Source: Tissierellales bacterium
Lineage (GTDB): Bacteria; Bacillota; Clostridia; Tissierellales; Tissierellaceae
Direction: 5' to 3'
DNA: 64,000 bases
NCBI GenBank assembly: GCA_014360205.1
Contig: JACIXZ010000001.1
Span: 90,137-154,136 of the forward strand
The position numbers were made by a program, and so were the translations under genes. This document shows positions 1 to 64,000 of this stretch, piece by piece (within the stretch, counting starts at the first letter, position 1; each line of letters starts with the position of its first letter). A model generated the notes under the pieces. That model was given only the letters and a program-made list of their open reading frames with translations, made no database searches and had not been told where the DNA came from.

Positions 1-1233
1 CGTGGGAAACAGTTATTTTCAATATTTGCATGGCTAACATTGCTATTGATTGTATCTGCATTTACCAATATCGTAGCTAATACTTTTGTTAGCACACCAC
101 AAGCTGCTACATCTTCAATTTTATTTATAATACTTGCTATAACATTTGGCTATATGACAAATAGAAAGGGAGTTTCATTAAGAGTGGGGACTATCATCGG
201 AGTTATATTACTATTTGTTTGTGTGTGGCTAGGTACCGTTTTCCCACTTGAACTAAGTCTTAATGTATGGATAATAATCCTAGCAATCTACATCTTTGTA
301 GCCTCTACGGCTCCTGTATGGATATTACTACAGCCAAGAGATTATCTAAACTCTTTTTTACTTTATGCAATGATGATAGGAGCGATACTTGGTATTTTGA
401 TATATAGACCAACCATTCAGCTTGAAGCGTTCACAAGTTTTAAAATTGCAGATGGTCAATACTTGTTTCCTATGCTCTTTGTAACAGTGGCTTGCGGTGC
501 TATCTCAGGATTCCATTCATTAGTTGGGTCTGGGACTACAGCTAAACAATTAAATAATGAAAAAGATGCAAAACTAATAGGATATGGTGGTATGCTAATA
601 GAAGGTGCTTTAGCTGTTGTAGCACTTATAACAGCAGCTTACTTAACAAAGGGTGAATTCAGTGAATTACTCAAAGGAGGGCCTGTAAATGTTTTTTCAC
701 ATGGAATTGGAGTGTTTATGTCAAAATTTGGAATTCCATTTGAAGTAGGAAAAACATTTGTTGCATTAGCTGTTTCTGCTTTTGCACTTACTAGTTTAGA
801 CACAGCTACAAGACTAGGTAGATTTATATTCCAAGAGTACTTTGAAAAAGAAGGCGTAGAAAAGCAGTCGCCATTAACAAATAAATATGTAGCAACTACT
901 ATTACGGTAGTCTTAGGGACATATCTTGCTACGGGAGGATATGCATCTATATGGCCAATATTTGGATCAGCTAATCAATTGTTATCAGCACTAGCTTTGA
1001 TGGCAGTGGCATTGTGGCTGAGGAAATCAAGAAAGAGCTTTAATATGATTACTATACCTATGGTATTTATGCTTATAGTTACATTGACAGCTTTAGTATT
1101 TCTTATACAGTCTAATTTGGCCAAACAAAATTATATATTAGTCATTTTCCCAGTGCTTTTGTTCATCTTAGCAATAGTATTAGCATTTTCTGGATATCAA
1201 ATTCTATTTAAAAAAGAGAATTTGGATAATTAG
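1..1233 (+). CDS. cstA: CstA-family carbon starvation/peptide permease, 5' truncated
   Basis: The reading frame is open from base 1, so the N-terminus lies outside the window; 410 residues are visible. The protein is a chain of hydrophobic segments, as expected of an integral membrane transporter. CstA-type signatures are present: a Gly-rich segment with ISGFHSLVGSGTTAKQL near residue 165, GYGGMLIEG, ALTSLDTATRLGRF and FGSANQLLSALALM. The family imports peptides or pyruvate in characterised bacteria; the substrate here is not readable from sequence. The C-terminus is short and ends in a Lys-rich tail. An internal TTG at 40 is not needed as a start, because the frame continues upstream. Family assignment is firm; substrate is inference. 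Confidence 0.85.
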   Translation, partial: RGKQLFSIFAWLTLLLIVSAFTNIVANTFVSTPQAATSSILFIILAITFGYMTNRKGVSLRVGTIIGVILLFVCVWLGTVFPLELSLNVWIIILAIYIFVASTAPVWILLQPRDYLNSFLLYAMMIGAILGILIYRPTIQLEAFTSFKIADGQYLFPMLFVTVACGAISGFHSLVGSGTTAKQLNNEKDAKLIGYGGMLIEGALAVVALITAAYLTKGEFSELLKGGPVNVFSHGIGVFMSKFGIPFEVGKTFVALAVSAFALTSLDTATRLGRFIFQEYFEKEGVEKQSPLTNKYVATTITVVLGTYLATGGYASIWPIFGSANQLLSALALMAVALWLRKSRKSFNMITIPMVFMLIVTLTALVFLIQSNLAKQNYILVIFPVLLFILAIVLAFSGYQILFKKENLDN

Positions 1234-1286
1234 TTTATCCAAGAGCTAAATTTCACCAATTACTAAAAAATTTACATGTGAATAAA

Positions 1287-1315
1287 TTGACACTCTTTTT
1301 TAAGAATGATATAAT
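1287..1315 (+). promoter_or_regulatory. Promoter of rex, with a Rex-box-like site on its -35
   Basis: TTGACA (1287-1292), 17-nt spacer, TATAAT (1310-1315). The 16-mer TGTGAATAAATTGACA at 1277-1292 matches the Rex operator pattern TGTGAA-N4-TTCACA at 11 of 12 defined positions and overlaps the -35, which would suit autorepression. Confidence 0.8.
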
Positions 1316-1345
1316 TGTTACATCAAAAAAGGGTGGTGAAATTTA

Positions 1346-1984
1346 GTGGCTAAAGATAATCAAGTATCTATTACTGTAATTAGAAGATTGCCAAAATATT
1401 ATAGATATTTAACAGAATTAAAAGAAAAAGGCATTAGCAGGATCTCATCTCAAGAATTAAGTGTGCTTACGGGTTTTACTGCTTCTCAAATAAGACAAGA
1501 TTTTAACAACTTCGGAGGATTCGGGCAACAAGGCTATGGATATAATGTCGAGGATCTACATAGAGAGTTGAAAAGAATATTGGGATTAGATACTGAATAT
1601 AATGCTGTAATCGTTGGGGCTGGCAATTTAGGGCAAGCAATAGCGAACTATAAAGGATTTGAAGATGCAGGATTTAAAGTTTTATCATTATTCGATAGAA
1701 ATCCTAAAGTTATAGGGCTTAAGATAAGAGATATTGAAATTAGAGACATTGAAACTATAGATTCTTTTATTAAAGAGAACAATGTACAAATAGGCATTAT
1801 TACAACACCTAAAGAAAGCGCTCAAGCTGTAGCTAATATTTATGTGAAAAACAATATTAAAGGAATTTGGAATTTTGCTCCTACTGATTTAGTAGTACCT
1901 GATAATGTTGTTGTTGAAAATGTTAGATTAAATGAAAGTTTGTTTATTTTATCATATTTTTTAAGAACAATGGAAGAAAAATAA
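1346..1984 (+). CDS. rex: Redox-sensing transcriptional repressor Rex
   Basis: Rex is a dimeric repressor that reads the NADH/NAD+ ratio and releases DNA when NADH is high, controlling fermentation and electron-transfer genes. The 212-residue length is normal. The N-terminal winged helix (about residues 1-80) contains the typical segment ending in QIRQDFNNFGGFGQQGYGYN. It is followed by a Rossmann domain with VGAGNLGQAIANY around residue 92 and a C-terminal swapped helix. GTG start at 1346, preceded by a GGGTGGTGA ribosome site. The gene is monocistronic, with its own consensus promoter and terminator. A Rex-like operator overlaps its -35, suggesting autoregulation. Confidence 0.97.
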   Translation: MAKDNQVSITVIRRLPKYYRYLTELKEKGISRISSQELSVLTGFTASQIRQDFNNFGGFGQQGYGYNVEDLHRELKRILGLDTEYNAVIVGAGNLGQAIANYKGFEDAGFKVLSLFDRNPKVIGLKIRDIEIRDIETIDSFIKENNVQIGIITTPKESAQAVANIYVKNNIKGIWNFAPTDLVVPDNVVVENVRLNESLFILSYFLRTMEEK

Positions 1985-1991
1985 TATTTTC

Positions 1992-2036
1992 AAAGAAAAC
2001 TGGCTATTCAAATAATAATAGGCAGTTTTCTTTATT
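1992..2036 (+). terminator. Rho-independent terminator after rex
   Basis: An 11-bp arm AAAGAAAACTG (1992-2002) pairs with CAGTTTTCTTT (2023-2033). An inner CTATT/AATAG pairing extends the stem, and T-rich sequence follows. Confidence 0.8.
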
Positions 2037-2105
2037 GATATAAGAAGTTGAGTATGTTATAATTTAATCATACTTAGTGCAATATGTGTGAAAATGTTTT
2101 CATAC
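2035..2105 (+). promoter_or_regulatory. gdh promoter and downstream inverted repeat
   Basis: TTGATA (2035-2040), 17-nt spacer, TATAAT (2058-2063). An imperfect inverted repeat GTGTGAAAATGTTTTCATAC lies at 2086-2105, just after the expected transcription start. It resembles a Rex half-site pair (TGTGAA and TTCATA), but the arms are 6 nt apart instead of the usual 4. Control by Rex is therefore only a possibility; it may be an operator for another regulator. Confidence 0.6.
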
Positions 2106-2127
2106 AATTAAAGGAGGTAATATTACC

Positions 2128-3393
2128 GTGTCAAAGGAAATTTTAAACCCATTAGAAAGTGCACAAAAACAGGTTAAGGATGCTTGTGATGCATTGGGGC
2201 TAGAGCCATCTGTCTATGAACTATTAAAGGAGCCAAAAAGATTCATAGAAATATCTATCCCTGTAAAAATGGACGATGGAAGCATTAAAGTGTTTAAAGG
2301 TTATCGTTCAATGCATTCGGATGCAATAGGACCTGGAAAAGGTGGAGTTAGATTTCATCCAAATGTAAATCCAGATGAAGTAAAAGCTCTTAGTGTTTGG
2401 ATGACATTTAAATGTTGTGTAACTGGCATACCATATGGTGGTGGAAAAGGCGGTATATGTGTAGATCCTTCTACTCTTTCAAAGGGTGAATTAGAAAGAC
2501 TTTCAAGAGGATATGTTCAGGGATTATATAAGTACTTAGGTGAAAAAATAGATATACCAGCACCAGATGTAAATACAAATGGTCAGATTATGTCGTGGAT
2601 GGTAGATGAATACGTAAAATTAACTGGAAATATGTCATTGGGTGTATTCACAGGTAAACCAGTAGAATGGGGTGGATCACTAGGTAGAAATGAAGCAACA
2701 GGTTTTGGAGTGGCTGTAGTAGCTAGAGAAGCTATTGCGAAATTAGGAATAGACATGGATAAATCAACAGTTGCAGTTCAAGGCTTTGGAAATGTAGGAA
2801 GCTATACAGTAAAAAATGTTCAAAAACTTGGGGCTAAAATAGTAGCAGTAGCTGAATGGGCAAAAGAAGTCGGAACTTATGCTATCTATAATGAAGAAGG
2901 ACTAGACTTTAATGATATGCAAGAATATGTTAAAGAACATAAGAACTTAGTAAATTATCCAAAAGCTAAGATGATATCATTAGATGAATTCTGGGGATTA
3001 AATGTAGATATTATGATTCCAGCTGCTCTGGAAAATGCAATTACTTTAGATATTGCTCCTAAGATCAAAGCAAAATTAGTATGTGAAGCTGCAAATGGAC
3101 CTATAACTCCAGAAGCAGATGAAATATTAAATAACAATGGTATAGTAGTAACCCCAGATATACTTTCTAACGCAGGAGGAGTAACTGTATCATATTTTGA
3201 ATGGGTTCAAAATCTTTATGGATATTACTGGAGCGAAAAAGAAGTAGAAGAAAAAGAAGAAATCGCAATGGTAAATGCTTTTAATGCAATTTGGAAAATC
3301 AAAGAAGAATATAATGTACCAATGAGAAAAGCTGCATATATGTATTCAGTTAAAAAAGTATCAGATGTAATGAAACTGAGAGGTTGGTATTGA
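2128..3393 (+). CDS. gdhA: NAD(P)-dependent glutamate dehydrogenase
   Basis: Catalyses reversible oxidative deamination of glutamate to 2-oxoglutarate and ammonia, a central step in amino-acid fermentation. The 421 residues match the hexameric short-type family. GPGKGGVRFHP and the catalytic-lysine segment PYGGGKGGI lie near residues 70-110, APDVNTNGQIMSWM near 150, and the Rossmann motif VQGFGNVGSYT near 218. The C-terminus ILSNAGGVTVSYFEWVQN is typical. GTG start at 2128, 13 bases after AAAGGAGG. Transcribed alone between two terminators. The choice of glutamate rather than Leu/Phe/Val as substrate follows the overall motifs and is likely but not proven. The free ammonia it produces is relevant to the altered purine enzymes downstream. 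Confidence 0.92.
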   Translation: MSKEILNPLESAQKQVKDACDALGLEPSVYELLKEPKRFIEISIPVKMDDGSIKVFKGYRSMHSDAIGPGKGGVRFHPNVNPDEVKALSVWMTFKCCVTGIPYGGGKGGICVDPSTLSKGELERLSRGYVQGLYKYLGEKIDIPAPDVNTNGQIMSWMVDEYVKLTGNMSLGVFTGKPVEWGGSLGRNEATGFGVAVVAREAIAKLGIDMDKSTVAVQGFGNVGSYTVKNVQKLGAKIVAVAEWAKEVGTYAIYNEEGLDFNDMQEYVKEHKNLVNYPKAKMISLDEFWGLNVDIMIPAALENAITLDIAPKIKAKLVCEAANGPITPEADEILNNNGIVVTPDILSNAGGVTVSYFEWVQNLYGYYWSEKEVEEKEEIAMVNAFNAIWKIKEEYNVPMRKAAYMYSVKKVSDVMKLRGWY

Positions 3394-3395
3394 TG

Positions 3396-3425
3396 AAAAA
3401 ACTAGTCGAAAGACTAGTTTTTTTA
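3396..3425 (+). terminator. Terminator after gdhA
   Basis: A-tract plus ACTAGTC, GAAA tetraloop, GACTAGT and a run of T. A compact hairpin with a poly-T tail. Confidence 0.9.
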
Positions 3426-3479
3426 TTGATTATTTTTTTATTGTAGTATAATGTATATAAAAAACGAAGGGGACAAAAT

Positions 3480-4364
3480 ATGCTTTATTACGATATAAAA
3501 GAAATCAAAGGAAATCTGATAATAGAAGGGTTAAGAGATTTTAATCCTAAACATATATTTGAATGCGGGCAATCTTTTAGATGGAAGAAAGAAGATGATT
3601 CAAGTTATACGGCAATAGCCAATAAAAGATTAATAAACATAAAAAAACAAGACGATTATATAATCGTAAAAAATACCAATAGTGATGAATGGTTAAATTT
3701 TTGGCATGGTTATTTTGATTTGGATAGAGATTACAGCTACATAAAACAAAATCTATCTTATGATTTGCACCTAGTTAAAGCTATGGAATTTGGAGAGGGC
3801 ATGAGATTATTAAATCAAGACCCGTTTGAAACTACCATATCTTTTATAATATCTTCAAACAATCAAATACCCAGAATTAAAAAATCGGTTGAATTGATAT
3901 CGAATGACCTTGGAGAATACATAGGGAGTTTCAATTCTGTAGATTATTATAGTTTTCCTAATGCAGAAAAGATTGCTAGTCTAACTGATGAATATATAAA
4001 AGAAAAGTATCGAGTTGGTTTCAGATCAAAATATATCCTAGAAACTAGCAATAAAATTGCAAAAGGAGAATTTGATCTAAATGAGATTTGGAGTTTATCA
4101 TATGATAAAGCTAAAGAGAAGTTAATGGAATTACCGGGAGTCGGGCCAAAAGTTAGTGACTGTATTTTATTGTTTGCATATAAAAAACAAGAAGCCTTTC
4201 CTATAGATGTATGGGTGAATAGAGTCATAAAAACTCTTTATCTTGGAGAAAGCGCAACTAAAAAAGATATTGAAAACTCCAAAACGAAGTTGTTTGGTGA
4301 TTTTTCAGGATACGCACAGCAATATTTATTCTATTATGCAAGAGAGTTAGGGATAGGCAAATAA
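3480..4364 (+). CDS. ogg: 8-oxoguanine DNA glycosylase, OGG1-like
   Basis: Removes oxidised guanine from DNA and, as a bifunctional enzyme, nicks the AP site. An N-terminal OGG-type domain contains FECGQSFRWKK (about residues 28-38). It is followed by the helix-hairpin-helix and Gly/Pro-Asp region, where LPGVGPKVSDC carries the catalytic Lys224 and PIDVWVNRV carries Asp243. The 19-residue spacing between them equals that of human OGG1 (K249/D268). Length 294 is typical of bacterial OGG1-like enzymes. ATG start at 3480, after an AAGGGGA site. A -10-like TATAAT lies at 3447. Followed 20 bp later by the DUF554 gene, probably in one transcript. Confidence 0.93.
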   Translation: MLYYDIKEIKGNLIIEGLRDFNPKHIFECGQSFRWKKEDDSSYTAIANKRLINIKKQDDYIIVKNTNSDEWLNFWHGYFDLDRDYSYIKQNLSYDLHLVKAMEFGEGMRLLNQDPFETTISFIISSNNQIPRIKKSVELISNDLGEYIGSFNSVDYYSFPNAEKIASLTDEYIKEKYRVGFRSKYILETSNKIAKGEFDLNEIWSLSYDKAKEKLMELPGVGPKVSDCILLFAYKKQEAFPIDVWVNRVIKTLYLGESATKKDIENSKTKLFGDFSGYAQQYLFYYARELGIGK

Positions 4365-4384
4365 ATACATCAAAGGAGGAAATT

Positions 4385-5065
4385 ATGTTAGGAACAATTG
4401 TAAATAGTTTAGCAATAATAATTGGTGCAATTATAGGTATTATTTTAAAAAAAGGAATTAGAGAAGAATATAAAAATACAGTAATGGATGGAATAGGATT
4501 AAGTGTTATTATTATTGGCATTTCTAATGCATTAGAATTTGAAAGTCTTGTGGTAGTTATAGTTAGTATTGTTGTAGGAAGCATTATAGGGGAGTTAATA
4601 AATATAGACAAGGGTTTAAATAACTTCTCAGTAAAATTGCAAGCTAAGCTTAAAAACCCTGAAGGTAATTTTTCAAAAGGGTTTATCACTGCATCTTTAG
4701 TTTATTGTGTTGGAGCCATGGCTATAGTAGGAGCAATACAATCAGGCTTAACTGGGAATCACCAGACTTTATATGCTAAAGCAGTATTAGATGGTATAAC
4801 AGCAATCGTTTTTGCATCTACACTCGGTATAGGAGTAATGTTTTCAAGTGTGGCAGTATTCTTATATCAAGGAATTATAACATTATTCGCAAGTTCTATT
4901 AGCACTTTTCTTAATACACAAGTGATTAATGAAATTTCTTCAGTTGGCGGGATTTTGATAATTGCTATAGGAATTAATTTATTAGGACTAAAAGAAATAA
5001 AGATAGCCAATATGCTTCCTGCAATCTTAGTGCCGGCTATTTATTATTTAATAATATCATTATAA
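4385..5065 (+). CDS. DUF554 family membrane protein (YdfK/YqgA-like)
   Basis: A 226-residue integral membrane protein. The N-terminal LGTIVNSLAIIIGAIIGIIL and the glycine-rich, evenly spaced helices through ALVYCVGAMAIVGAIQSGL are the pattern of the DUF554 family, which has no established biochemical role. ATG start after AAAGGAGGAAATT. It lies 20 bp behind the DNA glycosylase and is probably co-transcribed with it. No catalytic or metal-binding residues stand out. Family assignment is confident; function is unknown. Confidence 0.85.
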   Translation: MLGTIVNSLAIIIGAIIGIILKKGIREEYKNTVMDGIGLSVIIIGISNALEFESLVVVIVSIVVGSIIGELINIDKGLNNFSVKLQAKLKNPEGNFSKGFITASLVYCVGAMAIVGAIQSGLTGNHQTLYAKAVLDGITAIVFASTLGIGVMFSSVAVFLYQGIITLFASSISTFLNTQVINEISSVGGILIIAIGINLLGLKEIKIANMLPAILVPAIYYLIISL

Positions 5066-5163
5066 TTTTTAGGAAAACTTAGAAAAACAAAGTAAAAAAT
5101 AGATATTTAAAGAAAATAGAAGTAATAAGCAGAAAAACAGCTGAAAATCCGGAAAATATACGC

Positions 5164-5230
5164 TTGATTAGCTTTTTAAATATGGTTATTATTGTATTAG
5201 ATGTTAGCACTCAATTTAAATGAGTGCTAA
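5164..5230 (+). promoter_or_regulatory. groESL promoter with a perfect CIRCE operator
   Basis: TTGATT (5164-5169), 17-nt spacer, TATTAT (5187-5192). Directly downstream, TTAGCACTC (5204-5212), 9 nt, GAGTGCTAA (5222-5230) is an exact CIRCE element, the binding site of HrcA. The chaperonin operon is therefore expected to be derepressed by heat. No hrcA gene is in this window. Confidence 0.97.
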
Positions 5231-5269
5231 CAATATGAGCACGAAAAATATGATGGAGGAGGAGTAAAG

Positions 5270-7208
<1,939 letters not shown>

Positions 7209-7209
7209 T

Positions 7210-7235
7210 AAAAAGGTCACATATGTGACCTTTTT
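7210..7235 (+). terminator. Terminator after groEL
   Basis: Perfect 26-nt palindrome: AAAAAGGTCACAT followed by its exact complement, ending in five T. Confidence 0.9.
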
Positions 7236-7260
7236 ATCTTTTTAAAATTAATGAGATAAG

Positions 7261-7289
7261 TTGACAATATTGCAAAAGTAGGTTATGAT
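7261..7289 (+). promoter_or_regulatory. Promoter of orphan arsR-type gene
   Basis: TTGACA (7261-7266), 17-nt spacer, TATGAT (7284-7289). Confidence 0.75.
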
Positions 7290-7317
7290 TTTAACAAAGA
7301 TTATATGAGGTGGTTTT

Positions 7318-7617
7318 GTGGGAAGAGAAGTAGAGCTTTTAAAAGCATTAGCTGATAGTAGCAGACTTCAAATATTAGAAATCCTATCATATGGGCCAAT
7401 GTGTGCTTGTGAGATAATGAAAAGGCTTGAATTAACTCAACCGACAATTTCTCACCATATGAAAATTTTAGTTAATGTTGGGCTTGTTGATGTACAAAAA
7501 GATGGGAAATGGATGAAGTATTCAATTAACGAAAAAGCAATGAAAGAAATTGTTGAGTACATAAGTTTGTTTTTTAACAATAAAATGGAATATATTTGTG
7601 AAAAAGAAGACAAATAG
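7318..7617 (+). CDS. ArsR-family metalloregulatory repressor
   Basis: A 99-residue winged-helix repressor. The recognition region LELTQPTISHHMKIL lies near residues 40-54. The helix before it carries MCACEIM, a Cys-x-Cys pair equivalent to the CVC site that binds As, Sb or Cd in ArsR/SmtB proteins. The wing is formed around DVQKDGKWMKYSI. GTG start at 7318 after GAGGTGG. It has its own promoter and terminator and no resistance gene beside it, so its target is unknown. It is distinct from the CadC-type protein at 15.7 kb, lacking an N-terminal cysteine cluster. Confidence 0.88.
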   Translation: MGREVELLKALADSSRLQILEILSYGPMCACEIMKRLELTQPTISHHMKILVNVGLVDVQKDGKWMKYSINEKAMKEIVEYISLFFNNKMEYICEKEDK

Positions 7618-7636
7618 ATTGGATATTACTAATAAC

Positions 7637-7664
7637 AAAAAGATTAGCTTAGGCTAATCTTTTT
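7637..7664 (+). terminator. Terminator after orphan arsR gene
   Basis: AAAAAGATTAGC, loop TTAG, GCTAATCTTTTT: a perfect 12-bp stem. Confidence 0.9.
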
Positions 7665-7693
7665 GATTTAACATAAAGCTAGTTTTGATTTGC

Positions 7694-7722
7694 TTGACAA
7701 AGTAAAATTAAGTTGTTAAATT
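7694..7722 (+). promoter_or_regulatory. Promoter of guaB
   Basis: TTGACA (7694-7699), 17-nt spacer, TAAATT (7717-7722). No purine riboswitch is visible in this leader. Confidence 0.7.
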
Positions 7723-7738
7723 AGAAAGAAAAACTTAA

Positions 7739-9223
<1,485 letters not shown>

Positions 9224-9297
9224 AAGTATATAAACTGTACAATTAAAGATAAATATAGTAAAATAATTGTATAAATTACAAAAATAAGGTGATTACA

Positions 9298-12234
9298 ATG
9301 AAAATAGGCATCGATGTTGGATCAACAACTCTGAAATGTGTTGTTTTAGATGAAAATGATAATATGATATTTCATTCATATGAACGACATTTTTCTCAAA
9401 TAAATGAAAAGACAATAGCTTTGCTAGAACAATTAAAAAATGAGTTTCCAAATATGAATAAGGCATCAGTCGCTATATCAGGTTCTGCGGGAATGGGCCT
9501 AGCTCAGAGGATAGGAATACCATTTGTGCAGGAAGTATATGCTACTAGGTTGGCAGTAATGAAAGAAATAGATAATCCTGATGTTGTCATTGAATTAGGA
9601 GGAGAAGACGCAAAGATTTTATTTCTTTCTAACGGAATGGAAGTAAGAATGAATGGTTCTTGTGCAGGAGGAACTGGTGCATTCATAGATCAAATGGCTA
9701 CGCTAATGGGTATTACTCTCACTCAAATGAATGATTTAGCAAAATCGTATAATAAAATTTATACGATAGCCTCAAGATGTGGAGTATTTGCAAAATCAGA
9801 CATTCAGCCTTTGCTAAATCAAGGCGCTAGCAAAAATGATATATCTTGTAGTATATTTCAAGCAGTAGTTAATCAGACAATTGGGGGTTTAGCTCAAGGA
9901 AGGCCTATAAAAGGCAAAGTAGTTTACCTTGGTGGACCTTTAACATTTTTTTCTGAGCTTAGAAGAAGATTTGACGAAACACTTAAGCTGAGAGGGATAT
10001 GTCCGGAAAATTCATTATATTTTGTAGCACTTGGAGCTGCTGCATACAGTGCAAAAAATTCAGATATAATTATTGATGAAGTAATATCTAAAATAAAAAA
10101 TTCACAGGCCGGGGTAAGATCTAAAGGAACTAAGCGATTATTCAGCTCAGAAGAGGAATATAATGAATTCAAAATAAGACATGATAAAAATTCAGTAACA
10201 TATATAGATCCCACAACTTATTATAAAGGAGCTTATCTAGGAATTGATGCAGGTTCAACTACGATAAAGGCCTGCTTGATTTCAGAAGATGAGAACATAT
10301 TAGATAGCATATATATGCAAAATGAAGGAAACCCAGTACCTATACTAAGACAATTTTTAATTGACTTTATGACAAAGTATCCACAGATAAAAATAAAAGG
10401 CTCGGCTGTAACAGGATATGGAGAAGAATTGATTAAGAATGCTTTTTCTATAGACATCGGAATTGTTGAGACTATAGCTCATTTTACAGCTGCGAAGAAA
10501 TATAGGCCAGATGTGGATTTTATAATAGATATAGGTGGACAAGATATTAAATGCTTTAAAATAAAAGATGGGTTAATTGATAACATATTTTTAAATGAAG
10601 CTTGTTCTTCAGGATGTGGATCTTTTCTTCAGACATTTGCACAAGCATTAGGATATGATATCGCAGACTTTGCAAGACTTGGAATATATTCACAAAACCC
10701 TGTTGATTTAGGTTCGAGATGCACTGTTTTTATGAACTCATTGGTTAAACAAGCACAAAAAGATGGGGCAACAATAGCAGACATATCTGCAGGATTATCT
10801 ATTAGTGTAATCAAAAATGCACTATATAAAGTTATAAGAGCATCTGATGCAAGTGATTTAGGAGAAAATATTGTTGTACAAGGGGGCACTTTTTATAACG
10901 ATTCAGTGCTTAAAGCTTTCGAAGATGAATTAGGGAAAAAGGTAATTAGACCTAACATTGCAGGGCTAATGGGTGCATATGGAGCGGGTTTGTATGCAAA
11001 ACATAATATAAAGGGCAATACAACAACAATAGGTTTAGAAGGTTTGCTCAACTTTGAGCATAAGGTAAGGAGCGTTATTTGTGGACTATGTGAAAATAAT
11101 TGCACCTTAACTATAAATACTTTCGGAGACAGCAGAAAATTTATTGGCGGTAATAGATGCGAAAGGCCAATAAAAGGAAAGATAAAAGAAACTAAATATA
11201 ACATATATGATGAAAAGAGAGCACTATTAGAAAGTTATAAACCTATACCGGGGAAAAGAGGTAAAATTGGCATTCCTCTAGCGTTAAACAACTATGAGTT
11301 GCTCCCATTCTGGCATACAGTTTTTACTATGTTAGGGTTTGAAGTTATTCGATCGCCTTTTTCTAATAGAGAAATGTATACAAATGGACAGCATACGATA
11401 CCATCTGATACTGTATGTTTTCCTGCCAAATTAGTGCATGGACATATTGAATATCTACTTAATGAAGGGATTGAAGTAATATTTTATCCATGTCTAACAT
11501 ATAATTTTAATGAAAAAAAAGGAGACAACCACTTTAACTGTCCGGTTGTAGCATATTATCCAGAGGTAATAAATGCAAATGTCGAAAGAACGAAAGACAT
11601 CATTTTTATTAATGATTACATTGGGCTTCATACAAAGTCAACAATAGTGAATGGACTTTTTAAAGCTTTGAAAAAACATTTCTTGGATATTGACATAAAG
11701 GAAATAAGATTTGCTGTTGAGTGTGGTATGAGAGAATACAAGCTATACCAGGGAAAGATAAGGAACAAAGGAGAAGAATTTCTAGCATTATCGAAAGAAC
11801 TCAATAAAAAGGCAATTGTGTTAGCTGGTCGACCTTACCATTTAGATCCTGAGGTAAATCATGGGATCGACAAACTGCTTACGGAGTTAGGAGTTATAGT
11901 TATATCTGAGGATTCCATAGCTCATCTAGGGAAAAGAGTTGAGACAAATGTATTGAATCAGTGGACTTACCATTCAAGACTTTATACAACAGCTAACTTG
12001 ATAGCTGACTATGAAAATGTCGAGTTGATTCAATTGGTTTCTTTTGGATGTGGTCTTGATGCTATTACAAGTGATGAAGTAAAAGAAATCCTAGAAGAAA
12101 AAGGGAAAATTTATACACAGATTAAAATAGATGAAATAACAAATTTAGGTGCAGTAAAGATAAGAGTAAGAAGTTTGTTGGCTGCCTTAGAGCAAAGAGA
12201 AAAAGAGGGTGAGCAAGTTGAGCAGAAAATATGA
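9298..12234 (+). CDS. Acyl-CoA dehydratase activase-like protein with two ASKHA ATPase domains
   Basis: Two BcrAD/BadFG-type ATPase domains in tandem. Domain 1 (residues 1-260) opens with IGIDVGSTTLKCVVLD and has a NGSCAGGTGAF cluster-binding loop. Domain 2 (about 315-570) opens with GIDAGSTTIKACLIS and has NEACSSGCGSFLQTFAQ. In the 2-hydroxyglutaryl-CoA dehydratase activator (HgdC) the equivalent cysteines hold one [4Fe-4S] cluster between subunits and ATP drives electron transfer. A Cys-rich motif CGLCENNCTL near residue 600 and a DUF2229-like C-terminal part follow. ATG 9298 is chosen over GTG 9289 because AAGGTG lies just before it. Its 3' end overlaps the next gene by 17 nt. The real electron acceptor is unknown. 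Confidence 0.85.
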   Translation: MKIGIDVGSTTLKCVVLDENDNMIFHSYERHFSQINEKTIALLEQLKNEFPNMNKASVAISGSAGMGLAQRIGIPFVQEVYATRLAVMKEIDNPDVVIELGGEDAKILFLSNGMEVRMNGSCAGGTGAFIDQMATLMGITLTQMNDLAKSYNKIYTIASRCGVFAKSDIQPLLNQGASKNDISCSIFQAVVNQTIGGLAQGRPIKGKVVYLGGPLTFFSELRRRFDETLKLRGICPENSLYFVALGAAAYSAKNSDIIIDEVISKIKNSQAGVRSKGTKRLFSSEEEYNEFKIRHDKNSVTYIDPTTYYKGAYLGIDAGSTTIKACLISEDENILDSIYMQNEGNPVPILRQFLIDFMTKYPQIKIKGSAVTGYGEELIKNAFSIDIGIVETIAHFTAAKKYRPDVDFIIDIGGQDIKCFKIKDGLIDNIFLNEACSSGCGSFLQTFAQALGYDIADFARLGIYSQNPVDLGSRCTVFMNSLVKQAQKDGATIADISAGLSISVIKNALYKVIRASDASDLGENIVVQGGTFYNDSVLKAFEDELGKKVIRPNIAGLMGAYGAGLYAKHNIKGNTTTIGLEGLLNFEHKVRSVICGLCENNCTLTINTFGDSRKFIGGNRCERPIKGKIKETKYNIYDEKRALLESYKPIPGKRGKIGIPLALNNYELLPFWHTVFTMLGFEVIRSPFSNREMYTNGQHTIPSDTVCFPAKLVHGHIEYLLNEGIEVIFYPCLTYNFNEKKGDNHFNCPVVAYYPEVINANVERTKDIIFINDYIGLHTKSTIVNGLFKALKKHFLDIDIKEIRFAVECGMREYKLYQGKIRNKGEEFLALSKELNKKAIVLAGRPYHLDPEVNHGIDKLLTELGVIVISEDSIAHLGKRVETNVLNQWTYHSRLYTTANLIADYENVELIQLVSFGCGLDAITSDEVKEILEEKGKIYTQIKIDEITNLGAVKIRVRSLLAALEQREKEGEQVEQKI

Positions 12235-13531
12235 CAGAATCGAATTTACTAAGGAAATGAAAAATGAATATACAATATTATGTCCGGATATGGCACCTAT
12301 ACATTTTGGGATATTAGAAAAGATTTTTAGGCTACATGGATATAATTTAGTTGTATTAAAAAATGAAGGTTCAAGTGTAGTTGATGAAGGGTTGAGAATG
12401 GTTCATAATGATACTTGCTACCCAGCTTTATTAGTTATAGGACAGATGCTAGATGCATTAAATTCAGGTAATTATGACACGGATAAGGTTGCTCTGATGA
12501 TTACTCAAACAGGAGGAGGATGTAGAGCTTCAAATTACATCTACTTGTTGAGAAAGGCATTGAAGAAATCTGGATATGAGAATGTTCCAGTAATTTCATT
12601 AAATGCAGGTGGTCTTGAAAAAAACAGTGGTTTTAAAATAACATATAAAATGTTAATGCAATTAGTAGCAGCTGTTGCCTATGGCGACTTACTGATGTTA
12701 TTAAACAATCAAGTAAAACCTTATGAAATAAACAAAGGACAGAGTCAAGAATTAGTCAATACATGGATAGATGAAATAGGAAATAGATTTGAGAAAAATG
12801 ATGCTTGGGGACTAAAGAACATTCAAAATGTTTCCAAAGAGATAGCACAGTCTTTTTCTAAAATTCCTGTAAATAGGACTAATAAAGTCAAAGTAGGAAT
12901 AGTTGGAGAAATATATGTTAAATTTTCGAGCTTAGGGAATAATAGACTTGAAGAATTTTTACATGAAGAAGACTGTGAAATAATGGTTCCTAGTTTAATG
13001 GGATTTTTAATGTATTGTGTGGAGAATGGAGTCATAGATTATAGTCTTTATGGAGGAAGTTGGTTAAAGAGTAAAACTATGAGTTTTATCAATGGATATT
13101 TATCCAAGGTTGAAGAGGCTACCAGTGAGGCAGTAAGATCTGTTGGCAATTTTGTGGTACCATCACCATTTATGCATACTAAAGAAATCGTTGATGGTAT
13201 AGTAGGTTTGGGCTGTAAAATGGGTGAAGGATGGCTATTGCCAGCAGAGATGGTAGAGCTTATAAATTTGGGATATGAAAATATAGTCGTTGCTCAACCT
13301 TTTGGATGTTTACCTAATCATATAGTTGGGAAAGGAGTAATTTCCAACATTAAAAAGAAGTATCCAAATGCAAATATTGTACCAATTGATTATGACCCTA
13401 GTGCTACGAAAGTAAATCAAGAGAATAGAATTAAATTGATGTTATCTGTTGCGAAGGAAAAAATAAATGAACCAGAGATAAAAGAATCGATGAATTTTGA
13501 AAAAAGTAAAGAACTGATACTACAAAAATAA
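12218..13531 (+). CDS. DUF2229/2-hydroxyacyl-CoA dehydratase-like partner of the activase
   Basis: A 437-residue protein continuing the DUF2229/dehydratase-like architecture of its upstream neighbour. Conserved-looking cysteine segments include LCPDMAPIHFG, DTCYPALLVIG, TGGGCRASNYIYLL and the late QPFGCLPNHIVGKG; such Cys residues often bind Fe-S in this superfamily. TTG 12218 is preferred, since GAGGG lies 8-13 nt upstream; GTG 12209 would sit inside that site. It overlaps the activase by 17 nt in another frame, implying coupled translation. In some bacteria the two parts are, from general knowledge of the family, one long polypeptide of about 1400 residues. Substrate unknown; no CoA-transferase or dehydratase genes are adjacent. 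Confidence 0.75.
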   Translation: MSRKYDRIEFTKEMKNEYTILCPDMAPIHFGILEKIFRLHGYNLVVLKNEGSSVVDEGLRMVHNDTCYPALLVIGQMLDALNSGNYDTDKVALMITQTGGGCRASNYIYLLRKALKKSGYENVPVISLNAGGLEKNSGFKITYKMLMQLVAAVAYGDLLMLLNNQVKPYEINKGQSQELVNTWIDEIGNRFEKNDAWGLKNIQNVSKEIAQSFSKIPVNRTNKVKVGIVGEIYVKFSSLGNNRLEEFLHEEDCEIMVPSLMGFLMYCVENGVIDYSLYGGSWLKSKTMSFINGYLSKVEEATSEAVRSVGNFVVPSPFMHTKEIVDGIVGLGCKMGEGWLLPAEMVELINLGYENIVVAQPFGCLPNHIVGKGVISNIKKKYPNANIVPIDYDPSATKVNQENRIKLMLSVAKEKINEPEIKESMNFEKSKELILQK

Positions 13532-13557
13532 ATGATGCTTAAGCATCATTTATTTTT
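13524..13557. terminator. Bidirectional terminator between convergent genes
   Basis: Perfect 34-nt palindrome centred at 13540/13541, with A-runs on one side and T-runs on the other. It contains both stop-codon regions and serves the activase operon and the metal ATPase. Confidence 0.9.
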
Positions 13558-15654
13558 TAATATTCTTATAGAATTTATAACAGCTAATATAGTAACTCCA
13601 ACATCAGCAAATACAGCTTGCCACATAGTAGCAACTCCCAAAGCTCCTAAGATTAAAACTGTAAACTTTATTGTAAGTGCTAGATAGATGTTTTGATAAA
13701 CAACTTTTCTTGTTTTATCAGAAATTTTTAAAAGATCGACTAATTTATGAAGCTCATCAGTCATTATGACAATATCAGAAGCTTCTATTGCTGCATCAGA
13801 GCCTAGACCACCCATAGCTATACCAATATCAGATCTAGATAATACAGGAGCATCATTTATACCATCGCCAATAAATGCTATTTTGGACTTTGAATTTAAA
13901 TTTTTCATCATTAAATCTTCAACTATTCTTACTTTATCTTCAGGTAATAAATCTGCATAATAGCTATCTATACCTAGATTTAAAGCAATATCCTTTGCAG
14001 CTTTATCGTTATCCCCAGTTAACATTATAATGTTGGTAATTCCGTTCCTTTTTAATTCTTTTATAGTTGATTTTGCATCTTTCTTTACAGTATCGCTTAT
14101 CGATATATAACCAGCAAATGAACCGTCTATTGACACGTAAATGCTATCTGATTTCTCGTATTTTTCCGCAATATCAATCCCATTTGACCTTAAAAAATCA
14201 ATTTTTCCAAGTATTATATTTTTGCCATCTACTATTGCCATTATACCATTGCCAGCATATTCTCTAAAAAAAGTAATTGAGGATGAATTTATATCGCCAT
14301 TATAAAAATCGACAATAGATTTTGCTATAGGATGATTTGAATTATATTCCGCATGCGCAGCATAGTAAATTAGTTCTTCATCATCAAATTCTTCTGTTGA
14401 AACAACATCCTTAACTTTGAAAATCCCTTCAGTTAAAGTACCCGTTTTATCAAATATAAAAGTATTTACGAAATTTAATGCTTCTAAGTAGTTGCCGCCT
14501 TTAACTAAAATTCCATTTCTTGAAGCACTGCCAATCCCTGCAAAGAAACCTAAAGGAATTGAAATTACCAGTGCGCAAGGGCATGACACAACTAAGAAGA
14601 CTAACGCTCTATATATCCAGTCACTAAAAGTAGCACCATTAATCAATAAAGGTGGGAATACAGCAAGCCCTATTGCAAGGAAAACTACCACAGGAGTATA
14701 TATCTTTGCAAATCGAGTGATGAAATTTTCTGTTGGGGCCTTTTTCTCACTTGCTTCTTCAACAAGTTTCAATATTTTTGAAACAGAAGATTCTTTATAT
14801 TCTTTTTCTACTTTTGCTTTAATTAGTCCATGAATATTTACAAACCCTGCCAGGATTTTATCTCCAGGTTTTATATCTTTTGGCATTGATTCCCCTGTGA
14901 GTGCTTTTGTATCAACAGATGATAAACCTTCTAACACTAAGCTGTCTAATGGAACTTTTTCACCAGGCTTTATCATGATAACATCACCGACATTTACATT
15001 TCTCGGATTTTTAGTAACTATATTTTCTCCATTGATTACATTAGCATAATCTGGTCTGATATTCATTAAATCGGCAATAGATTTTCTAGATCTATATACA
15101 GCTTTAGATTGAAAGTACTCACCAATCTCATAAAATATCATTACTGCTATTGCTTCTTCAAATTGGTTTATAGCGATAGCGCCTAAAGTTGCTACAGACA
15201 TTAAAAAGTTTTCATCAAATATTTCTCCCTTAGTAATGTTATATAATGAATTTTTTAACACTTTAATACCTGCAATAAGGTAACTGGAAATAAATAGGAT
15301 AGTTTTAATATATTCATTAACTGGAAATATAAAAGCACAAATAACTAGCAATAAACTTATAGAAATTCTTTTCAAAATTGTATTATTATGTTTTGACCCT
15401 AAATCTATTTTCTCCTCTTCTCTTTCTTCATTATACTCTATCACATTTACATCAGGTTCGATTGACTTTACGATTGCTATAATTCTATTTATTAACTCAT
15501 CAGTAGAATGATTTTTGAATTCTACATGTAATTTTTTACTGACAAAATTCAAACTTGCTTTTTCTACTTCTTTCATTTCGTTTACCTTGCTCTCAATTTT
15601 TTGAGCACAATTTGCACAGTCTAACCCATCTAATAAAAATATTTTGTTATCCAT
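13546..15654 (-). CDS. cadA: Heavy-metal (Cd/Zn/Pb) exporting P1B-type ATPase
   Basis: Exports soft divalent metals across the membrane using ATP. 702 residues. An N-terminal HMA domain carries LDGLDCANCAQKIE (metal-binding GxDCxxC). The membrane metal site is SCPCALVISIP. The catalytic phosphorylation motif is DKTGTLTEG, and NHPIAKSI is the P1B-specific HP motif. The hinge reads GDGINDAPVLSRSDIGIAMG. The final helix has FADVGVTILAVINS, whose Asp is characteristic of the Zn/Cd/Pb subgroup. It starts 2 bp after the repressor gene, so the two form an operon read from the minus strand. Confidence 0.95.
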   Translation of the reverse strand: MDNKIFLLDGLDCANCAQKIESKVNEMKEVEKASLNFVSKKLHVEFKNHSTDELINRIIAIVKSIEPDVNVIEYNEEREEEKIDLGSKHNNTILKRISISLLLVICAFIFPVNEYIKTILFISSYLIAGIKVLKNSLYNITKGEIFDENFLMSVATLGAIAINQFEEAIAVMIFYEIGEYFQSKAVYRSRKSIADLMNIRPDYANVINGENIVTKNPRNVNVGDVIMIKPGEKVPLDSLVLEGLSSVDTKALTGESMPKDIKPGDKILAGFVNIHGLIKAKVEKEYKESSVSKILKLVEEASEKKAPTENFITRFAKIYTPVVVFLAIGLAVFPPLLINGATFSDWIYRALVFLVVSCPCALVISIPLGFFAGIGSASRNGILVKGGNYLEALNFVNTFIFDKTGTLTEGIFKVKDVVSTEEFDDEELIYYAAHAEYNSNHPIAKSIVDFYNGDINSSSITFFREYAGNGIMAIVDGKNIILGKIDFLRSNGIDIAEKYEKSDSIYVSIDGSFAGYISISDTVKKDAKSTIKELKRNGITNIIMLTGDNDKAAKDIALNLGIDSYYADLLPEDKVRIVEDLMMKNLNSKSKIAFIGDGINDAPVLSRSDIGIAMGGLGSDAAIEASDIVIMTDELHKLVDLLKISDKTRKVVYQNIYLALTIKFTVLILGALGVATMWQAVFADVGVTILAVINSIRILKNK

Positions 15655-15656
15655 TT

Positions 15657-16037
15657 CTACTCACCTCTGCCCTTATGTGTTATATGAACAATGCCTTGGG
15701 CTATTATATCTTTCACATGTTCATCATCCAAAGAGTAATATACAACTTTTCCTTCCTTCCTATTTTTAACTAAATTACTATTTTTAAGTACTCTTAGTTG
15801 ATGAGAAATCGCTGATTGGCTCATGTTGAGTAAATATGCAATATCACATACGCACATTTCTGAATCAATCAAAGCAGAAACTATCTTAACTCTCGTTTTA
15901 TCACCAAAAACTTTGAAAAACTCAGATAATTTATATATTGTTTCGTCATCTGGCAATTTATCCTTTACTCTATTAACTATATCTTCATGTATACATGTTG
16001 TTTCGCAAACCTGCATATTATCCATAGAATTGTCCAA
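15657..16037 (-). CDS. cadC: CadC/SmtB-type metal-responsive repressor
   Basis: ArsR/SmtB repressor of the adjacent ATPase. 126 residues from the TTG at 16037, which follows a strong GGAGGTG site; a longer frame beginning at 16067 has no ribosome site. The N-terminus carries VCETTCIHED, and helix 3 carries MCVCDIAYLL. Together these are the four-Cys soft-metal site of CadC proteins, which release DNA on Cd, Pb or Zn binding. The recognition helix is MSQSAISHQLRVL. The C-terminal HITHKG could supply further ligands. A perfect 9-6-9 inverted repeat lies between its promoter and its start. Confidence 0.93.
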   Translation of the reverse strand: MDNSMDNMQVCETTCIHEDIVNRVKDKLPDDETIYKLSEFFKVFGDKTRVKIVSALIDSEMCVCDIAYLLNMSQSAISHQLRVLKNSNLVKNRKEGKVVYYSLDDEHVKDIIAQGIVHITHKGRGE

Positions 16038-16055
16038 AAGTTTCACCTCCAATTT

Positions 16056-16116
16056 ATATATGAACACATATTCATATATTCATATATAGTATAACTTAAA
16101 TTTTACTATTATACAA
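16056..16116 (-). promoter_or_regulatory. cad operon promoter and CadC-type operator
   Basis: On the minus strand, TTGTAT (16116-16111), 17-nt spacer, TATACT (16093-16088). Immediately downstream lies the operator ATATATGAA-CACATA-TTCATATAT (16056-16079), whose two 9-nt arms are perfectly complementary. The TGAA-N6-TTCA core is the usual operator pattern for this repressor family. Confidence 0.88.
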
Positions 16117-16191
16117 GATTAATTTTGTAACTTTAATGTTACACTTTTTTATCACAATTGGTTATAATATATAGAGAAAGGAGATTTTAGA

Positions 16192-17721
16192 ATGAAGAAA
16201 CTGATTTTACTGCTAAGTTTGTTAATTTCGACTTCAGCATTAGCTGGTTGTCAACCTATGAATTCTAATTCTAAGACTAATGATAGATATATTTTGAATA
16301 AAATGTTACCTCATGAAATAGAATTGCCTTTAAGAAAAGATTATTTAGAACAAGAAGAAAACAAGAAGATTATTGAAAAATATTTAAATCTTTTAAATTC
16401 AAGCTTCGACCTTAATTTAGAAAACTACGATATTGGAGACTTAAATGGTGACGGAATAGACGAGATAGCTATGTATTTTACAGAAACAACAGGCAAAGAA
16501 AATATTGGAAAACTTTTGGTCTATTCATATGATGGCAATGGGTATTTTATGATTGATGAGGTTGAAATAAAATACGACAAAGAAAATTTAGATTTAAAAA
16601 TTGGTGAAATTTATGAAGGGAAGCAAGGAATAATTTTAAAAAATCTAGCAAATGAGAACACCTCTGTAATTTATGTTTATTCAATCGAGGATGGGAAGAT
16701 TGTTGAGGCTATCAACCCTAAAAAAGTAAATTTATTTTCAATAGATATAAATAATGAAATAAGAGATATAGACGGTGATGGAATTTTAAATTTCAACATT
16801 TATACGTTTGATCCAGAAGCAAACTCAGATCAAAACTCGAAAATATCAATATGGTATAAATGTGAGGAAAAAGGATCTGCAACTGTAGTAAAAAAAGAAA
16901 ATCTAAATGAAAACAATATAAATGATAAAATTTCAGTAGAAAAACTAGAAGCGTTTGGCGAAATTTCAAATATAGATGATTTGAGAGACATCATAAACTA
17001 TACTGAAAAAAATGAATTTTCAAATGTACTATATGAGTATTTAAATAAACTAAATGAATCACTTGATATAGAGAATAAACATCTATCTAATTATTTATAT
17101 AATATAGATAGAAATGAATTAGATAGATTTTATGATGAAAAGGTATTAAGTAGAATAAACAATTTGGAAACAGGAATAAATATATCATCAAATATAAGCT
17201 TCAATTCTTTCTTAACAGAAAGTATTCAAAAAGGATACATGCTTACAATTGAAAACAATAGGATAGTTCTTAAAATAAACTATGATAAATTTATTAAGAT
17301 ATTTGGAGACAGTTTAACTAATGAATTAAAAACATACATTAACATAATTAGTCTTTATCAAAATAAACCCTCATCCAATTTAGGTGTTATTACGGTGGAT
17401 AAAAGAGAAATAGCTTTAAGGCTAGTTGAAATTGAAAAATTCAGGATGGTTTTTCCATATTCTAATATGCTAGATGAAGTTCTAGAAATATATGAAAAAT
17501 ATATTAATGATCTCCTTTTCTTAGAAAGAGATGAACGAATTGTTGAAATGTCAGAATACAAAATAGATCAAACTTATAAAAATGAGCTTTTAGAGATAAA
17601 AGAAGAATTTGCGCAAACTTATTTTTCTGAATTAATTGAGAGAATGTTAATCTTAGTAGATGGCATAGGCGGAGGGGCTATAACCCCAACTATTAAAGAT
17701 TATATCAGAGATATAATATAA
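16192..17721 (+). CDS. Putative lipoprotein with Asp-rich EF-hand-like loops, function unknown
   Basis: Not recognised beyond general features. Residues 1-19 are a lipoprotein signal peptide with the lipobox LAGC (Cys19). The mature part, about 490 residues, is acidic and Asn/Asp-rich. Two loops, DLNGDGIDEIAMYF (near residue 83) and DIDGDGILNFNIY (near 195), look like Ca-binding DxDGDG loops of FG-GAP/VCBS or dockerin-like repeats. The second half is predicted helical with repeated ILE/YEKYI patterns. ATG start after AAAGGAG, with TATAAT at 16163-16168. Monocistronic, divergent from cadC, with its own terminator. Probably tethered to the outer face of the membrane. Confidence 0.7.
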   Translation: MKKLILLLSLLISTSALAGCQPMNSNSKTNDRYILNKMLPHEIELPLRKDYLEQEENKKIIEKYLNLLNSSFDLNLENYDIGDLNGDGIDEIAMYFTETTGKENIGKLLVYSYDGNGYFMIDEVEIKYDKENLDLKIGEIYEGKQGIILKNLANENTSVIYVYSIEDGKIVEAINPKKVNLFSIDINNEIRDIDGDGILNFNIYTFDPEANSDQNSKISIWYKCEEKGSATVVKKENLNENNINDKISVEKLEAFGEISNIDDLRDIINYTEKNEFSNVLYEYLNKLNESLDIENKHLSNYLYNIDRNELDRFYDEKVLSRINNLETGINISSNISFNSFLTESIQKGYMLTIENNRIVLKINYDKFIKIFGDSLTNELKTYINIISLYQNKPSSNLGVITVDKREIALRLVEIEKFRMVFPYSNMLDEVLEIYEKYINDLLFLERDERIVEMSEYKIDQTYKNELLEIKEEFAQTYFSELIERMLILVDGIGGGAITPTIKDYIRDII

Positions 17722-17751
17722 AATAAGCACCCTAATTAGGGTGCTTATTTT
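17720..17751 (+). terminator. Terminator after the lipoprotein gene
   Basis: Perfect 32-nt palindrome AAAATAAGCACCCTAA plus its exact complement. Confidence 0.9.
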
Positions 17752-17758
17752 ATATTGT

Positions 17759-17787
17759 TTGACAAACTCATATCAGTATTTTATATT
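17759..17787 (+). promoter_or_regulatory. Promoter of the permease-thioredoxin operon
   Basis: TTGACA (17759-17764), 17-nt spacer, TATATT (17782-17787). Confidence 0.8.
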
Positions 17788-17828
17788 ATGAATGTAAATT
17801 AAAAAATTCAATATACGGAGGCATTTAA

Positions 17829-18827
17829 GTGTTTAACTTTATAAACAATCAATTATTAAAAATGGAATGGCTCTCAAACTTAGTTGAGAAATTTGTAGTT
17901 GAGGTTTTGAATCTTGAAATAAGTTCAAGATTTGGTGCAAGCATTCATTTTTTTATTTATGATTCTATCAAAATATTCATATTATTATCTTTGCTTATAT
18001 TCTTAGTATCATATATTCAAAGTTACTTCCCTCCTGAAAGGACAAAGAAAATTTTAGGAAGATTTCAAGGAGTGATTGCTAATACATTAGCTGCGTTATT
18101 AGGTACTATAACTCCATTTTGTTCTTGTTCATCAATACCGTTATTTATTGGTTTTACAAGTGCAGGATTGCCAGTTGGAGTAACTTTTTCGTTTCTTATT
18201 TCATCGCCATTAGTTGATTTAGCATCTGTAATATTATTAGGTAGCATTTTTAATTTTAAAATTGCTTTTGCATATGTTTTTGTAGGGGTTATTTTAGCTA
18301 TAATTGGTGGAAGTATTATTGACAAACTCAAGATGCAAAAATATGTTGAAGATTTTGTATTTTCTTCTAATCAGTTAGGTGAGGATATCGAAAAGTTAAA
18401 GTTTAAAGATAGATTAGATTTTTCAAAAAATCAAGTAATGGATATAGTAAATAGAGTATGGAAGTATGTTTTAATAGGGGTATTCATAGGGTCTATGATA
18501 CATAATTATATTCCAGAGAATGTAATTAATTCAATCTTAGGAAATGATAAATGGTATTCAGTACTTATTGCAACCATAGTTGGCATACCAATGTATGCAG
18601 ATATATTTGGAACTTTGCCAATAGCAGAAGCATTGGTAACAAAGGGAGTAGGCCTTGGAACAGCACTTTCCTTTATGATGGCAACAACCGCATTATCTTT
18701 GCCATCAATGATAATGCTATCGAAAGTTGTTAAAAATAAATTGTTGGGATTATTTATATTGATTGTAACATTAGGTATAATAATAATAGGATATACATTT
18801 AATTTTATATCATATCTTTTTATCTAA
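17829..18827 (+). CDS. YraQ/ArsP-type (DUF318) membrane permease
   Basis: A 332-residue permease with about eight hydrophobic helices and a charged central loop (residues 165-200). The signature TPFCSCSSIPLFIGF followed by TSAGLPVGVTF and ISSPLV is that of the DUF318/YraQ family. Some members (ArsP) export trivalent organoarsenicals, and the paired cysteines of FCSCS are the likely metalloid ligands. The C-terminal half repeats the fold around VGIPMYADIFGTLPIAEAL. GTG start at 17829 after GGAGG. It is followed 12 bp later by a small CxxC thioredoxin, a frequent partner. Substrate unproven; no arsenate reductase is nearby. Confidence 0.85.
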   Translation: MFNFINNQLLKMEWLSNLVEKFVVEVLNLEISSRFGASIHFFIYDSIKIFILLSLLIFLVSYIQSYFPPERTKKILGRFQGVIANTLAALLGTITPFCSCSSIPLFIGFTSAGLPVGVTFSFLISSPLVDLASVILLGSIFNFKIAFAYVFVGVILAIIGGSIIDKLKMQKYVEDFVFSSNQLGEDIEKLKFKDRLDFSKNQVMDIVNRVWKYVLIGVFIGSMIHNYIPENVINSILGNDKWYSVLIATIVGIPMYADIFGTLPIAEALVTKGVGLGTALSFMMATTALSLPSMIMLSKVVKNKLLGLFILIVTLGIIIIGYTFNFISYLFI

Positions 18828-18839
18828 GAGGGGGTTAGT

Positions 18840-19073
18840 ATGGAAATTAAAATATTAGGTTCAGGATGTAAAAAATGCAATGAGTTAGAAAACAACGTAA
18901 AAAATGCTGTAGCAGAGCTTGGCCTAGATGCAAAAATAACTAAGGTGACAGACTTCAAGGAGATAGCAAAATATGGAGTAATGACTACTCCGGCATTAGT
19001 AGTAGATGAAAAAGTAGTATCAAAAGGCAAGGTTTTAAAAAAGAACGAAGTAGAAGAGTTGTTGGCTAAATAA
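18840..19073 (+). CDS. Small thioredoxin-like redox protein
   Basis: 77 residues with a thioredoxin fold reduced to its core. The protein opens with EIKILGSGCKKCNELENNV, holding the redox pair Cys-Lys-Lys-Cys. A cis-proline segment, MTTPALVVDEK, lies near residue 50. This is the redox-active disulfide protein type (TM0996/MTH895-like), commonly encoded next to YraQ-family permeases and ArsR regulators. ATG start after GAGGGGG, 12 bp behind the permease, so the two are co-transcribed. It probably keeps the permease cysteines or its substrate reduced; that role is inference. Confidence 0.9.
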   Translation: MEIKILGSGCKKCNELENNVKNAVAELGLDAKITKVTDFKEIAKYGVMTTPALVVDEKVVSKGKVLKKNEVEELLAK

Positions 19074-19080
19074 TAATATG

Positions 19081-19139
19081 AGATTTACATATATGATATA
19101 AAAATTTTACAAAATTTTTATATCATATATGTAAAATCT
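19081..19139. repeat. Long near-perfect inverted repeat after the thioredoxin gene
   Basis: A 28-nt arm (19081-19108) is complementary to the arm at 19111-19139, with a single bulged A near the base and almost no loop. It is very AT-rich. There is no T-tail after it, so it may act as a terminator, an mRNA-end stabiliser or a cruciform. It ends the permease-thioredoxin transcription unit. Confidence 0.75.
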
Positions 19140-19165
19140 GCACAAATACCTTAATTAAATAAAGC

Positions 19166-19194
19166 TTGAAAACGCTTCGTTATTTATATATAAT
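19166..19194 (+). promoter_or_regulatory. Promoter of the nucleoside importer, with a cre-like site
   Basis: TTGAAA (19166-19171), 17-nt spacer, TATAAT (19189-19194). TGAAAACGCTTCGT at 19167-19180 matches the CcpA cre consensus TGWAARCGYTWNCW at 13 of 14 positions and covers the -35, the position expected for catabolite repression. Confidence 0.75.
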
Positions 19195-19244
19195 AGTTAT
19201 AAGATGTCACCATTTTTCTAAAATATAGGGGGGGAAAGTAAATA

Positions 19245-20384
19245 ATGAAAAAATTTTTAGTAATATCAATGTCGATGATATTGTTGATAGCTAGTTTAGC
19301 TGGATGTAGTTCAGGCGGAAGTAGCGGCGCAGAAATCGTTTTAATTACAGATAAGGGCAATATCGATGACAAGTCATTTAACCAAGGTTCTTGGGAGGGC
19401 GTTAAAGCTTTCGCTGAGGCAAACAATATTTCACATACTTATATTAAACCTGAAGAAGCATCAGATGCAGGTTATTTGGCAGCTATTGATTTAGCAGTTC
19501 AAGGTGGAGCAAAAGTAATAGTAACACCTGGTTTCTTATTTGAAGTGCCAATTTATCAAGCACAAGATAAATATCCAGATGTTAAATTTATCTTACTTGA
19601 TGGGGCACCACATAATGCAGATTATACAGACTTTAGAACTGGACCAAATGTTGCAAGTATAATGTATGCTGAAGAGCAATCAGGCTTTTTAGCTGGCTAT
19701 GCTGCAGTTATGGATGGAATGAGAAAATTAGGTTTTATGGGTGGTATGGCTGTACCTGCAGTTCAAGCTTTTGGATATGGATTTTTACAAGGAGCTGAAT
19801 ATGCTGCAAATGAATTAGGATTACCTGATGGTTCAGTAACAGTGACTTATCACTATACAGGAAACTTTGAAGAAAATGATACTAATAAAGCAACTGCAAG
19901 GACTATGTATCAAGAAGGTGTAGAAGTAATATTTGCTTGTGGTGGTGCTGTAGGTAAGAGTGTAATGTCTGCAGCTCAAGAAGCTGGAGCAAAAGTTATA
20001 GGGGTTGACGTTGACCAAAGATATGATAGCGAAACTGTTATCACTTCAGCAACTAAAGGTTTAGCTGAATCAGTACAAAGTGTTCTTGAATCAATTTATG
20101 TAACTAACACTTGGGAAAACTATGCTGGTAAAACAACAGTATTCAACGCAGCAAATGGCGGAGTTGGTCTTCCAACAACTGTAATTGGAGATCCAAATGC
20201 TGATGCATTTGACAGATTTGAAAGATTTACTAAAGAACAATATGATGCTATATTTGCTAAATTAGCAAACAATGAAATTGAAGTTATTCGTTCAATTGAT
20301 GTTGCAGATGCTACCGGATATGCAACTGCTCAAGAGTTAACTCAAGGCTTAGGATTAGCTAAAGTAAGAGTAACAACTAGATAA
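19245..20384 (+). CDS. BMP-family (PnrA-like) nucleoside-binding lipoprotein
   Basis: Substrate-binding lipoprotein of an ABC importer for purine nucleosides. Signal peptide with lipobox LAGC near residue 21, then a Gly-Ser linker. The mature protein has the BMP/PnrA hallmarks: ITDKGNIDDKSFNQGSWEG at the start, VTPGFLFEVPI, EEQSGFLAGYAAV, MGGMAVPAVQAFGYGF, FACGGAVG and GVDVDQ. 379 residues is normal. ATG start after GGGGGGAAAG. It is separated from the transporter genes by a terminator-like hairpin, which would let the binding protein be made in excess. It very likely feeds salvage that complements the de novo operon at 27.5 kb. Confidence 0.92.
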   Translation: MKKFLVISMSMILLIASLAGCSSGGSSGAEIVLITDKGNIDDKSFNQGSWEGVKAFAEANNISHTYIKPEEASDAGYLAAIDLAVQGGAKVIVTPGFLFEVPIYQAQDKYPDVKFILLDGAPHNADYTDFRTGPNVASIMYAEEQSGFLAGYAAVMDGMRKLGFMGGMAVPAVQAFGYGFLQGAEYAANELGLPDGSVTVTYHYTGNFEENDTNKATARTMYQEGVEVIFACGGAVGKSVMSAAQEAGAKVIGVDVDQRYDSETVITSATKGLAESVQSVLESIYVTNTWENYAGKTTVFNAANGGVGLPTTVIGDPNADAFDRFERFTKEQYDAIFAKLANNEIEVIRSIDVADATGYATAQELTQGLGLAKVRVTTR

Positions 20385-20420
20385 TAAAAAAAATTAAACT
20401 TCAATTAATCATAAAAAAGT

Positions 20421-20457
20421 AAAAACAGGGGAAGGCGAGAGTTTTCCCTGTTTTTTT
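20421..20457 (+). terminator. Terminator between binding protein and transporter genes
   Basis: AAAAACAGGG pairs with CCCTGTTTTT around a 14-nt loop with partial GAA/TTT pairing; seven T follow. Confidence 0.85.
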
Positions 20458-20489
20458 CTAAACCAATTGAAGATAATTTAATAGTTGAA

Positions 20490-20533
20490 AGTGCCCCGAT
20501 AAATTATAATTATCGTCTGAGTAATTTGGCACT
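20490..20533 (+). promoter_or_regulatory. Structured leader before the nucleoside ABC genes, unassigned
   Basis: AGTGCC (20490-20495) pairs with GGCACT (20528-20533). Inside it CGATAA (20497-20502) pairs with TTATCG (20510-20515), leaving a 12-nt single strand TCTGAGTAATTT on the 3' side. It does not match the purine riboswitch core. It could be an operator, a leader RNA or a promoter-overlapping element; TTGAAA at 20485 and TATAAT at 20505 lie within or beside it, but only 14 nt apart. Confidence 0.4.
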
Positions 20534-20577
20534 ATTTGTTATGATTAAAAAAATGAATTACACAAAGGGTGAAAAAC

Positions 20578-22131
20578 GTGGAAAATGAAAACTATATAAT
20601 AGAAATGTTAAATATAACTAAAGAGTTCCCTGGAATAGTCGCTAATGATAATATCACCCTAAGACTAAAAAAAGGCGAAATACATGCGCTTCTGGGTGAA
20701 AATGGTGCAGGTAAATCAACTTTAATGAGTGTTTTATTTGGACTCTATCAACCTGAAAAAGGTGAAATTAGAAAAAATGGCGAAGTTGTAAAGATAAACA
20801 ATCCTAACGATGCTAATGATTTAGGAATAGGGATGGTTCACCAACATTTTAGACTGGTTGAAGTATTTACAGTTCTTGAAAATATAATATTGGGAGTAGA
20901 ACCAACTAAAAATGGATTTTTAAATATGGATGAAGCAAGAAAAAAAGTAGTAGAACTAAGCGAAAGATATGGACTAAAAGTAGATCCAGACGCTCTTATT
21001 GAAGACATTTCTGTTGGGATGCAACAGAGAGTAGAAATTCTAAAAATGCTTTATAGGGATAATGAAATTTTGATTTTTGATGAACCTACTGCTGTTTTGA
21101 CGCCACAAGAAATCCATGAGCTCTTGCAAATCATGAAAGGATTAGCTAATGAAGGCAAATCAATACTTTTTATTTCTCACAAGCTAAATGAGATAATGGA
21201 AGTAGCAGATAGATGTACCGTTTTAAGAAAAGGGAAATGCATGGGAACGGTTGACATCAAAGATACTACAAAAGAAGAATTGTCAAGAATGATGGTTGGA
21301 AGAGAAGTTTCACTTAAAGTAGATAAAAAAGAAAGCCAACCAGGAGAAGTGGTACTTTCTATTAGAAATATGACAGTTCCTTCAAAAATACACAAGAATA
21401 ACGCAGTTAGAGATGTTTCTTTTGATGTAAGAAGAGGCGAGATCGTTTGTATTGCAGGTATCGATGGCAATGGACAAACAGAATTAGTTCAAGCATTAAC
21501 AGGACTAGAAAAGATGCTTACAGGAAGTATTAACATATGTGGCAAGGACATTTCCAAAGCATCGGTAAGAGAAAGATCTATAGCAGGCATAAGCCATATT
21601 CCTGAAGATAGACAGAAATACGGACTGGTATTGGATTATACCTTAGAGGAAAATCTAGTATTGCAAAGATATTGGCAGCCACAATTTCAAAATAAAGGTT
21701 TTATTAAATTTGATGAAGTAAGAAAATATGCTTTGAGATTGATTGACAAGTTTGACATCAGAAGTGGACAGGGACCAGTTACTATAGTAAGGAGCATGTC
21801 TGGAGGTAATCAACAAAAAGCGATAATCGCAAGAGAAATGGACAAAGATCATGAACTTTTGGTTGCTGTACAACCTACCAGAGGTCTAGACGTTGGAGCA
21901 ATAGAATATATTCATAAAATGCTAATAGAAGGAAGAGATAGTGGTAAAGCAGTGCTTTTAGTTTCTTTAGAATTAGATGAAGTTTTAAACGTCAGTGACA
22001 GGATACTTGTCATGTACGAAGGAGAAATAGTAGGAGAACTTGATCCTAATAAGACAACAGACGAAGAGTTGGGCTTGTACATGTCAGGTGCAAAAAGAGA
22101 CGATGTAAAGGAGATATACAATGCAGGATAA
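20578..22131 (+). CDS. Nucleoside ABC importer, duplicated ATP-binding subunit
   Basis: 517 residues containing two fused ABC domains, as in the sugar/nucleoside (RbsA/NupO-like) class. Domain 1 has Walker A GENGAGKST near residue 38, signature SVGMQQRVE and Walker B LIFDEP. Domain 2 has a degenerate P-loop GIDGNGQTE near 293, signature MSGGNQQKAI, and VQPTRGLDVGA. Degeneracy of the second P-loop is usual here. GTG 20578 is chosen because AAAGGGTG lies six bases upstream; GTG 20569 lies inside that site. The next gene overlaps by 11 nt. With the two permeases it forms the membrane machine for the BMP lipoprotein. Confidence 0.93.
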   Translation: MENENYIIEMLNITKEFPGIVANDNITLRLKKGEIHALLGENGAGKSTLMSVLFGLYQPEKGEIRKNGEVVKINNPNDANDLGIGMVHQHFRLVEVFTVLENIILGVEPTKNGFLNMDEARKKVVELSERYGLKVDPDALIEDISVGMQQRVEILKMLYRDNEILIFDEPTAVLTPQEIHELLQIMKGLANEGKSILFISHKLNEIMEVADRCTVLRKGKCMGTVDIKDTTKEELSRMMVGREVSLKVDKKESQPGEVVLSIRNMTVPSKIHKNNAVRDVSFDVRRGEIVCIAGIDGNGQTELVQALTGLEKMLTGSINICGKDISKASVRERSIAGISHIPEDRQKYGLVLDYTLEENLVLQRYWQPQFQNKGFIKFDEVRKYALRLIDKFDIRSGQGPVTIVRSMSGGNQQKAIIAREMDKDHELLVAVQPTRGLDVGAIEYIHKMLIEGRDSGKAVLLVSLELDEVLNVSDRILVMYEGEIVGELDPNKTTDEELGLYMSGAKRDDVKEIYNAG

Positions 22132-23323
22132 AAATGGTATGAATTCAAAAAATGAAAAGAAAAAGATCACTGAAATCAAAGGATTTTCATCATTTACTTC
22201 TGCTTTGATGGCAATTGTTATAGGTTTACTTTTCGGTTTTATAGTAATGCTCTTAGCAAATCCAAGCAATGCAGTAGCCGGATTTAGATATGTTCTACTC
22301 GGTGGATTAAGTAGATTTGGCGATGTTTTGTATTTTGCAACACCAATTCTCATGACAGGTTTATCCGTCGCTTTTGCATTTAAAATGGGCCTATTCAACA
22401 TAGGAGCATCAGGGCAGTACACAATGGGAATGTTTTTTGCACTTTATGTTGCATTTATGTTTGATTTGCCACCAAGCATACATTGGATAATAGCTATTCT
22501 TGCAGGAATGCTTGGAGGTATGATATGGGGATTTATTCCAGGTATTTTTAAATCTTTATTAAATGTAAATGAAGTTATTACATCTATAATGACAAACTAT
22601 ATAGGGATGTATTTAGTGGATATGCTAATTCGTAGCAATTCTGCCATGTATATTCCTTCTATGACTAGAACTCAATATGTACCTCAACATGTTCAAATAA
22701 GGTCTTTAGGAATAGCAGGTTCGAATGTAAATTTTGGGATAGTTTTTGCACTGATTATAGCTGTTCTACTATATATAATCTTGCAAAAGACAACATTTGG
22801 ATATGAACTTAAGGCAACTGGATATAACAAGCATGCGGCTCAATATGCTGGAATGAATGGAAAGAGGAACATTATCCTAACAATGGTAATAGCTGGAGCC
22901 TTATCAGGTTTAGGCGGAGCTTTTGCAATATTAGCACCATCAGAAATTGCAGGTAGTAGCATGACTTATGAACCTATAAATGTCATAGCAGCTAATGGAT
23001 TTAACGGAATAGCAGTTGCTTTACTCGGTAATTCACATCCAATAGGAGTTATTTTCTCTGCTATCTTTATTTCATATATACAAAGAGGCGGTACATTAGC
23101 AAGTTTGGTTGGATATAAACCTGAGATAATCGATTTAGTTATTGCAGTAATTATTTATTTCTCAGCGTTTGCAGCAATAATGAGCTCTGCTATAAGAAGA
23201 ATTTTTGCAAATAGAAGAAATAAAGAGGCACTAATTACAGAGCCGCAGATTGAAAATATCGAAGAAGATGTGGGTTCTGAAATAGAAAATTTAGAAAAGA
23301 ATTCAAATAAGGAGGCAGAATAA
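22121..23323 (+). CDS. Nucleoside ABC importer permease 1
   Basis: 400 residues. A charged cytoplasmic N-terminus (about 25 residues) precedes eight or more membrane helices. The BPD_transp_2 fold is recognisable from FKMGLFNIGASGQYTMG and LNVNEVITSIMTNYIG, followed by GGAFAILAP and the late EPINVIAANGFNGIAVALLG. It has an unusually acidic C-terminal tail. ATG start after AAAGGAG, overlapping the ATPase gene end by 11 nt. Its stop overlaps the next start (TAATG), so the three genes are translationally coupled. Pairs with the second permease to form the channel. Confidence 0.92.
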   Translation: MQDKNGMNSKNEKKKITEIKGFSSFTSALMAIVIGLLFGFIVMLLANPSNAVAGFRYVLLGGLSRFGDVLYFATPILMTGLSVAFAFKMGLFNIGASGQYTMGMFFALYVAFMFDLPPSIHWIIAILAGMLGGMIWGFIPGIFKSLLNVNEVITSIMTNYIGMYLVDMLIRSNSAMYIPSMTRTQYVPQHVQIRSLGIAGSNVNFGIVFALIIAVLLYIILQKTTFGYELKATGYNKHAAQYAGMNGKRNIILTMVIAGALSGLGGAFAILAPSEIAGSSMTYEPINVIAANGFNGIAVALLGNSHPIGVIFSAIFISYIQRGGTLASLVGYKPEIIDLVIAVIIYFSAFAAIMSSAIRRIFANRRNKEALITEPQIENIEEDVGSEIENLEKNSNKEAE

Positions 23324-24288
23324 TGGATACTTTCTACTATTTAGTTCAAAATATGCTTCCTGTATCAATACCGCTTTTATTAGTAGCTTTAGGGGGAATG
23401 TTCACTGAGAGAAGTGGTGTAATAAATATAGGACTTGAAGGGACTATGCTCTCTGGAGCTTTTGCTGGTGCGTTATTTGCGTATGCAATTCAGGGCTCGG
23501 GACTATCACCAAATATGATACTTTTGATTTGTATGATAGTAGCAGCAGTAGCTGGAGCTATTTTTTCACAACTTCTATCTTTTGCTGCTGTAACAATGAA
23601 AGCAAATCAGGTTATCGTAGGAACAGCTATGAACATGATGATGCCTGCATTGATATTGTTAATCTCTAAGATGACTTTCAACAGTGATGGTGTAACTACA
23701 AGTGTTAGATATTTCATCAGGAAAGTACCTGTATTAGGGGATATTCCAGTAATAGGCGATATGTTTTTCAAAAACACTTATTTAACTGTTTTGATAGGAT
23801 TTTTGATATTAATAATATCTACAATTGTATTATATAAAACTAAATTTGGGCTTAGATTAAGAGCCTGCGGAGAGCATCCACACGCAGCTGACTCTGTGGG
23901 TATAAACGTTAATAGAATGAGATATATAGGAGTTACAATATCTGGTATTTTAGGCGGTATAGGAGGATATTTTTATTCAGTAGGAATAACTGATGGGAAT
24001 ATAAATGGACACAATGGTGTAGCGGGATTTGGTTTCTTGGCATTAGCTGTCATGATTTTTGGGCAATGGCAACCAATAAAAATAATGTTTGCAGCTTTGT
24101 TCTTTGCATTCTTAAGAACTTTAGCATATTCAGTTCCATTGATTCCATTCCTAGACAATTTGAATATTCCAACAGATTACTATAAGATGATGCCTTATGT
24201 CGCAACAATTATAGTATTGGCATTGACTTCTAAGAATTCTAGAGCACCAAAAGCAGAAGGAATTCCTTTTGACAAGTCTCAGAGATAG
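23323..24288 (+). CDS. Nucleoside ABC importer permease 2
   Basis: 321 residues, second channel subunit of the BPD_transp_2 type. It opens with a TM helix and FTERSGVINIGLEGTMLSG, followed by MKANQVIVGTAMNMM. LRACGEHPHAADSVGINV and the Gly-rich segment GGIGGYFYSVG mark the cytoplasmic loop and following helix. The region NGHNGVAGFGFLALAVMIFGQW is highly typical. ATG start in the TAATG overlap with permease 1, after AAGGAGG. Last gene of the importer operon, closed by a strong hairpin shared with the convergent gene. Confidence 0.92.
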   Translation: MDTFYYLVQNMLPVSIPLLLVALGGMFTERSGVINIGLEGTMLSGAFAGALFAYAIQGSGLSPNMILLICMIVAAVAGAIFSQLLSFAAVTMKANQVIVGTAMNMMMPALILLISKMTFNSDGVTTSVRYFIRKVPVLGDIPVIGDMFFKNTYLTVLIGFLILIISTIVLYKTKFGLRLRACGEHPHAADSVGINVNRMRYIGVTISGILGGIGGYFYSVGITDGNINGHNGVAGFGFLALAVMIFGQWQPIKIMFAALFFAFLRTLAYSVPLIPFLDNLNIPTDYYKMMPYVATIIVLALTSKNSRAPKAEGIPFDKSQR

Positions 24289-24331
24289 TGGTAAAAAACC
24301 TAAGTGTTAAGTCACTTAGGTTTTTTACCAC
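24288..24331. terminator. Bidirectional terminator
   Basis: A 19-bp perfect stem (GTGGTAAAAAACCTAAGTG and its complement) with a 6-nt loop. It serves the importer operon and the convergent dehydrogenase, whose last codons lie in it. Confidence 0.9.
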
Positions 24332-25302
24332 AAATAGTCCTCTCTATTAAACACACCTCTAACTTCTTTACCATCGATAAAACTCAATATATTTTTAACT
24401 GCGAACTCTGTAGCTCGAGTCATTGCCCCAGGGACCATACCTGAGTTATGAGGGGAGCCAATTACATTTGGTAGTTCGATAAAAGGAAATTCTACTTTAA
24501 ACTCACCATGTCTGAATGGTTCAATCCACCAAGCATCGATTCCAGCTTTGAAATCAGGATTATTTAGTAGGTGTTCATAAAAATCCTTTTGATTTATTAT
24601 CTCTCCTCTTGCAACATTTACAAGAATAGCATCTTTTTTCATAAGCTCAAATTGAGCTTTCCCTATCAGATTTTTAGTTGCTTTTGATAAAGGAATTGTT
24701 ATAAAAATAAAGTCAGAATTAGTTAACACAAACTCTAGATCTTTTATTGTACCGATAAATGAAACATTATAATCTGTTTTTCCACTTGTATTAATTGCAT
24801 ATATATTAGGTTCAAATGGCTGAAGAAGATTATATATTTCTTTACCTATACCACCAAAGCCAATAATTCCATAATTTGCTCCGTGAAGTAACTTACCTTT
24901 GCTGGATTGATCAAATATTCCTTCTTTGATCTTCTGATGATTCACAAATAGATTTTTAGAAAGAGATAAAGCCATTGCCAAAGCATGTTCTGCCATTGCT
25001 TGAGCATAAGCTCCAACATTTCCAGCAACAGCAAGGCTTTCTGGGAATTTATCAAATGGCAAATGATCAGCACCTGCTGATAAAAGCTGCATAAGTTTTA
25101 CTCTTTCCATAAAGTAAAACTCTTCTTCATTAAACTCTCTTATAGGATTCCATGAAAATATTATGTCAGCTTCCTTTATAGCATCAGACCTCTCAGTTTC
25201 ATTTTCAATATACTTAATATTAGCTTTTTCTTTAAGTGAATTTTCAATAATTTCTCTTTGCTTTGAATTAGCATTAAAACTAACTAATACATTTTGTTTC
25301 AA
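24325..25302 (-). CDS. D-2-hydroxyacid dehydrogenase (phosphoglycerate dehydrogenase-like)
   Basis: NAD-dependent reduction of a 2-oxo acid to a D-2-hydroxyacid. 325 residues, two-domain fold. The Rossmann motif GIIGFGGIGKEI lies near residue 145. The substrate Arg is in VNVARGEII near 232, the catalytic Glu follows in the IEPF segment near 265, and the catalytic His is in GSPHNSG near 284. The exact substrate is not readable. TTG start at 25302 after AAAGGTTG; it is a start with a modest ribosome site. The gene stands 55 bp inside the left end of the IS30 element, so its original promoter may have been displaced. Confidence 0.85.
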   Translation of the reverse strand: MKQNVLVSFNANSKQREIIENSLKEKANIKYIENETERSDAIKEADIIFSWNPIREFNEEEFYFMERVKLMQLLSAGADHLPFDKFPESLAVAGNVGAYAQAMAEHALAMALSLSKNLFVNHQKIKEGIFDQSSKGKLLHGANYGIIGFGGIGKEIYNLLQPFEPNIYAINTSGKTDYNVSFIGTIKDLEFVLTNSDFIFITIPLSKATKNLIGKAQFELMKKDAILVNVARGEIINQKDFYEHLLNNPDFKAGIDAWWIEPFRHGEFKVEFPFIELPNVIGSPHNSGMVPGAMTRATEFAVKNILSFIDGKEVRGVFNREDYLW

Positions 25303-25342
25303 ACTATCACAACCTTTCTATTTACTAATAATTAGATACCCT

Positions 25343-25356
25343 TCTATATATTAAAT
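25343..25356 (+). repeat. 14-bp direct repeat, left copy
   Basis: TCTATATATTAAAT, identical to 27246-27259, bordering the IS30-family element on both sides. Confidence 0.7.
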
Positions 25357-25449
25357 GGTCAAATGTAAAACTAAATTAGACCTTTGTAAAGTTAAATTAG
25401 ACCCTTACTAGAAATCAGTAAAATAGACAAATTAAAATAGTTTAATTCA

Positions 25450-25481
25450 ACAAAAAAGGACTTATAAAAGTCCTTTTTTGT
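25450..25481. terminator. Hairpin terminator inside the IS30 element
   Basis: ACAAAAAAGGACTT, ATAA loop, AAGTCCTTTTTTGT: a 14-bp perfect stem that ends transcription in either direction, downstream of the transposase. Confidence 0.85.
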
Positions 25482-25607
25482 GTTATAATTATACTATAAA
25501 ATTTAAATTTGGGCATAACTAATTAGAGGTCTACTATAGAAAAATTTTTTTGTAAGACTAAATTAGACCCCTAGAAGCAATATAAAATGCCTGGATAACA
25601 AATTATA

Positions 25608-26900
25608 TTATTTTAAAAGATTTGGCTTTAAGATGATATCGTTAGGGTTAATTCTTTCTATCCCTAATACATCAATCAACTTAAATCCATACCTTGTGCT
25701 GAATGCATCAAATGGAGAGTGATCATTCAGCTTTTTTCTTGTGTAAGAGTTCACATGAGACATTATTAAACGAGAATCATTTTGTGTTAGCTTGTCCATG
25801 CTCTTACCTTTAGGAATAATCCTGCGGATTAGCTCATGATTATTCTCAATCTCTGGTTTTAGAAATGCTGAATAAGGATAGCAATAAAACACATTAGTAA
25901 GTTTTTCATCATTGATTATTTCAATTTTATCTGGATCTGAAAACTCACTACCGTTATCTGTTAAAAGGACAGGAAATAAAGTTCTATACTCAGCTGAACC
26001 TATTGCATCATAAACCCATCTAAAACACTCAGTAACACTTCTAGAGTCATTAGCATCCCTAAGAAACATAAGCATAAATGAAGTATCAGCAAAGTGAATA
26101 GTAAGTAAAACTTTGCCACCCTTCCTACCTTCAACAGTATCCATTTGAACAATGCTAATATCCTTGTTTTCTTTAATAAATTCTAAATAGTCATCATATC
26201 TTCTATTTTTCAAACAACTTTTATCCACCTTATACCCCATCTGAAACTTCTTTCTAGGTCTATACTTAATTTTTCTAGGTAAATCAATATTCTTAGCAGA
26301 TATAATTTGCTTATCGATGTAGTTATACAGAGTTTTTTCACTAACCATGAAAGAATCTTTATTATTTGAATGGATATGATGAATTGATTGACCATTATTT
26401 ACTAAAGGCGTAACAATATCATTAATTCTCTGAAGCTCCTCCGGTGACATTTCAATCCCAGATCTTGACTCAACCAAGACACTCTCATAATCTTTTTGTG
26501 CATCCTTAGCTGAATAAAATTTCTTTGTAAGAGTACACTTTCTCCTATCATCGCAACCATTGCAAACATAGGGAGATTTAGATAACTTACTACAAATATC
26601 TTCACTGAAATAATCACAATTATCATTACAAATATCACAAAATCTACAAAATTTATTATGCTTATTGCTACAATAATCATTCCCACAAATCTTTTTTAAA
26701 TCACAATCATATCTGTATATACATGCATTGTAATTACGACCATAACAACCCTTTTTAGAAAAATTAGATCTGAGAATAATCTCTCTAGAAATAGTGGATT
26801 TATGTCTATTAAGCTCTCTTGCAATTTCGGATAAAGAATAATTGTTTTTAAGATACTTTTCAATATCTAATCTGTTATCAAAATTTAAATGTATAGCCAT
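25608..26900 (-). CDS. IS30-family transposase
   Basis: DDE transposase of 430 residues from ATG 26900, behind an AAGGATG site. An open frame continuing to 27044 adds 48 residues that do not look like the family. The N-terminal helix-turn-helix SLSEIARELNRHKSTISREI (about residues 21-40) is the IS30 hallmark. A Cys-rich section (about residues 50-130), with many CxxC-like pairs such as CDICNDNCDYF and CNGCDDRRKC, looks like a zinc-binding insertion. The catalytic core has VQMDTVEGRKGG (first Asp), LLTDNGSEF (second Asp) and IENNHELIRRIIPKG (Glu). The frame is intact, so the copy may be active. Confidence 0.9.
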   Translation of the reverse strand: MAIHLNFDNRLDIEKYLKNNYSLSEIARELNRHKSTISREIILRSNFSKKGCYGRNYNACIYRYDCDLKKICGNDYCSNKHNKFCRFCDICNDNCDYFSEDICSKLSKSPYVCNGCDDRRKCTLTKKFYSAKDAQKDYESVLVESRSGIEMSPEELQRINDIVTPLVNNGQSIHHIHSNNKDSFMVSEKTLYNYIDKQIISAKNIDLPRKIKYRPRKKFQMGYKVDKSCLKNRRYDDYLEFIKENKDISIVQMDTVEGRKGGKVLLTIHFADTSFMLMFLRDANDSRSVTECFRWVYDAIGSAEYRTLFPVLLTDNGSEFSDPDKIEIINDEKLTNVFYCYPYSAFLKPEIENNHELIRRIIPKGKSMDKLTQNDSRLIMSHVNSYTRKKLNDHSPFDAFSTRYGFKLIDVLGIERINPNDIILKPNLLK

Positions 26901-27245
26901 AATAGCTACATCCTTCTTAAAGCTTATCATCCAGGCATAAGACAATGATACTACAAACTCCGCCGATATTGACATAAGAACCTGAAAATGAGCATAAAAA
27001 AATACCCGAAGGCAAGCAAAACAAAGGCATTTACTTACTTGCATCGGATAGAAAATTTTATCATTTTCAAGAACCTTATATCAATATTTCCCTGCGGCGG
27101 CTCTTCTTGAGAAGATAGTACCCTCTGGCTTCACAAAACAAATTATGTCTATCAAAAATTTGTAAGGTTAAATTAGACCCCTAAATTTGTAAGACTAAAT
27201 TAGACTGTTTTTGAAAAGGGGGTCTAATTTACTTTTACAATTAAC

Positions 27246-27259
27246 TCTATATATTAAAT
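27246..27259 (+). repeat. 14-bp direct repeat, right copy
   Basis: TCTATATATTAAAT, identical to 25343-25356; a probable target duplication, unusually long for IS30. Confidence 0.7.
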
Positions 27260-27281
27260 TTAAACATATTTTAATATTCCA

Positions 27282-27310
27282 TTGACACTTAGAACAAAAA
27301 CTGCTACACT
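27282..27310 (+). promoter_or_regulatory. Promoter of the purine operon
   Basis: TTGACA (27282-27287), 17-nt spacer, TACACT (27305-27310). The predicted start is about 10 nt before the guanine aptamer, so the whole tandem riboswitch is in the leader. Confidence 0.8.
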
Positions 27311-27328
27311 CAAATTGAAATAAATATA

Positions 27329-27397
27329 GCTCATATAAATCCCATAATAAGGTTGGGATGTTTCTACAAAATGACCGATAATCATTTGTCTATGAGC
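27329..27397 (+). promoter_or_regulatory. Guanine riboswitch aptamer
   Basis: Purine-class aptamer. P1 is GCTCATA (27329-27335) with TATGAGC (27391-27397). P2 is ATCCC/GGGAT, followed by the conserved J2/3 GTTTCTAC (27360-27367). P3 is AAATGA/TCATTT, capped by the L3 sequence CCGATAA. The discriminator base before P1' is C (27390, in TCTATGAG), so guanine rather than adenine is predicted. It is directly followed by the PRPP aptamer. Confidence 0.92.
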
Positions 27398-27513
27398 GAA
27401 AGTGTACCTAGGGTTCTTGAAAAAGACCGAGCGGTACAAATGTCCAAAGACATTACACCGGAGGGATAAAAGCCCAGGCGGGTAGGTTTCGCATATGACC
27501 TACCCACCTGGGC
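27396..27513 (+). promoter_or_regulatory. PRPP riboswitch (ykkC subtype 2b) with expression-platform hairpin
   Basis: Contains the ykkC-class signature GAAAGTGTACCTAGGGTTC and GACCGAGCGGTACA, then an ATGTC/GACAT hairpin, TTACACCGG and AGGG. The hairpin at 27472-27513 (GCCCAGG-GGGTAGGT with its complement) resembles the intrinsic terminator, although the tail is only moderately T-rich. PRPP rather than guanidine or ppGpp is assigned because it leads purC. It abuts the guanine aptamer with no linker, the layout of published guanine-PRPP tandem logic gates. Confidence 0.88.
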
Positions 27514-27548
27514 TATATTTATTATTAAATAATTTTAGGGGGAATATT

Positions 27549-28253
27549 ATGTCGAATTTAAAAACTGACAATCTCTTGTACTCCGGTAAGACGAAAGATG
27601 TTTACAAATTAGAAGACGGAAATTATCTACTGAGGTTCAAAGATGATGTAACAGGTGAAGGGGGAGTATTCGATCCTGGGGCAAATAAAGTAGGCCTTAC
27701 TATTGAAGGCGCAGGTAGATCTGGACTAAGATTAAGCACTTACTTTTTTGAACTTTTCAATAAAAAAGGAATACCCACACATTTTGTTTCTTCAGACATC
27801 GACAATAACACTATGACAGTTTTACCTGCTAAACTATTTGGAAAAGGCGTAGAAGTTATAGTCAGATACCGAGCAGTAGGTAGCTTTTATAGGAGATATG
27901 CATTATATGTTGAAGAAGGAAGAAAAATAGGGCCGTATGTCGAATTCACTTTAAAAGATGATTTGAGAGAAGACCCACTTATAACAGAAGATGCACTTGA
28001 AATATTAAATATTATGAGAAAAGAAGAATCAAATAAAATAAAGAATATGGCTGTTGAAATAGCAGAGATAGTAAAGGATGAATTGGAGAAAAAAGGCATA
28101 GAGTTATATGACATAAAATTTGAATTTGGCAGAATAACAGAAGATAATCATATAGGATTGATTGATGAAGTGTCAGGTGGGAATATGAGAGCCTATAAAG
28201 ATGATGTATATATCGAACCATTGACACTTGAAAAAATAATGTTAAATAATTAA
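27549..28253 (+). CDS. purC: SAICAR synthetase
   Basis: Joins aspartate to CAIR with ATP to give SAICAR, step 8 of purine synthesis. 234 residues. The N-terminal YSGKTKDVYKLEDG glycine loop, LRFKDDVTG, the RYRAVGSFYRRY segment (about residues 106-117) and DEVSGGNMRAYKDD near the end are diagnostic. Start ATG 27549 follows AGGGGGA; a longer in-frame start at 27495 lies in the riboswitch hairpin and is rejected. First gene of the purine operon, controlled by the guanine-PRPP tandem. A second PRPP riboswitch separates it from purL. Confidence 0.97.
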   Translation: MSNLKTDNLLYSGKTKDVYKLEDGNYLLRFKDDVTGEGGVFDPGANKVGLTIEGAGRSGLRLSTYFFELFNKKGIPTHFVSSDIDNNTMTVLPAKLFGKGVEVIVRYRAVGSFYRRYALYVEEGRKIGPYVEFTLKDDLREDPLITEDALEILNIMRKEESNKIKNMAVEIAEIVKDELEKKGIELYDIKFEFGRITEDNHIGLIDEVSGGNMRAYKDDVYIEPLTLEKIMLNN

Positions 28254-28282
28254 TTAAACGCAATTAGATTAAATTTTATAGA

Positions 28283-28400
28283 CCGAAAGTGTACCTAGGG
28301 TTCTTAATAAAGACCGAGCGGTACAGATGTCTTATGGCATTACACCGAAGGGAGAAAAGCCCAGGCGGGTAGGTTTCGCATATGACCTACCCACCTGGGC
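28283..28400 (+). promoter_or_regulatory. Second PRPP riboswitch, between purC and purL
   Basis: Repeats the ykkC 2b signature GAAAGTGTACCTAGGGTTC, GACCGAGCGGTACA and TTACACCG. It ends in a hairpin (28359-28400) identical over 42 nt to that at 27472-27513. No purine aptamer precedes it. It would re-gate transcription within the operon, by PRPP alone. Confidence 0.87.
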
Positions 28401-28423
28401 TTAAAAATTTAGGAGGTTGAAAA

Positions 28424-31400
28424 ATGAAAAATTTTAGAATCATGATTGAAAAAAGGGAAGATTTTAATGTAGAGGCTAAAAAACTAAAAAAAGATGCTGA
28501 ATTTCTAGGTATAGAAAAATATGAAGATATAACTGTATTTAATGTTTATGATTTATTTAACGTTGATGAAGAAAAACTAAATGAAATAGTTGAAAAGATT
28601 CTGTTTGAACCAAACATTGACAATATATACTCCGGTGAATTAAATCTAAACAATGGGGAATTGGCTTTTAGATTTGAATACAACAAAGGGCAATTTGACC
28701 CAAGACAAAATGCAACAGAAATACTAATAAATAAATATTTAGGATATAAAGACTCATCTGTAAAAGCTTCAAAGATTATTTTAGCAAAAGGCATGTCAAA
28801 TGAAGACTTCTCTAAATTAAAATCTTACTATATAAATCCAGTAAACTCTAAAGAAGTGCCTCTAAATTTAATAAGTGAAGATAAAGAAGAAATACAACCC
28901 AAAGAGATTGAAATCATAGATGATTTTATTAACTATTCAAAAGATGAATTAATAAGATTTAAAAGTAAATACGATCTTGCACTTGATTTAGAGGATCTCT
29001 TATTTATACAAGATTATTTTAAAAAATCCATGAAAAAACCCACAATTACAGAAATTAAAGTTCTCGATACCTATTGGTCAGATCACTGCAGACATAAGAC
29101 TTTTATGTCGGAGATAACTGAGATAAAGCTTGAAGATGGAGATTATAGGGACTTATTTGAAGATGTGATCAAAGAATATCTTTCATCAAGGGAATTTGTT
29201 CATAATAACAACAAGCCAATATGCTTGATGGATTTAGCAACCATAAACATGAAAGAAATAGAAAAAAATGGGAAATTAACGGACAGAGAAATCTCTGAAG
29301 AAGTAAATGCTGCAAGCATAGAAATTGAAGTTGATGTAGATGGGGAAAAAGAAAAATGGCTTCTGATGTTCAAAAATGAAACACATAATCACCCTACTGA
29401 AATAGAACCATTTGGTGGGGCTGCTACTTGTCTAGGCGGGGGTATTAGAGATCCACTTTCTGGAAGAGGCTATGTTTATCAAGCAATGAGAATTACAGGG
29501 GCAAAAGATCCAAGGACAAAATTTGAAGATACATTGCAAGGGAAACTTCCTCAAAGAAAAATCACTACAATGGCAGCTGAAGGATACAGTTCATATGCGT
29601 ATCAAATCGGTGGAGCCTCTGGATATATAAAAGAATTTTATGATGATGGTTTTGAAGCTAAGAGATTAGAATTAGGTGCTTTAGTAGCTGCAGCGCCAAA
29701 GGATTGGGTAAGAAGAGGCATTCCTAAACCTAATGATCTTGTATTGCTTGTCGGGGGAAAAACTGGAAGAGATGGATTAGGAGCAGCTGTTGGTTCTTCA
29801 GTAGAGCAAAAGAAAGATGCCTTAACTACAGCAGGAGCACAAGTACAAAAGGGAGATCCTCAAATAGAGAGAAAGATTGTGAGACTGTTTAGGAATGAAA
29901 AAGCTTCAAAGATTATAAAACGATGCAATGACTTCGGTGCTGGTGGAGTAGCTGTAGCTGTTGGAGAGTTGGCAGATGGGTTGCTAATTGATCTGGATAA
30001 AGTACCAACTAAATATGAAGGTATGGACGGAACAGAGATAGCTCTATCAGAGTCGCAAGAAAGAATGGCTATAGTTATAGATGAAAATGATTTAGAGGAA
30101 TTTATTAAATTAGCACAAGAAGAAGATTTAGAAGTGGCAGTCATAGCGAAGGTAACCGAAGAAAAGCGAATGAGGATTGTTTGGAAGAACAAAGTAATCG
30201 TAGATTTAGATAGAGAATTTCTTAACACAAGTGGAATTAGGAAAAAAGCTAAAATTCATATTATATCGCCTTCAAAAGAAACTTCAGTTTTCAAAGATAA
30301 AACAAAATCAAATAGTTCAAATGCAGATAGATTTGTCGAAAATTTAAAGGATTTAAATTGCTGTTCGCAAAAAGGATTAATTGAAAGATTTGATAATACA
30401 ATTGGGAAAAATGCTGTAGTTGTTCAACTCGGAGGGAGAGAAAAACTAACACCTCAAGTTGGAATGGCCGCAAAATTGCCTGTTATGGGAAAACACACAA
30501 ATACTGCTTCTATAATGACTTGTGGCTATGATCCGGAAATAGCTAAGTGGAGTACATTCCACGGTGGTTACTATGCTGTAATTGACTCTATAGCAAGAGT
30601 AGTAGCAATGGGAGGGGATTACAAAAGAATTAGATTATCTTTCCAAGAATTCTATGAAAGTTTAGGAGAAGATCCTAAGAAATGGGCTAAACCATTTACA
30701 TCACTTTTGGGAGCATATAAAGTGCAAAAAGAATTGGAAATACCAAGTATTGGCGGGAAAGATAGCATGAGTGGAAGCTTTGAAAATATAAATGTGCCAC
30801 CATCGCTGTTTAGCTTTGCGGTATGTGTTGAAAATAGTGAAAATATAGTTTCTCAAGAATTCAAATCAGCAGATTCTATAGTAATTGAAGTCATGCTAAA
30901 AAGAGATGACAATGATTTAGTAGATTTGGAAAATTTAAAACACAATTACAATTTAATTAAAAAAATAGTTGATGAGAGAAAAGTTCTTTCTTCAAATGTA
31001 ATTGGACACGGAGGAGTTGCAAAAGCAATATTTGAAATGTGCATAGGAAATTGTCTAGGTTTTAAATTTGACAATGACTTTGAAGATATGTATACACCAT
31101 CATTTGGAAATATTTTATTAGAAATTTCAAAAGATAATTTAGGAGATATCTCAAAATTAAATTATAGAGTTGTAGGAACTACACAAAAAGAAAAATGCAT
31201 AAAAATCGGAGAAGAAACACTTGCATTGGATGAATTAAAAAAAGTTTATTTAGGCGTTTTAGAAGATATATTTCCTATAAAAGAAGACATCAAAAAAGAA
31301 GTATCAAATATTGAGTACAAAGGGTCACACTCCATGAAGAGCACTAAGACAATTGCAAAGCCTAGGGTTTTGATACCAATTTTTACAGGCACAAATGGCG

Positions 31401-32146
31401 AATACGACATGATGAGTTCATTTGAAGAATGCGGAGCAGTTGTAAATACATTCGTACTAAAAACATTTAGCACAAATGAAATAAAAAAATCAATTAGGTT
31501 ACTATCTAATTTAGTCAAAGAAACACAAATTCTCGGATTAGCAAATGGATATTTCTTAGGGAATGAGCCTGAAACTGCAGCTAAATTATTGAAGGTCATA
31601 TTCGATGATGAGTATTTAAAAGAATCAGTATATGAATTGCTGTATAAAAATGATGGTCTTATTTTAGGGATAGGTTCAGGCTTTAATGCACTTATTAAAC
31701 TTGGACTTATTGAACATGGCAAGTTTGTTAAACAGAATGAACAATCACCATCGATTGTATACAATTATTCAGGTGATTTCTATTCAAATTTTGCTGATGT
31801 TAAAGTAACTTCAAAGTTGTCGCCTTGGTTTAATGACATGGAGATAGGTTTTGAATACACAGTGCCTATAGCGACAAAAGAAGGAAGAGTGTTCTTGAAA
31901 GACAAAAAAGAATTGATTGAAAAAGGGCAAATATCAACTCAATTTGTAAAGAATGGGGATGCAACATATGATGGCTTATACAATCCAACTGGATCTGAAT
32001 TTGCGATTGAGTCTATGACTAGTCCTGATGGAAGAATATTAGGAACAGTATCTGCAATCGATAGAATTGCTGATGGAATTTACAAAAATATAGAAATTAA
32101 AGGCAAACACAAGATATTTGAATCTGGAGTAAATTACTATAAATAA
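28424..32146 (+). CDS. purL: FGAM synthase (large PurL) with degenerate glutaminase domain
   Basis: Converts FGAR to FGAM with ATP and an amino donor, step 4 of purine synthesis. 1240 residues, full length for the single-chain type: PurS-like N-terminus, linker, duplicated synthase halves, then a C-terminal class I glutaminase. The synthase motifs are sound: YWSDHCRHKTF near residue 215 and ETHNHPTEIEPFGGAATCLGG near 320. The glutaminase is not. The nucleophile elbow reads LGIGSGFNAL where the family has LGICNGFQAL, putting Gly1084 in place of the catalytic Cys. IPVSHGEGRF has become VPIATKEGRV, so Thr1151 replaces His; Glu1153 is kept. The fold is retained but glutamine hydrolysis should be impossible, implying use of free ammonia or a separate donor. 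ATG start after AGGAGG. Confidence 0.93.
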   Translation: MKNFRIMIEKREDFNVEAKKLKKDAEFLGIEKYEDITVFNVYDLFNVDEEKLNEIVEKILFEPNIDNIYSGELNLNNGELAFRFEYNKGQFDPRQNATEILINKYLGYKDSSVKASKIILAKGMSNEDFSKLKSYYINPVNSKEVPLNLISEDKEEIQPKEIEIIDDFINYSKDELIRFKSKYDLALDLEDLLFIQDYFKKSMKKPTITEIKVLDTYWSDHCRHKTFMSEITEIKLEDGDYRDLFEDVIKEYLSSREFVHNNNKPICLMDLATINMKEIEKNGKLTDREISEEVNAASIEIEVDVDGEKEKWLLMFKNETHNHPTEIEPFGGAATCLGGGIRDPLSGRGYVYQAMRITGAKDPRTKFEDTLQGKLPQRKITTMAAEGYSSYAYQIGGASGYIKEFYDDGFEAKRLELGALVAAAPKDWVRRGIPKPNDLVLLVGGKTGRDGLGAAVGSSVEQKKDALTTAGAQVQKGDPQIERKIVRLFRNEKASKIIKRCNDFGAGGVAVAVGELADGLLIDLDKVPTKYEGMDGTEIALSESQERMAIVIDENDLEEFIKLAQEEDLEVAVIAKVTEEKRMRIVWKNKVIVDLDREFLNTSGIRKKAKIHIISPSKETSVFKDKTKSNSSNADRFVENLKDLNCCSQKGLIERFDNTIGKNAVVVQLGGREKLTPQVGMAAKLPVMGKHTNTASIMTCGYDPEIAKWSTFHGGYYAVIDSIARVVAMGGDYKRIRLSFQEFYESLGEDPKKWAKPFTSLLGAYKVQKELEIPSIGGKDSMSGSFENINVPPSLFSFAVCVENSENIVSQEFKSADSIVIEVMLKRDDNDLVDLENLKHNYNLIKKIVDERKVLSSNVIGHGGVAKAIFEMCIGNCLGFKFDNDFEDMYTPSFGNILLEISKDNLGDISKLNYRVVGTTQKEKCIKIGEETLALDELKKVYLGVLEDIFPIKEDIKKEVSNIEYKGSHSMKSTKTIAKPRVLIPIFTGTNGEYDMMSSFEECGAVVNTFVLKTFSTNEIKKSIRLLSNLVKETQILGLANGYFLGNEPETAAKLLKVIFDDEYLKESVYELLYKNDGLILGIGSGFNALIKLGLIEHGKFVKQNEQSPSIVYNYSGDFYSNFADVKVTSKLSPWFNDMEIGFEYTVPIATKEGRVFLKDKKELIEKGQISTQFVKNGDATYDGLYNPTGSEFAIESMTSPDGRILGTVSAIDRIADGIYKNIEIKGKHKIFESGVNYYK

Positions 32147-32159
32147 TGGAGGGATAACT

Positions 32160-32642
32160 ATGAAAGTTGCAATAGTTATGGGAAGTAAATCAGATATAAA
32201 AATAGCTATGGAAGCAAAGGAAGTATTAGATAGCTTTGGAATCGAAAACGAAATGAGAGTCATATCAGCACACAGAACTCCTAGGATAGCAATTGAATTT
32301 GCTGAAAGACTAGAGGAAAATGGATTCGATTTGGTAATAGCAATAGCAGGGAAAGCCGCTCATTTAGCAGGTGTATTAGCTAGCCTAACAATATTACCTG
32401 TAATAGGTGTACCAGCAAAATCATCAACTTTAGATGGAATAGATTCACTTCTTTCAACAGTACAGATGCCTAAAGGAATACCAGTTGCAACAGTTGCGAT
32501 AGATGGTGGTTATAATGCAGGGATATTATCGGCAGAAATTTTATCAATCAGGGATAATGATTTAAGAAATAAATTAAAATCTCACAAAGAAAAACTAAAA
32601 TTAGAAACGATTAAAAACGATGAAGAAATAAGTAAATTATGA
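32160..32642 (+). CDS. purE: 5-(carboxyamino)imidazole ribonucleotide mutase / AIR carboxylase-type PurE
   Basis: Forms CAIR, the substrate of PurC. 160 residues with the PurE signature: IVMGSKSDIKIAME at the start, ISAHRTPRIA near residue 37, AGKAAHLAGVLAS near 66 (GKAAH where many class I enzymes have GGAAH), then DSLLSTVQMPKGIPVATVA. No purK follows, so N5-CAIR would have to come from elsewhere, or the enzyme works with AIR and CO2 in a CO2-rich cell. ATG start after GGAGGG, 13 bp behind purL. The 3' end lies against the purF ribosome site. Confidence 0.93.
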   Translation: MKVAIVMGSKSDIKIAMEAKEVLDSFGIENEMRVISAHRTPRIAIEFAERLEENGFDLVIAIAGKAAHLAGVLASLTILPVIGVPAKSSTLDGIDSLLSTVQMPKGIPVATVAIDGGYNAGILSAEILSIRDNDLRNKLKSHKEKLKLETIKNDEEISKL

Positions 32643-32656
32643 TAGGAGGACCTGAT

Positions 32657-34009
32657 TTGAGCGGAATAATAGGAGTTTTCAGCAAAAACAATAAAGAAGT
32701 TTCAAAATATATTTATTACGGCCTTTATGCACTACAGCATAGAGGCCAAGCAAGTGCGGGCATTTCAATAAATAACAATGGATTCATAGATTATGAAAAG
32801 AATTTAGGCTTAGTTGGTGATGTTTTCACAAAAGAAGTCATGGAACGACTAAAAGGCGATATTGCAATAGGCCAAGTAAGATATGCTTCTTATTCTGAAA
32901 AGAATACAAAATCCAATTCAGAACCACTAGTAGTAGGATATAGAAAAGGTGCTTTGTCAATTTGTATGGATGGAGCGATTGAAAATTACGAAACATTAAG
33001 AGAAAAATTTGAAGAAAGTGGACATATATTTCAAACTGATTTATCTGTAGAAGTTATTGCATCTTTGATTGCAAAATATCATAAAGATAGTTTAACATAT
33101 GCTATAAAAATGGCACTAGACGAAGTCAATGGCTCTTATTCACTTATTATAATGACTAAAGATTCGCTGATTGCTGCAAGAGATCCACATGGAATTAGAC
33201 CACTTTCAATTGGAAAAGTTGGAGATGACTTCATTATCTCATCAGAAACATGTGCTATTGAATGTATTGGAGGAGAATTTATAAGGGATTGCGATCCCGG
33301 TGAAATAGTGATTATTGATGATAATGGAATTAGAAGCGAGAAGCTTCAAAGTAAAAAAAGAGCATTATGCATATTTGAATTAGTGTATTTAGCAAGGCCT
33401 GATAGCTATATAGACAACAGATATGTATATACATCAAGATTTAATACTGGTGAAATTCTTTACACAGAATACCCCACAAAAGCTGATGTAGTAATTGGAG
33501 CTCCCGATTCAGGAACAGTTGCTGCAATTGGTTATGCCAAGAAATCTCAAATACCATACACTGAGGGTATAATAAAAAATAGATATATCGGAAGAACTTT
33601 TATTGAACCAACTCAAGACATAAGAGAAGAAGGGGTGAGAATAAAATTAAACCCCTTAACTTCGAATATAAAAGGAAAAGATTTGATATTAGTAGATGAT
33701 TCAATTGTCAGAGGAACGACTATCAAAAGAACTGTAGAAATGTTAAGAAAAGCAGGAGCTAAAAGTGTACATGTAAGAATTGCTTCACCTCCTGTAAAAC
33801 ACAGTTGTTTTTTAGGGGTGGACACACCAAATGAAGAGAATTTAATAGCAAATTACATGACAGTAGAAGAAATCAGAAAAGCTATAAACGCTGACTCTCT
33901 ATATTTTATATCGCTTGAAGGCTTAGTAAAAGCAGCTGGTGGAGAAAATGGGTTTTGCAAAGGCTGTTTTACTGGGGATTATCCAGTAAAAAGATCAAAG
34001 TCCAGCTAA
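32657..34009 (+). CDS. purF: Amidophosphoribosyltransferase with Ser replacing the catalytic Cys
   Basis: First committed purine step: PRPP to phosphoribosylamine. 450 residues from TTG 32657, seven bases after AGGAGG. The N-terminus is M-S-G-I-I-G-V-F; in the family it is (propeptide)-C-G-V-F-G, where Cys1 is the glutaminase nucleophile. Here codon 2 is AGC, Ser. The pocket is altered too: HNG has become MDG (Asp105), and the SDTE motif has become LSVE. Arg of GQVRYAS is kept. The PRPP loop LVDDSIVRGTT and the Cys residues of the B. subtilis-type Fe-S cluster (ALCIFE, HSCFLG, FCKGCF) are intact. Probably an ammonia-dependent enzyme. The IS110 element follows 100 bp later. Confidence 0.93.
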   Translation: MSGIIGVFSKNNKEVSKYIYYGLYALQHRGQASAGISINNNGFIDYEKNLGLVGDVFTKEVMERLKGDIAIGQVRYASYSEKNTKSNSEPLVVGYRKGALSICMDGAIENYETLREKFEESGHIFQTDLSVEVIASLIAKYHKDSLTYAIKMALDEVNGSYSLIIMTKDSLIAARDPHGIRPLSIGKVGDDFIISSETCAIECIGGEFIRDCDPGEIVIIDDNGIRSEKLQSKKRALCIFELVYLARPDSYIDNRYVYTSRFNTGEILYTEYPTKADVVIGAPDSGTVAAIGYAKKSQIPYTEGIIKNRYIGRTFIEPTQDIREEGVRIKLNPLTSNIKGKDLILVDDSIVRGTTIKRTVEMLRKAGAKSVHVRIASPPVKHSCFLGVDTPNEENLIANYMTVEEIRKAINADSLYFISLEGLVKAAGGENGFCKGCFTGDYPVKRSKSS

Positions 34010-34125
34010 GAAATGTCAATAGTTAAAATAAAAATATTTTAAATTTGTGCTGGGCTAAAAAAGGGTAACATTAATAAGCCCTTTGAGAATATCTCAAAAA
34101 GAAAGAAACAAGTTATGGATTTACT

Positions 34126-35433
34126 TTATGCAGCTTTATCGCATTTAGCTTTTAAGTAATTCGTTTGATGTTCTTTTGGTGTGATGATTGAAAATTCTTT
34201 CTCATCACGAAGCATTGCAAATACAATGTTACAGACTTTATGCATAACGGCACCTAGAGCAACCATTTTGGGTTTTGACTGGCATTTCTTTAAATAGTAA
34301 TCACGTAATACAGGATTTTTTGCTGAACCATCTTTGTTCTTGCTGATGCTAATTAGAGCCATTGTATGTAGGACTCTTCTTGCAATCCTGGAGCCGCGTT
34401 TTGACATAGAGATTTTGGTGCCTTCATATTTACCAGATTGTTTTACTGCAGGATCTAATCCAAAGTAAGCAAAAAGTTGTTTAGGTGAGTGAAATGCTGA
34501 GAAATCTCCGATTTCACCCATTAGGCTTACAGCAGATAAAAATCCAGCTCCTTTGTAAGATTCAATCAGATGAATTTGCTTTACAAAATCAGTAGTTTCA
34601 TTAGCATCAACCAATTCATGCATATCAGAAAGAATGGCTGATATTTCATCATCATAATTTCTAATGAGGCGAATATACAAGCGAATTCGTTTGAAGTTAC
34701 TGCTTACGGAATAACCAAAGATACTTGCATCATTTGCTGCTTGTATTATGGCATTATACTTAGTCTCAGCATATGTAAGTCCAAATCTTGCAGTAGACCT
34801 TATGGAATCGATAATCTCATCCTTTGAAGCATTTAGAAATGCTTCTGGTGAAGTATATTTTTCCAATAAGGTCAGAGATGTATTTGTAGTTATTTTAGAA
34901 AAGATTTTTAAATACTGCGGAAATACCATTCGCAGTTCGCCCTGTAGTTTATTCACATAAGCAGAGCGGTTGTCCATTAGATCATAATACTCTCTAGAAA
35001 GATTTCTTAAATTGAGAGCTAGGTCGGATGGCATAAGGGATAACTTTAAATCTGGTTTTAGACCAACTAAGGCAGTCTTTTTTGAATCAAAACGATCATT
35101 ATGTACTTTCCTAATGTTAATATTTGTGCTATTCTTAGTGATGATAGGATTGATAACAGAGCAGTTAAAACCCTTATCACGAAGATAGCAGAAGAGTGGG
35201 TAATGATAAATTCCCGTAGATTCCAGAAAGATGCGACTTTCTAAGGAATACAGCTCCTCTGCTTCTTTTATTTTAGATACAGCTAAGCTTAGGGAATTTA
35301 AATCAGAATGTAGGATTTTAAACGGCTTTCCTACAAAGGTTTGGTTAGGTAGTGCAATAGACATCCAACTGAAGTCTGCACCAACATCAATACCAACCGA
35401 AATAAATAAATTTTCAAATAAAATGTTTGACAT
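34126..35433 (-). CDS. IS110-family DEDD transposase
   Basis: 435 residues from ATG 35433, which follows AAAGGAGC; the longer open frame to 35535 lacks a site. The N-terminal RuvC-like DEDD domain has VGIDVGADFSW (Asp), FLESTGIYH (Glu) and VHNDRFDSKKTALVGL (two Asp). The C-terminal Tnp_IS116 domain has YKGAGFLSAVSLMGEIGDF, then KYEGTKISMSKRGSRIARRVL carrying the conserved Ser nucleophile region. All catalytic features look intact. The family uses a bridge RNA to choose target and donor. The element interrupts the purine operon in antisense orientation, and its transcript could interfere with purM-D. Confidence 0.93.
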   Translation of the reverse strand: MSNILFENLFISVGIDVGADFSWMSIALPNQTFVGKPFKILHSDLNSLSLAVSKIKEAEELYSLESRIFLESTGIYHYPLFCYLRDKGFNCSVINPIITKNSTNINIRKVHNDRFDSKKTALVGLKPDLKLSLMPSDLALNLRNLSREYYDLMDNRSAYVNKLQGELRMVFPQYLKIFSKITTNTSLTLLEKYTSPEAFLNASKDEIIDSIRSTARFGLTYAETKYNAIIQAANDASIFGYSVSSNFKRIRLYIRLIRNYDDEISAILSDMHELVDANETTDFVKQIHLIESYKGAGFLSAVSLMGEIGDFSAFHSPKQLFAYFGLDPAVKQSGKYEGTKISMSKRGSRIARRVLHTMALISISKNKDGSAKNPVLRDYYLKKCQSKPKMVALGAVMHKVCNIVFAMLRDEKEFSIITPKEHQTNYLKAKCDKAA

Positions 35434-35640
35434 GAGCAATAGCTCCTTTCTGATAGGAATCCATTTCCATCTAATGAGTACACAACCTTGCGAGTTATAC
35501 GGGTATAGCCTGTGGCTCCCAACCAGCTGAATCATAAAACCTCATTGAATGGACTAATTGACTTTTTTATAGGTATGGGTCAGTAGAAACTGACTTCCCA
35601 AGGAGGATTACATTGTTTGTCCTATCCTTAATAATTATAC
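35434..35640 (-). ncRNA. Candidate bridge RNA region of the IS110 element
   Basis: By analogy with IS110-group elements, the non-coding DNA upstream of the transposase should encode a structured guide RNA. On the minus strand it has a stable GTCAGT-TTCT-ACTGAC hairpin and several short GC-containing stems in an otherwise AT-rich setting. No loop could be matched to target or donor sequence by eye, so this is a position-based suggestion only. Confidence 0.35.
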
Positions 35641-35807
35641 CTTATGAAACAACTGGAGTCTATCTGGAAGCCGTCAGGCATGATAATTAAGTTAAATAAT
35701 ATCTGATAAAGGGAGAATACCTTCTTCTATTATCGGATATGAAAAATTATAAATAATAGGTGAGTAGCCTTAGTGGCTATATCATCATTATACAAGGAGG
35801 AATAAAA

Positions 35808-36839
35808 ATGCCTATTGACTACAAAGCATCAGGAGTAGATGTAGATGCTGCGAACAAAGAAGTAGATCTGTTAAAAGATATAGTTAAAAAGACCTATATA
35901 AAAGGTGTGCTCTCAGAATTAGGAGGGTTCTCAGGACTATTTGAAATAGATACTAATGAGTATAAAAATCCAGTCTTAGTATCTGGAACAGATGGAGTAG
36001 GTACAAAATTGAAATTAGCTTTTATGATGGATAAACACGACACAGTAGGCATAGACTGTGTGGCAATGTGCGTAAACGATGTTTTATGTCAAGGTGCAAA
36101 GCCACTATTTTTTCTTGACTATATTGCTACTGGGAAATTGATCCCTGAGAAGATGGCGCAGATTGTTTCAGGAGTAGCAAAGGGTTGTTTAGATAGTGGA
36201 TGTGCATTAATAGGCGGAGAAACTGCAGAAATGCCAGGATTTTATAAAGATGGCGAATATGACATCGCTGGATTTTGTGTCGGAGTAGTAGATAAACAAA
36301 AAATAGTTACAGGCGAAAATATTAAACCAAACGATTTGATTTTGGGACTTCCTTCATCAGGAGTTCATAGCAATGGATTTTCTCTTGTTAGAAAATTATT
36401 TTTTGAAGACAACAATTTCAAAATTGATTGTTATATAGAAGAATTTGGGAAGACATTAGGCGAAGAGTTATTGACTCCAACTCGAATTTATGTAAAAGAG
36501 ATATTAGATTTGATGAAGAGTTATGAAATTAAAGCAATGAGCCATATTACAGGTGGGGGTTTCTATGAAAACATTCCAAGGATGTTAAAAGAAGGGTTAA
36601 AAGCCAAGATAGATATGAGTGAATTTAATACACCTTCAGTATTTAGATACATACAAAAACTTGGTGAAATTGACATGAGAGAAATGTATAGGACTTTTAA
36701 TATGGGAATTGGCTTGGTGATGGTGGTTGATAAAGAAGTTGCATCTAAGATAATATCGCTTTATGAATCAAGGGGCGAAAAAATTTATGCAATAGGTGAA
36801 ATAATAGAAGGAGAGAGAGGCATAGATCTATGTCTTTAA
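35808..36839 (+). CDS. purM: AIR synthetase (phosphoribosylformylglycinamidine cyclo-ligase)
   Basis: Closes the imidazole ring: FGAM plus ATP gives AIR. 343 residues. The N-terminus is [13 protein letters not shown], followed by [16 protein letters not shown], the ligand loop [23 protein letters not shown] near residue 82, [11 protein letters not shown], and [19 protein letters not shown] 35808 follows CAAGGAGG; a longer in-frame start at 35760 is rejected. First gene after the IS110 insertion. It overlaps purN by 10 nt, and all later genes are closely packed, so the promoter for this half must come from upstream readthrough or near the element end. Confidence 0.96.
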
Positions 36840-37486
36840 AAAAAATAGCTGTATTGATATCGGGTGGAGGCACAAATTTGCAAGCCATAATTGATGCTAT
36901 TTTAGAAAAAAAGATAAATGCAGATATTAAAATTGTCATATCCAATAGAGAAGATGCTTATGGACTTGTAAGAGCTCAAAAACATGGAATTAAAAATATG
37001 TTTATAAGTTCAAAAAATCTAACTGATGAAGAATACAGCAAAAAATTATTAGAGATATTTAAACAAGAAGAGATAGATTTTGTAGTATTAGCAGGTTTTT
37101 TAAAAATACTCTCTAAAGATTTAGTGATGCAATATAAGAATAAGATCATAAACATTCATCCATCACTTATCCCTAGTTTTTGTGGTAGAGGATATTATGG
37201 TATTAAAGTTCATGAAAAGGCGATTGAATATGGTGTTAAAGTATCAGGAGCTACTGTCCATTTTGTTGATGAAACTGCGGATACAGGGCCAATTATTGAG
37301 CAAAAAGCAGTAGATGTTGACGATTTTGACTCACCTAACTTTTTGCAACAAAAGGTATTGGAGATAGAACACGAGATATTGGTATCGTCACTTGAAAAGC
37401 TCTGCAATGACGAACTTGTAGTGATTGGTAGAAGAGTTATTAAAAGAGGAGGCAAAGATGAAAAGAGCATTGATAAGCGTTTATAA
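36830..37486 (+). CDS. purN: GAR transformylase
   Basis: Transfers formyl from 10-formyl-THF to GAR, step 3 of the pathway. 218 residues. [14 protein letters not shown] near residue 10, LAGFLKIL near 89, the catalytic triad region with [11 protein letters not shown] (Asn and His), and [16 protein letters not shown] (Asp) are typical. ATG start overlapping purM by 10 nt, behind GGAGAGAG. Its end overlaps purH by 29 nt. Depends on formyl-THF made by the Fhs encoded 2.9 kb downstream. Confidence 0.95.
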
Positions 37487-38990
37487 CAAGCATGGGATTG
37501 TTGAATTTTCAGAAAAGCTAATCGGATTAGGATGGGAAATAATATCCACAGGAGGAACATATAAAGAACTTAAACAAGCAGGTATACCTGTCACTGAAAT
37601 AAATGAGATAACGAAATTTCCAGAGATTTTAGATGGAAGAGTAAAAACTTTAAACCCTATCCTACATGGAGGCATATTATTCAGGAGAGATAATGAAAAG
37701 GACTTAGAAACATTAAATGAACATGGATTGTGCCAAATAGATATGGTAGTTAATAATTTTTATCCATTTGAAGAAACCATAAAAAAAGATGGGATAACTG
37801 AAGAAGAAGTCATCGAAAACATAGACATAGGCGGACCTTCAATGCTTAGGGCTGCAAGTAAGAACTTTAAATTTGTAACAGTAATTTTTGACAACGAAGA
37901 CTATGATACAGTTATTGATGAGATAGTAAGATTTGGGGATACGACTTTAGAAACCAGAAAAAAACTAGCTGGGAAAGCATATTCATACACAGCATATTAT
38001 GACAGTTTAGTTTCGGATTATTTTAACAGTGCAAATTCTATACTATTTCCTAAACACCTCACAATAGGCTATAAGAAAAATATAGATCTAAGATATGGTG
38101 AAAATCCACATCAGAAAGCAGCATTATATGAGAAAAATATGCGAAATAAACCGAATATAGTAAATGCTAACAAGCTTCATGGAAAAGAGTTATCATATAA
38201 TAACATTTTTGATGCGAATGCTTTATTAGAATTATTAACTGAATTTGACGAACCTACAGCTGTTGCAATTAAACATGGCAATCCTTGCGGAATAAGCTCG
38301 TCAAAAGACATCTATACTGCTTATTTAAATGCGTATAATGCTGATACTGAATCCATATTTGGTGGCATAGTAGGATTAAATAGGGAGGTGGATGAAAAAT
38401 TAGCTATCAAATTATCTGAGATATTTTTAGAAATAATACTTGCACCTTCATTTACTTCAAAAGCACTTGATATATTACAAAAAAAGAAAAACATTAGATT
38501 GATAGAAATTGATAGATTAAATGATTTCAAAAAAGATAATATGACTTTTAAAGCAATAAACGGAGGGCTTTTATATCAAGAAAAAGATAATTTACTATTT
38601 AATGGCGAGTTAGAGGTAGTGAGCAAGAGAAAGCCAACACCAACAGAACTTGAAGATATGAATTTTGCATGGATAATTTCTAAATATATAAATTCAAATG
38701 GCGTTGTTTTAGCAAGAGATAAGACATCTCTTGGAATAGGACTTGGAGATGTAAACAGGTATTTTGCAGTTGAGTCTGCGTTGAAAAAAGCAAAAGGCAA
38801 TACTGAAAACTCTGTTTTAGCATCAGATGGATTCTTTCCTTTTGATGACTCAATAAAATTATTAGTAAAACATGGCATAACAGCAATAATAGAACCAGGT
38901 GGCTCTATTAGAGATAAAGAGATAATAGAACAAGCTGATAAAAATAATATTGCTTTGGTATTTACAGGTATTAGGCATTTTAAACATTAG
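37458..38990 (+). CDS. purH: Bifunctional AICAR transformylase / IMP cyclohydrolase
   Basis: Last two steps to IMP. 510 residues. An N-terminal MGS-like cyclohydrolase opens with [16 protein letters not shown] and LISTGGTY-like sequence, with FPEILDGRVKTLNP near residue 63. The C-terminal transformylase has AIKHGNPCG with the catalytic Lys-His pair near residue 275, the ASDGFFPFDD segment and IEPGGSIRDKE, ending in FTGIRHFKH. The GAGQ-R motif reads GLGDVNR, a mild deviation. ATG 37458 follows AGAGGAGG; the frame to 37425 is an extension within purN. Overlaps purN by 29 nt. Confidence 0.96.
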   Translation: MKRALISVYNKHGIVEFSEKLIGLGWEIISTGGTYKELKQAGIPVTEINEITKFPEILDGRVKTLNPILHGGILFRRDNEKDLETLNEHGLCQIDMVVNNFYPFEETIKKDGITEEEVIENIDIGGPSMLRAASKNFKFVTVIFDNEDYDTVIDEIVRFGDTTLETRKKLAGKAYSYTAYYDSLVSDYFNSANSILFPKHLTIGYKKNIDLRYGENPHQKAALYEKNMRNKPNIVNANKLHGKELSYNNIFDANALLELLTEFDEPTAVAIKHGNPCGISSSKDIYTAYLNAYNADTESIFGGIVGLNREVDEKLAIKLSEIFLEIILAPSFTSKALDILQKKKNIRLIEIDRLNDFKKDNMTFKAINGGLLYQEKDNLLFNGELEVVSKRKPTPTELEDMNFAWIISKYINSNGVVLARDKTSLGIGLGDVNRYFAVESALKKAKGNTENSVLASDGFFPFDDSIKLLVKHGITAIIEPGGSIRDKEIIEQADKNNIALVFTGIRHFKH

Positions 38991-39000
38991 GAGGTGTGAG

Positions 39001-40260
39001 GTGAAAGTTTTAGTTGTGGGAAGTGGTGGAAGGGAACATGCTATAATAAAAAAGCTATCAGAGTCAGAGATGGTTGACAAAATTTATTGCGCCCCAGGTA
39101 ACGGAGGTACTTTAGAACTTGCCGAAAATGTAGACATAGACTCTTTAGATATAGATAGATTAAAAGAATTTTCTATTGATAACAATATAGATTTAACAAT
39201 TGTTGGACCTGAAGATCCACTAGCTAAAGGAATTGTAGACGAGTTTAAGAAAGAAAAATTAGTGATATTTGGACCTGATTTTAAATGTGCACAACTTGAA
39301 GCAAGTAAAAATTACTGTAAGAAATTTCTAATTGACAATGATATTCCTACTGCTAGATATAAGACATACTTCAATTATGAAGAGGCAGTGGCTGGATTGA
39401 AGGACTTTTTATTTCCACTTGTAATAAAAGCAGATGGACTATGCTTGGGGAAAGGTGTAACAATTTGCAATGACAAAGAGGAGGCAGTTGAAACTTTAAA
39501 AAGCATATTCATTGACAAAATATTCGGCTCACAAGGTGAAAAAGTGATAATAGAAGAGTACTTAGATGGGATCGAAGCATCACTAATGTGCTTTGTATCT
39601 CACAATAAAATATATCCAATGGAAAGCGCAAAAGATTACAAAAAAATCTATGACAATGATTTTGGACCAAATACAGGAGGAGTTGGAGCATATTCTCCAA
39701 GCCCATTGTTTACAGATGAATTTAAGAAGAAAATCTATGATAATATAATTAAAAAAATCGAAAAAGGTTTTGAAGAGTATGACTTTGATTATACTGGGAT
39801 ACTGTTTATTGGTTTGATGATTTGCAACTCTATTCCATATGTACTTGAATTTAATGTTAGATTTGGAGATCCTGAGACAGAGGTGGTATTGCCTAGATTA
39901 AAATCAGATTTATTTAAAATAATGATCGATGCAATAGATGGAAAATTAGAAGCTAAATCGCTTGTTTGGAATGAAAGACCTTCTGTTGCTGTTGTTCTAA
40001 CATCTGGAGGTTATCCAAAAGAATACGAAAAAGGATATGAAATAACTGGATTAGAAAAAATAGATAAAGATGTATATGTATTTCACAATGGTACTAAGAG
40101 AGTAAATGGGAAACTTCTAACAAACGGCGGGAGAGTATTAACTGTTGGTTGTGTTGATGATATGAATAAAGCAATCGAGAAAGTTTATGAAGAGATTAAA
40201 AAAATCAATTTTAATAAAATGCAATATCGAAAAGACATAGGAAGAACTTTCTTTTTGTAA
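39001..40260 (+). CDS. purD: GAR synthetase
   Basis: Ligates glycine to phosphoribosylamine, step 2. 419 residues with the ATP-grasp fold. VLVVGSGGREHAIIKKL at the start, VGPEDPLAKGIVDEF near residue 75, VIKADGLCLGKGVTI near 142, and the metal-binding segment VLEFNVRFGDPETEVVLPRL near 285 are all present. GTG 39001 follows AGGAGGTG, and upstream in-frame residues are part of purH. Ten bp behind purH. Receives phosphoribosylamine from the altered PurF, an unstable intermediate usually passed on quickly. Confidence 0.96.
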   Translation: MKVLVVGSGGREHAIIKKLSESEMVDKIYCAPGNGGTLELAENVDIDSLDIDRLKEFSIDNNIDLTIVGPEDPLAKGIVDEFKKEKLVIFGPDFKCAQLEASKNYCKKFLIDNDIPTARYKTYFNYEEAVAGLKDFLFPLVIKADGLCLGKGVTICNDKEEAVETLKSIFIDKIFGSQGEKVIIEEYLDGIEASLMCFVSHNKIYPMESAKDYKKIYDNDFGPNTGGVGAYSPSPLFTDEFKKKIYDNIIKKIEKGFEEYDFDYTGILFIGLMICNSIPYVLEFNVRFGDPETEVVLPRLKSDLFKIMIDAIDGKLEAKSLVWNERPSVAVVLTSGGYPKEYEKGYEITGLEKIDKDVYVFHNGTKRVNGKLLTNGGRVLTVGCVDDMNKAIEKVYEEIKKINFNKMQYRKDIGRTFFL

Positions 40261-40343
40261 ATAATCTATATTACTATATATTTTTTAATTATGATATACT
40301 AATCTTAAGTTATAAATATAGCTGATTTTAAGGAGGAGATAGC

Positions 40344-42014
40344 TTGAAAACAGATGTCCAAATAGCTCAAGAGGCTAAAATGCTACCAATTAAAGATATA
40401 GCTAAAGGATTGGGTATATCAGAAGATGAAATAATCAATTATGGGAAGTACAAAGCTAAGATTTCACTTGATGTTTACAAGAAATTGAAAGATAAGAAGG
40501 ATGGGAAACTTATATTAGTAACAGCTATAAATCCAACTCCAGCAGGGGAAGGTAAAACTACAACCAACATTGGTTTGTCAATGGCTTTAAACAAAATCGG
40601 GAAAACCTCTATTTCGACTTTAAGAGAACCATCTCTTGGGCCTAGTTTTGGAGTAAAAGGTGGAGCAGCTGGTGGAGGATATTCACAAGTAGTTCCAATG
40701 GAAGATATAAATCTACATTTTACAGGAGATTTTCATGCTATAACATCTGCTCACAATTTGATTTCAGCACTACTTGACAACCACATACAACAGGGCAATG
40801 AATTAGGGATAGACCCAAGAAGAGTTGTGTGGAAAAGGGTCATGGATATGAATGATAGAGCTCTAAGACATATTGTAATAGGGCTTGGAGGAAAGCCAAA
40901 TGGGATGCCTAGAGAAGATGGGTTTGACATAACAGTTGCATCTGAGATTATGGCTATTTTCTGCCTTTCTGAGAGCCTAGAAGACTTAAAAGAAAGAGTA
41001 TCAAACATGATTGTTGCATATAAATTTGACGGTTCGCCAGTGTTTGTCAAAGATTTAAAAGCACAAGGATCAGTAGCACTTTTGATGAAAGATGCAGTAG
41101 CACCTAACTTAGTACAGACACTAGAAAACACTCCTGCTATAATTCATGGTGGGCCTTTCGCAAATATAGCACATGGAAGCAATTCAATATTAGCAACCAA
41201 ATTGGCTTTAAAACTTTGTGAATACACAGTTACAGAAGCAGGTTTTGGTGCAGATTTAGGAGCTGAAAAGTTCTTTGACATCACATCAAGATATGGTGGG
41301 TTCAAACCAGATGCAGCAGTTATAGTAGCTACAGTAAGAGCTTTGAAACATCACGGAGGAGCTAAAAAAGATGAATATGGCTTAGAAAACTTTGATTATT
41401 TAAGCAAAGGCTTTGAAAACCTTGAAAAACATATAGAGAATTTGAAAAAGTTTGGAGTGCCTGCTATTGTTGCATTAAACAAATTCCCAACAGATACAAA
41501 AGCAGAACTTGATTTTGTAATAAATAGATGTAATGAATTGGGAGCAGAAGCAGTATTATCAGAAGTATGGGGCAAAGGTGGAGAAGGCGGAATAGACTTA
41601 GCAAAGAAAGTTGTTGAAGTTGTTGAGAAGAATGAAGCTAATTTCAAATTTTTATATGATGTAGAAGAAAGTATAAAACAAAAAATCGAAAAGATAGCTG
41701 TTGAAGTCTATGGTGCAGATGGTGTTGAATTTAGCTCCCAAGCTTTAAAACAAATTAAAGACATAGAAAAGCTTGGATTGGATAAGATGCCAATTTGTAT
41801 GGCCAAAACCCAATATTCTCTATCTGACGATCCTAATCTACTAGGTAGACCAAAGAATTTTAAAATTACAGTAAAAGAGATAAAGATATCTAATGGAGCT
41901 AAATTTTTAGTTGCTTTGACTGGAGATATAATGACTATGCCAGGTTTGCCAAAAGTACCAGCGGCAAATAGCATTGACATATTGGAAAATGGAGAAATAG
42001 TAGGATTATTTTAA
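40344..42014 (+). CDS. fhs: Formate-tetrahydrofolate ligase
   Basis: Makes 10-formyl-THF from formate, THF and ATP. It supplies PurN and PurH and can also serve one-carbon fermentation. 556 residues, standard. The P-loop [20 protein letters not shown] lies near residues 63-82. [24 protein letters not shown] follows, then [12 protein letters not shown] and [18 protein letters not shown] start at 40344 after AAGGAGGAG. A probable separate promoter with TATACT at 40295-40300 lies in the 83-bp gap after purD. It ends with its own terminator. Its place directly behind the purine genes fits a shared role. Confidence 0.97.
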
Positions 42015-42038
42015 AGCTGGATTTTTTTCCAGCTTTTT
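42013..42038 (+). terminator. Terminator after fhs
   Basis: AAAGCTGGA, 6-nt T loop, TCCAGCTTT, then T-rich sequence. Confidence 0.85.
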
Positions 42039-42102
42039 ATTTACTTTTATACTTTTATACTGTAATATATATATAGATTAATAAATAAAAGGAGGACAAA
42101 AA

Positions 42103-42423
42103 ATGGCATATAATTCAAAGATAAAAAGCAAACAAGCAGATGAGCTATTCAAAGCTATTCTTCTGCTAGAAGATTTAGATGAGTGTTACAGATTTTTTGA
42201 GGATATTTGCACAATAAAAGAAATACAAGCAATTGCTCAAAGATTTGAAGTAGCTAAGTTGCTATTAGCCAAAAAGACATATAATGAGATAGAGGAAGAA
42301 ACAGGAGCTTCAACAGCAACAATAAGCAGAATCAATAGATCGCTAAACTATGGGGCTGATGGATACCAAATAGTATTTGAGAGAATGGGCCTTACTGATA
42401 AAAGATCTGACAGCTCAAAATAA
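42103..42423 (+). CDS. YerC/YecD-type TrpR-like helix-turn-helix protein
   Basis: 106 residues. The TrpR-fold domain has LEDLDECYRFFEDICTIKEI followed by IAQRFEVAKLLLAKKTYNEI. The recognition helix is EETGASTATISRINRSL (about residues 66-82). This is the signature of the YerC/YecD family of TrpR-related regulators, whose effector is not established. ATG start after AAAGGAGG. It is separated from fhs by a terminator and is convergent with the GDPD gene, with only 5 bp between stops. The family is clear; its targets are not evident. Confidence 0.9.
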   Translation: MAYNSKIKSKQADELFKAILLLEDLDECYRFFEDICTIKEIQAIAQRFEVAKLLLAKKTYNEIEEETGASTATISRINRSLNYGADGYQIVFERMGLTDKRSDSSK

Positions 42424-42428
42424 AATCA

Positions 42429-43235
42429 CTAGGGCAAAAAAGATTCGAAAATAATCGTATCAAAATATTTGTTATATTTGATAAAATCCTCTCGTGATTT
42501 TATTGTATAACCTACACAATAAGATCTATAAATAAATTTTACAATATTAAGAGATAAATTTGAAGAGAACCTATAGTCATAAGCTATGAAATCAGGTTTA
42601 GATACGAAATTTAACAATAAATATGTCAATATAAAATTTTGCAGAGAAAAACCTCTTTCTTTGATTAAATTAGAAGATAACTGGCCTCTAATGTATTGAG
42701 GCCTATTATTTTTCATCCATTTTAAAACATACGGATTAAAAGATTCAATCATAAATTTTCCATTATATTTATCTAATAGGTTTGCTATTTGATTTAAATC
42801 ATCCATATCTTGTGTATTCTCTTTTTTTATCTCTATTATAAGTGGAACTTTTGAATCAACTAATTCTAAAACCTCTTCTAGACTAGGGATGTGTTCTGTC
42901 GAGTTTAATAAATTGATTTTTGTTAACTCTTCATAGATAATTTCATTTATATTTATATCTATTCCAGCAACTCTATTTAGATTATCATCATGTATAATAA
43001 CGGGAATTTTATCTTTAGTTAATCTCACATCAAATTCTATTCCATAATTTAAATCCATAGCATTTTTAAATGCAGATAAGGTATTTTCAACATTGTTTCT
43101 TTCATTATCATGTAATCCTCTATGAGCATAATATATATTTAAATAACTTTTTAAATTTTTATCGTGTATAAGCTTAGGGCATATTAAATATAAATATATA
43201 ACTACAACAATTAATAGATATAAAATATTAATCAA
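42429..43235 (-). CDS. Membrane-anchored glycerophosphodiester phosphodiesterase
   Basis: Hydrolyses glycerophosphodiesters to glycerol-3-phosphate and alcohol. 268 residues. An N-terminal hydrophobic segment of about 20 residues anchors it. AHRGLHDNERNNVENTLSAF (around residue 36) holds the catalytic His and Arg, and GIEFDVRLTKDKIPVIIHDDN holds the metal ligands Glu, Asp and second His. LIIEIKKE supplies a later ligand. ATG start at 43235. It starts 9 bp after the MFS gene stop, so the two form an operon. Ends near the convergent TrpR-like gene with no clear terminator. Confidence 0.92.
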   Translation of the reverse strand: MINILYLLIVVVIYLYLICPKLIHDKNLKSYLNIYYAHRGLHDNERNNVENTLSAFKNAMDLNYGIEFDVRLTKDKIPVIIHDDNLNRVAGIDININEIIYEELTKINLLNSTEHIPSLEEVLELVDSKVPLIIEIKKENTQDMDDLNQIANLLDKYNGKFMIESFNPYVLKWMKNNRPQYIRGQLSSNLIKERGFSLQNFILTYLLLNFVSKPDFIAYDYRFSSNLSLNIVKFIYRSYCVGYTIKSREDFIKYNKYFDTIIFESFLP

Positions 43236-43244
43236 CTCCTTAAA

Positions 43245-44489
43245 TCAAGCTATAATTCTTGAATCTCCATGCTTTACTTTAGACATTGTCAATAGTGAAA
43301 GCAATGAAAAAACTACTGCATAAGGGAAAAGTATTCTATAACTTAAATTATCGATCAAAATACCAGATAATATAGGTGTAAGAATTTGAGCAGACATTGA
43401 AAATGTGTAATAAAGACCTGTATATTTACCTATATCTGTTGTTTTACTCATTTCAACAACCATCGGATAGGAATTTACATTTATACTTGCCCAGCCGATT
43501 CCGGTTAAAGCAAAAATAATGTTAATTATCGGAGAGAATTCAACAAAGAAAAATGCTAGAGCAAATGAGCTACCCATGAGAACTATACCAATCATTATAA
43601 TTTTTTTTCTACCATATTTAGTTGAGATGAATCCTACAGGAATGAAACTTAGCACAGCAGCGATAGTAGCCACTAACAATGCATTTGCAAAACTCCCTCC
43701 TTGCATACCCCAAACTACATTAGCATATCTCGAAAATGCTGTTGTTACCGCATTGTAAGCCATGAACCATAAAAATATTGATGCTAGAATTAAATATAAA
43801 CTTTTTTTCACATCTTTTCCTAATTCATCATTAGATGCGGGTTTTTCATAATCTTCTTCTAATAATTCATTTTCTGAAACCTCAATTTCTTTAATTAATT
43901 TATTTTCTCTTATAGTTACAAGCAAAACAGTTACAGAAATTATCATAGTTAAAGCTACAGCTAAAAAGACGATAAAGTAATTAGGATTTTCATTAGAAGG
44001 GGTAAGCACCGATATATAAATAAGAGTTAATACTCCACCCAATGCACCCATTAAATTGATTACTGAATTTGCTTTGCTTCTTAAAGGTTTTTGAGTAAGA
44101 TCAGGCATTAAAGCTACGGTTGGAGATCTATAAAAGCTCATTGCTAACAATACAATACCTAAAGATACAAAGAACAAAGTAAAATTACCATTATATGCAG
44201 CATTAGGAATGATCATCATAAATATGACCGATACCAAAGTTCCGATTAAAATGTAGGGAGTTCTTTTTCCTAATGGACTTTTAGTTCTATCTGAAAGCAT
44301 ACCGAAAAATGGGAGGAGAAATAGTGCTAATATATTATCTAAAGCCATTATTACTCCTATTAACGAATCTCTTATAAAAAAGTTATTTTTCAGGATCAAA
44401 GGGATGATAGTGTCATATAATTGCCAAAATGCAGATATTGATAGAAATGCTAAACCGATAAAAAAAGTTCTTTTATAATTAAGTTTCAA
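43245..44489 (-). CDS. MFS transporter, SLC45/GPH-like
   Basis: A 12-helix major facilitator of 414 residues. The first cytoplasmic loop has GMLSDRTKSPLGKRTPYI, the MFS A-motif with the extra KRxPY sequence common in sugar-type carriers. An acidic cytoplasmic loop sits between helices 6 and 7 (about residue 195-215). TTG 44489 is chosen, since GAGGAGGG lies just before it and the ATG at 44504 is inside that site. The next gene, a phosphodiesterase, starts 9 bp after its stop. Its substrate could be a glycerophosphodiester or sugar; the sequence does not say. Confidence 0.8.
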   Translation of the reverse strand: MKLNYKRTFFIGLAFLSISAFWQLYDTIIPLILKNNFFIRDSLIGVIMALDNILALFLLPFFGMLSDRTKSPLGKRTPYILIGTLVSVIFMMIIPNAAYNGNFTLFFVSLGIVLLAMSFYRSPTVALMPDLTQKPLRSKANSVINLMGALGGVLTLIYISVLTPSNENPNYFIVFLAVALTMIISVTVLLVTIRENKLIKEIEVSENELLEEDYEKPASNDELGKDVKKSLYLILASIFLWFMAYNAVTTAFSRYANVVWGMQGGSFANALLVATIAAVLSFIPVGFISTKYGRKKIIMIGIVLMGSSFALAFFFVEFSPIINIIFALTGIGWASINVNSYPMVVEMSKTTDIGKYTGLYYTFSMSAQILTPILSGILIDNLSYRILFPYAVVFSLLSLLTMSKVKHGDSRIIA

Positions 44490-44591
44490 AATAACCCTCC
44501 TCATTATTTAGCCTTAAATTATAATTATGATATTTAATACCCTAATTATAGTCATAAAATCTTTTTTAAAAAATTATATAATTAATATTGT

Positions 44592-44620
44592 TTGACAACA
44601 TAACTTTGCAGTATTAGAAT
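44592..44620 (+). promoter_or_regulatory. Promoter of the GS-like/polysaccharide operon
   Basis: TTGACA (44592-44597), 17-nt spacer, TAGAAT (44615-44620). Transcription would begin near 44627, downstream of the ATG at 44619, which rules that codon out as the start of the next gene. Confidence 0.75.
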
Positions 44621-44651
44621 GAAGAAGTATTTTATTATAGGAGTTGATATA

Positions 44652-46553
44652 ATGGATAAGAATATTTGTTACTTTATTAAACCTGAAAAACACACTAAAA
44701 AGGAATTAATTAAGACATTAAATGAAAATCCTCAAATAAAGTTTGTATCATTAGCAGGAGTTGACTTAATCGGGCATGAAACGGATGAAAAAATTCCAAT
44801 AAGCTTATTTTTGAAAAATATTGACGTATTTCTAGAGAAAACAGCTGTTCAAACAGATGGCTCTTCAGTATATCTTCCAGAAATTGCTACTCTAAATGAC
44901 GCAAAACTTGATATGAAAGTGGATTTAGATGTTAATTGGTTTGTTGATTACAATTATGACAACATTGATGAGGAAACAAACTTGCCTATAGGAACTCTAA
45001 AAATACCTGTTTTTTTAGTTCATGACAGAGAGGCTGTTTGCTCAAGGTATATATTAAAAAAAGCAGTATCATATTTTGAATCTGAATTATTAAAATTAAT
45101 TAAAGAAAATAAAGAGCAATTCAAAGAGTTTGGAATAAGCAGTAAAGATATAGAAAAAATAGAAATAACATCAGCTACAGAACTTGAATTTTGGGTAAAA
45201 ACTCCAGAATATGAGAGGAACTTAGAGGAACTGACAAGCTCTCAAGAATTACATGAACAGTACTGGGCAAAGACAAGAGCTGAAGTACGGTCTGCATTAG
45301 AGAAAACATTGATTGAAATGGAGAAGTATGGCTTTCATCCTGAAATGGGGCATAAAGAGGTAGGAGGCGTAAAAGCCAAATTAAATCAAGATGGTTCACT
45401 TTCTGGTATTATGGAACAATTAGAAATTGATTGGAAATACGATGAAGCTATTCAGACAGCTGATAATGAAATGTTTATAAAAAACATCATAAGAGAGATT
45501 TTTAGACAAAATGGGATGGATGTAACTTTTTTGGCAAAACCAATCCCGGGGGTAGCAGGTAGCGGTGAACACACTCATTTTGGAGTTATTGCAAAATTAA
45601 AAGATGGCAGAAGTTTAAATTTATTTACACCAGCTAAGAAACATTTTTTAAGTAAAATTGGATATGGTGCTCTGATGGGGATTTTAAAAAATTATGAAAT
45701 AATTAATCCTTTTATAACATCATCAAATGAAGCTTTCAAGAGATTAAAGAAGGGATTTGAAGCTCCCATTTGCATTGCTACTTCGCTAGGAAAAGATTTT
45801 GACACACCTTCTAGAAATAGAACTATTTTGATCGGTTTGATTAGAGATGAAGAAAATCCTTCGGCAACTCATTTTGAACTAAGAAGTCCAAATCCCCATA
45901 CAAACACATATCTCTGCATAGCAAGTTGTTTAATGGCGATGTTGGATGGTATAAACTATGCAATATCAAACAATGTAGATGAAGATAATTTATTAAGAGA
46001 ATTATCTAAAGAATATGGAGAAGATGCAAATTATTTGGAAAAAAATAGGGTATATAGAACAGAGAATAATATTTTTGATGATTTTACAGATGAAGAAAGA
46101 GAGAAAATGTTTGGTAAAGTTCCATCAAATGTTTATGAGAATATTAAATCTTTTGATGAACAAAGAGAAAAATTGGAAGTCTTATTTAACGGGGATGTAT
46201 TCTCATCAAAAATAGTAGATAGTTATAGGATAGCTATAATTGATAAATGGTTAACTGAGTTAGAGTATAGAATCATTCCGAACTTTATGAAAGACATAAG
46301 AAACTTTAGAATCCTGCATGATATTAACACATCAAATGAATTAGATATACTCAACTGGGCAGAAATTGACAGACTGAGAAATGAAATAATGAAGGATTCG
46401 GTAAATGAAAAGAGTTTATTCACTCAAATAAAGGTAGCTATAGAAAACAGAGACTTAAATTTAGTCTCAGAATTACAGAATGAGATATATTTTAAAATGG
46501 AATATTTAAAATCATTATATGGGCGATATAAAATGAATTTATTGGATATTTAA
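44652..46553 (+). CDS. Glutamine-synthetase-like protein, long form
   Basis: 633 residues; the first 430 or so follow the GlnA fold and about 200 extra residues form a helical C-terminus. The ammonia/Glu-site segment QTDGSSVYLPE, the Glu ligands in SATELEFWVK, the core EQLEIDWKYDEAIQTADN and the His of GSGEHTHFG are present. The Arg/Glu segment HFELRSPNPHTNTYL follows. The phosphate-binding IRIP motif reads LIGLI, losing one Arg. ATG 44652 follows TAGGAG. It lies 24 bp before the glycosidase gene, so it heads that operon. It could be a real glutamine synthetase or a gamma-glutamyl ligase that uses another amine. Confidence 0.75.
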   Translation: MDKNICYFIKPEKHTKKELIKTLNENPQIKFVSLAGVDLIGHETDEKIPISLFLKNIDVFLEKTAVQTDGSSVYLPEIATLNDAKLDMKVDLDVNWFVDYNYDNIDEETNLPIGTLKIPVFLVHDREAVCSRYILKKAVSYFESELLKLIKENKEQFKEFGISSKDIEKIEITSATELEFWVKTPEYERNLEELTSSQELHEQYWAKTRAEVRSALEKTLIEMEKYGFHPEMGHKEVGGVKAKLNQDGSLSGIMEQLEIDWKYDEAIQTADNEMFIKNIIREIFRQNGMDVTFLAKPIPGVAGSGEHTHFGVIAKLKDGRSLNLFTPAKKHFLSKIGYGALMGILKNYEIINPFITSSNEAFKRLKKGFEAPICIATSLGKDFDTPSRNRTILIGLIRDEENPSATHFELRSPNPHTNTYLCIASCLMAMLDGINYAISNNVDEDNLLRELSKEYGEDANYLEKNRVYRTENNIFDDFTDEEREKMFGKVPSNVYENIKSFDEQREKLEVLFNGDVFSSKIVDSYRIAIIDKWLTELEYRIIPNFMKDIRNFRILHDINTSNELDILNWAEIDRLRNEIMKDSVNEKSLFTQIKVAIENRDLNLVSELQNEIYFKMEYLKSLYGRYKMNLLDI

Positions 46554-46577
46554 TTTTTAGCTTTGGAGGCAAGTCTT

Positions 46578-48701
46578 ATGAAGAGATATTTTATCGTAGT
46601 GATTATTTTGCTTATATTGGCTTACCCAGTATATATTTTAATATTACACACTATGGACCTTTCTAAAAGTTTTGAAAAGGATGGAGTGAGATTTGTCTCC
46701 AAGGTAGACGATAAGTATTTTTATGTATATGAGAATGGGGATTTTAACAAATTCTTTATTAAAGGAGTAAACTTAGGTGCTGCAAAGCCTGGATATTATC
46801 CTGGTGAATTTGGAATAACAAAAGAAGATTATAAAAAGTGGTTTGAGCAAATTTCAGATATGAATGCTAACACCATCAGAGTATATACTATTTTGATGCC
46901 AGAATTTTACGAGGCATTTCTCGAATTTAACAAAGGCAGAGACAAACCACTATATTTAATTCATGGACTTTGGATTAATGAAGAAGATATATCAAATTAT
47001 ATGGATGCTTTCAATCCAAAATTAAAAAACGAAACTATCGACGAAGCCAAAACATTGGTAGATGTGATTAATGGAAATGCTAATATTCCATTTCAAAATG
47101 GCAAGGCATATGGTATTTATCAAAGTGATATATCAAATTATGTTATAGGGTATATATTGGGTATTGAATGGGACCCTCAATTTGTTATTGAAACTAATGA
47201 GAAAAATTCATCAAAGAATTTTTATTCTGGTGATTTTCTTTACACAGAAACAGCGTCTCCATTTGAGGCTTTTCTATGCGAATTAGCAGATGAAACTATT
47301 TCATATGAAACAACTAAATACAATAAACAACGTCCAGTAGCTTTGAGCAATTGGCCTACTACCGATCCTATCAAACATCCAAACGAACCATTGGAGACAG
47401 AAGATATGGTAAGTGTTAATGTAGAACATATCAAATGGAAAGACACATTTTTGCCTGGAATGTTTGCTTCATATCATATATATCCATATTATCCTGATTT
47501 TATGAATTATCAAAAAGAATACATTAATTATGTGGATGAAAAGGGGAAGATAAATCCATATCGAGCATATCTCGAAGATTTAATTAAGGTTCACTCTATG
47601 CCAATAGTAGTAGCAGAATTTGGTATACCAAGCTCTAGAGGTATGGCACATGAAAATATATACACTGGATATAATCAAGGATTTGTAGAAGAAACAAAAC
47701 AGGGGGAATTTTTAGTAGATATGCTTGATGACATCAACAAGTCTGGATATGCTGGAGCACTTATATTTAACTGGCAAGACGAATGGTTCAAGAGAACTTG
47801 GAATACTATGGACTTTGATAATCCAGAAAGAAGGGCATTCTGGTCAAACATTCAAACAAATGAGCAGATGTTTGGATTATTAACATTTGAGCCAGGCACA
47901 GAAGAAAGCATAATTTACAATGATGGAGACTTAACAGATTGGGAAGGAATAAATTCATATGGTGATGAAGAATTAAATTATTCTGTTCATAGCGATGAAA
48001 GATACATTTATCTTAAGATATTAATTAATAAATTCGATGAAAATAATGATAAACTTTTTATTGGAATTGATACTATAAAAAACCAAGGCAATAGAAGAGC
48101 GATAGACTTTGGGATTGATTTTGACATGTTCGCTGACTTTCTAGTTATTATAGACGGAAAAGATAATTCAAGGGTTCTTGTAGACTCTTACTATGACACT
48201 TACTATTTTGTTTATGCACATAACTTAGGGTTTGAAGAAAGAAAAATACAATTAGAAAACAGAAACTCTGGATATTTTAACAAAATATTTCTGGCATTAA
48301 ACAGACCACTATTTTTGCCAGAAGATGAAATTTATTTACCTATGCAAAAATATGAAACTGGAAAGTTAAGACATGGTATTGGCAACCCAAATGATTATAA
48401 TTTCGATTCTTTATCAGATTTTTATATCAAGGATGATGTTATAGAATTGAGAATACCTTGGATGTTGTTAAATTTTATGGATCCTTCTAAAAAAGAAATT
48501 ATTTCGAACTTATATAAAGAGGGTATAAATGGGAATAATATAGACAAGATATCGTTTCAATTTATATTAGAAAGAGATTTTTCTAAAAAAAGAACAGATA
48601 TATTTGATTATACTTATGATAATTGGGATATGCCTACTTATCATGAGAGATTAAAGAAGTCCTATTACATTGTTCAAGATGCTTTTAGTAAATTGGAGTG
48701 A
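46578..48701 (+). CDS. Membrane-anchored glycoside hydrolase-like protein
   Basis: 707 residues. An N-terminal signal anchor (about residues 5-24) would place the rest outside the cell. The next 420 residues resemble a (beta/alpha)8 clan GH-A barrel: NLGAAKPGYYPGEF, MNANTIRVYTI, a possible acid/base Glu in LGIEWDPQF and a nucleophile-like Glu in VVAEFGIPSSRG, then IFNWQDEWFKRTWNT. The last 220 residues are beta-rich and may bind carbohydrate. Family number uncertain. ATG 46578 follows GGAGG. The stop overlaps the following gene region. Probably trims or processes the polysaccharide made by the glycosyltransferase downstream. Confidence 0.75.
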   Translation: MKRYFIVVIILLILAYPVYILILHTMDLSKSFEKDGVRFVSKVDDKYFYVYENGDFNKFFIKGVNLGAAKPGYYPGEFGITKEDYKKWFEQISDMNANTIRVYTILMPEFYEAFLEFNKGRDKPLYLIHGLWINEEDISNYMDAFNPKLKNETIDEAKTLVDVINGNANIPFQNGKAYGIYQSDISNYVIGYILGIEWDPQFVIETNEKNSSKNFYSGDFLYTETASPFEAFLCELADETISYETTKYNKQRPVALSNWPTTDPIKHPNEPLETEDMVSVNVEHIKWKDTFLPGMFASYHIYPYYPDFMNYQKEYINYVDEKGKINPYRAYLEDLIKVHSMPIVVAEFGIPSSRGMAHENIYTGYNQGFVEETKQGEFLVDMLDDINKSGYAGALIFNWQDEWFKRTWNTMDFDNPERRAFWSNIQTNEQMFGLLTFEPGTEESIIYNDGDLTDWEGINSYGDEELNYSVHSDERYIYLKILINKFDENNDKLFIGIDTIKNQGNRRAIDFGIDFDMFADFLVIIDGKDNSRVLVDSYYDTYYFVYAHNLGFEERKIQLENRNSGYFNKIFLALNRPLFLPEDEIYLPMQKYETGKLRHGIGNPNDYNFDSLSDFYIKDDVIELRIPWMLLNFMDPSKKEIISNLYKEGINGNNIDKISFQFILERDFSKKRTDIFDYTYDNWDMPTYHERLKKSYYIVQDAFSKLE

Positions 48702-48706
48702 ATGAG

Positions 48707-49852
48707 ATGAGAGATTATATTTTATTTTTGTTTAGAAATGAAACAGATGAAAGCATAATCGAAAAACTATCAAAACTAAATGTAGAAAGTGTTTTTGTTG
48801 ATAGCAATATTTCTAAATTCATATCTTTGTTTGACCCTTTAGCGCTTATAGTAGATGATTTTACATTGTTTTCAAAAGAGAAAATAAAAACAAATCTACC
48901 AAAGATATATATATCTAATGAAGAAAATTTATGTGATGATGTTGAGAAAAATGATTTTTTTATTTTGAAGAAAGATAATATTTATGAGATTGTTAATTTA
49001 GTCAAACTACTAAAGCAAACGAAGGCTAACATATATTCCTTTAAAGAAAACATATATAAAAAGGAAATAGGAGAAAGTTTTTTATCAGGATTTTTGCAAA
49101 TAAAGTCAGCAAACATTAAAAATAAATATTTAATGATTACGAAATTCATCTCAAAAAAGGATTATGCTGATTCTAAAACAATAATAAACCAAATCTACGA
49201 AAGCATCATTAAAATGATGTATATATATGACTATACCACAAAAGCTCTTTTTAATTATAGAGTAGATATAGATTCATTTGCTTCATTTTATATTAACTTA
49301 GATTTAAATAATTTTACAAAGAATTTAAAGGAAGTAATTTCGAGATTTAATTCAGAAAATAAATCAACAGAAAATATCGAATTAAAATTTAAAATAATAA
49401 AAATAAATGGAGAGACTCTCCCAGTAGCACATTATAATTTTGAAGAAGAAGAGATTCTAAACAATGACATAATTATCGAGTTAAACAATTCATATAATAG
49501 AAGGATTATATTGATAGATGAAGATAAAATAATAAGAAGTATTTTAAAGGCAAGGTATTTAAATAAGGGTTATGATGTTTTAGAATTTGACGATTTAGCA
49601 GAAGCATTGAAAGTTTTGGATAAAGATTCTTATGGTGTTATCATAACAGAATTTTACACAAAAAATATGAATGCAGATGATTTTTTGTTAAGACTAAAAG
49701 AATTAGAATTGAATATTCCTGTTATTATATTAAGCAGTCAAAAGAATGAATCAAGTGTAAATAGATTGTTGAAATTAGGTGCAGTTGATTATATTTACAA
49801 ACCTTTCTCACCAATTGAATTGGATGCGAGATTGGAAAAATTATTGGAATAG
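48707..49852 (+). CDS. Degenerate receiver-domain protein
   Basis: 381 residues. The C-terminal 120 residues follow the response-regulator fold: RIILIDEDK (acidic pair), GVIITEFYTKNM and the conserved Lys of DYIYKPFSP. The phosphorylated Asp is replaced: the segment that should read ILD reads ITE. The N-terminal 100 residues also look receiver-like but lack Asp/Lys motifs, and the middle is unassigned. Such pseudo-receivers act by protein contact rather than phosphorylation. ATG 48707 is preferred over GTG 48698, since GGAGTG lies 5-8 nt upstream. Sits between glycosidase and HEAT genes with 5- and 8-bp gaps, hence one operon. Confidence 0.75.
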   Translation: MRDYILFLFRNETDESIIEKLSKLNVESVFVDSNISKFISLFDPLALIVDDFTLFSKEKIKTNLPKIYISNEENLCDDVEKNDFFILKKDNIYEIVNLVKLLKQTKANIYSFKENIYKKEIGESFLSGFLQIKSANIKNKYLMITKFISKKDYADSKTIINQIYESIIKMMYIYDYTTKALFNYRVDIDSFASFYINLDLNNFTKNLKEVISRFNSENKSTENIELKFKIIKINGETLPVAHYNFEEEEILNNDIIIELNNSYNRRIILIDEDKIIRSILKARYLNKGYDVLEFDDLAEALKVLDKDSYGVIITEFYTKNMNADDFLLRLKELELNIPVIILSSQKNESSVNRLLKLGAVDYIYKPFSPIELDARLEKLLE

Positions 49853-49860
49853 GTGAGAAT

Positions 49861-50997
49861 ATGGAATTTGTGATTATATACTCAATAATTATATTTTCTA
49901 TCTTGATAATATCTCTGTATCTTTATCTTTTTTATGAAAGGGCTAAAGAAAAAAAGAGGAACAGGGTAATTATTAAAAATGAATCGGTTATAGAACAACT
50001 ATTAGATAACATAATTTCAAAAATAGAACAACAAGAAGTAAACGATGATGAAATTTATGCATTAAAGTCCTTGTTAAACGATGAACTAACTGCGCAAATT
50101 TTAACAGAGAAGTTTATTCATTATATTGAAAGTTTTCGAGGAACATTTCTTCAAAGCATAATCAATTTATCTGAAGAAATAGGACTAGTAGATTATCAAA
50201 TAAAAAAGCTCAATACTAGAAATGTAAATGATAGGATCTTAGCAATTAAGAATTTAGGGGAACTTAGAAGCAAAAAGGGCTTAGAACCGATATTGAAAAT
50301 GCTAAATAGCTCCAATCCTGAACAAATATATTCAAGCTTAAAAGCAATTTCAAACATAGGAGATGAAGAATACTTCATAAAAGCATTTAACATGATTGAT
50401 GAGAATATCATCTTAAGTGAAAGAAGTTTGATAGAAATAGCAGATAGCTTTAAGGGAGATAAAAGCAAGGTATATTTAGAATTGATGAAATCGGACAAAG
50501 ACTTTGTCTCAACAGTTTTCATAAAATCTGCTGGAAATTTTAGAGATTCAAAATTGCTTGATGAAATATACAAATTCTTAAATGACAAAAACAATGAAAA
50601 GAAAATAGCTGCAGTTAGAGCTTTTGGCAACATTGGTGATAATAGATATCTAGATGACATAATAAAACTTTTAGATAGTGATTCTTGGGAATTAAGGGCA
50701 ACATGTGCTAAGGTTTTGGGTCAGATAAACGATAAAAAAGCAATAGAGGCATTAGTAGGGTTGTTGAAAGATGAAAATTATTATGTCAGAAGAAATGCAG
50801 CAAATTCTATAATACATTTAGATGGAGGATTAGAATCTGCTAAAGAAATACTTCAAGGTGATGACAAGTTTGCAAAAGATATTATAATAAATGCAATTGA
50901 AACTGCTTACTCTTGGAATGAACTTGTAGAGTATGATAAAAAAACATCAGAACCTAAGCTCACTAAATTAATAACAGATTATATTGAAAATGAATAA
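49861..50997 (+). CDS. Membrane-anchored HEAT-repeat protein
   Basis: 378 residues. An N-terminal TM helix (residues 2-24) is followed by a basic stop-transfer stretch, then a cytoplasmic helical array. Repeats such as RILAIKNLGELRSKKGLEPIL, IAAVRAFGNIGDNRYLDDII, LRATCAKVLGQINDKKAIEAL and VRRNAANSIIHLDG are HEAT-like units. Such arrays are scaffolds for protein partners. It is between the pseudo-receiver and the glycosyltransferase genes and probably organises the synthase complex at the membrane; that is inference. ATG start after TAGGTGAG, 8 bp behind the previous gene. Confidence 0.85.
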   Translation: MEFVIIYSIIIFSILIISLYLYLFYERAKEKKRNRVIIKNESVIEQLLDNIISKIEQQEVNDDEIYALKSLLNDELTAQILTEKFIHYIESFRGTFLQSIINLSEEIGLVDYQIKKLNTRNVNDRILAIKNLGELRSKKGLEPILKMLNSSNPEQIYSSLKAISNIGDEEYFIKAFNMIDENIILSERSLIEIADSFKGDKSKVYLELMKSDKDFVSTVFIKSAGNFRDSKLLDEIYKFLNDKNNEKKIAAVRAFGNIGDNRYLDDIIKLLDSDSWELRATCAKVLGQINDKKAIEALVGLLKDENYYVRRNAANSIIHLDGGLESAKEILQGDDKFAKDIIINAIETAYSWNELVEYDKKTSEPKLTKLITDYIENE

Positions 50998-51015
50998 CAG
51001 TGGGAGAAATTGCTT

Positions 51016-52407
51016 ATGATAACTAATTTTGTTTTGGGATTTAACTTTTTTATTATATTTTATGTATTTATAATCAACTTTATTTATTTCATTCAATTGA
51101 TATTTGCAATATTTAATTTATATGAATATGTTGAGAAAATCAAGTACTCAGACTATAAAAATTATATAGTTTCGGACAACATGATACCAACTTCGATTCT
51201 AGTTGCTGCATATAATGAAGAAAATACTATTGTTAACAATGTTGACTCGCTTTTAGCATTAAAATACCCTATGTTTGAAGTTGTAGTCATTAATGATGGT
51301 TCTAAGGATAACACCTTAGAAGATTTGAAAAGACATTTTGAGTTAGAAAAAATCAACAAACCCATCCATAAAAGAGTAGAGACCAAGAAAGTAAGAGGTA
51401 TTTATGAAAGCAAAAAATATTCAAATTTGATTGTCATAGATAAAGAAAATGGTGGGAAAGCTGACGCATTAAATGCTGGAGTAAATATATCTAGTTATCC
51501 TATAGTTGCCTCTATAGATGCTGATTCTATTTTAGAATCAGATGCACTTGTAAGGGTAGTTATGCCTTTTATTAAAGATAAGAATACAGCAGCTGTCGGC
51601 GGCATAGTAAGAATAGCGAATGGCTCAAAGATTGTAGATGGAAGAGTAGTAAATGTAAATATACCCAAAAGCAAACTAGCGAGATTTCAAATAATAGAAT
51701 ATCTTAGGGCTTTTCTAATAGGCAGAGTAGGCTGGGATGCTATCAATTCAGTTTTGATAATATCTGGTGCTTTCGGAGTTTTTAGAAAGGATATTTTGGT
51801 AAAAGTAGGAGGGTATGCTCACACTATTGGTGAAGATATGGAGTTAGTTCTAAAAATCCATAAATACTCCATGGATAATAAATTAAATCTAAGGGTTAAA
51901 TATATACCAGATCCGGTATGCTGGACTCAAGCTCCAGAAAATTTAAAGGGCTTAAGGACTCAAAGGAGAAGATGGCAAGTTGGTTTAATGCAGAGCTTGT
52001 TTTCATATAAAAGCATGTTGTTTAATCCAAAATACAAGCAAATAGGGCTATTTACTTTACCTTATTATTGGATTTTTGAGATGTTAGGGCCACTAGTAGA
52101 AACATTAGGGTATATATTAATACCAATTTCATACTTTATTGGGCTATTAAATATTAAATACTTAGTGCTCTTTTTTAGTGCATCGATACTTTATGGAATA
52201 ATATTATCTTTAGGAGCATTACTATTGGAGGAATATACATTTAATAAATATCCTTCTATAAAGCAGATTTTAATTTTATCGATTTTTGCAATTTTAGAGA
52301 ATTTTGGATTTAGGCAGTTAATGACATTATATAGAACAGAAGGGTTATTTAGATACAATTCACTAAAAAATAAATGGGGTTCTATAAGAAGAACAAAATT
52401 TAATTGA
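51016..52407 (+). CDS. Processive family 2 glycosyltransferase (polysaccharide synthase)
   Basis: 463 residues, BcsA/NodC/IcaA-like. An N-terminal TM pair precedes the GT-A domain with TSILVAAYNEENTI, VVVINDGSKDNT, the SIDADSI DxD motif and a GED motif in IGEDMEL. The processive QxxRW motif appears as TQRRRWQVG. Three or more C-terminal TM helices form the export channel. Such enzymes polymerise GlcNAc, glucose or glucuronate at the membrane; the sugar is not readable. No PilZ domain is seen. ATG 51016 after GGGAG, nine bases apart. Last gene of the five-gene run; the convergent gene is a diguanylate cyclase. Confidence 0.9.
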   Translation: MITNFVLGFNFFIIFYVFIINFIYFIQLIFAIFNLYEYVEKIKYSDYKNYIVSDNMIPTSILVAAYNEENTIVNNVDSLLALKYPMFEVVVINDGSKDNTLEDLKRHFELEKINKPIHKRVETKKVRGIYESKKYSNLIVIDKENGGKADALNAGVNISSYPIVASIDADSILESDALVRVVMPFIKDKNTAAVGGIVRIANGSKIVDGRVVNVNIPKSKLARFQIIEYLRAFLIGRVGWDAINSVLIISGAFGVFRKDILVKVGGYAHTIGEDMELVLKIHKYSMDNKLNLRVKYIPDPVCWTQAPENLKGLRTQRRRWQVGLMQSLFSYKSMLFNPKYKQIGLFTLPYYWIFEMLGPLVETLGYILIPISYFIGLLNIKYLVLFFSASILYGIILSLGALLLEEYTFNKYPSIKQILILSIFAILENFGFRQLMTLYRTEGLFRYNSLKNKWGSIRRTKFN

Positions 52408-52432
52408 GAGGATTTTAATCCTCTCAATTTTT
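52402..52432. terminator. Bidirectional terminator
   Basis: AATTGAGAGGATT, TT, AATCCTCTCAATT: a 13-bp perfect stem followed by T, shared by the convergent synthase and cyclase genes. Confidence 0.9.
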
Positions 52433-53334
52433 TAAGACATTTTTACTATATTTTTACCTTTTTTCTTTGCTTTTAATAACTCTAAATCTGCTTTTTCGAT
52501 AGCTTTATGATAGTCATCTTTTACCTCATCTTCTTCTATTTCATAAACTCCAAAACTCGCAGTTATTTGGATTTGTATATCGTTATAAGTTATTTTAGTA
52601 TTTTCTAAATTTGTTCTAATCCTTTCTGCGACTTTATATGCATTTTCTAAATTTGTATTATTTAGCACTATGATGAATTCATCTCCACCAAATCTAGCTA
52701 TCCAGTCATTTTCTCTAATATGAATTTTCACTAGATTTGTAAAAGATTTCAAAACTTCATCTCCAACTAAGTGTCCAAAAGAATCATTTATATTTTTAAA
52801 ATTATCTAAATCAGCCATTATTACTGAAATAGGAGAATTATTTATTGCAGATTTGTATATGTCCGAAGGAAGAGTGTTTTGAATATAAATTCTGTTATAA
52901 GCCCCAGTGAGAAAATCTAGAGATGCTTTATTGTTTAATTCATCAGCACTATTTAGTAGGTCAATTTTTATATCGTTTTCAAGGTCTTTTATCGTGAAAG
53001 AATTAGAAGAATCCTTGATGAATTCGACAACAAGCTTATCATTATTTATCCATATAGGCACTGCCATTACAATAAATACTGCATCACTTTTTTGTTCAAT
53101 TTTAACACAAGTAGTCTCGGAATTATATGATTTCATTGAAACACAATTTTGACATACATTATTTTTTTCCCAGTAGCCATAGCACTTCACATCATCTAAC
53201 ATCTTCTCTGAGTTATCAGACTTAAAATAATATATTTCCTTCGTCACGGGATTAATAATCCTTATTGCATCATAGATGCTAGATAAGGTATCTACAGTAT
53301 CCATTAATGATTCTATATTCAAAAGTTTTGACAA
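52432..53334 (-). CDS. Diguanylate cyclase with Cys-rich PAS-like sensor
   Basis: 300 residues. The C-terminal GGDEF domain is complete: DFLTGAYNRIY, a DLDNFKNINDSFGH segment, and ARFGGDEFIIVL with an intact active site. The inhibitory I-site REND lies exactly five residues before GGDEF. The N-terminal 120 residues look PAS-like and hold a cysteine pattern CYGYWEKNNVCQNCVSM...TC, suggesting a metal, Fe-S or disulfide sensor. No TM helices, so cytosolic. ATG start at 53334 on the minus strand. Faces the glycosyltransferase operon tail to tail; c-di-GMP control of polysaccharide synthesis is a natural hypothesis. Confidence 0.92.
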   Translation of the reverse strand: MSKLLNIESLMDTVDTLSSIYDAIRIINPVTKEIYYFKSDNSEKMLDDVKCYGYWEKNNVCQNCVSMKSYNSETTCVKIEQKSDAVFIVMAVPIWINNDKLVVEFIKDSSNSFTIKDLENDIKIDLLNSADELNNKASLDFLTGAYNRIYIQNTLPSDIYKSAINNSPISVIMADLDNFKNINDSFGHLVGDEVLKSFTNLVKIHIRENDWIARFGGDEFIIVLNNTNLENAYKVAERIRTNLENTKITYNDIQIQITASFGVYEIEEDEVKDDYHKAIEKADLELLKAKKKGKNIVKMS

Positions 53335-53503
53335 TTAAATCTCCTCCCTATTAGACGAATTATACTAAATAGTTGTAATAATTACAATATAAAAATATTT
53401 TAATATTATGTTAACTTACATTATTTATCTAGCAGAACTTTCATTGGAAAATAAATTTAGAATGCTATATAATTATTGTTAGATTAATTGGGATGGTGAA
53501 GAT

Positions 53504-55723
53504 ATGAATTATTTAGACGGACTTAATGATAATCAAAAAGAGGCTGTTTTATATAACGAGGGGCCGTTACTTATCATGGCTGGTGCAGGGAGTGGGAAAA
53601 CCAAAGTAATAACTCACAAAATCGCATATATTATCGATAAAAGATTGGCTAGACCTTCAGAAATTTTAGCAATAACTTTTACCAATAAAGCTGCCTCTGA
53701 AATGAGTGAAAGAGTAGAAAAGTTGATAGATGTAGATGTATTGTCAATGTGGATTGGAACTTTTCATTCAATCTGTGTAAGGATATTAAGAAAAGATATA
53801 GATAAATTGGGGTACAGTTCAAATTTTACTATTTATGACAGGGATGACCAATTAACACTTATAAGAGAATGCATGAAAGAGATAAATCTTAGTAAGGAGA
53901 CATATAAAGAAAGTTCAATATTAGCAAAGATTAGCAGTTTAAAGAGTTCAAATATTACTCCAGATGAATATATAAATGAGAATTACAGGGATTTTAGAGA
54001 AAGAAATATAGGAGAAGTATATGGATTGTATCAAAGAAAATTAAAGGAATATAATTCTCTTGATTTTGATGATTTATTGATCAAGGCTGTGGAATTATTA
54101 AGTAGTGATGCCAATATAAGAAAATATTACCAAAACAAATTTAAATTCATATTTGTAGATGAATATCAAGATACAAATAAAATTCAATATCAATTTGTAA
54201 GACTATTAAGCACAAAAGAAAACAATATTTGTGTAGTTGGGGATTCTGACCAGGCTATTTATTCTTGGAGAAATGCTGATATATCGAATATATTGGATTT
54301 CGAGAAAGATTTTGATAGGGCTAAAGTAATACTCCTAGAACAAAACTACAGATCAACAAAAAACATATTAAAGGTAGCTAACGAAGTTATAAAGAACAAT
54401 AATTACAGAAAGCATAAAGATCTTTGGACCGATAAAAGCGATGGAGAGAAAGTTTTTTATGCTGAATTAGAGTATTCAGAAGAAGAAGCATATTTTGTGG
54501 CAAATAAAATTCATAATTTGCTATATAAAGGATATAAACTTAATGAAATTGCAATATTATATCGGACTAATGTACAGTCAAGACCGTTTGAAGAGGCTTT
54601 TATGTCAGAGGAAATTCCATATAAAGTTGTTGGGGGATTGAAATTTTATGATAGGAAGGAAATAAAAGATATTATTTCTTATCTTAAGTTTATACAAAAT
54701 CCTAATGACAATATATCCTTAAAAAGGATTATAAACGTTCCAAAAAGAGGTATTGGAGAAGCTAGCATAAAAACATTAGAGGAACTAGCAAATAAATCAA
54801 ATGAATCCATTTATCAAGTATTGTTAGATAAGAATTTAGTAAGAGAAAACATCACACAAAGGACAGTAAAATCAATAGAAAATTTTTTACAACAAATTAA
54901 CATCTTGATTGCAAAAAAAGAGTTGCTTGGAGTAAAGGATTTTATAGATGAAGTGATTAATTCGATTGGATATATTGAAGAGCTAGAAAAGGAAAATACT
55001 GTTGAAGCGAGGACTAGGCTAGAAAATATAAAAGATTTCTTGTCAGTAGCGCTAAACTTTGAAAACAAAAACAAAACAGGCTCTCTAGAAGACTTTCTAG
55101 CTTCTATTTCATTATTATCAGATGTAGATAAGACAAATGATCAAGAAAATGCTGTGTCACTAATGACAGTTCATAGCGCAAAAGGACTAGAATTTAAAGT
55201 TGTGTTTCTAGTAGGAATGGAAGAAGGACTATTTCCTATATCTAGAAGTTTAGATAGTGAAGAAGAACTTGAAGAAGAAAGAAGATTATGCTATGTTGCA
55301 ATAACTAGAGCTAAGGAAAAACTATTTATCACAAGTGCTAAAAGAAGAACACTTTATGGCAATACAAACTATACAATACAATCTAGATTTATTAATGAAA
55401 TGGAAAATTATTTAGAAATCGATGAAAGCACATCAAATAGAAAATTAGAAAAAGAAACTCAATCTAGAGATAAGCTGGTTGAATTCATAGACTATACAAA
55501 AGACCATTATACTCCTAAAATAAACTATCAAAATACAAAAATTAATCAAAAAAACAACAATGTTAACATTGAAATAGGCATGAAAGTAAAGCATCCCAAA
55601 TTTGGGATAGGCATGATTGTGATGATAAAAGACGATGGAAATGACAAGAAAATCACTGTAGCTTTTGATCAAGGCGGGGTAAAAACTTTACTTTACTCAG
55701 TTGCACCTATAACAATATTATAG
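53504..55723 (+). CDS. pcrA: ATP-dependent DNA helicase PcrA/UvrD
   Basis: SF1A 3'-5' helicase for repair and replication restart. 739 residues. All motifs are visible: AGAGSGKT (Walker A, near residue 28), ITFTNKAASEM, GTFHSICVRIL, VDEYQDTN, VGDSDQAIYSWRNA, LEQNYRSTKNIL, MTVHSAKGLEF and YVAITRAKEKL. The C-terminal tudor-like domain GMKVKHPKFGIGMI is the RNA polymerase contact in PcrA. ATG start after GGGATGGTGAAG. It leads the operon pcrA-ligA-gatCAB with 13 bp to ligA. The pcrA-ligA pairing is common in Firmicutes. Confidence 0.97.
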   Translation: MNYLDGLNDNQKEAVLYNEGPLLIMAGAGSGKTKVITHKIAYIIDKRLARPSEILAITFTNKAASEMSERVEKLIDVDVLSMWIGTFHSICVRILRKDIDKLGYSSNFTIYDRDDQLTLIRECMKEINLSKETYKESSILAKISSLKSSNITPDEYINENYRDFRERNIGEVYGLYQRKLKEYNSLDFDDLLIKAVELLSSDANIRKYYQNKFKFIFVDEYQDTNKIQYQFVRLLSTKENNICVVGDSDQAIYSWRNADISNILDFEKDFDRAKVILLEQNYRSTKNILKVANEVIKNNNYRKHKDLWTDKSDGEKVFYAELEYSEEEAYFVANKIHNLLYKGYKLNEIAILYRTNVQSRPFEEAFMSEEIPYKVVGGLKFYDRKEIKDIISYLKFIQNPNDNISLKRIINVPKRGIGEASIKTLEELANKSNESIYQVLLDKNLVRENITQRTVKSIENFLQQINILIAKKELLGVKDFIDEVINSIGYIEELEKENTVEARTRLENIKDFLSVALNFENKNKTGSLEDFLASISLLSDVDKTNDQENAVSLMTVHSAKGLEFKVVFLVGMEEGLFPISRSLDSEEELEEERRLCYVAITRAKEKLFITSAKRRTLYGNTNYTIQSRFINEMENYLEIDESTSNRKLEKETQSRDKLVEFIDYTKDHYTPKINYQNTKINQKNNNVNIEIGMKVKHPKFGIGMIVMIKDDGNDKKITVAFDQGGVKTLLYSVAPITIL

Positions 55724-55736
55724 GAGGGTTAATTTC

Positions 55737-57752
55737 ATGGATGAAATTAATAGAATAAAAGAGCTGATTGAAATAATAGAGGACTTGAATTATCATTACT
55801 ATACCCTGGATGAGCCAAAAGTAAGTGATAAAGAATTCGATGAGCTTTATGATGAATTAGTTAGATTAGAAAATGAGACAGGATTTATTTTGCCTTATTC
55901 TCCTACACAAAGAATTGGTTCAGAAATTTTAGAAGGCTTTCAAAAACACAATCATATTTCCAAGCTATGGAGTCTAGATAAAGTTAATAGTTATGATGAG
56001 CTGAGAAATTGGGCTAAAAAAATTGAACAGACCATAAACGATTATAATAAGAAAAATTTAGAAAAATTGCCTTTGCCAACTTATGTACTTGAATATAAAT
56101 TTGATGGTCTTACTATAAATTTAACATATGACAACGGAAATCTCATACAAGCTGCTACTAGAGGCAATGGAGTTGTTGGTGAAGTCATTCTACCTCAAGT
56201 AAAAACTATCAGATCTATACCTTTAAGGGTCAAATATAAATATAAATTTGAAGTCCAAGGCGAAGCTGTAATGCCTCTTAGTGCATTAGAAGAGTATAAT
56301 AAAACAGCACCAGAACCGTTAAAAAATGCTAGAAATGCAGCTGCAGGAGCATTAAGAAACCTAGATATAAATGAAACAAAGAGAAGAAAATTAAAAGCCC
56401 TATTTTACAATGTTGGATATATAGAAAGACATAAATTCAACACCCATATGGAAATGATAGAATTTATAAGAGATAATAAAATTCCAGTATTTGATTATAT
56501 TAAACTATATTCACATATAGATGAATTAATTAAAGAAATTGAATTTCAAAAAGAGCACAGAAAGACCCTAGATATATTAACCGATGGAATGGTTATAAAG
56601 ATTAACGATTTAAGAACTCGAGAAATACTTGGCAACACAAACAAATTTCCAAGATGGGCAGTTGCATATAAGTTTGAAGCTGAAGAAATAAGTACAAAAG
56701 TAATTGCGGTTGAGTGGAATGTAGGAAGGAGTGCTAAAGTAACACCTACAGCCATATTAGAACCTGTTGAAATAGGTGGAGTAACAGTAAAACGAGCAAC
56801 ATTAAATAACTATGATGATATTCAAAGAAAAAAAGTCAAGATAGGTGGAAGGGTGCTTGTTAGACGATCAAATGATGTAATCCCTGAAATTCTAGGTAGT
56901 TTACCTACAGATGAACCTACTCAAGAGATTGTTAAGCCAACACATTGTCCGGCATGTGGAAGTGAACTTATTCAAAACGGAGTTCATATTTTTTGCCCTA
57001 ATTCGATTTCGTGTAAACCACAGCTTGTATCAAGATTAGTTCATTTTGCATCAAGAGATGCGATGAACATAGATGGATTTAGTGAAAAAACTGCACAGAT
57101 GTTTGTTGATAAATTAGGTATTACAGAATTATCTCAAATATATGATGTGACTATTGATGATTTGTTGAAATTAGAAGGTTTTAAAGAAAAGAAAGCAAAA
57201 AAACTTTTAAATGCAATCGAAAAAAGCAAAAAGGTAAAACTTGACTCTTTTATTTATGCCCTAGGAATAACTAATGTTGGCATAAAGACCGCAAGAGATC
57301 TAGCACTTAATTTTAAATCACTAGACAGGTTGATGAAAGCTAATTATGAAGAATTGATAAGTATAAAAGATATAGGAGATGTGGTTGCAAGAAACATAAT
57401 AGAATTTTTTAATGATGACAAAATAAAAACAAGCCTATATAATCTTTTAAAAAAAGGCATAGAAATACAAGAATTAGAAGAAAACAAGAAAGAAACTATA
57501 TTGTCTGGGAAAAAAGTAGTAATCACAGGAAGTTTTGAGAGCTTTAAGAGATCAGAGTTATCTGAAATTTTAAAAGAGATGGGTTGTGAGGTAAATAATT
57601 CTGTAAGTAATAAAACCGATTATTTGATTGTAGGTAGTGACCCAGGTAGCAAGTTAGACAAAGCACAGTCATTGGGGATAAATATTTTAAATGAAGAGGA
57701 AATTAAAAAAATTATAGAAGAGTATTTAGAAAGGAGAGAGTTTAATGATTAG
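55737..57752 (+). CDS. ligA: NAD-dependent DNA ligase
   Basis: Seals nicks using NAD. 671 residues with the usual order: Ia domain (YHYYTLDEPKVSDKEFDELY), adenylation domain with LEYKFDGLTINL carrying the nucleophilic Lys, OB fold, four-Cys zinc finger (CPACGSEL...FCPNSISC), HhH repeats around GITNVGIKTARDL and a BRCT domain starting KKVVITGSFESFKRSEL. Motif differences from E. coli and B. subtilis type: KFDG rather than KIDG/KMDG, and TRGNGVVGEVILPQV rather than RGDG..GEDVT.N. ATG start after AGGAGG. Overlaps gatC by 8 nt. Confidence 0.94.
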   Translation: MDEINRIKELIEIIEDLNYHYYTLDEPKVSDKEFDELYDELVRLENETGFILPYSPTQRIGSEILEGFQKHNHISKLWSLDKVNSYDELRNWAKKIEQTINDYNKKNLEKLPLPTYVLEYKFDGLTINLTYDNGNLIQAATRGNGVVGEVILPQVKTIRSIPLRVKYKYKFEVQGEAVMPLSALEEYNKTAPEPLKNARNAAAGALRNLDINETKRRKLKALFYNVGYIERHKFNTHMEMIEFIRDNKIPVFDYIKLYSHIDELIKEIEFQKEHRKTLDILTDGMVIKINDLRTREILGNTNKFPRWAVAYKFEAEEISTKVIAVEWNVGRSAKVTPTAILEPVEIGGVTVKRATLNNYDDIQRKKVKIGGRVLVRRSNDVIPEILGSLPTDEPTQEIVKPTHCPACGSELIQNGVHIFCPNSISCKPQLVSRLVHFASRDAMNIDGFSEKTAQMFVDKLGITELSQIYDVTIDDLLKLEGFKEKKAKKLLNAIEKSKKVKLDSFIYALGITNVGIKTARDLALNFKSLDRLMKANYEELISIKDIGDVVARNIIEFFNDDKIKTSLYNLLKKGIEIQELEENKKETILSGKKVVITGSFESFKRSELSEILKEMGCEVNNSVSNKTDYLIVGSDPGSKLDKAQSLGINILNEEEIKKIIEEYLERREFND

Positions 57753-58029
57753 CAAAGAAGAAGTTAAAAACATTGCTGAGATAGCCAAGTTAAAATTTGG
57801 AGAAGATGAACTAGAAGCATTTACTGAAAAGTTTTCATTGGTTTTAGATTTTGTGCATAACATAAATAAAGTTGATACCGAAGGTATAGAGCCTTGTTAC
57901 GGGATTAGCGAAGAAAATGGATTTTTCAAAGAGTTAGAAGAAGAACAGACACTAGATAGAGAAGAAGTCCTCAAAAATACGACTGAGTCAGAATACGGAT
58001 ACTTTAAAATATTGAAAGTAGTTGAATAA
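57745..58029 (+). CDS. gatC: Asp/Glu-tRNA(Asn/Gln) amidotransferase subunit C
   Basis: Small bridging subunit that assembles GatA and GatB. 94 residues, normal length. EVKNIAEIAKLKFGEDELEAF near the start, the LVLDFVHNINKVDTEGIEPCYG segment and the closing FKILKVVE are typical. ATG start at 57745 after AAAGGAGAG, overlapping ligA by 8 nt. Found together with gatA and gatB, so the tRNA transamidation pathway for Gln-tRNA and perhaps Asn-tRNA is complete here. Confidence 0.95.
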   Translation: MISKEEVKNIAEIAKLKFGEDELEAFTEKFSLVLDFVHNINKVDTEGIEPCYGISEENGFFKELEEEQTLDREEVLKNTTESEYGYFKILKVVE

Positions 58030-58041
58030 AGGGGTGGAACA

Positions 58042-59490
58042 ATGGATATTACAAATTTAAAAGCCTGGGAAATAAGAGAAAAAATTTTGAATAAAGAAAT
58101 ATCTTCTTATGAAGTTACTGAACAATTTTTAGAAAAGATAGATGAAGTTGAAGACGAGATAAATGCATTTATTACAATTGATGCAGATAGAGCTCTAGAT
58201 GAAGCTAAAAAGGTAGACGAAAAAATTGCTCAAGGCATAGAAATTGGAATTTTGGCAGGGTTACCTGTTGCTGTAAAAGACAATATAATGACCAAAAATT
58301 TAAGGACAACTTGTGCTTCAAAGATGCTAGAAAAATATATACCTCCATATAATGCAACTGTAGTTGAAAAAATTAAAAAAGAAGATGGAATAATAATAGG
58401 TAAAACTAACATGGATGAATTTGCAATGGGAGGATCCACAGAAACCTCATATTTTGGTATTACTAGAAATCCTAGAAATAAATCTATAGTACCAGGAGGC
58501 TCATCAGGTGGTTCGGCAGCAGCAATAGCAGCAAATGAGGCAGCACTTTCTTTAGGAACTGACACAGGAGGATCGATAAGACAACCTGCAAGCTACTGTG
58601 GTGTAGTTGGGATTAAGCCAACTTATGGACTTGTTTCAAGGTTTGGAGTTGTTCCGATGTCTAATTCATTAGATCAAGTAGGTGTGTTTGGGAAAGATGT
58701 AAAAGATGCATATTTAGCACTAAAGAGCATTGCAGGGTTTGATCCACATGATGCAACATCATCAAAGAGGGCAAAACTAGAAGAATTAAACTTCGATGAA
58801 GTATCTCTTAAAGGTCTAAAAATCGCACTACCTAAGGAATATGATGAACTTAGGGTAAAAGGTGATGAAAAGATCAGAGTTGTTTTTGAGAACAGTATTA
58901 GAGTTTTTGAAAGAAATGGTGCAAAGATTGAATATGTTTCTTTGCCATATTTAAAATATGCTCTAGAAACTTACTATTTGATATCAACTGCAGAAGTTAG
59001 CACAAATTTATCAAGATTTGATGGAATTAGATATGGACATAGGGCATTTGAATATAAAACACTTGATGAGTTATATATAAACTCTAGAACTGAAGGATTT
59101 GGTGAAGAGACTAAAAGAAGAATAATGATGGGAACATATGCACTATCTCAGGGATATAAAGATGAACATTATAAAAAGGCATTGAAAATAAGAACTCTGA
59201 TAAAAAATGACTATGACAGAATTTTTAAAGATTACGATGTTATATTATCTATTACATCTCCAATTTTACCGTTTCCATTTGACTCAGTAATTAACTCTCC
59301 TGTGGATATGTACAAGGCTGATACATACACAGTGCCTGTTAACTTAGCTGGATTATGTGCTATTAGTGTTCCGATGGGAGAAGTTGACTCATTGCCAGTT
59401 GGATTGCAGATTACAGCAAATAGATTTAATGAAAAGACATTATTTACAGCTGCTTATGGTTACGAAAGGAGTGCTAATGATGAGCTATAA
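58042..59490 (+). CDS. gatA: Asp/Glu-tRNA(Asn/Gln) amidotransferase subunit A
   Basis: Amidase subunit that frees ammonia from glutamine and passes it to GatB. 482 residues. The Ser-cisSer-Lys triad is intact: LPVAVKDNIM (Lys), PGGSSGGSAAAIAA and GTDTGGSIRQPASYCG (the two Ser). ATG start after AAAGGGGTGG, 12 bp behind gatC. So this organism keeps a working glutamine amidase for tRNA, in contrast to its purine enzymes. Overlaps gatB by 11 nt. Confidence 0.97.
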   Translation: MDITNLKAWEIREKILNKEISSYEVTEQFLEKIDEVEDEINAFITIDADRALDEAKKVDEKIAQGIEIGILAGLPVAVKDNIMTKNLRTTCASKMLEKYIPPYNATVVEKIKKEDGIIIGKTNMDEFAMGGSTETSYFGITRNPRNKSIVPGGSSGGSAAAIAANEAALSLGTDTGGSIRQPASYCGVVGIKPTYGLVSRFGVVPMSNSLDQVGVFGKDVKDAYLALKSIAGFDPHDATSSKRAKLEELNFDEVSLKGLKIALPKEYDELRVKGDEKIRVVFENSIRVFERNGAKIEYVSLPYLKYALETYYLISTAEVSTNLSRFDGIRYGHRAFEYKTLDELYINSRTEGFGEETKRRIMMGTYALSQGYKDEHYKKALKIRTLIKNDYDRIFKDYDVILSITSPILPFPFDSVINSPVDMYKADTYTVPVNLAGLCAISVPMGEVDSLPVGLQITANRFNEKTLFTAAYGYERSANDEL

Positions 59491-60910
59491 AACACTGGTT
59501 GGTTTAGAAATTCATGTGGAATTGATGACTGAAAGGAAGATGTTTTGCAATTGCAAAAATGAATTTGGAGCGATGCCAAATACAAATGTTTGCCCTGTGT
59601 GTTTAGGTCTACCAGGAGCTTTGCCAGTTATGGATAAAGAAGCAGTTGAATATGCTATAATGGCAGGTTTGGCATTTAACTGTGAAATTGAAAAAACGAT
59701 AATTATGGATAGAAAAAGCTATTTTTATCCTGACTTAACAAAAGGCTATCAAATATCTCAATCAGATTTTCCACTTTGTAAAGGAGGATTCCTTGAAATA
59801 GATTTAGATGAAGGGCCAAAGAAAATTAGGCTTGAGAGAATTCATATTGAAGAAGATACAGGAAAGCAGATTCATACTGAAAATGGGACAACTCTACTGG
59901 ATTTTAATAGAAGCGGAGTTCCTCTAATAGAGATAGTAACTAAACCAGATATTAATTCATCAGAGGAAGCTAGGCTATTTCTAGAAAAACTTAAAAATAC
60001 TATCAAATATTTAGGCGTTTCAGATGTAAAGATGGAAGAAGGATCTCTCAGGTGTGATGTAAATATAAATGTAATTGATGAAGAGAGAAATATTAGGACA
60101 AATATTTCTGAGATAAAAAATTTAAATTCTTTTAAATCTGTAGTTAAAGCTATAGAATATGAGCAAAAAAGGCATATTGAAGCACTTGAAAATGGCAGCA
60201 ATACAGACAAAGAAACCAGAAGGTTTAATGAACTTACTGGAGAAACTATTTTGATGAGAAAAAAATTTCAAGCCTCAGATTATAGATACCAGTTCGAGGC
60301 TGATCTGACGCCGATAGAAATAAAAGAAGAATGGATAAACGAAATAAGAACTGCCATGCCAGAATTACCTGATCAAAAGAAAAGAAGATTTATGAAAGAT
60401 TATAAACTTAATGAATATGATGCATCTATACTTACTCAATCAAAAGAACTATCTTTCTTTTATGAAGAACTAACAGACCTTGTAAATGACGCAAAATTAG
60501 CTGCTAATTGGGTAATGACAGATGTATTAAGACGATTAAAAGAAGAAGATAAAGAATTATCTCAACTTAATTTAACACCAAAAGCATTAGCAGAATTATT
60601 AGATTATGTCAAATCTGGAAAAGTTAATAATAATACTGCAAAAAAAGTTTTAAGAGAAATGCTAGAAACCGGAGAAAGTGCTAAAAATATAATTGATAAA
60701 CAAGGGCTTATACAAATTAATGATGAAGAAGAACTTTCTAGAGTGATTGATGAAGTAATAAAAGATAATCAACAGTCAGTTGAAGATTTTAAGAATGGAA
60801 AAGATAGAGCGCTTGGATACTTAATGGGGCAAATTATGAAAAAAACTAAAGGTAAAGCAAATCCTAATACTGCTAATAAAATGTTAATAGACAAGATAAA
60901 TAAAAACTAA
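59480..60910 (+). CDS. gatB: Asp/Glu-tRNA(Asn/Gln) amidotransferase subunit B
   Basis: Kinase/transamidase subunit that activates Glu-tRNA(Gln). 476 residues from ATG 59480 (MSYKTLVGLEIHVEL), with AAAGGAG upstream; the adjacent ATG 59477 is an equal alternative, while the open frame to 59357 lies wholly in gatA. Zinc-like Cys motif MFCNCKNEFG...VCPVCLGLPG, then SYFYPDLTKGYQISQ, the EEDTGKQIH segment and DFNRSGVPLIEIVT, ending with the YqeY-like tail (LMGQIMKKTKGKANP). Overlaps gatA by 11 nt. Last gene of the operon. Confidence 0.97.
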   Translation: MSYKTLVGLEIHVELMTERKMFCNCKNEFGAMPNTNVCPVCLGLPGALPVMDKEAVEYAIMAGLAFNCEIEKTIIMDRKSYFYPDLTKGYQISQSDFPLCKGGFLEIDLDEGPKKIRLERIHIEEDTGKQIHTENGTTLLDFNRSGVPLIEIVTKPDINSSEEARLFLEKLKNTIKYLGVSDVKMEEGSLRCDVNINVIDEERNIRTNISEIKNLNSFKSVVKAIEYEQKRHIEALENGSNTDKETRRFNELTGETILMRKKFQASDYRYQFEADLTPIEIKEEWINEIRTAMPELPDQKKRRFMKDYKLNEYDASILTQSKELSFFYEELTDLVNDAKLAANWVMTDVLRRLKEEDKELSQLNLTPKALAELLDYVKSGKVNNNTAKKVLREMLETGESAKNIIDKQGLIQINDEEELSRVIDEVIKDNQQSVEDFKNGKDRALGYLMGQIMKKTKGKANPNTANKMLIDKINKN

Positions 60911-60954
60911 ATTTCTATTTATCTTGATATTATAAAATTAAAAGGAGGGTTAGC

Positions 60955-62205
60955 ATGGCAAAAAAAAGAAGTTTGACCACTAAAATTTTAATATCATTAG
61001 CATTTGGACTAATAGTAGGAATAATTGTGTACCAATTACCTGATTCAGCATTCAAAGAAACGGTTTTAATCAATGGAATATTTCTATTTTTAGGTCAGGT
61101 TTTCTTAAGAGCGATAATGATGGTAGTCATTCCATTGGTGTTCGTATCATTAGTAAATGGGGCTGCGAACATGGGAGATATCAAAAAATTAGGTAGAGTT
61201 GGGACAAAGACGATTATTTTTTATCTTACAACAACAGCATTTGCTGTATCATTAGCTTTGTTATTAGGTTATATTTTAAAACCGGGATATGGTTTAAATA
61301 TGGGGAGTATTTCTTCTGTTGAAGTAACAATAGCCGAAAAGATACCTCTTGTCCAAGTTCTCTATGAAATGATTCCAAACAATGTGATTTCTGCTATGGC
61401 TAATGGCAATATGCTGCAAATAATAGTATTTGCGTTATTAACAGGAGTAGCCCTCTCGCTATTAGGAGATAGAGTAAATATTGTATTGAAACTATTTGAA
61501 CAATTGAATGAGCTTGTGATGAAGCTAGTTGAGATTGTAATGCTATTTGCACCATTTGGAGTATTTGGTCTTATCGCAAGGACTTTTTCAACTGTGGGAT
61601 ACACAGCGATGATACCTTTATTAAAATTTATCTTAGTAGTATACCTAGGCCTTGTAATACATATGCTCGTAGTATATGGGTTGCTTTTAAAAGGATTAGG
61701 GAAAATAAATGTTAGTAAATTCTTGAAGAAGTTTTCCCCTGCTATGTTTGTGGCATTCTCCACAGCCAGTAGTTCTGCTACAATACCATTTTCACTGGAT
61801 ATATGTGAGAATAGTATCGGAGTATCAAAGGATATAGCTTCATTTACTATACCACTAGGAGCGACCATCAATATGGATGGTACAGCAATCATGCAAGGTG
61901 TAGCTGCTTTCTTTGTAGCTCAAGTATATGGTGTGGATTTATCATTATCCGCAATATTAACAGTAGTTTTAACTGCTACATTAGCATCAATTGGCACAGC
62001 AGGCGTACCTGGAGCGGGTACTATCATGCTATCTATGGTGCTTCAATCTGTAGGACTACCACTAGAAGGTATTGGACTTATCATGGGAATAGACAGAATA
62101 ATAGACATGGGGAGAACAACACTAAATGTTACAGGAGATGCAGTATGTACTGCTATTATAGCTAAACAAGAAAAAGAATTTAATGAAGAAATATTTAATT
62201 CATGA
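60955..62205 (+). CDS. gltP: Dicarboxylate/amino acid:cation symporter (DAACS family)
   Basis: Sodium- or proton-coupled importer of Glu, Asp or C4-dicarboxylates. 416 residues with eight TM helices and two re-entrant loops. VAFSTASSSATIPFSL is the first hairpin Ser-rich motif, PLGATINMDGTAIMQG the NMDGT motif, and GTAGVPGAGTIML the second hairpin. DRIIDMGRTTLNVTGDAV near the C-terminus includes the substrate Asp and Arg-like positions. ATG start after AAAGGAGGG. It follows gatB by 44 bp, and a terminator ends it. Fits an amino-acid fermenter. Confidence 0.93.
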   Translation: MAKKRSLTTKILISLAFGLIVGIIVYQLPDSAFKETVLINGIFLFLGQVFLRAIMMVVIPLVFVSLVNGAANMGDIKKLGRVGTKTIIFYLTTTAFAVSLALLLGYILKPGYGLNMGSISSVEVTIAEKIPLVQVLYEMIPNNVISAMANGNMLQIIVFALLTGVALSLLGDRVNIVLKLFEQLNELVMKLVEIVMLFAPFGVFGLIARTFSTVGYTAMIPLLKFILVVYLGLVIHMLVVYGLLLKGLGKINVSKFLKKFSPAMFVAFSTASSSATIPFSLDICENSIGVSKDIASFTIPLGATINMDGTAIMQGVAAFFVAQVYGVDLSLSAILTVVLTATLASIGTAGVPGAGTIMLSMVLQSVGLPLEGIGLIMGIDRIIDMGRTTLNVTGDAVCTAIIAKQEKEFNEEIFNS

Positions 62206-62230
62206 GAAGTTGTTTTCAACTTCTCTTTTT
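62204..62230 (+). terminator. Terminator after the symporter
   Basis: GAGAAGTTG, TTTT, CAACTTCTC, then TTTTT. Confidence 0.9.
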
Positions 62231-62277
62231 ATGTCTACCCAGCATGGGTATAAATATTAAAAAGGAGGATTAGATTT

Positions 62278-62934
62278 ATGAAGAAATTAAAAATAGATTT
62301 TTTTCATGATGTATTATGAGCTTGGTGCTATGCACTATCGCCTAGGTTGAGGCAATTAAGAAATGAATTTATGGAAGAAGGCATAGAAATCGAGATATAT
62401 CATCATAGTTTTGCTTTAGCAAAAGAAAAAATAAATCTAGCACAGATGTTTGGTGACAAAGAAAGGGCAAAGAAAGAGATATTAAACCATTGGAAAGCAG
62501 CAAATGAGAATTCTGATGAAAAAAACATCAATTATGAATTAATGGCTACACGAACACATGATTATCCATATTCTATGCCAGGACTTATAGCCTGTGAAGC
62601 TGCAGCGATAATGGGTGGAGAAGAAGCTCATTGGGATTATTTTGACAGAATTCAAAAAGCTCATTTGACTGAATGCTTAGATATAACACAAGAAGACGTC
62701 CAGCTAATGTGTGCAAGAGATATTGGACTAGATGAAGAAAAGTTTAAACAGTTAATCTCAGATGAAAACACTATAAAATTAGTTGAAAAGGATTTAAAAC
62801 TAGCTAGAGAATGGGGGATAACAGCAGTTCCAAGTTTAGTTTTAAATGAAAGATATCTAATTTCTGGTGCTCAGAAAAAAGAATATTTGAAGCAACAATT
62901 CTTAAAAGTTGTTAATGAAGAAGATATTTTATAG
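62278..62934 (+). CDS. DsbA/FrnE-like oxidoreductase, probable selenoprotein (Sec at residue 14)
   Basis: An ATG at 62278 behind a perfect AAAGGAGG opens a frame interrupted only by TGA at 62317-62319, then continues open to 62934 for 218 residues in all. The N-terminus reads MKKLKIDFFHDVL-U-AWCYALSPR, so the TGA sits exactly at the first Cys of the CxWC redox motif of DsbA-like proteins, giving UAWC. The rest is a thioredoxin fold with helical insert and the cis-Pro loop TAVPSLVLN near residue 190. An RNA fold can be drawn just after the TGA (AGCTTGG with CTAGGTT, plus inner TGC/GCA), as a SECIS would require. Without recoding, a start near 62371 would give a useless fragment. Confidence 0.85.
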
Positions 62935-63024
62935 TTGAAGATGCTCCTTTTAAAAATAATCACTTAAAACAAAAAAAAAAGTAACGATATATAAATAGTG
63001 ATTATGTTTAAGGAGAGTTAAACT

Positions 63025-63181
63025 ATGAGAATTAAAAAATCAAAAGATAATAATAAAAAACAGATAAATCAGAAGCACTTAAGAAGTTACAGCACTAACA
63101 AGCAACTTCTTGGAATATGCAGATAAATTGAAAGAATTATCTAATGAACTGAGTAAATTGATACAGATATTTAAAATTTAG
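63025..63181 (+). pseudogene. Small gene with two apparent one-base losses, function unknown
   Basis: ATG 63025 behind AAGGAGAG gives only 33 residues before TAA at 63124. If the frame is shifted by one after the A6 run near 63060, and again after CTTAAG near 63082, a 52-residue helical peptide reads through to TAG at 63179-63181, with the tail EYADKLKELSNELSKLI. Each shift corresponds to one missing A in an A-run. It is either a decaying gene or a pair of homopolymer errors in the sequence. A terminator follows. Confidence 0.45.
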
Positions 63182-63208
63182 AGCTAGATTTTCTAGCTCT
63201 TTTTTTTT
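63180..63208 (+). terminator. Terminator after the small broken gene
   Basis: AGAGCTAGA, TTT, TCTAGCTCT, then a run of eight T. Confidence 0.9.
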
Positions 63209-63263
63209 ATTTAAAGTGTATAATATATTATGGCAATACAATTAGCTTAAGGGGGAAAAACTA

Positions 63264-64000
63264 TTGGAAATAGGTAAATTATCAAATGAAATGTTAGAAA
63301 AAATCATAATAGAAAACATTAAATATAAGCGAAAAGAAATCTTAGTAGGTTCAAAAATAGGGGAAGATACTGGAATAATTGATTTTGGGGATAATTATTG
63401 TGTTGTGAGCACGGATCCTATAACAGGTGCAACTAAGAATTTAGGAAAACTCGCAGTGTATGTATCATTAAACGATGCTGCCACAAAAGGAGCAGAGGCA
63501 GTAGCTATTTTGATAACTTTACTATGCCCAGAAGGTACATCTATTGATATCATAGAAAATATAATGAAAGATATTTCTGATACTGCTAAAGAAGAAAAAG
63601 TAGAAATAATTGGAGGACACACTGAGATAACTGATGCTGTAAATAGAGTAATAGTTAATGCTACAGTTCTAGCCAAGTTGAATAGAAAATATCTCCCTGA
63701 TTATTCTCAAATTAGGGAAGGTGATAAAATAATAGTAACAAAATGGTTAGGAATGGAGGGCACAAATATATTGGTAAATGAGTTAGGAGATAAAGCCTTT
63801 AAAATATTAAATGAAGATGAAGTAATAAATTCTAAGAAATTGATAAATAACATTTCTGTAACAAAAGAAGGTGCTATTGGAATAAAAAATGGTGCACTTT
63901 ATATGCATGATATAACTGAAGGGGGATTATTTGGTGCTTTATGGGAGGCTTCTATAGCGACAAGCAAAGGACTTTTAGCTTATGAAAACAAATGTCCGTT
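63264..64000 (+). CDS. AIR synthase-related (PurM/HypE-like) protein, 3' truncated
   Basis: TTG start at 63264, after GGGGGA, with TATAAT at 63219-63224; the frame is open to the window end (245 codons seen). PurM/HypE superfamily features: GSKIGEDTGIIDFGDNYCVVSTDPI near residue 30, LNDAATKGAEAVA near 70, IIGGHTEITDAVNR near 115 and MHDITEGGLFGALWEA near 225. It is not PurM (a true copy is at 35.8 kb) and lacks the SelD Cys/Sec-Lys N-terminus. HypE or the related AIR-synthase-like family of unknown role is most likely; there are no hyp genes nearby. Confidence 0.85.
   Translation, partial: MEIGKLSNEMLEKIIIENIKYKRKEILVGSKIGEDTGIIDFGDNYCVVSTDPITGATKNLGKLAVYVSLNDAATKGAEAVAILITLLCPEGTSIDIIENIMKDISDTAKEEKVEIIGGHTEITDAVNRVIVNATVLAKLNRKYLPDYSQIREGDKIIVTKWLGMEGTNILVNELGDKAFKILNEDEVINSKKLINNISVTKEGAIGIKNGALYMHDITEGGLFGALWEASIATSKGLLAYENKCP

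Follow-up and report, generated by a model that had tools for sequence, protein, structure and literature searches.

Residue reading suggests that, in a Soehngenia-like bacterium of the Tissierellaceae, PurF and PurL have quite probably become ammonia-dependent, in a stepwise manner within the order Tissierellales. The glutaminase domains of both enzymes would be catalytically dead but retained as protein parts, and free NH3, most likely from the fermentation of peptides and amino acids, would be used by the phosphoribosyltransferase part of PurF and by the half of PurL that amidates FGAR. In textbook purine synthesis, ring nitrogens 3 and 9 are taken from glutamine; the present analysis suggests that the purine letters of DNA and RNA are built directly from ammonia in this bacterium and in many of its relatives. 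We infer the loss of glutamine activity, the use of NH3 and the abundance of ammonia as the cause. An earlier note on this DNA had proposed an ammonia-driven purine pathway, a reading that is partly supported as a whole.

Purine operon of the window

The window, i.e., the whole 64,000-nt stretch that was analyzed, covers positions 90,137–154,136 (forward strand) of contig JACIXZ010000001.1 in assembly GCA_014360205.1. Open reading frames and profile matches between 27549 and 42014 gave the gene order purC-purL-purE-purF-[IS110]-purM-purN-purH-purD-fhs, and the operon is headed by a riboswitch (Table 1). All nine purine operon genes are open frames, with purM likely starting at an ATG near 35808. 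A C preceding UAUG in the aptamer presumably indicates the guanine type. GatA, also encoded in the window, was an amidase by profile match.

Table 1. Purine operon and nitrogen-related features of the window
Feature	Position	Strand	Match
Glutamate dehydrogenase	2128..3393	+	NF040817, 504 bits, below cut-off 750
Purine riboswitch aptamer	27311..27412	+	Rfam RF00167, 77.6 bits vs gathering 37
purC	27549..28253	+	TIGR00081, 119.9 bits, below cut-off 189.9
purL, with a C-terminal glutaminase domain	28424..32146	+	TIGR01857, 1475.9 bits vs cut-off 1057
purE	32160..32642	+	TIGR01162, 192.9 bits vs cut-off 149.6
purF	32657..34009	+	TIGR01134, 461.6 bits vs cut-off 350; scored from ATG 32639
IS110-family transposase gene, between purF and purM	34126..35535	-	NF033542, 182.8 bits vs cut-off 140
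purM (ORF)	35760..36839	+	TIGR00878, 477.4 bits
purN	36830..37486	+	TIGR00639, 207.3 bits
purH (ORF)	37425..38990	+	NF002049, 692.7 bits
purD (ORF)	38950..40260	+	TIGR00877, 481.5 bits
fhs, formate-tetrahydrofolate ligase	40344..42014	+	NF010030, 938.5 bits
Divergent glutamine-synthetase-like protein, 644 aa	44619..46553	+	PF00120, 143.7 bits; GlnA equivalog 150 vs cut-off 429

Catalytic residues of PurF and PurL

Both proteins passed the cut-offs of their families, and the claim of the earlier note that their glutaminases are dead by residue with other motifs intact was borne out when the residues were read. The start of PurF is most likely TTG 32657 rather than ATG 32639, judging from the gene sequence; GGAGG lies upstream at 32645–32649. 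Read from this TTG, the protein begins Met-Ser-Gly, and the position of the N-terminal catalytic Cys1 is occupied by Ser (AGC, 32660–32662). The oxyanion-hole Asn is replaced by Asp (GAT, 32969–32971), turning Asn-Gly into Asp-Gly. The PRPP loop VDDSIVRGT is unchanged and the transferase motifs are kept. The AlphaFold model of PurF had a pLDDT of 81, with 1ao0 as the best structural match (TM 0.89).

In PurL, the glutaminase nucleophile Cys has become Gly (GGT, 31673–31675; motif GICNGFQ to GIGSGFN) and the triad His has become Thr (ACA, 31874–31876; SHGEG to ATKEG). The triad Glu is retained, so that Cys-His-Glu now reads Gly-Thr-Glu, and the substrate motifs of the synthase are unchanged. 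With Gly and Thr, no nucleophile is in place and the base is also missing.

It could be argued that the glutaminases still function by altered chemistry: PurF might use its N-terminal Ser as the nucleophile, which other Ntn hydrolases do, and PurL might rely on some other arrangement. The substitution of Asn by Asp puts a charge where the oxyanion needs holding, which counts against a working PurF glutaminase. Serine does stand at the very N-terminus of all Ser-type PurFs read across the order, and the residues that bind glutamine are mostly retained (see below). Nevertheless, we regard such chemistry as very unlikely, because the altered PurL offers no nucleophile, GuaA lacks the glutaminase core entirely in two relatives, and E. 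coli PurF with Cys1 changed to Ser had no detectable glutamine activity but still used ammonia, according to PMC3261824 (citing Mei and Zalkin 1989).

Selection on the dead domains

The dead glutaminase domains are under purifying selection, with dN/dS values of 0.05–0.16 in PurF and 0.04–0.20 in PurL. Intact pairs gave 0.02–0.09 for the PurF glutaminase domain, and altered ones were thus somewhat higher. The IS110 element between purF and purM might speak for a decaying operon in a cell that salvages its purines instead, as might the relatives G009, without a purF or purL match, and G060, with a purL match interrupted by stops. This explanation is very improbable in view of the nine open genes, the high score of the riboswitch aptamer and the low dN/dS between congeners for both domains of PurF and of PurL; the low dN/dS rules out pseudogene decay. 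In two congeners, purM directly follows purF and no IS110-family gene lies between them.

Copy number and other amidotransferases

The earlier note had stated that its proposal would be refuted if the genome carried another, intact copy of purF/purL. Profile searches of the genome found one PurL and no second purF or purL, ruling out such a set, and the Ntn amidotransferase domains of the genome were two, those of PurF and GlmS. GuaA, PyrG and GlmS retain the catalytic Cys; glutamine is therefore still in use and must be present, and general abandonment of glutamine use is ruled out.

The presence of glutamine also leaves room for a separate glutaminase that feeds ammonia in trans to PurF and PurL, so that the pathway would still be run on glutamine. 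We give this little credence, since the purine operon holds no extra gene of the glutaminase kind and the profile search found no PurQ-like domain in the genome other than that of PurL. Above cut-off, the class-I amidotransferases were GuaA and PyrG only, and a 176-aa protein was the single weak match below it, in a search that covered types other than GlsA. Direct use of free ammonia by PurF and PurL remains the preferred reading.

Distribution across Tissierellales

Residues were read in 120 of 150 genomes of the order. The remaining 30 comprised 12 without a PurF match at 1e-60 and 18 with a match from position 1 (some fragmentary) and unread residues; a profile match beginning at position 2 is merely a proxy for Cys1 loss. 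PurF was altered in 67 of the 120 genomes. Both genes were read in 115 genomes, where PurL was altered in 45; PurF was also altered in 44 of these, and alteration was confined to PurF in 21 genomes and to PurL in one.

The replacements are not due to chance, as the same ones recur throughout the order. Of the 68 distinct PurF rows classed as altered, 66 have Asp in place of the oxyanion Asn. All 53 Ser-type PurFs begin directly at Ser, preceded by TTG (32), ATG (19) or GTG (2). Cys1 is kept together with Asn to Asp in 13 genomes, and G053 has Cys1 with Asn to Ser; loss of the glutaminase, as predicted from these residues, is less sure in the 13 genomes and G053. Among intact-class rows, defined by Cys and Asn so that conservation of these two is no test, the His beside the oxyanion Asn was present in 59/59 PurFs and the triad His in 70/70 PurLs.

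The glutamine-anchoring Arg persists in 60 of 68 altered PurFs, and the anchoring Asp in 61 of the 66 rows having a letter there, although not in Soehngenia. Because these residues mostly persist, the altered pocket may still be able to bind a ligand. The former His position next to the new Asp is now variable. A more far-reaching proposal is that the glutamine economy was dismantled in the order PurF, PurL, GuaA and that the dead PurF pocket was reused, the Asp near the N-terminal Ser capturing ammonium and feeding the old ammonia channel; we put this forward tentatively and consider it unlikely.

Order of the losses

The stepwise course would have begun in Tissierellales with PurF, whose Asn became Asp and whose Cys1 became Ser in either order, followed by loss of Cys and His from PurL. 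PurF was probably altered before PurL, since PurF-only loss is common and PurL-only loss rare; trees support this order but do not prove it. In a 71-row PurL tree, the Gly-type rows formed one clade (support 1.0), sister to f13 rows with intact PurL but altered PurF. Co-occurrence of the two losses, as claimed in the earlier note, was thus found, but their simultaneity was not, and they probably did not happen together.

As most PurL-altered rows derive from one loss, few independent events underlie the correlation. An independent-pair test had no power (4 pairs in total, PurL differing in 0 or 1), and Fisher p-values for associations were disregarded because rows share ancestry. In a 113-row tree, four Ezakiella-type and three other f4 PurFs were placed on long branches within the clade of altered sequences, the three non-Ezakiella ones drawing a warning from the program, and G028 and G081 clustered with f13. 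These placements make the change counts on this tree (4 for PurF, 8 for PurL) unsure.

GuaA in relatives

In some descendants, the GuaA glutaminase would have been lost as a third step, by substitution or deletion. It was lost in 7 of 15 genomes read, all 7 PurF/PurL-altered, in a non-random sample where 5 of these 7 had been picked for scores below the family cut-off. The two relatives without the domain core had lost it by deletion. A tree of 13 of the 15 genomes showed two separate origins. The search threshold (E 1e-20) makes glutaminase-deleted GuaA invisible. When guessed positions near purine operons were read, guaA turned up in G021 and G015 only. The trend that the earlier note suggested looking for in guaA, pyrG, carA and glmS holds for GuaA in some relatives, but in the window genome the catalytic Cys is kept in all three of GuaA, PyrG and GlmS.

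Comparison with known systems

In E. coli laboratory mutants of PurF with Cys1 changed to Ser or Ala, the former being the same change as here, ammonia activity was kept and glutamine activity lost (Mei and Zalkin 1989, as cited in PMC3261824). In contrast, the change here is natural, fixed across genera and accompanied by Asn to Asp and the loss in PurL. The PurF paralogue Mlab_0150 of Methanocorpusculum labreanum also has Ser for the active-site Cys, but that genome encodes a Cys-type PurF as well, whereas searches of the window genome turned up the Ser form alone; the authors of PMC3261824 doubt that Mlab_0150 is a PurF.

The CPS1-like enzyme described in PMC4655335 inherited a glutaminase domain whose catalytic Cys became Ser, and this domain is dead but kept while free ammonia is used. 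Residues and dN/dS likewise placed a dead glutaminase domain beside a conserved synthase half here. CPS1-like is one urea-cycle enzyme of animals; here, two to three bacterial purine enzymes with unrelated glutaminase folds are involved. Within the single-chain PurL family TIGR01857, the window PurL is a full-length match but has lost the triad Cys and His.

Our literature search found no description of combined PurF and PurL glutaminase loss. If these steps, and in some members GMP synthesis as well, do run on free ammonia, the lineage would offer a natural experiment to explain why glutaminase domains and ammonia channels are retained, and would reveal the order in which glutamine dependence can disappear. 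It would also be a source of naturally occurring PurF, PurL and GuaA specific for ammonia, of use in enzymology, and these bacteria are predicted to have an early purine pathway resistant to glutamine analogues.

Nitrogen context

A glutamine synthetase homologue was absent from 48 of 67 PurF-altered genomes versus 2 of 53 intact ones; the independent-pair test of this association had no power (2 pairs for, 1–2 against). Canonical glutamine synthetase was present in five PurL-altered genomes, which counts against the ammonia reading. In the window genome, the divergent glutamine-synthetase-like protein was the sole Gln-synt_C match. AmtB was matched in just 9 of 80 genomes searched, so its absence from the PurF-altered ones among them says nothing. 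Besides glutamate dehydrogenase, the window encodes a Glu/Asp carrier resembling GltP (303 bits, below the model cut-off of 638). Another point against the ammonia reading is that casein hydrolysate reportedly does not support growth of S. longivitae, although this species ferments peptone, tryptone and yeast extract.

Glutaminase residues of PurF and PurL

The first ATG of the PurF frame lies at 32639, and a GGAGG stretch (32645-32649) is located 7 nt 5′ of a TTG codon at 32657 that is followed by AGC, suggesting that PurF probably starts at this TTG with Met-Ser-Gly. The codon preceding Ser in the Ser-type PurFs of the order was TTG in 32, ATG in 19, and GTG in 2 cases (53 of 53 read), and a Shine-Dalgarno-like stretch (loose pattern) was found in 50 of these 53. 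In the 53 genomes with intact PurF, by comparison, Cys1 was preceded by Glu, i.e., within a leader, in 44 and by Met in 9. These readings indicate that Ser occupies the Cys1 position.

The oxyanion Asn of the window PurF was replaced by Asp. The distinct altered PurF rows number 68; their first residue was Ser in 53, Cys in 14, and Gly in 1, and the oxyanion position was Asp in 66, Asn in 1, and Ser in 1. The His adjoining the oxyanion Asn was kept in all 59 distinct intact rows but in only 26 of the 68 altered ones, indicating that the replacement Asp is conserved although the adjoining residue drifts. The PRPP loop was unaltered, and the AlphaFold model (pLDDT 81) matched Bacillus subtilis PurF (1ao0) with a TM of 0.89. 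In PurL, the nucleophile Cys was replaced by Gly and the triad His by Thr; the triad Glu and the synthase motifs FKNETHNHP and GGKDSMSG were kept. Both proteins scored above their family cut-offs. In G047, a genome of group f4, PurD (GARS domains) was fused ahead of PurL in a single 1,649-aa chain (L126:3105-8051), and PurL frames of 1,632-1,654 aa were present in many further f4 genomes.

The operon has the gene order purC-purL-purE-purF-[IS110]-purM-purN-purH-purD-fhs; in two congeners, purM directly follows purF. Among 22 named loci found with the window PurF, the closest species-named one was that of Soehngenia longivitae (85% identity), of a genus in the family Tissierellaceae, and the PurF of a Tissierellaceae MAG showed 89% identity.

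Features in and around the purine operon (window coordinates)
Feature	Position	Remark
Transposase-like ORF	25608-27044	HTH_38 domain; immediately 5′ of the riboswitch
Purine riboswitch	27311-27412	At the head of the purine operon
IS110-family transposase gene	34126-35535	Inside the operon, separating purF from purM
Three consecutive proteins	44619-49852	644-aa divergent glutamine-synthetase-like protein; 712-aa protein (no Pfam match); protein with C-terminal receiver domain

Distribution of the altered enzymes

Of 150 Tissierellales genomes, 120 were typed by residue. PurF was altered without an intact copy in 67 (51 Ser/Asp, 13 Cys/Asp, 1 Cys/Ser, 1 Gly/Asn, and G007, whose PurF lacks the N-terminus and was counted by its Asp), and an intact copy was present in 53, including two genomes (G019 and G024) that carry an altered PurF besides. 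The co-occurring loss that the earlier note proposed to look for in relatives was borne out: the 115 genomes in which purF and purL were each read comprised 44 with both altered, 21 with PurF only, 1 with PurL only (G058, Cys to Ser), and 49 with neither, G013 being scored as PurL-intact because it carries an additional intact PurL. A sample of 149 genomes from across the phylum was screened by the start position of the PurF match, a test of Cys1 alone; among the matches listed, the only one from profile position 2 besides the window genome was that of G276, with Ser, and at least five others started at position 9 or later. On these two surveys, the PurF change is frequent within the order and seems to be rare elsewhere. 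The G276 protein (L194), from outside the order, has 829 aa with a C-terminal PurF, and its Cys1 to Ser change is possibly a separate loss.

Other amidotransferases and glutamine synthetase

The window genome is a 1.98-Mb draft in 78 contigs with a completeness rating of 100%. Searches for Ntn amidotransferase domains yielded PurF and GlmS only, and those for PurL/PurQ-type domains a single one; the intact second purF/purL set that would have spoken against the proposal was thus not found in this genome. Its class-I amidotransferases were GuaA, PyrG, and one weak match below the cut-off. The earlier note also proposed to check guaA, pyrG, and glmS, among others, for the same trend; in this genome, the catalytic Cys was kept in GuaA (GICYG), PyrG (GICLG), and GlmS (MCG).

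In relatives, the trend was seen for guaA in part. GuaA was read in a non-random sample of 15 genomes (G114 in part), five of which (G003, G032, G048, G061, and G072) were chosen for scores below the family cut-off, 41 of 80 genomes being above it in the same search. Seven were altered: Cys was replaced by Gly in G003, G032, G048, and G072, the nucleophile elbow was decayed in G061, and G015 (L259) and G021 (L252) encoded a 414-aa GMP synthetase with nearly the entire glutaminase domain deleted. All seven genomes are also PurF/PurL-altered. GuaA was intact in the other eight, including the window genome, G013, G024, and G057, and the SGGVDSS motif, which lies in the half of GuaA outside the glutaminase, was kept in all 15. 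In a GuaA tree built from 13 of these genomes, the five substitution types grouped together (100/99), their sister being a pair of f13 rows (87/84); G021 was placed elsewhere. Besides its intact GuaA, G013 (L243) showed another GuaA-like frame, 247 aa long and ended by the locus edge.

A glutamine synthetase homologue was entirely missing in 48 of 67 PurF-altered versus 2 of 53 intact genomes, and the canonical enzyme was present in 5 of 67 versus 32 of 53. The only homologue in the window genome is divergent (644 aa). Within f4, which we take to be Peptoniphilaceae, no homologue was found in 9 of 17 PurF-altered versus 2 of 10 intact genomes. The few tree-aware pairs gave 2 for and 1-2 against an association of PurF alteration with glutamine synthetase absence.

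Selection and proposed ammonia use

The dN/dS of dead glutaminase domains was 0.05-0.16 for PurF and 0.04-0.20 for PurL (five close-genome pairs each), that of intact domains was 0.02-0.09 and 0.04-0.14 (three pairs), and G039/G065, with PurF altered and PurL intact, gave 0.06 and 0.11, respectively, with synonymous sites heavily diverged in some pairs. The dead domains are maintained, and that of PurF is perhaps slightly relaxed.

Escherichia coli PurF with Cys1 replaced by Ser is reported to have undetectable glutamine activity and still to be able to use ammonia (PMC3261824). Human CPS1 is an ammonia-using enzyme with a natural Cys to Ser change (PMC4655335). By analogy, the window PurF and PurL would take NH3 as nitrogen donor. 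S. longivitae is described as fermenting peptone, tryptone, and yeast extract and not casein hydrolysate (PMC7763609). Ammonium is nowhere mentioned in the main text of that paper, so high ammonia stays an assumption. No description of a natural paired PurF and PurL loss was found in the open-access titles and abstracts searched.

Probable order of events, possible transfer, and possible reversal

In a 71-row PurL tree, all Gly-type rows formed one clade (support 1.0) adjoining f13 rows that have PurL intact and PurF altered. When PurF from this survey was put in a tree, f13 fell inside the altered clade, so the PurF alteration is probably the older of the two. Of the 17 f4 genomes whose PurF is altered, 16 have an intact PurL; further PurL losses were seen in G149 (f4, Cys to Gly) and G081 (f13, Cys to Gly, His kept), both with altered PurF. 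One f4 genus contains Cys/Asp genomes (G132, G136, and G146) beside the Ser/Asp genome G047, which is compatible with Asn to Asp preceding Cys to Ser. It cannot be extended to a general order, because the Cys/Asp genomes of f6 are nested among Ser/Asp ones, a pattern that either repeated Cys to Ser changes or reversion to Cys could produce.

One genus was split, with the altered pair in G057 and G068 and with G044 and G076 as other members. The altered PurL of G057 and G068 adjoins that of T. creatinophila (G012) and G018 (support 0.999), and their altered pair looks like an operon transfer. The operon of two Gudongella-like genomes (G019, L114; G024, L120) retains purC and purE without purL, and an intact purL and an extra intact purF are encoded elsewhere; a third (G013, L108) retains the altered operon with an extra intact purL added. 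These three cases look like a return to glutamine use through gene gain.
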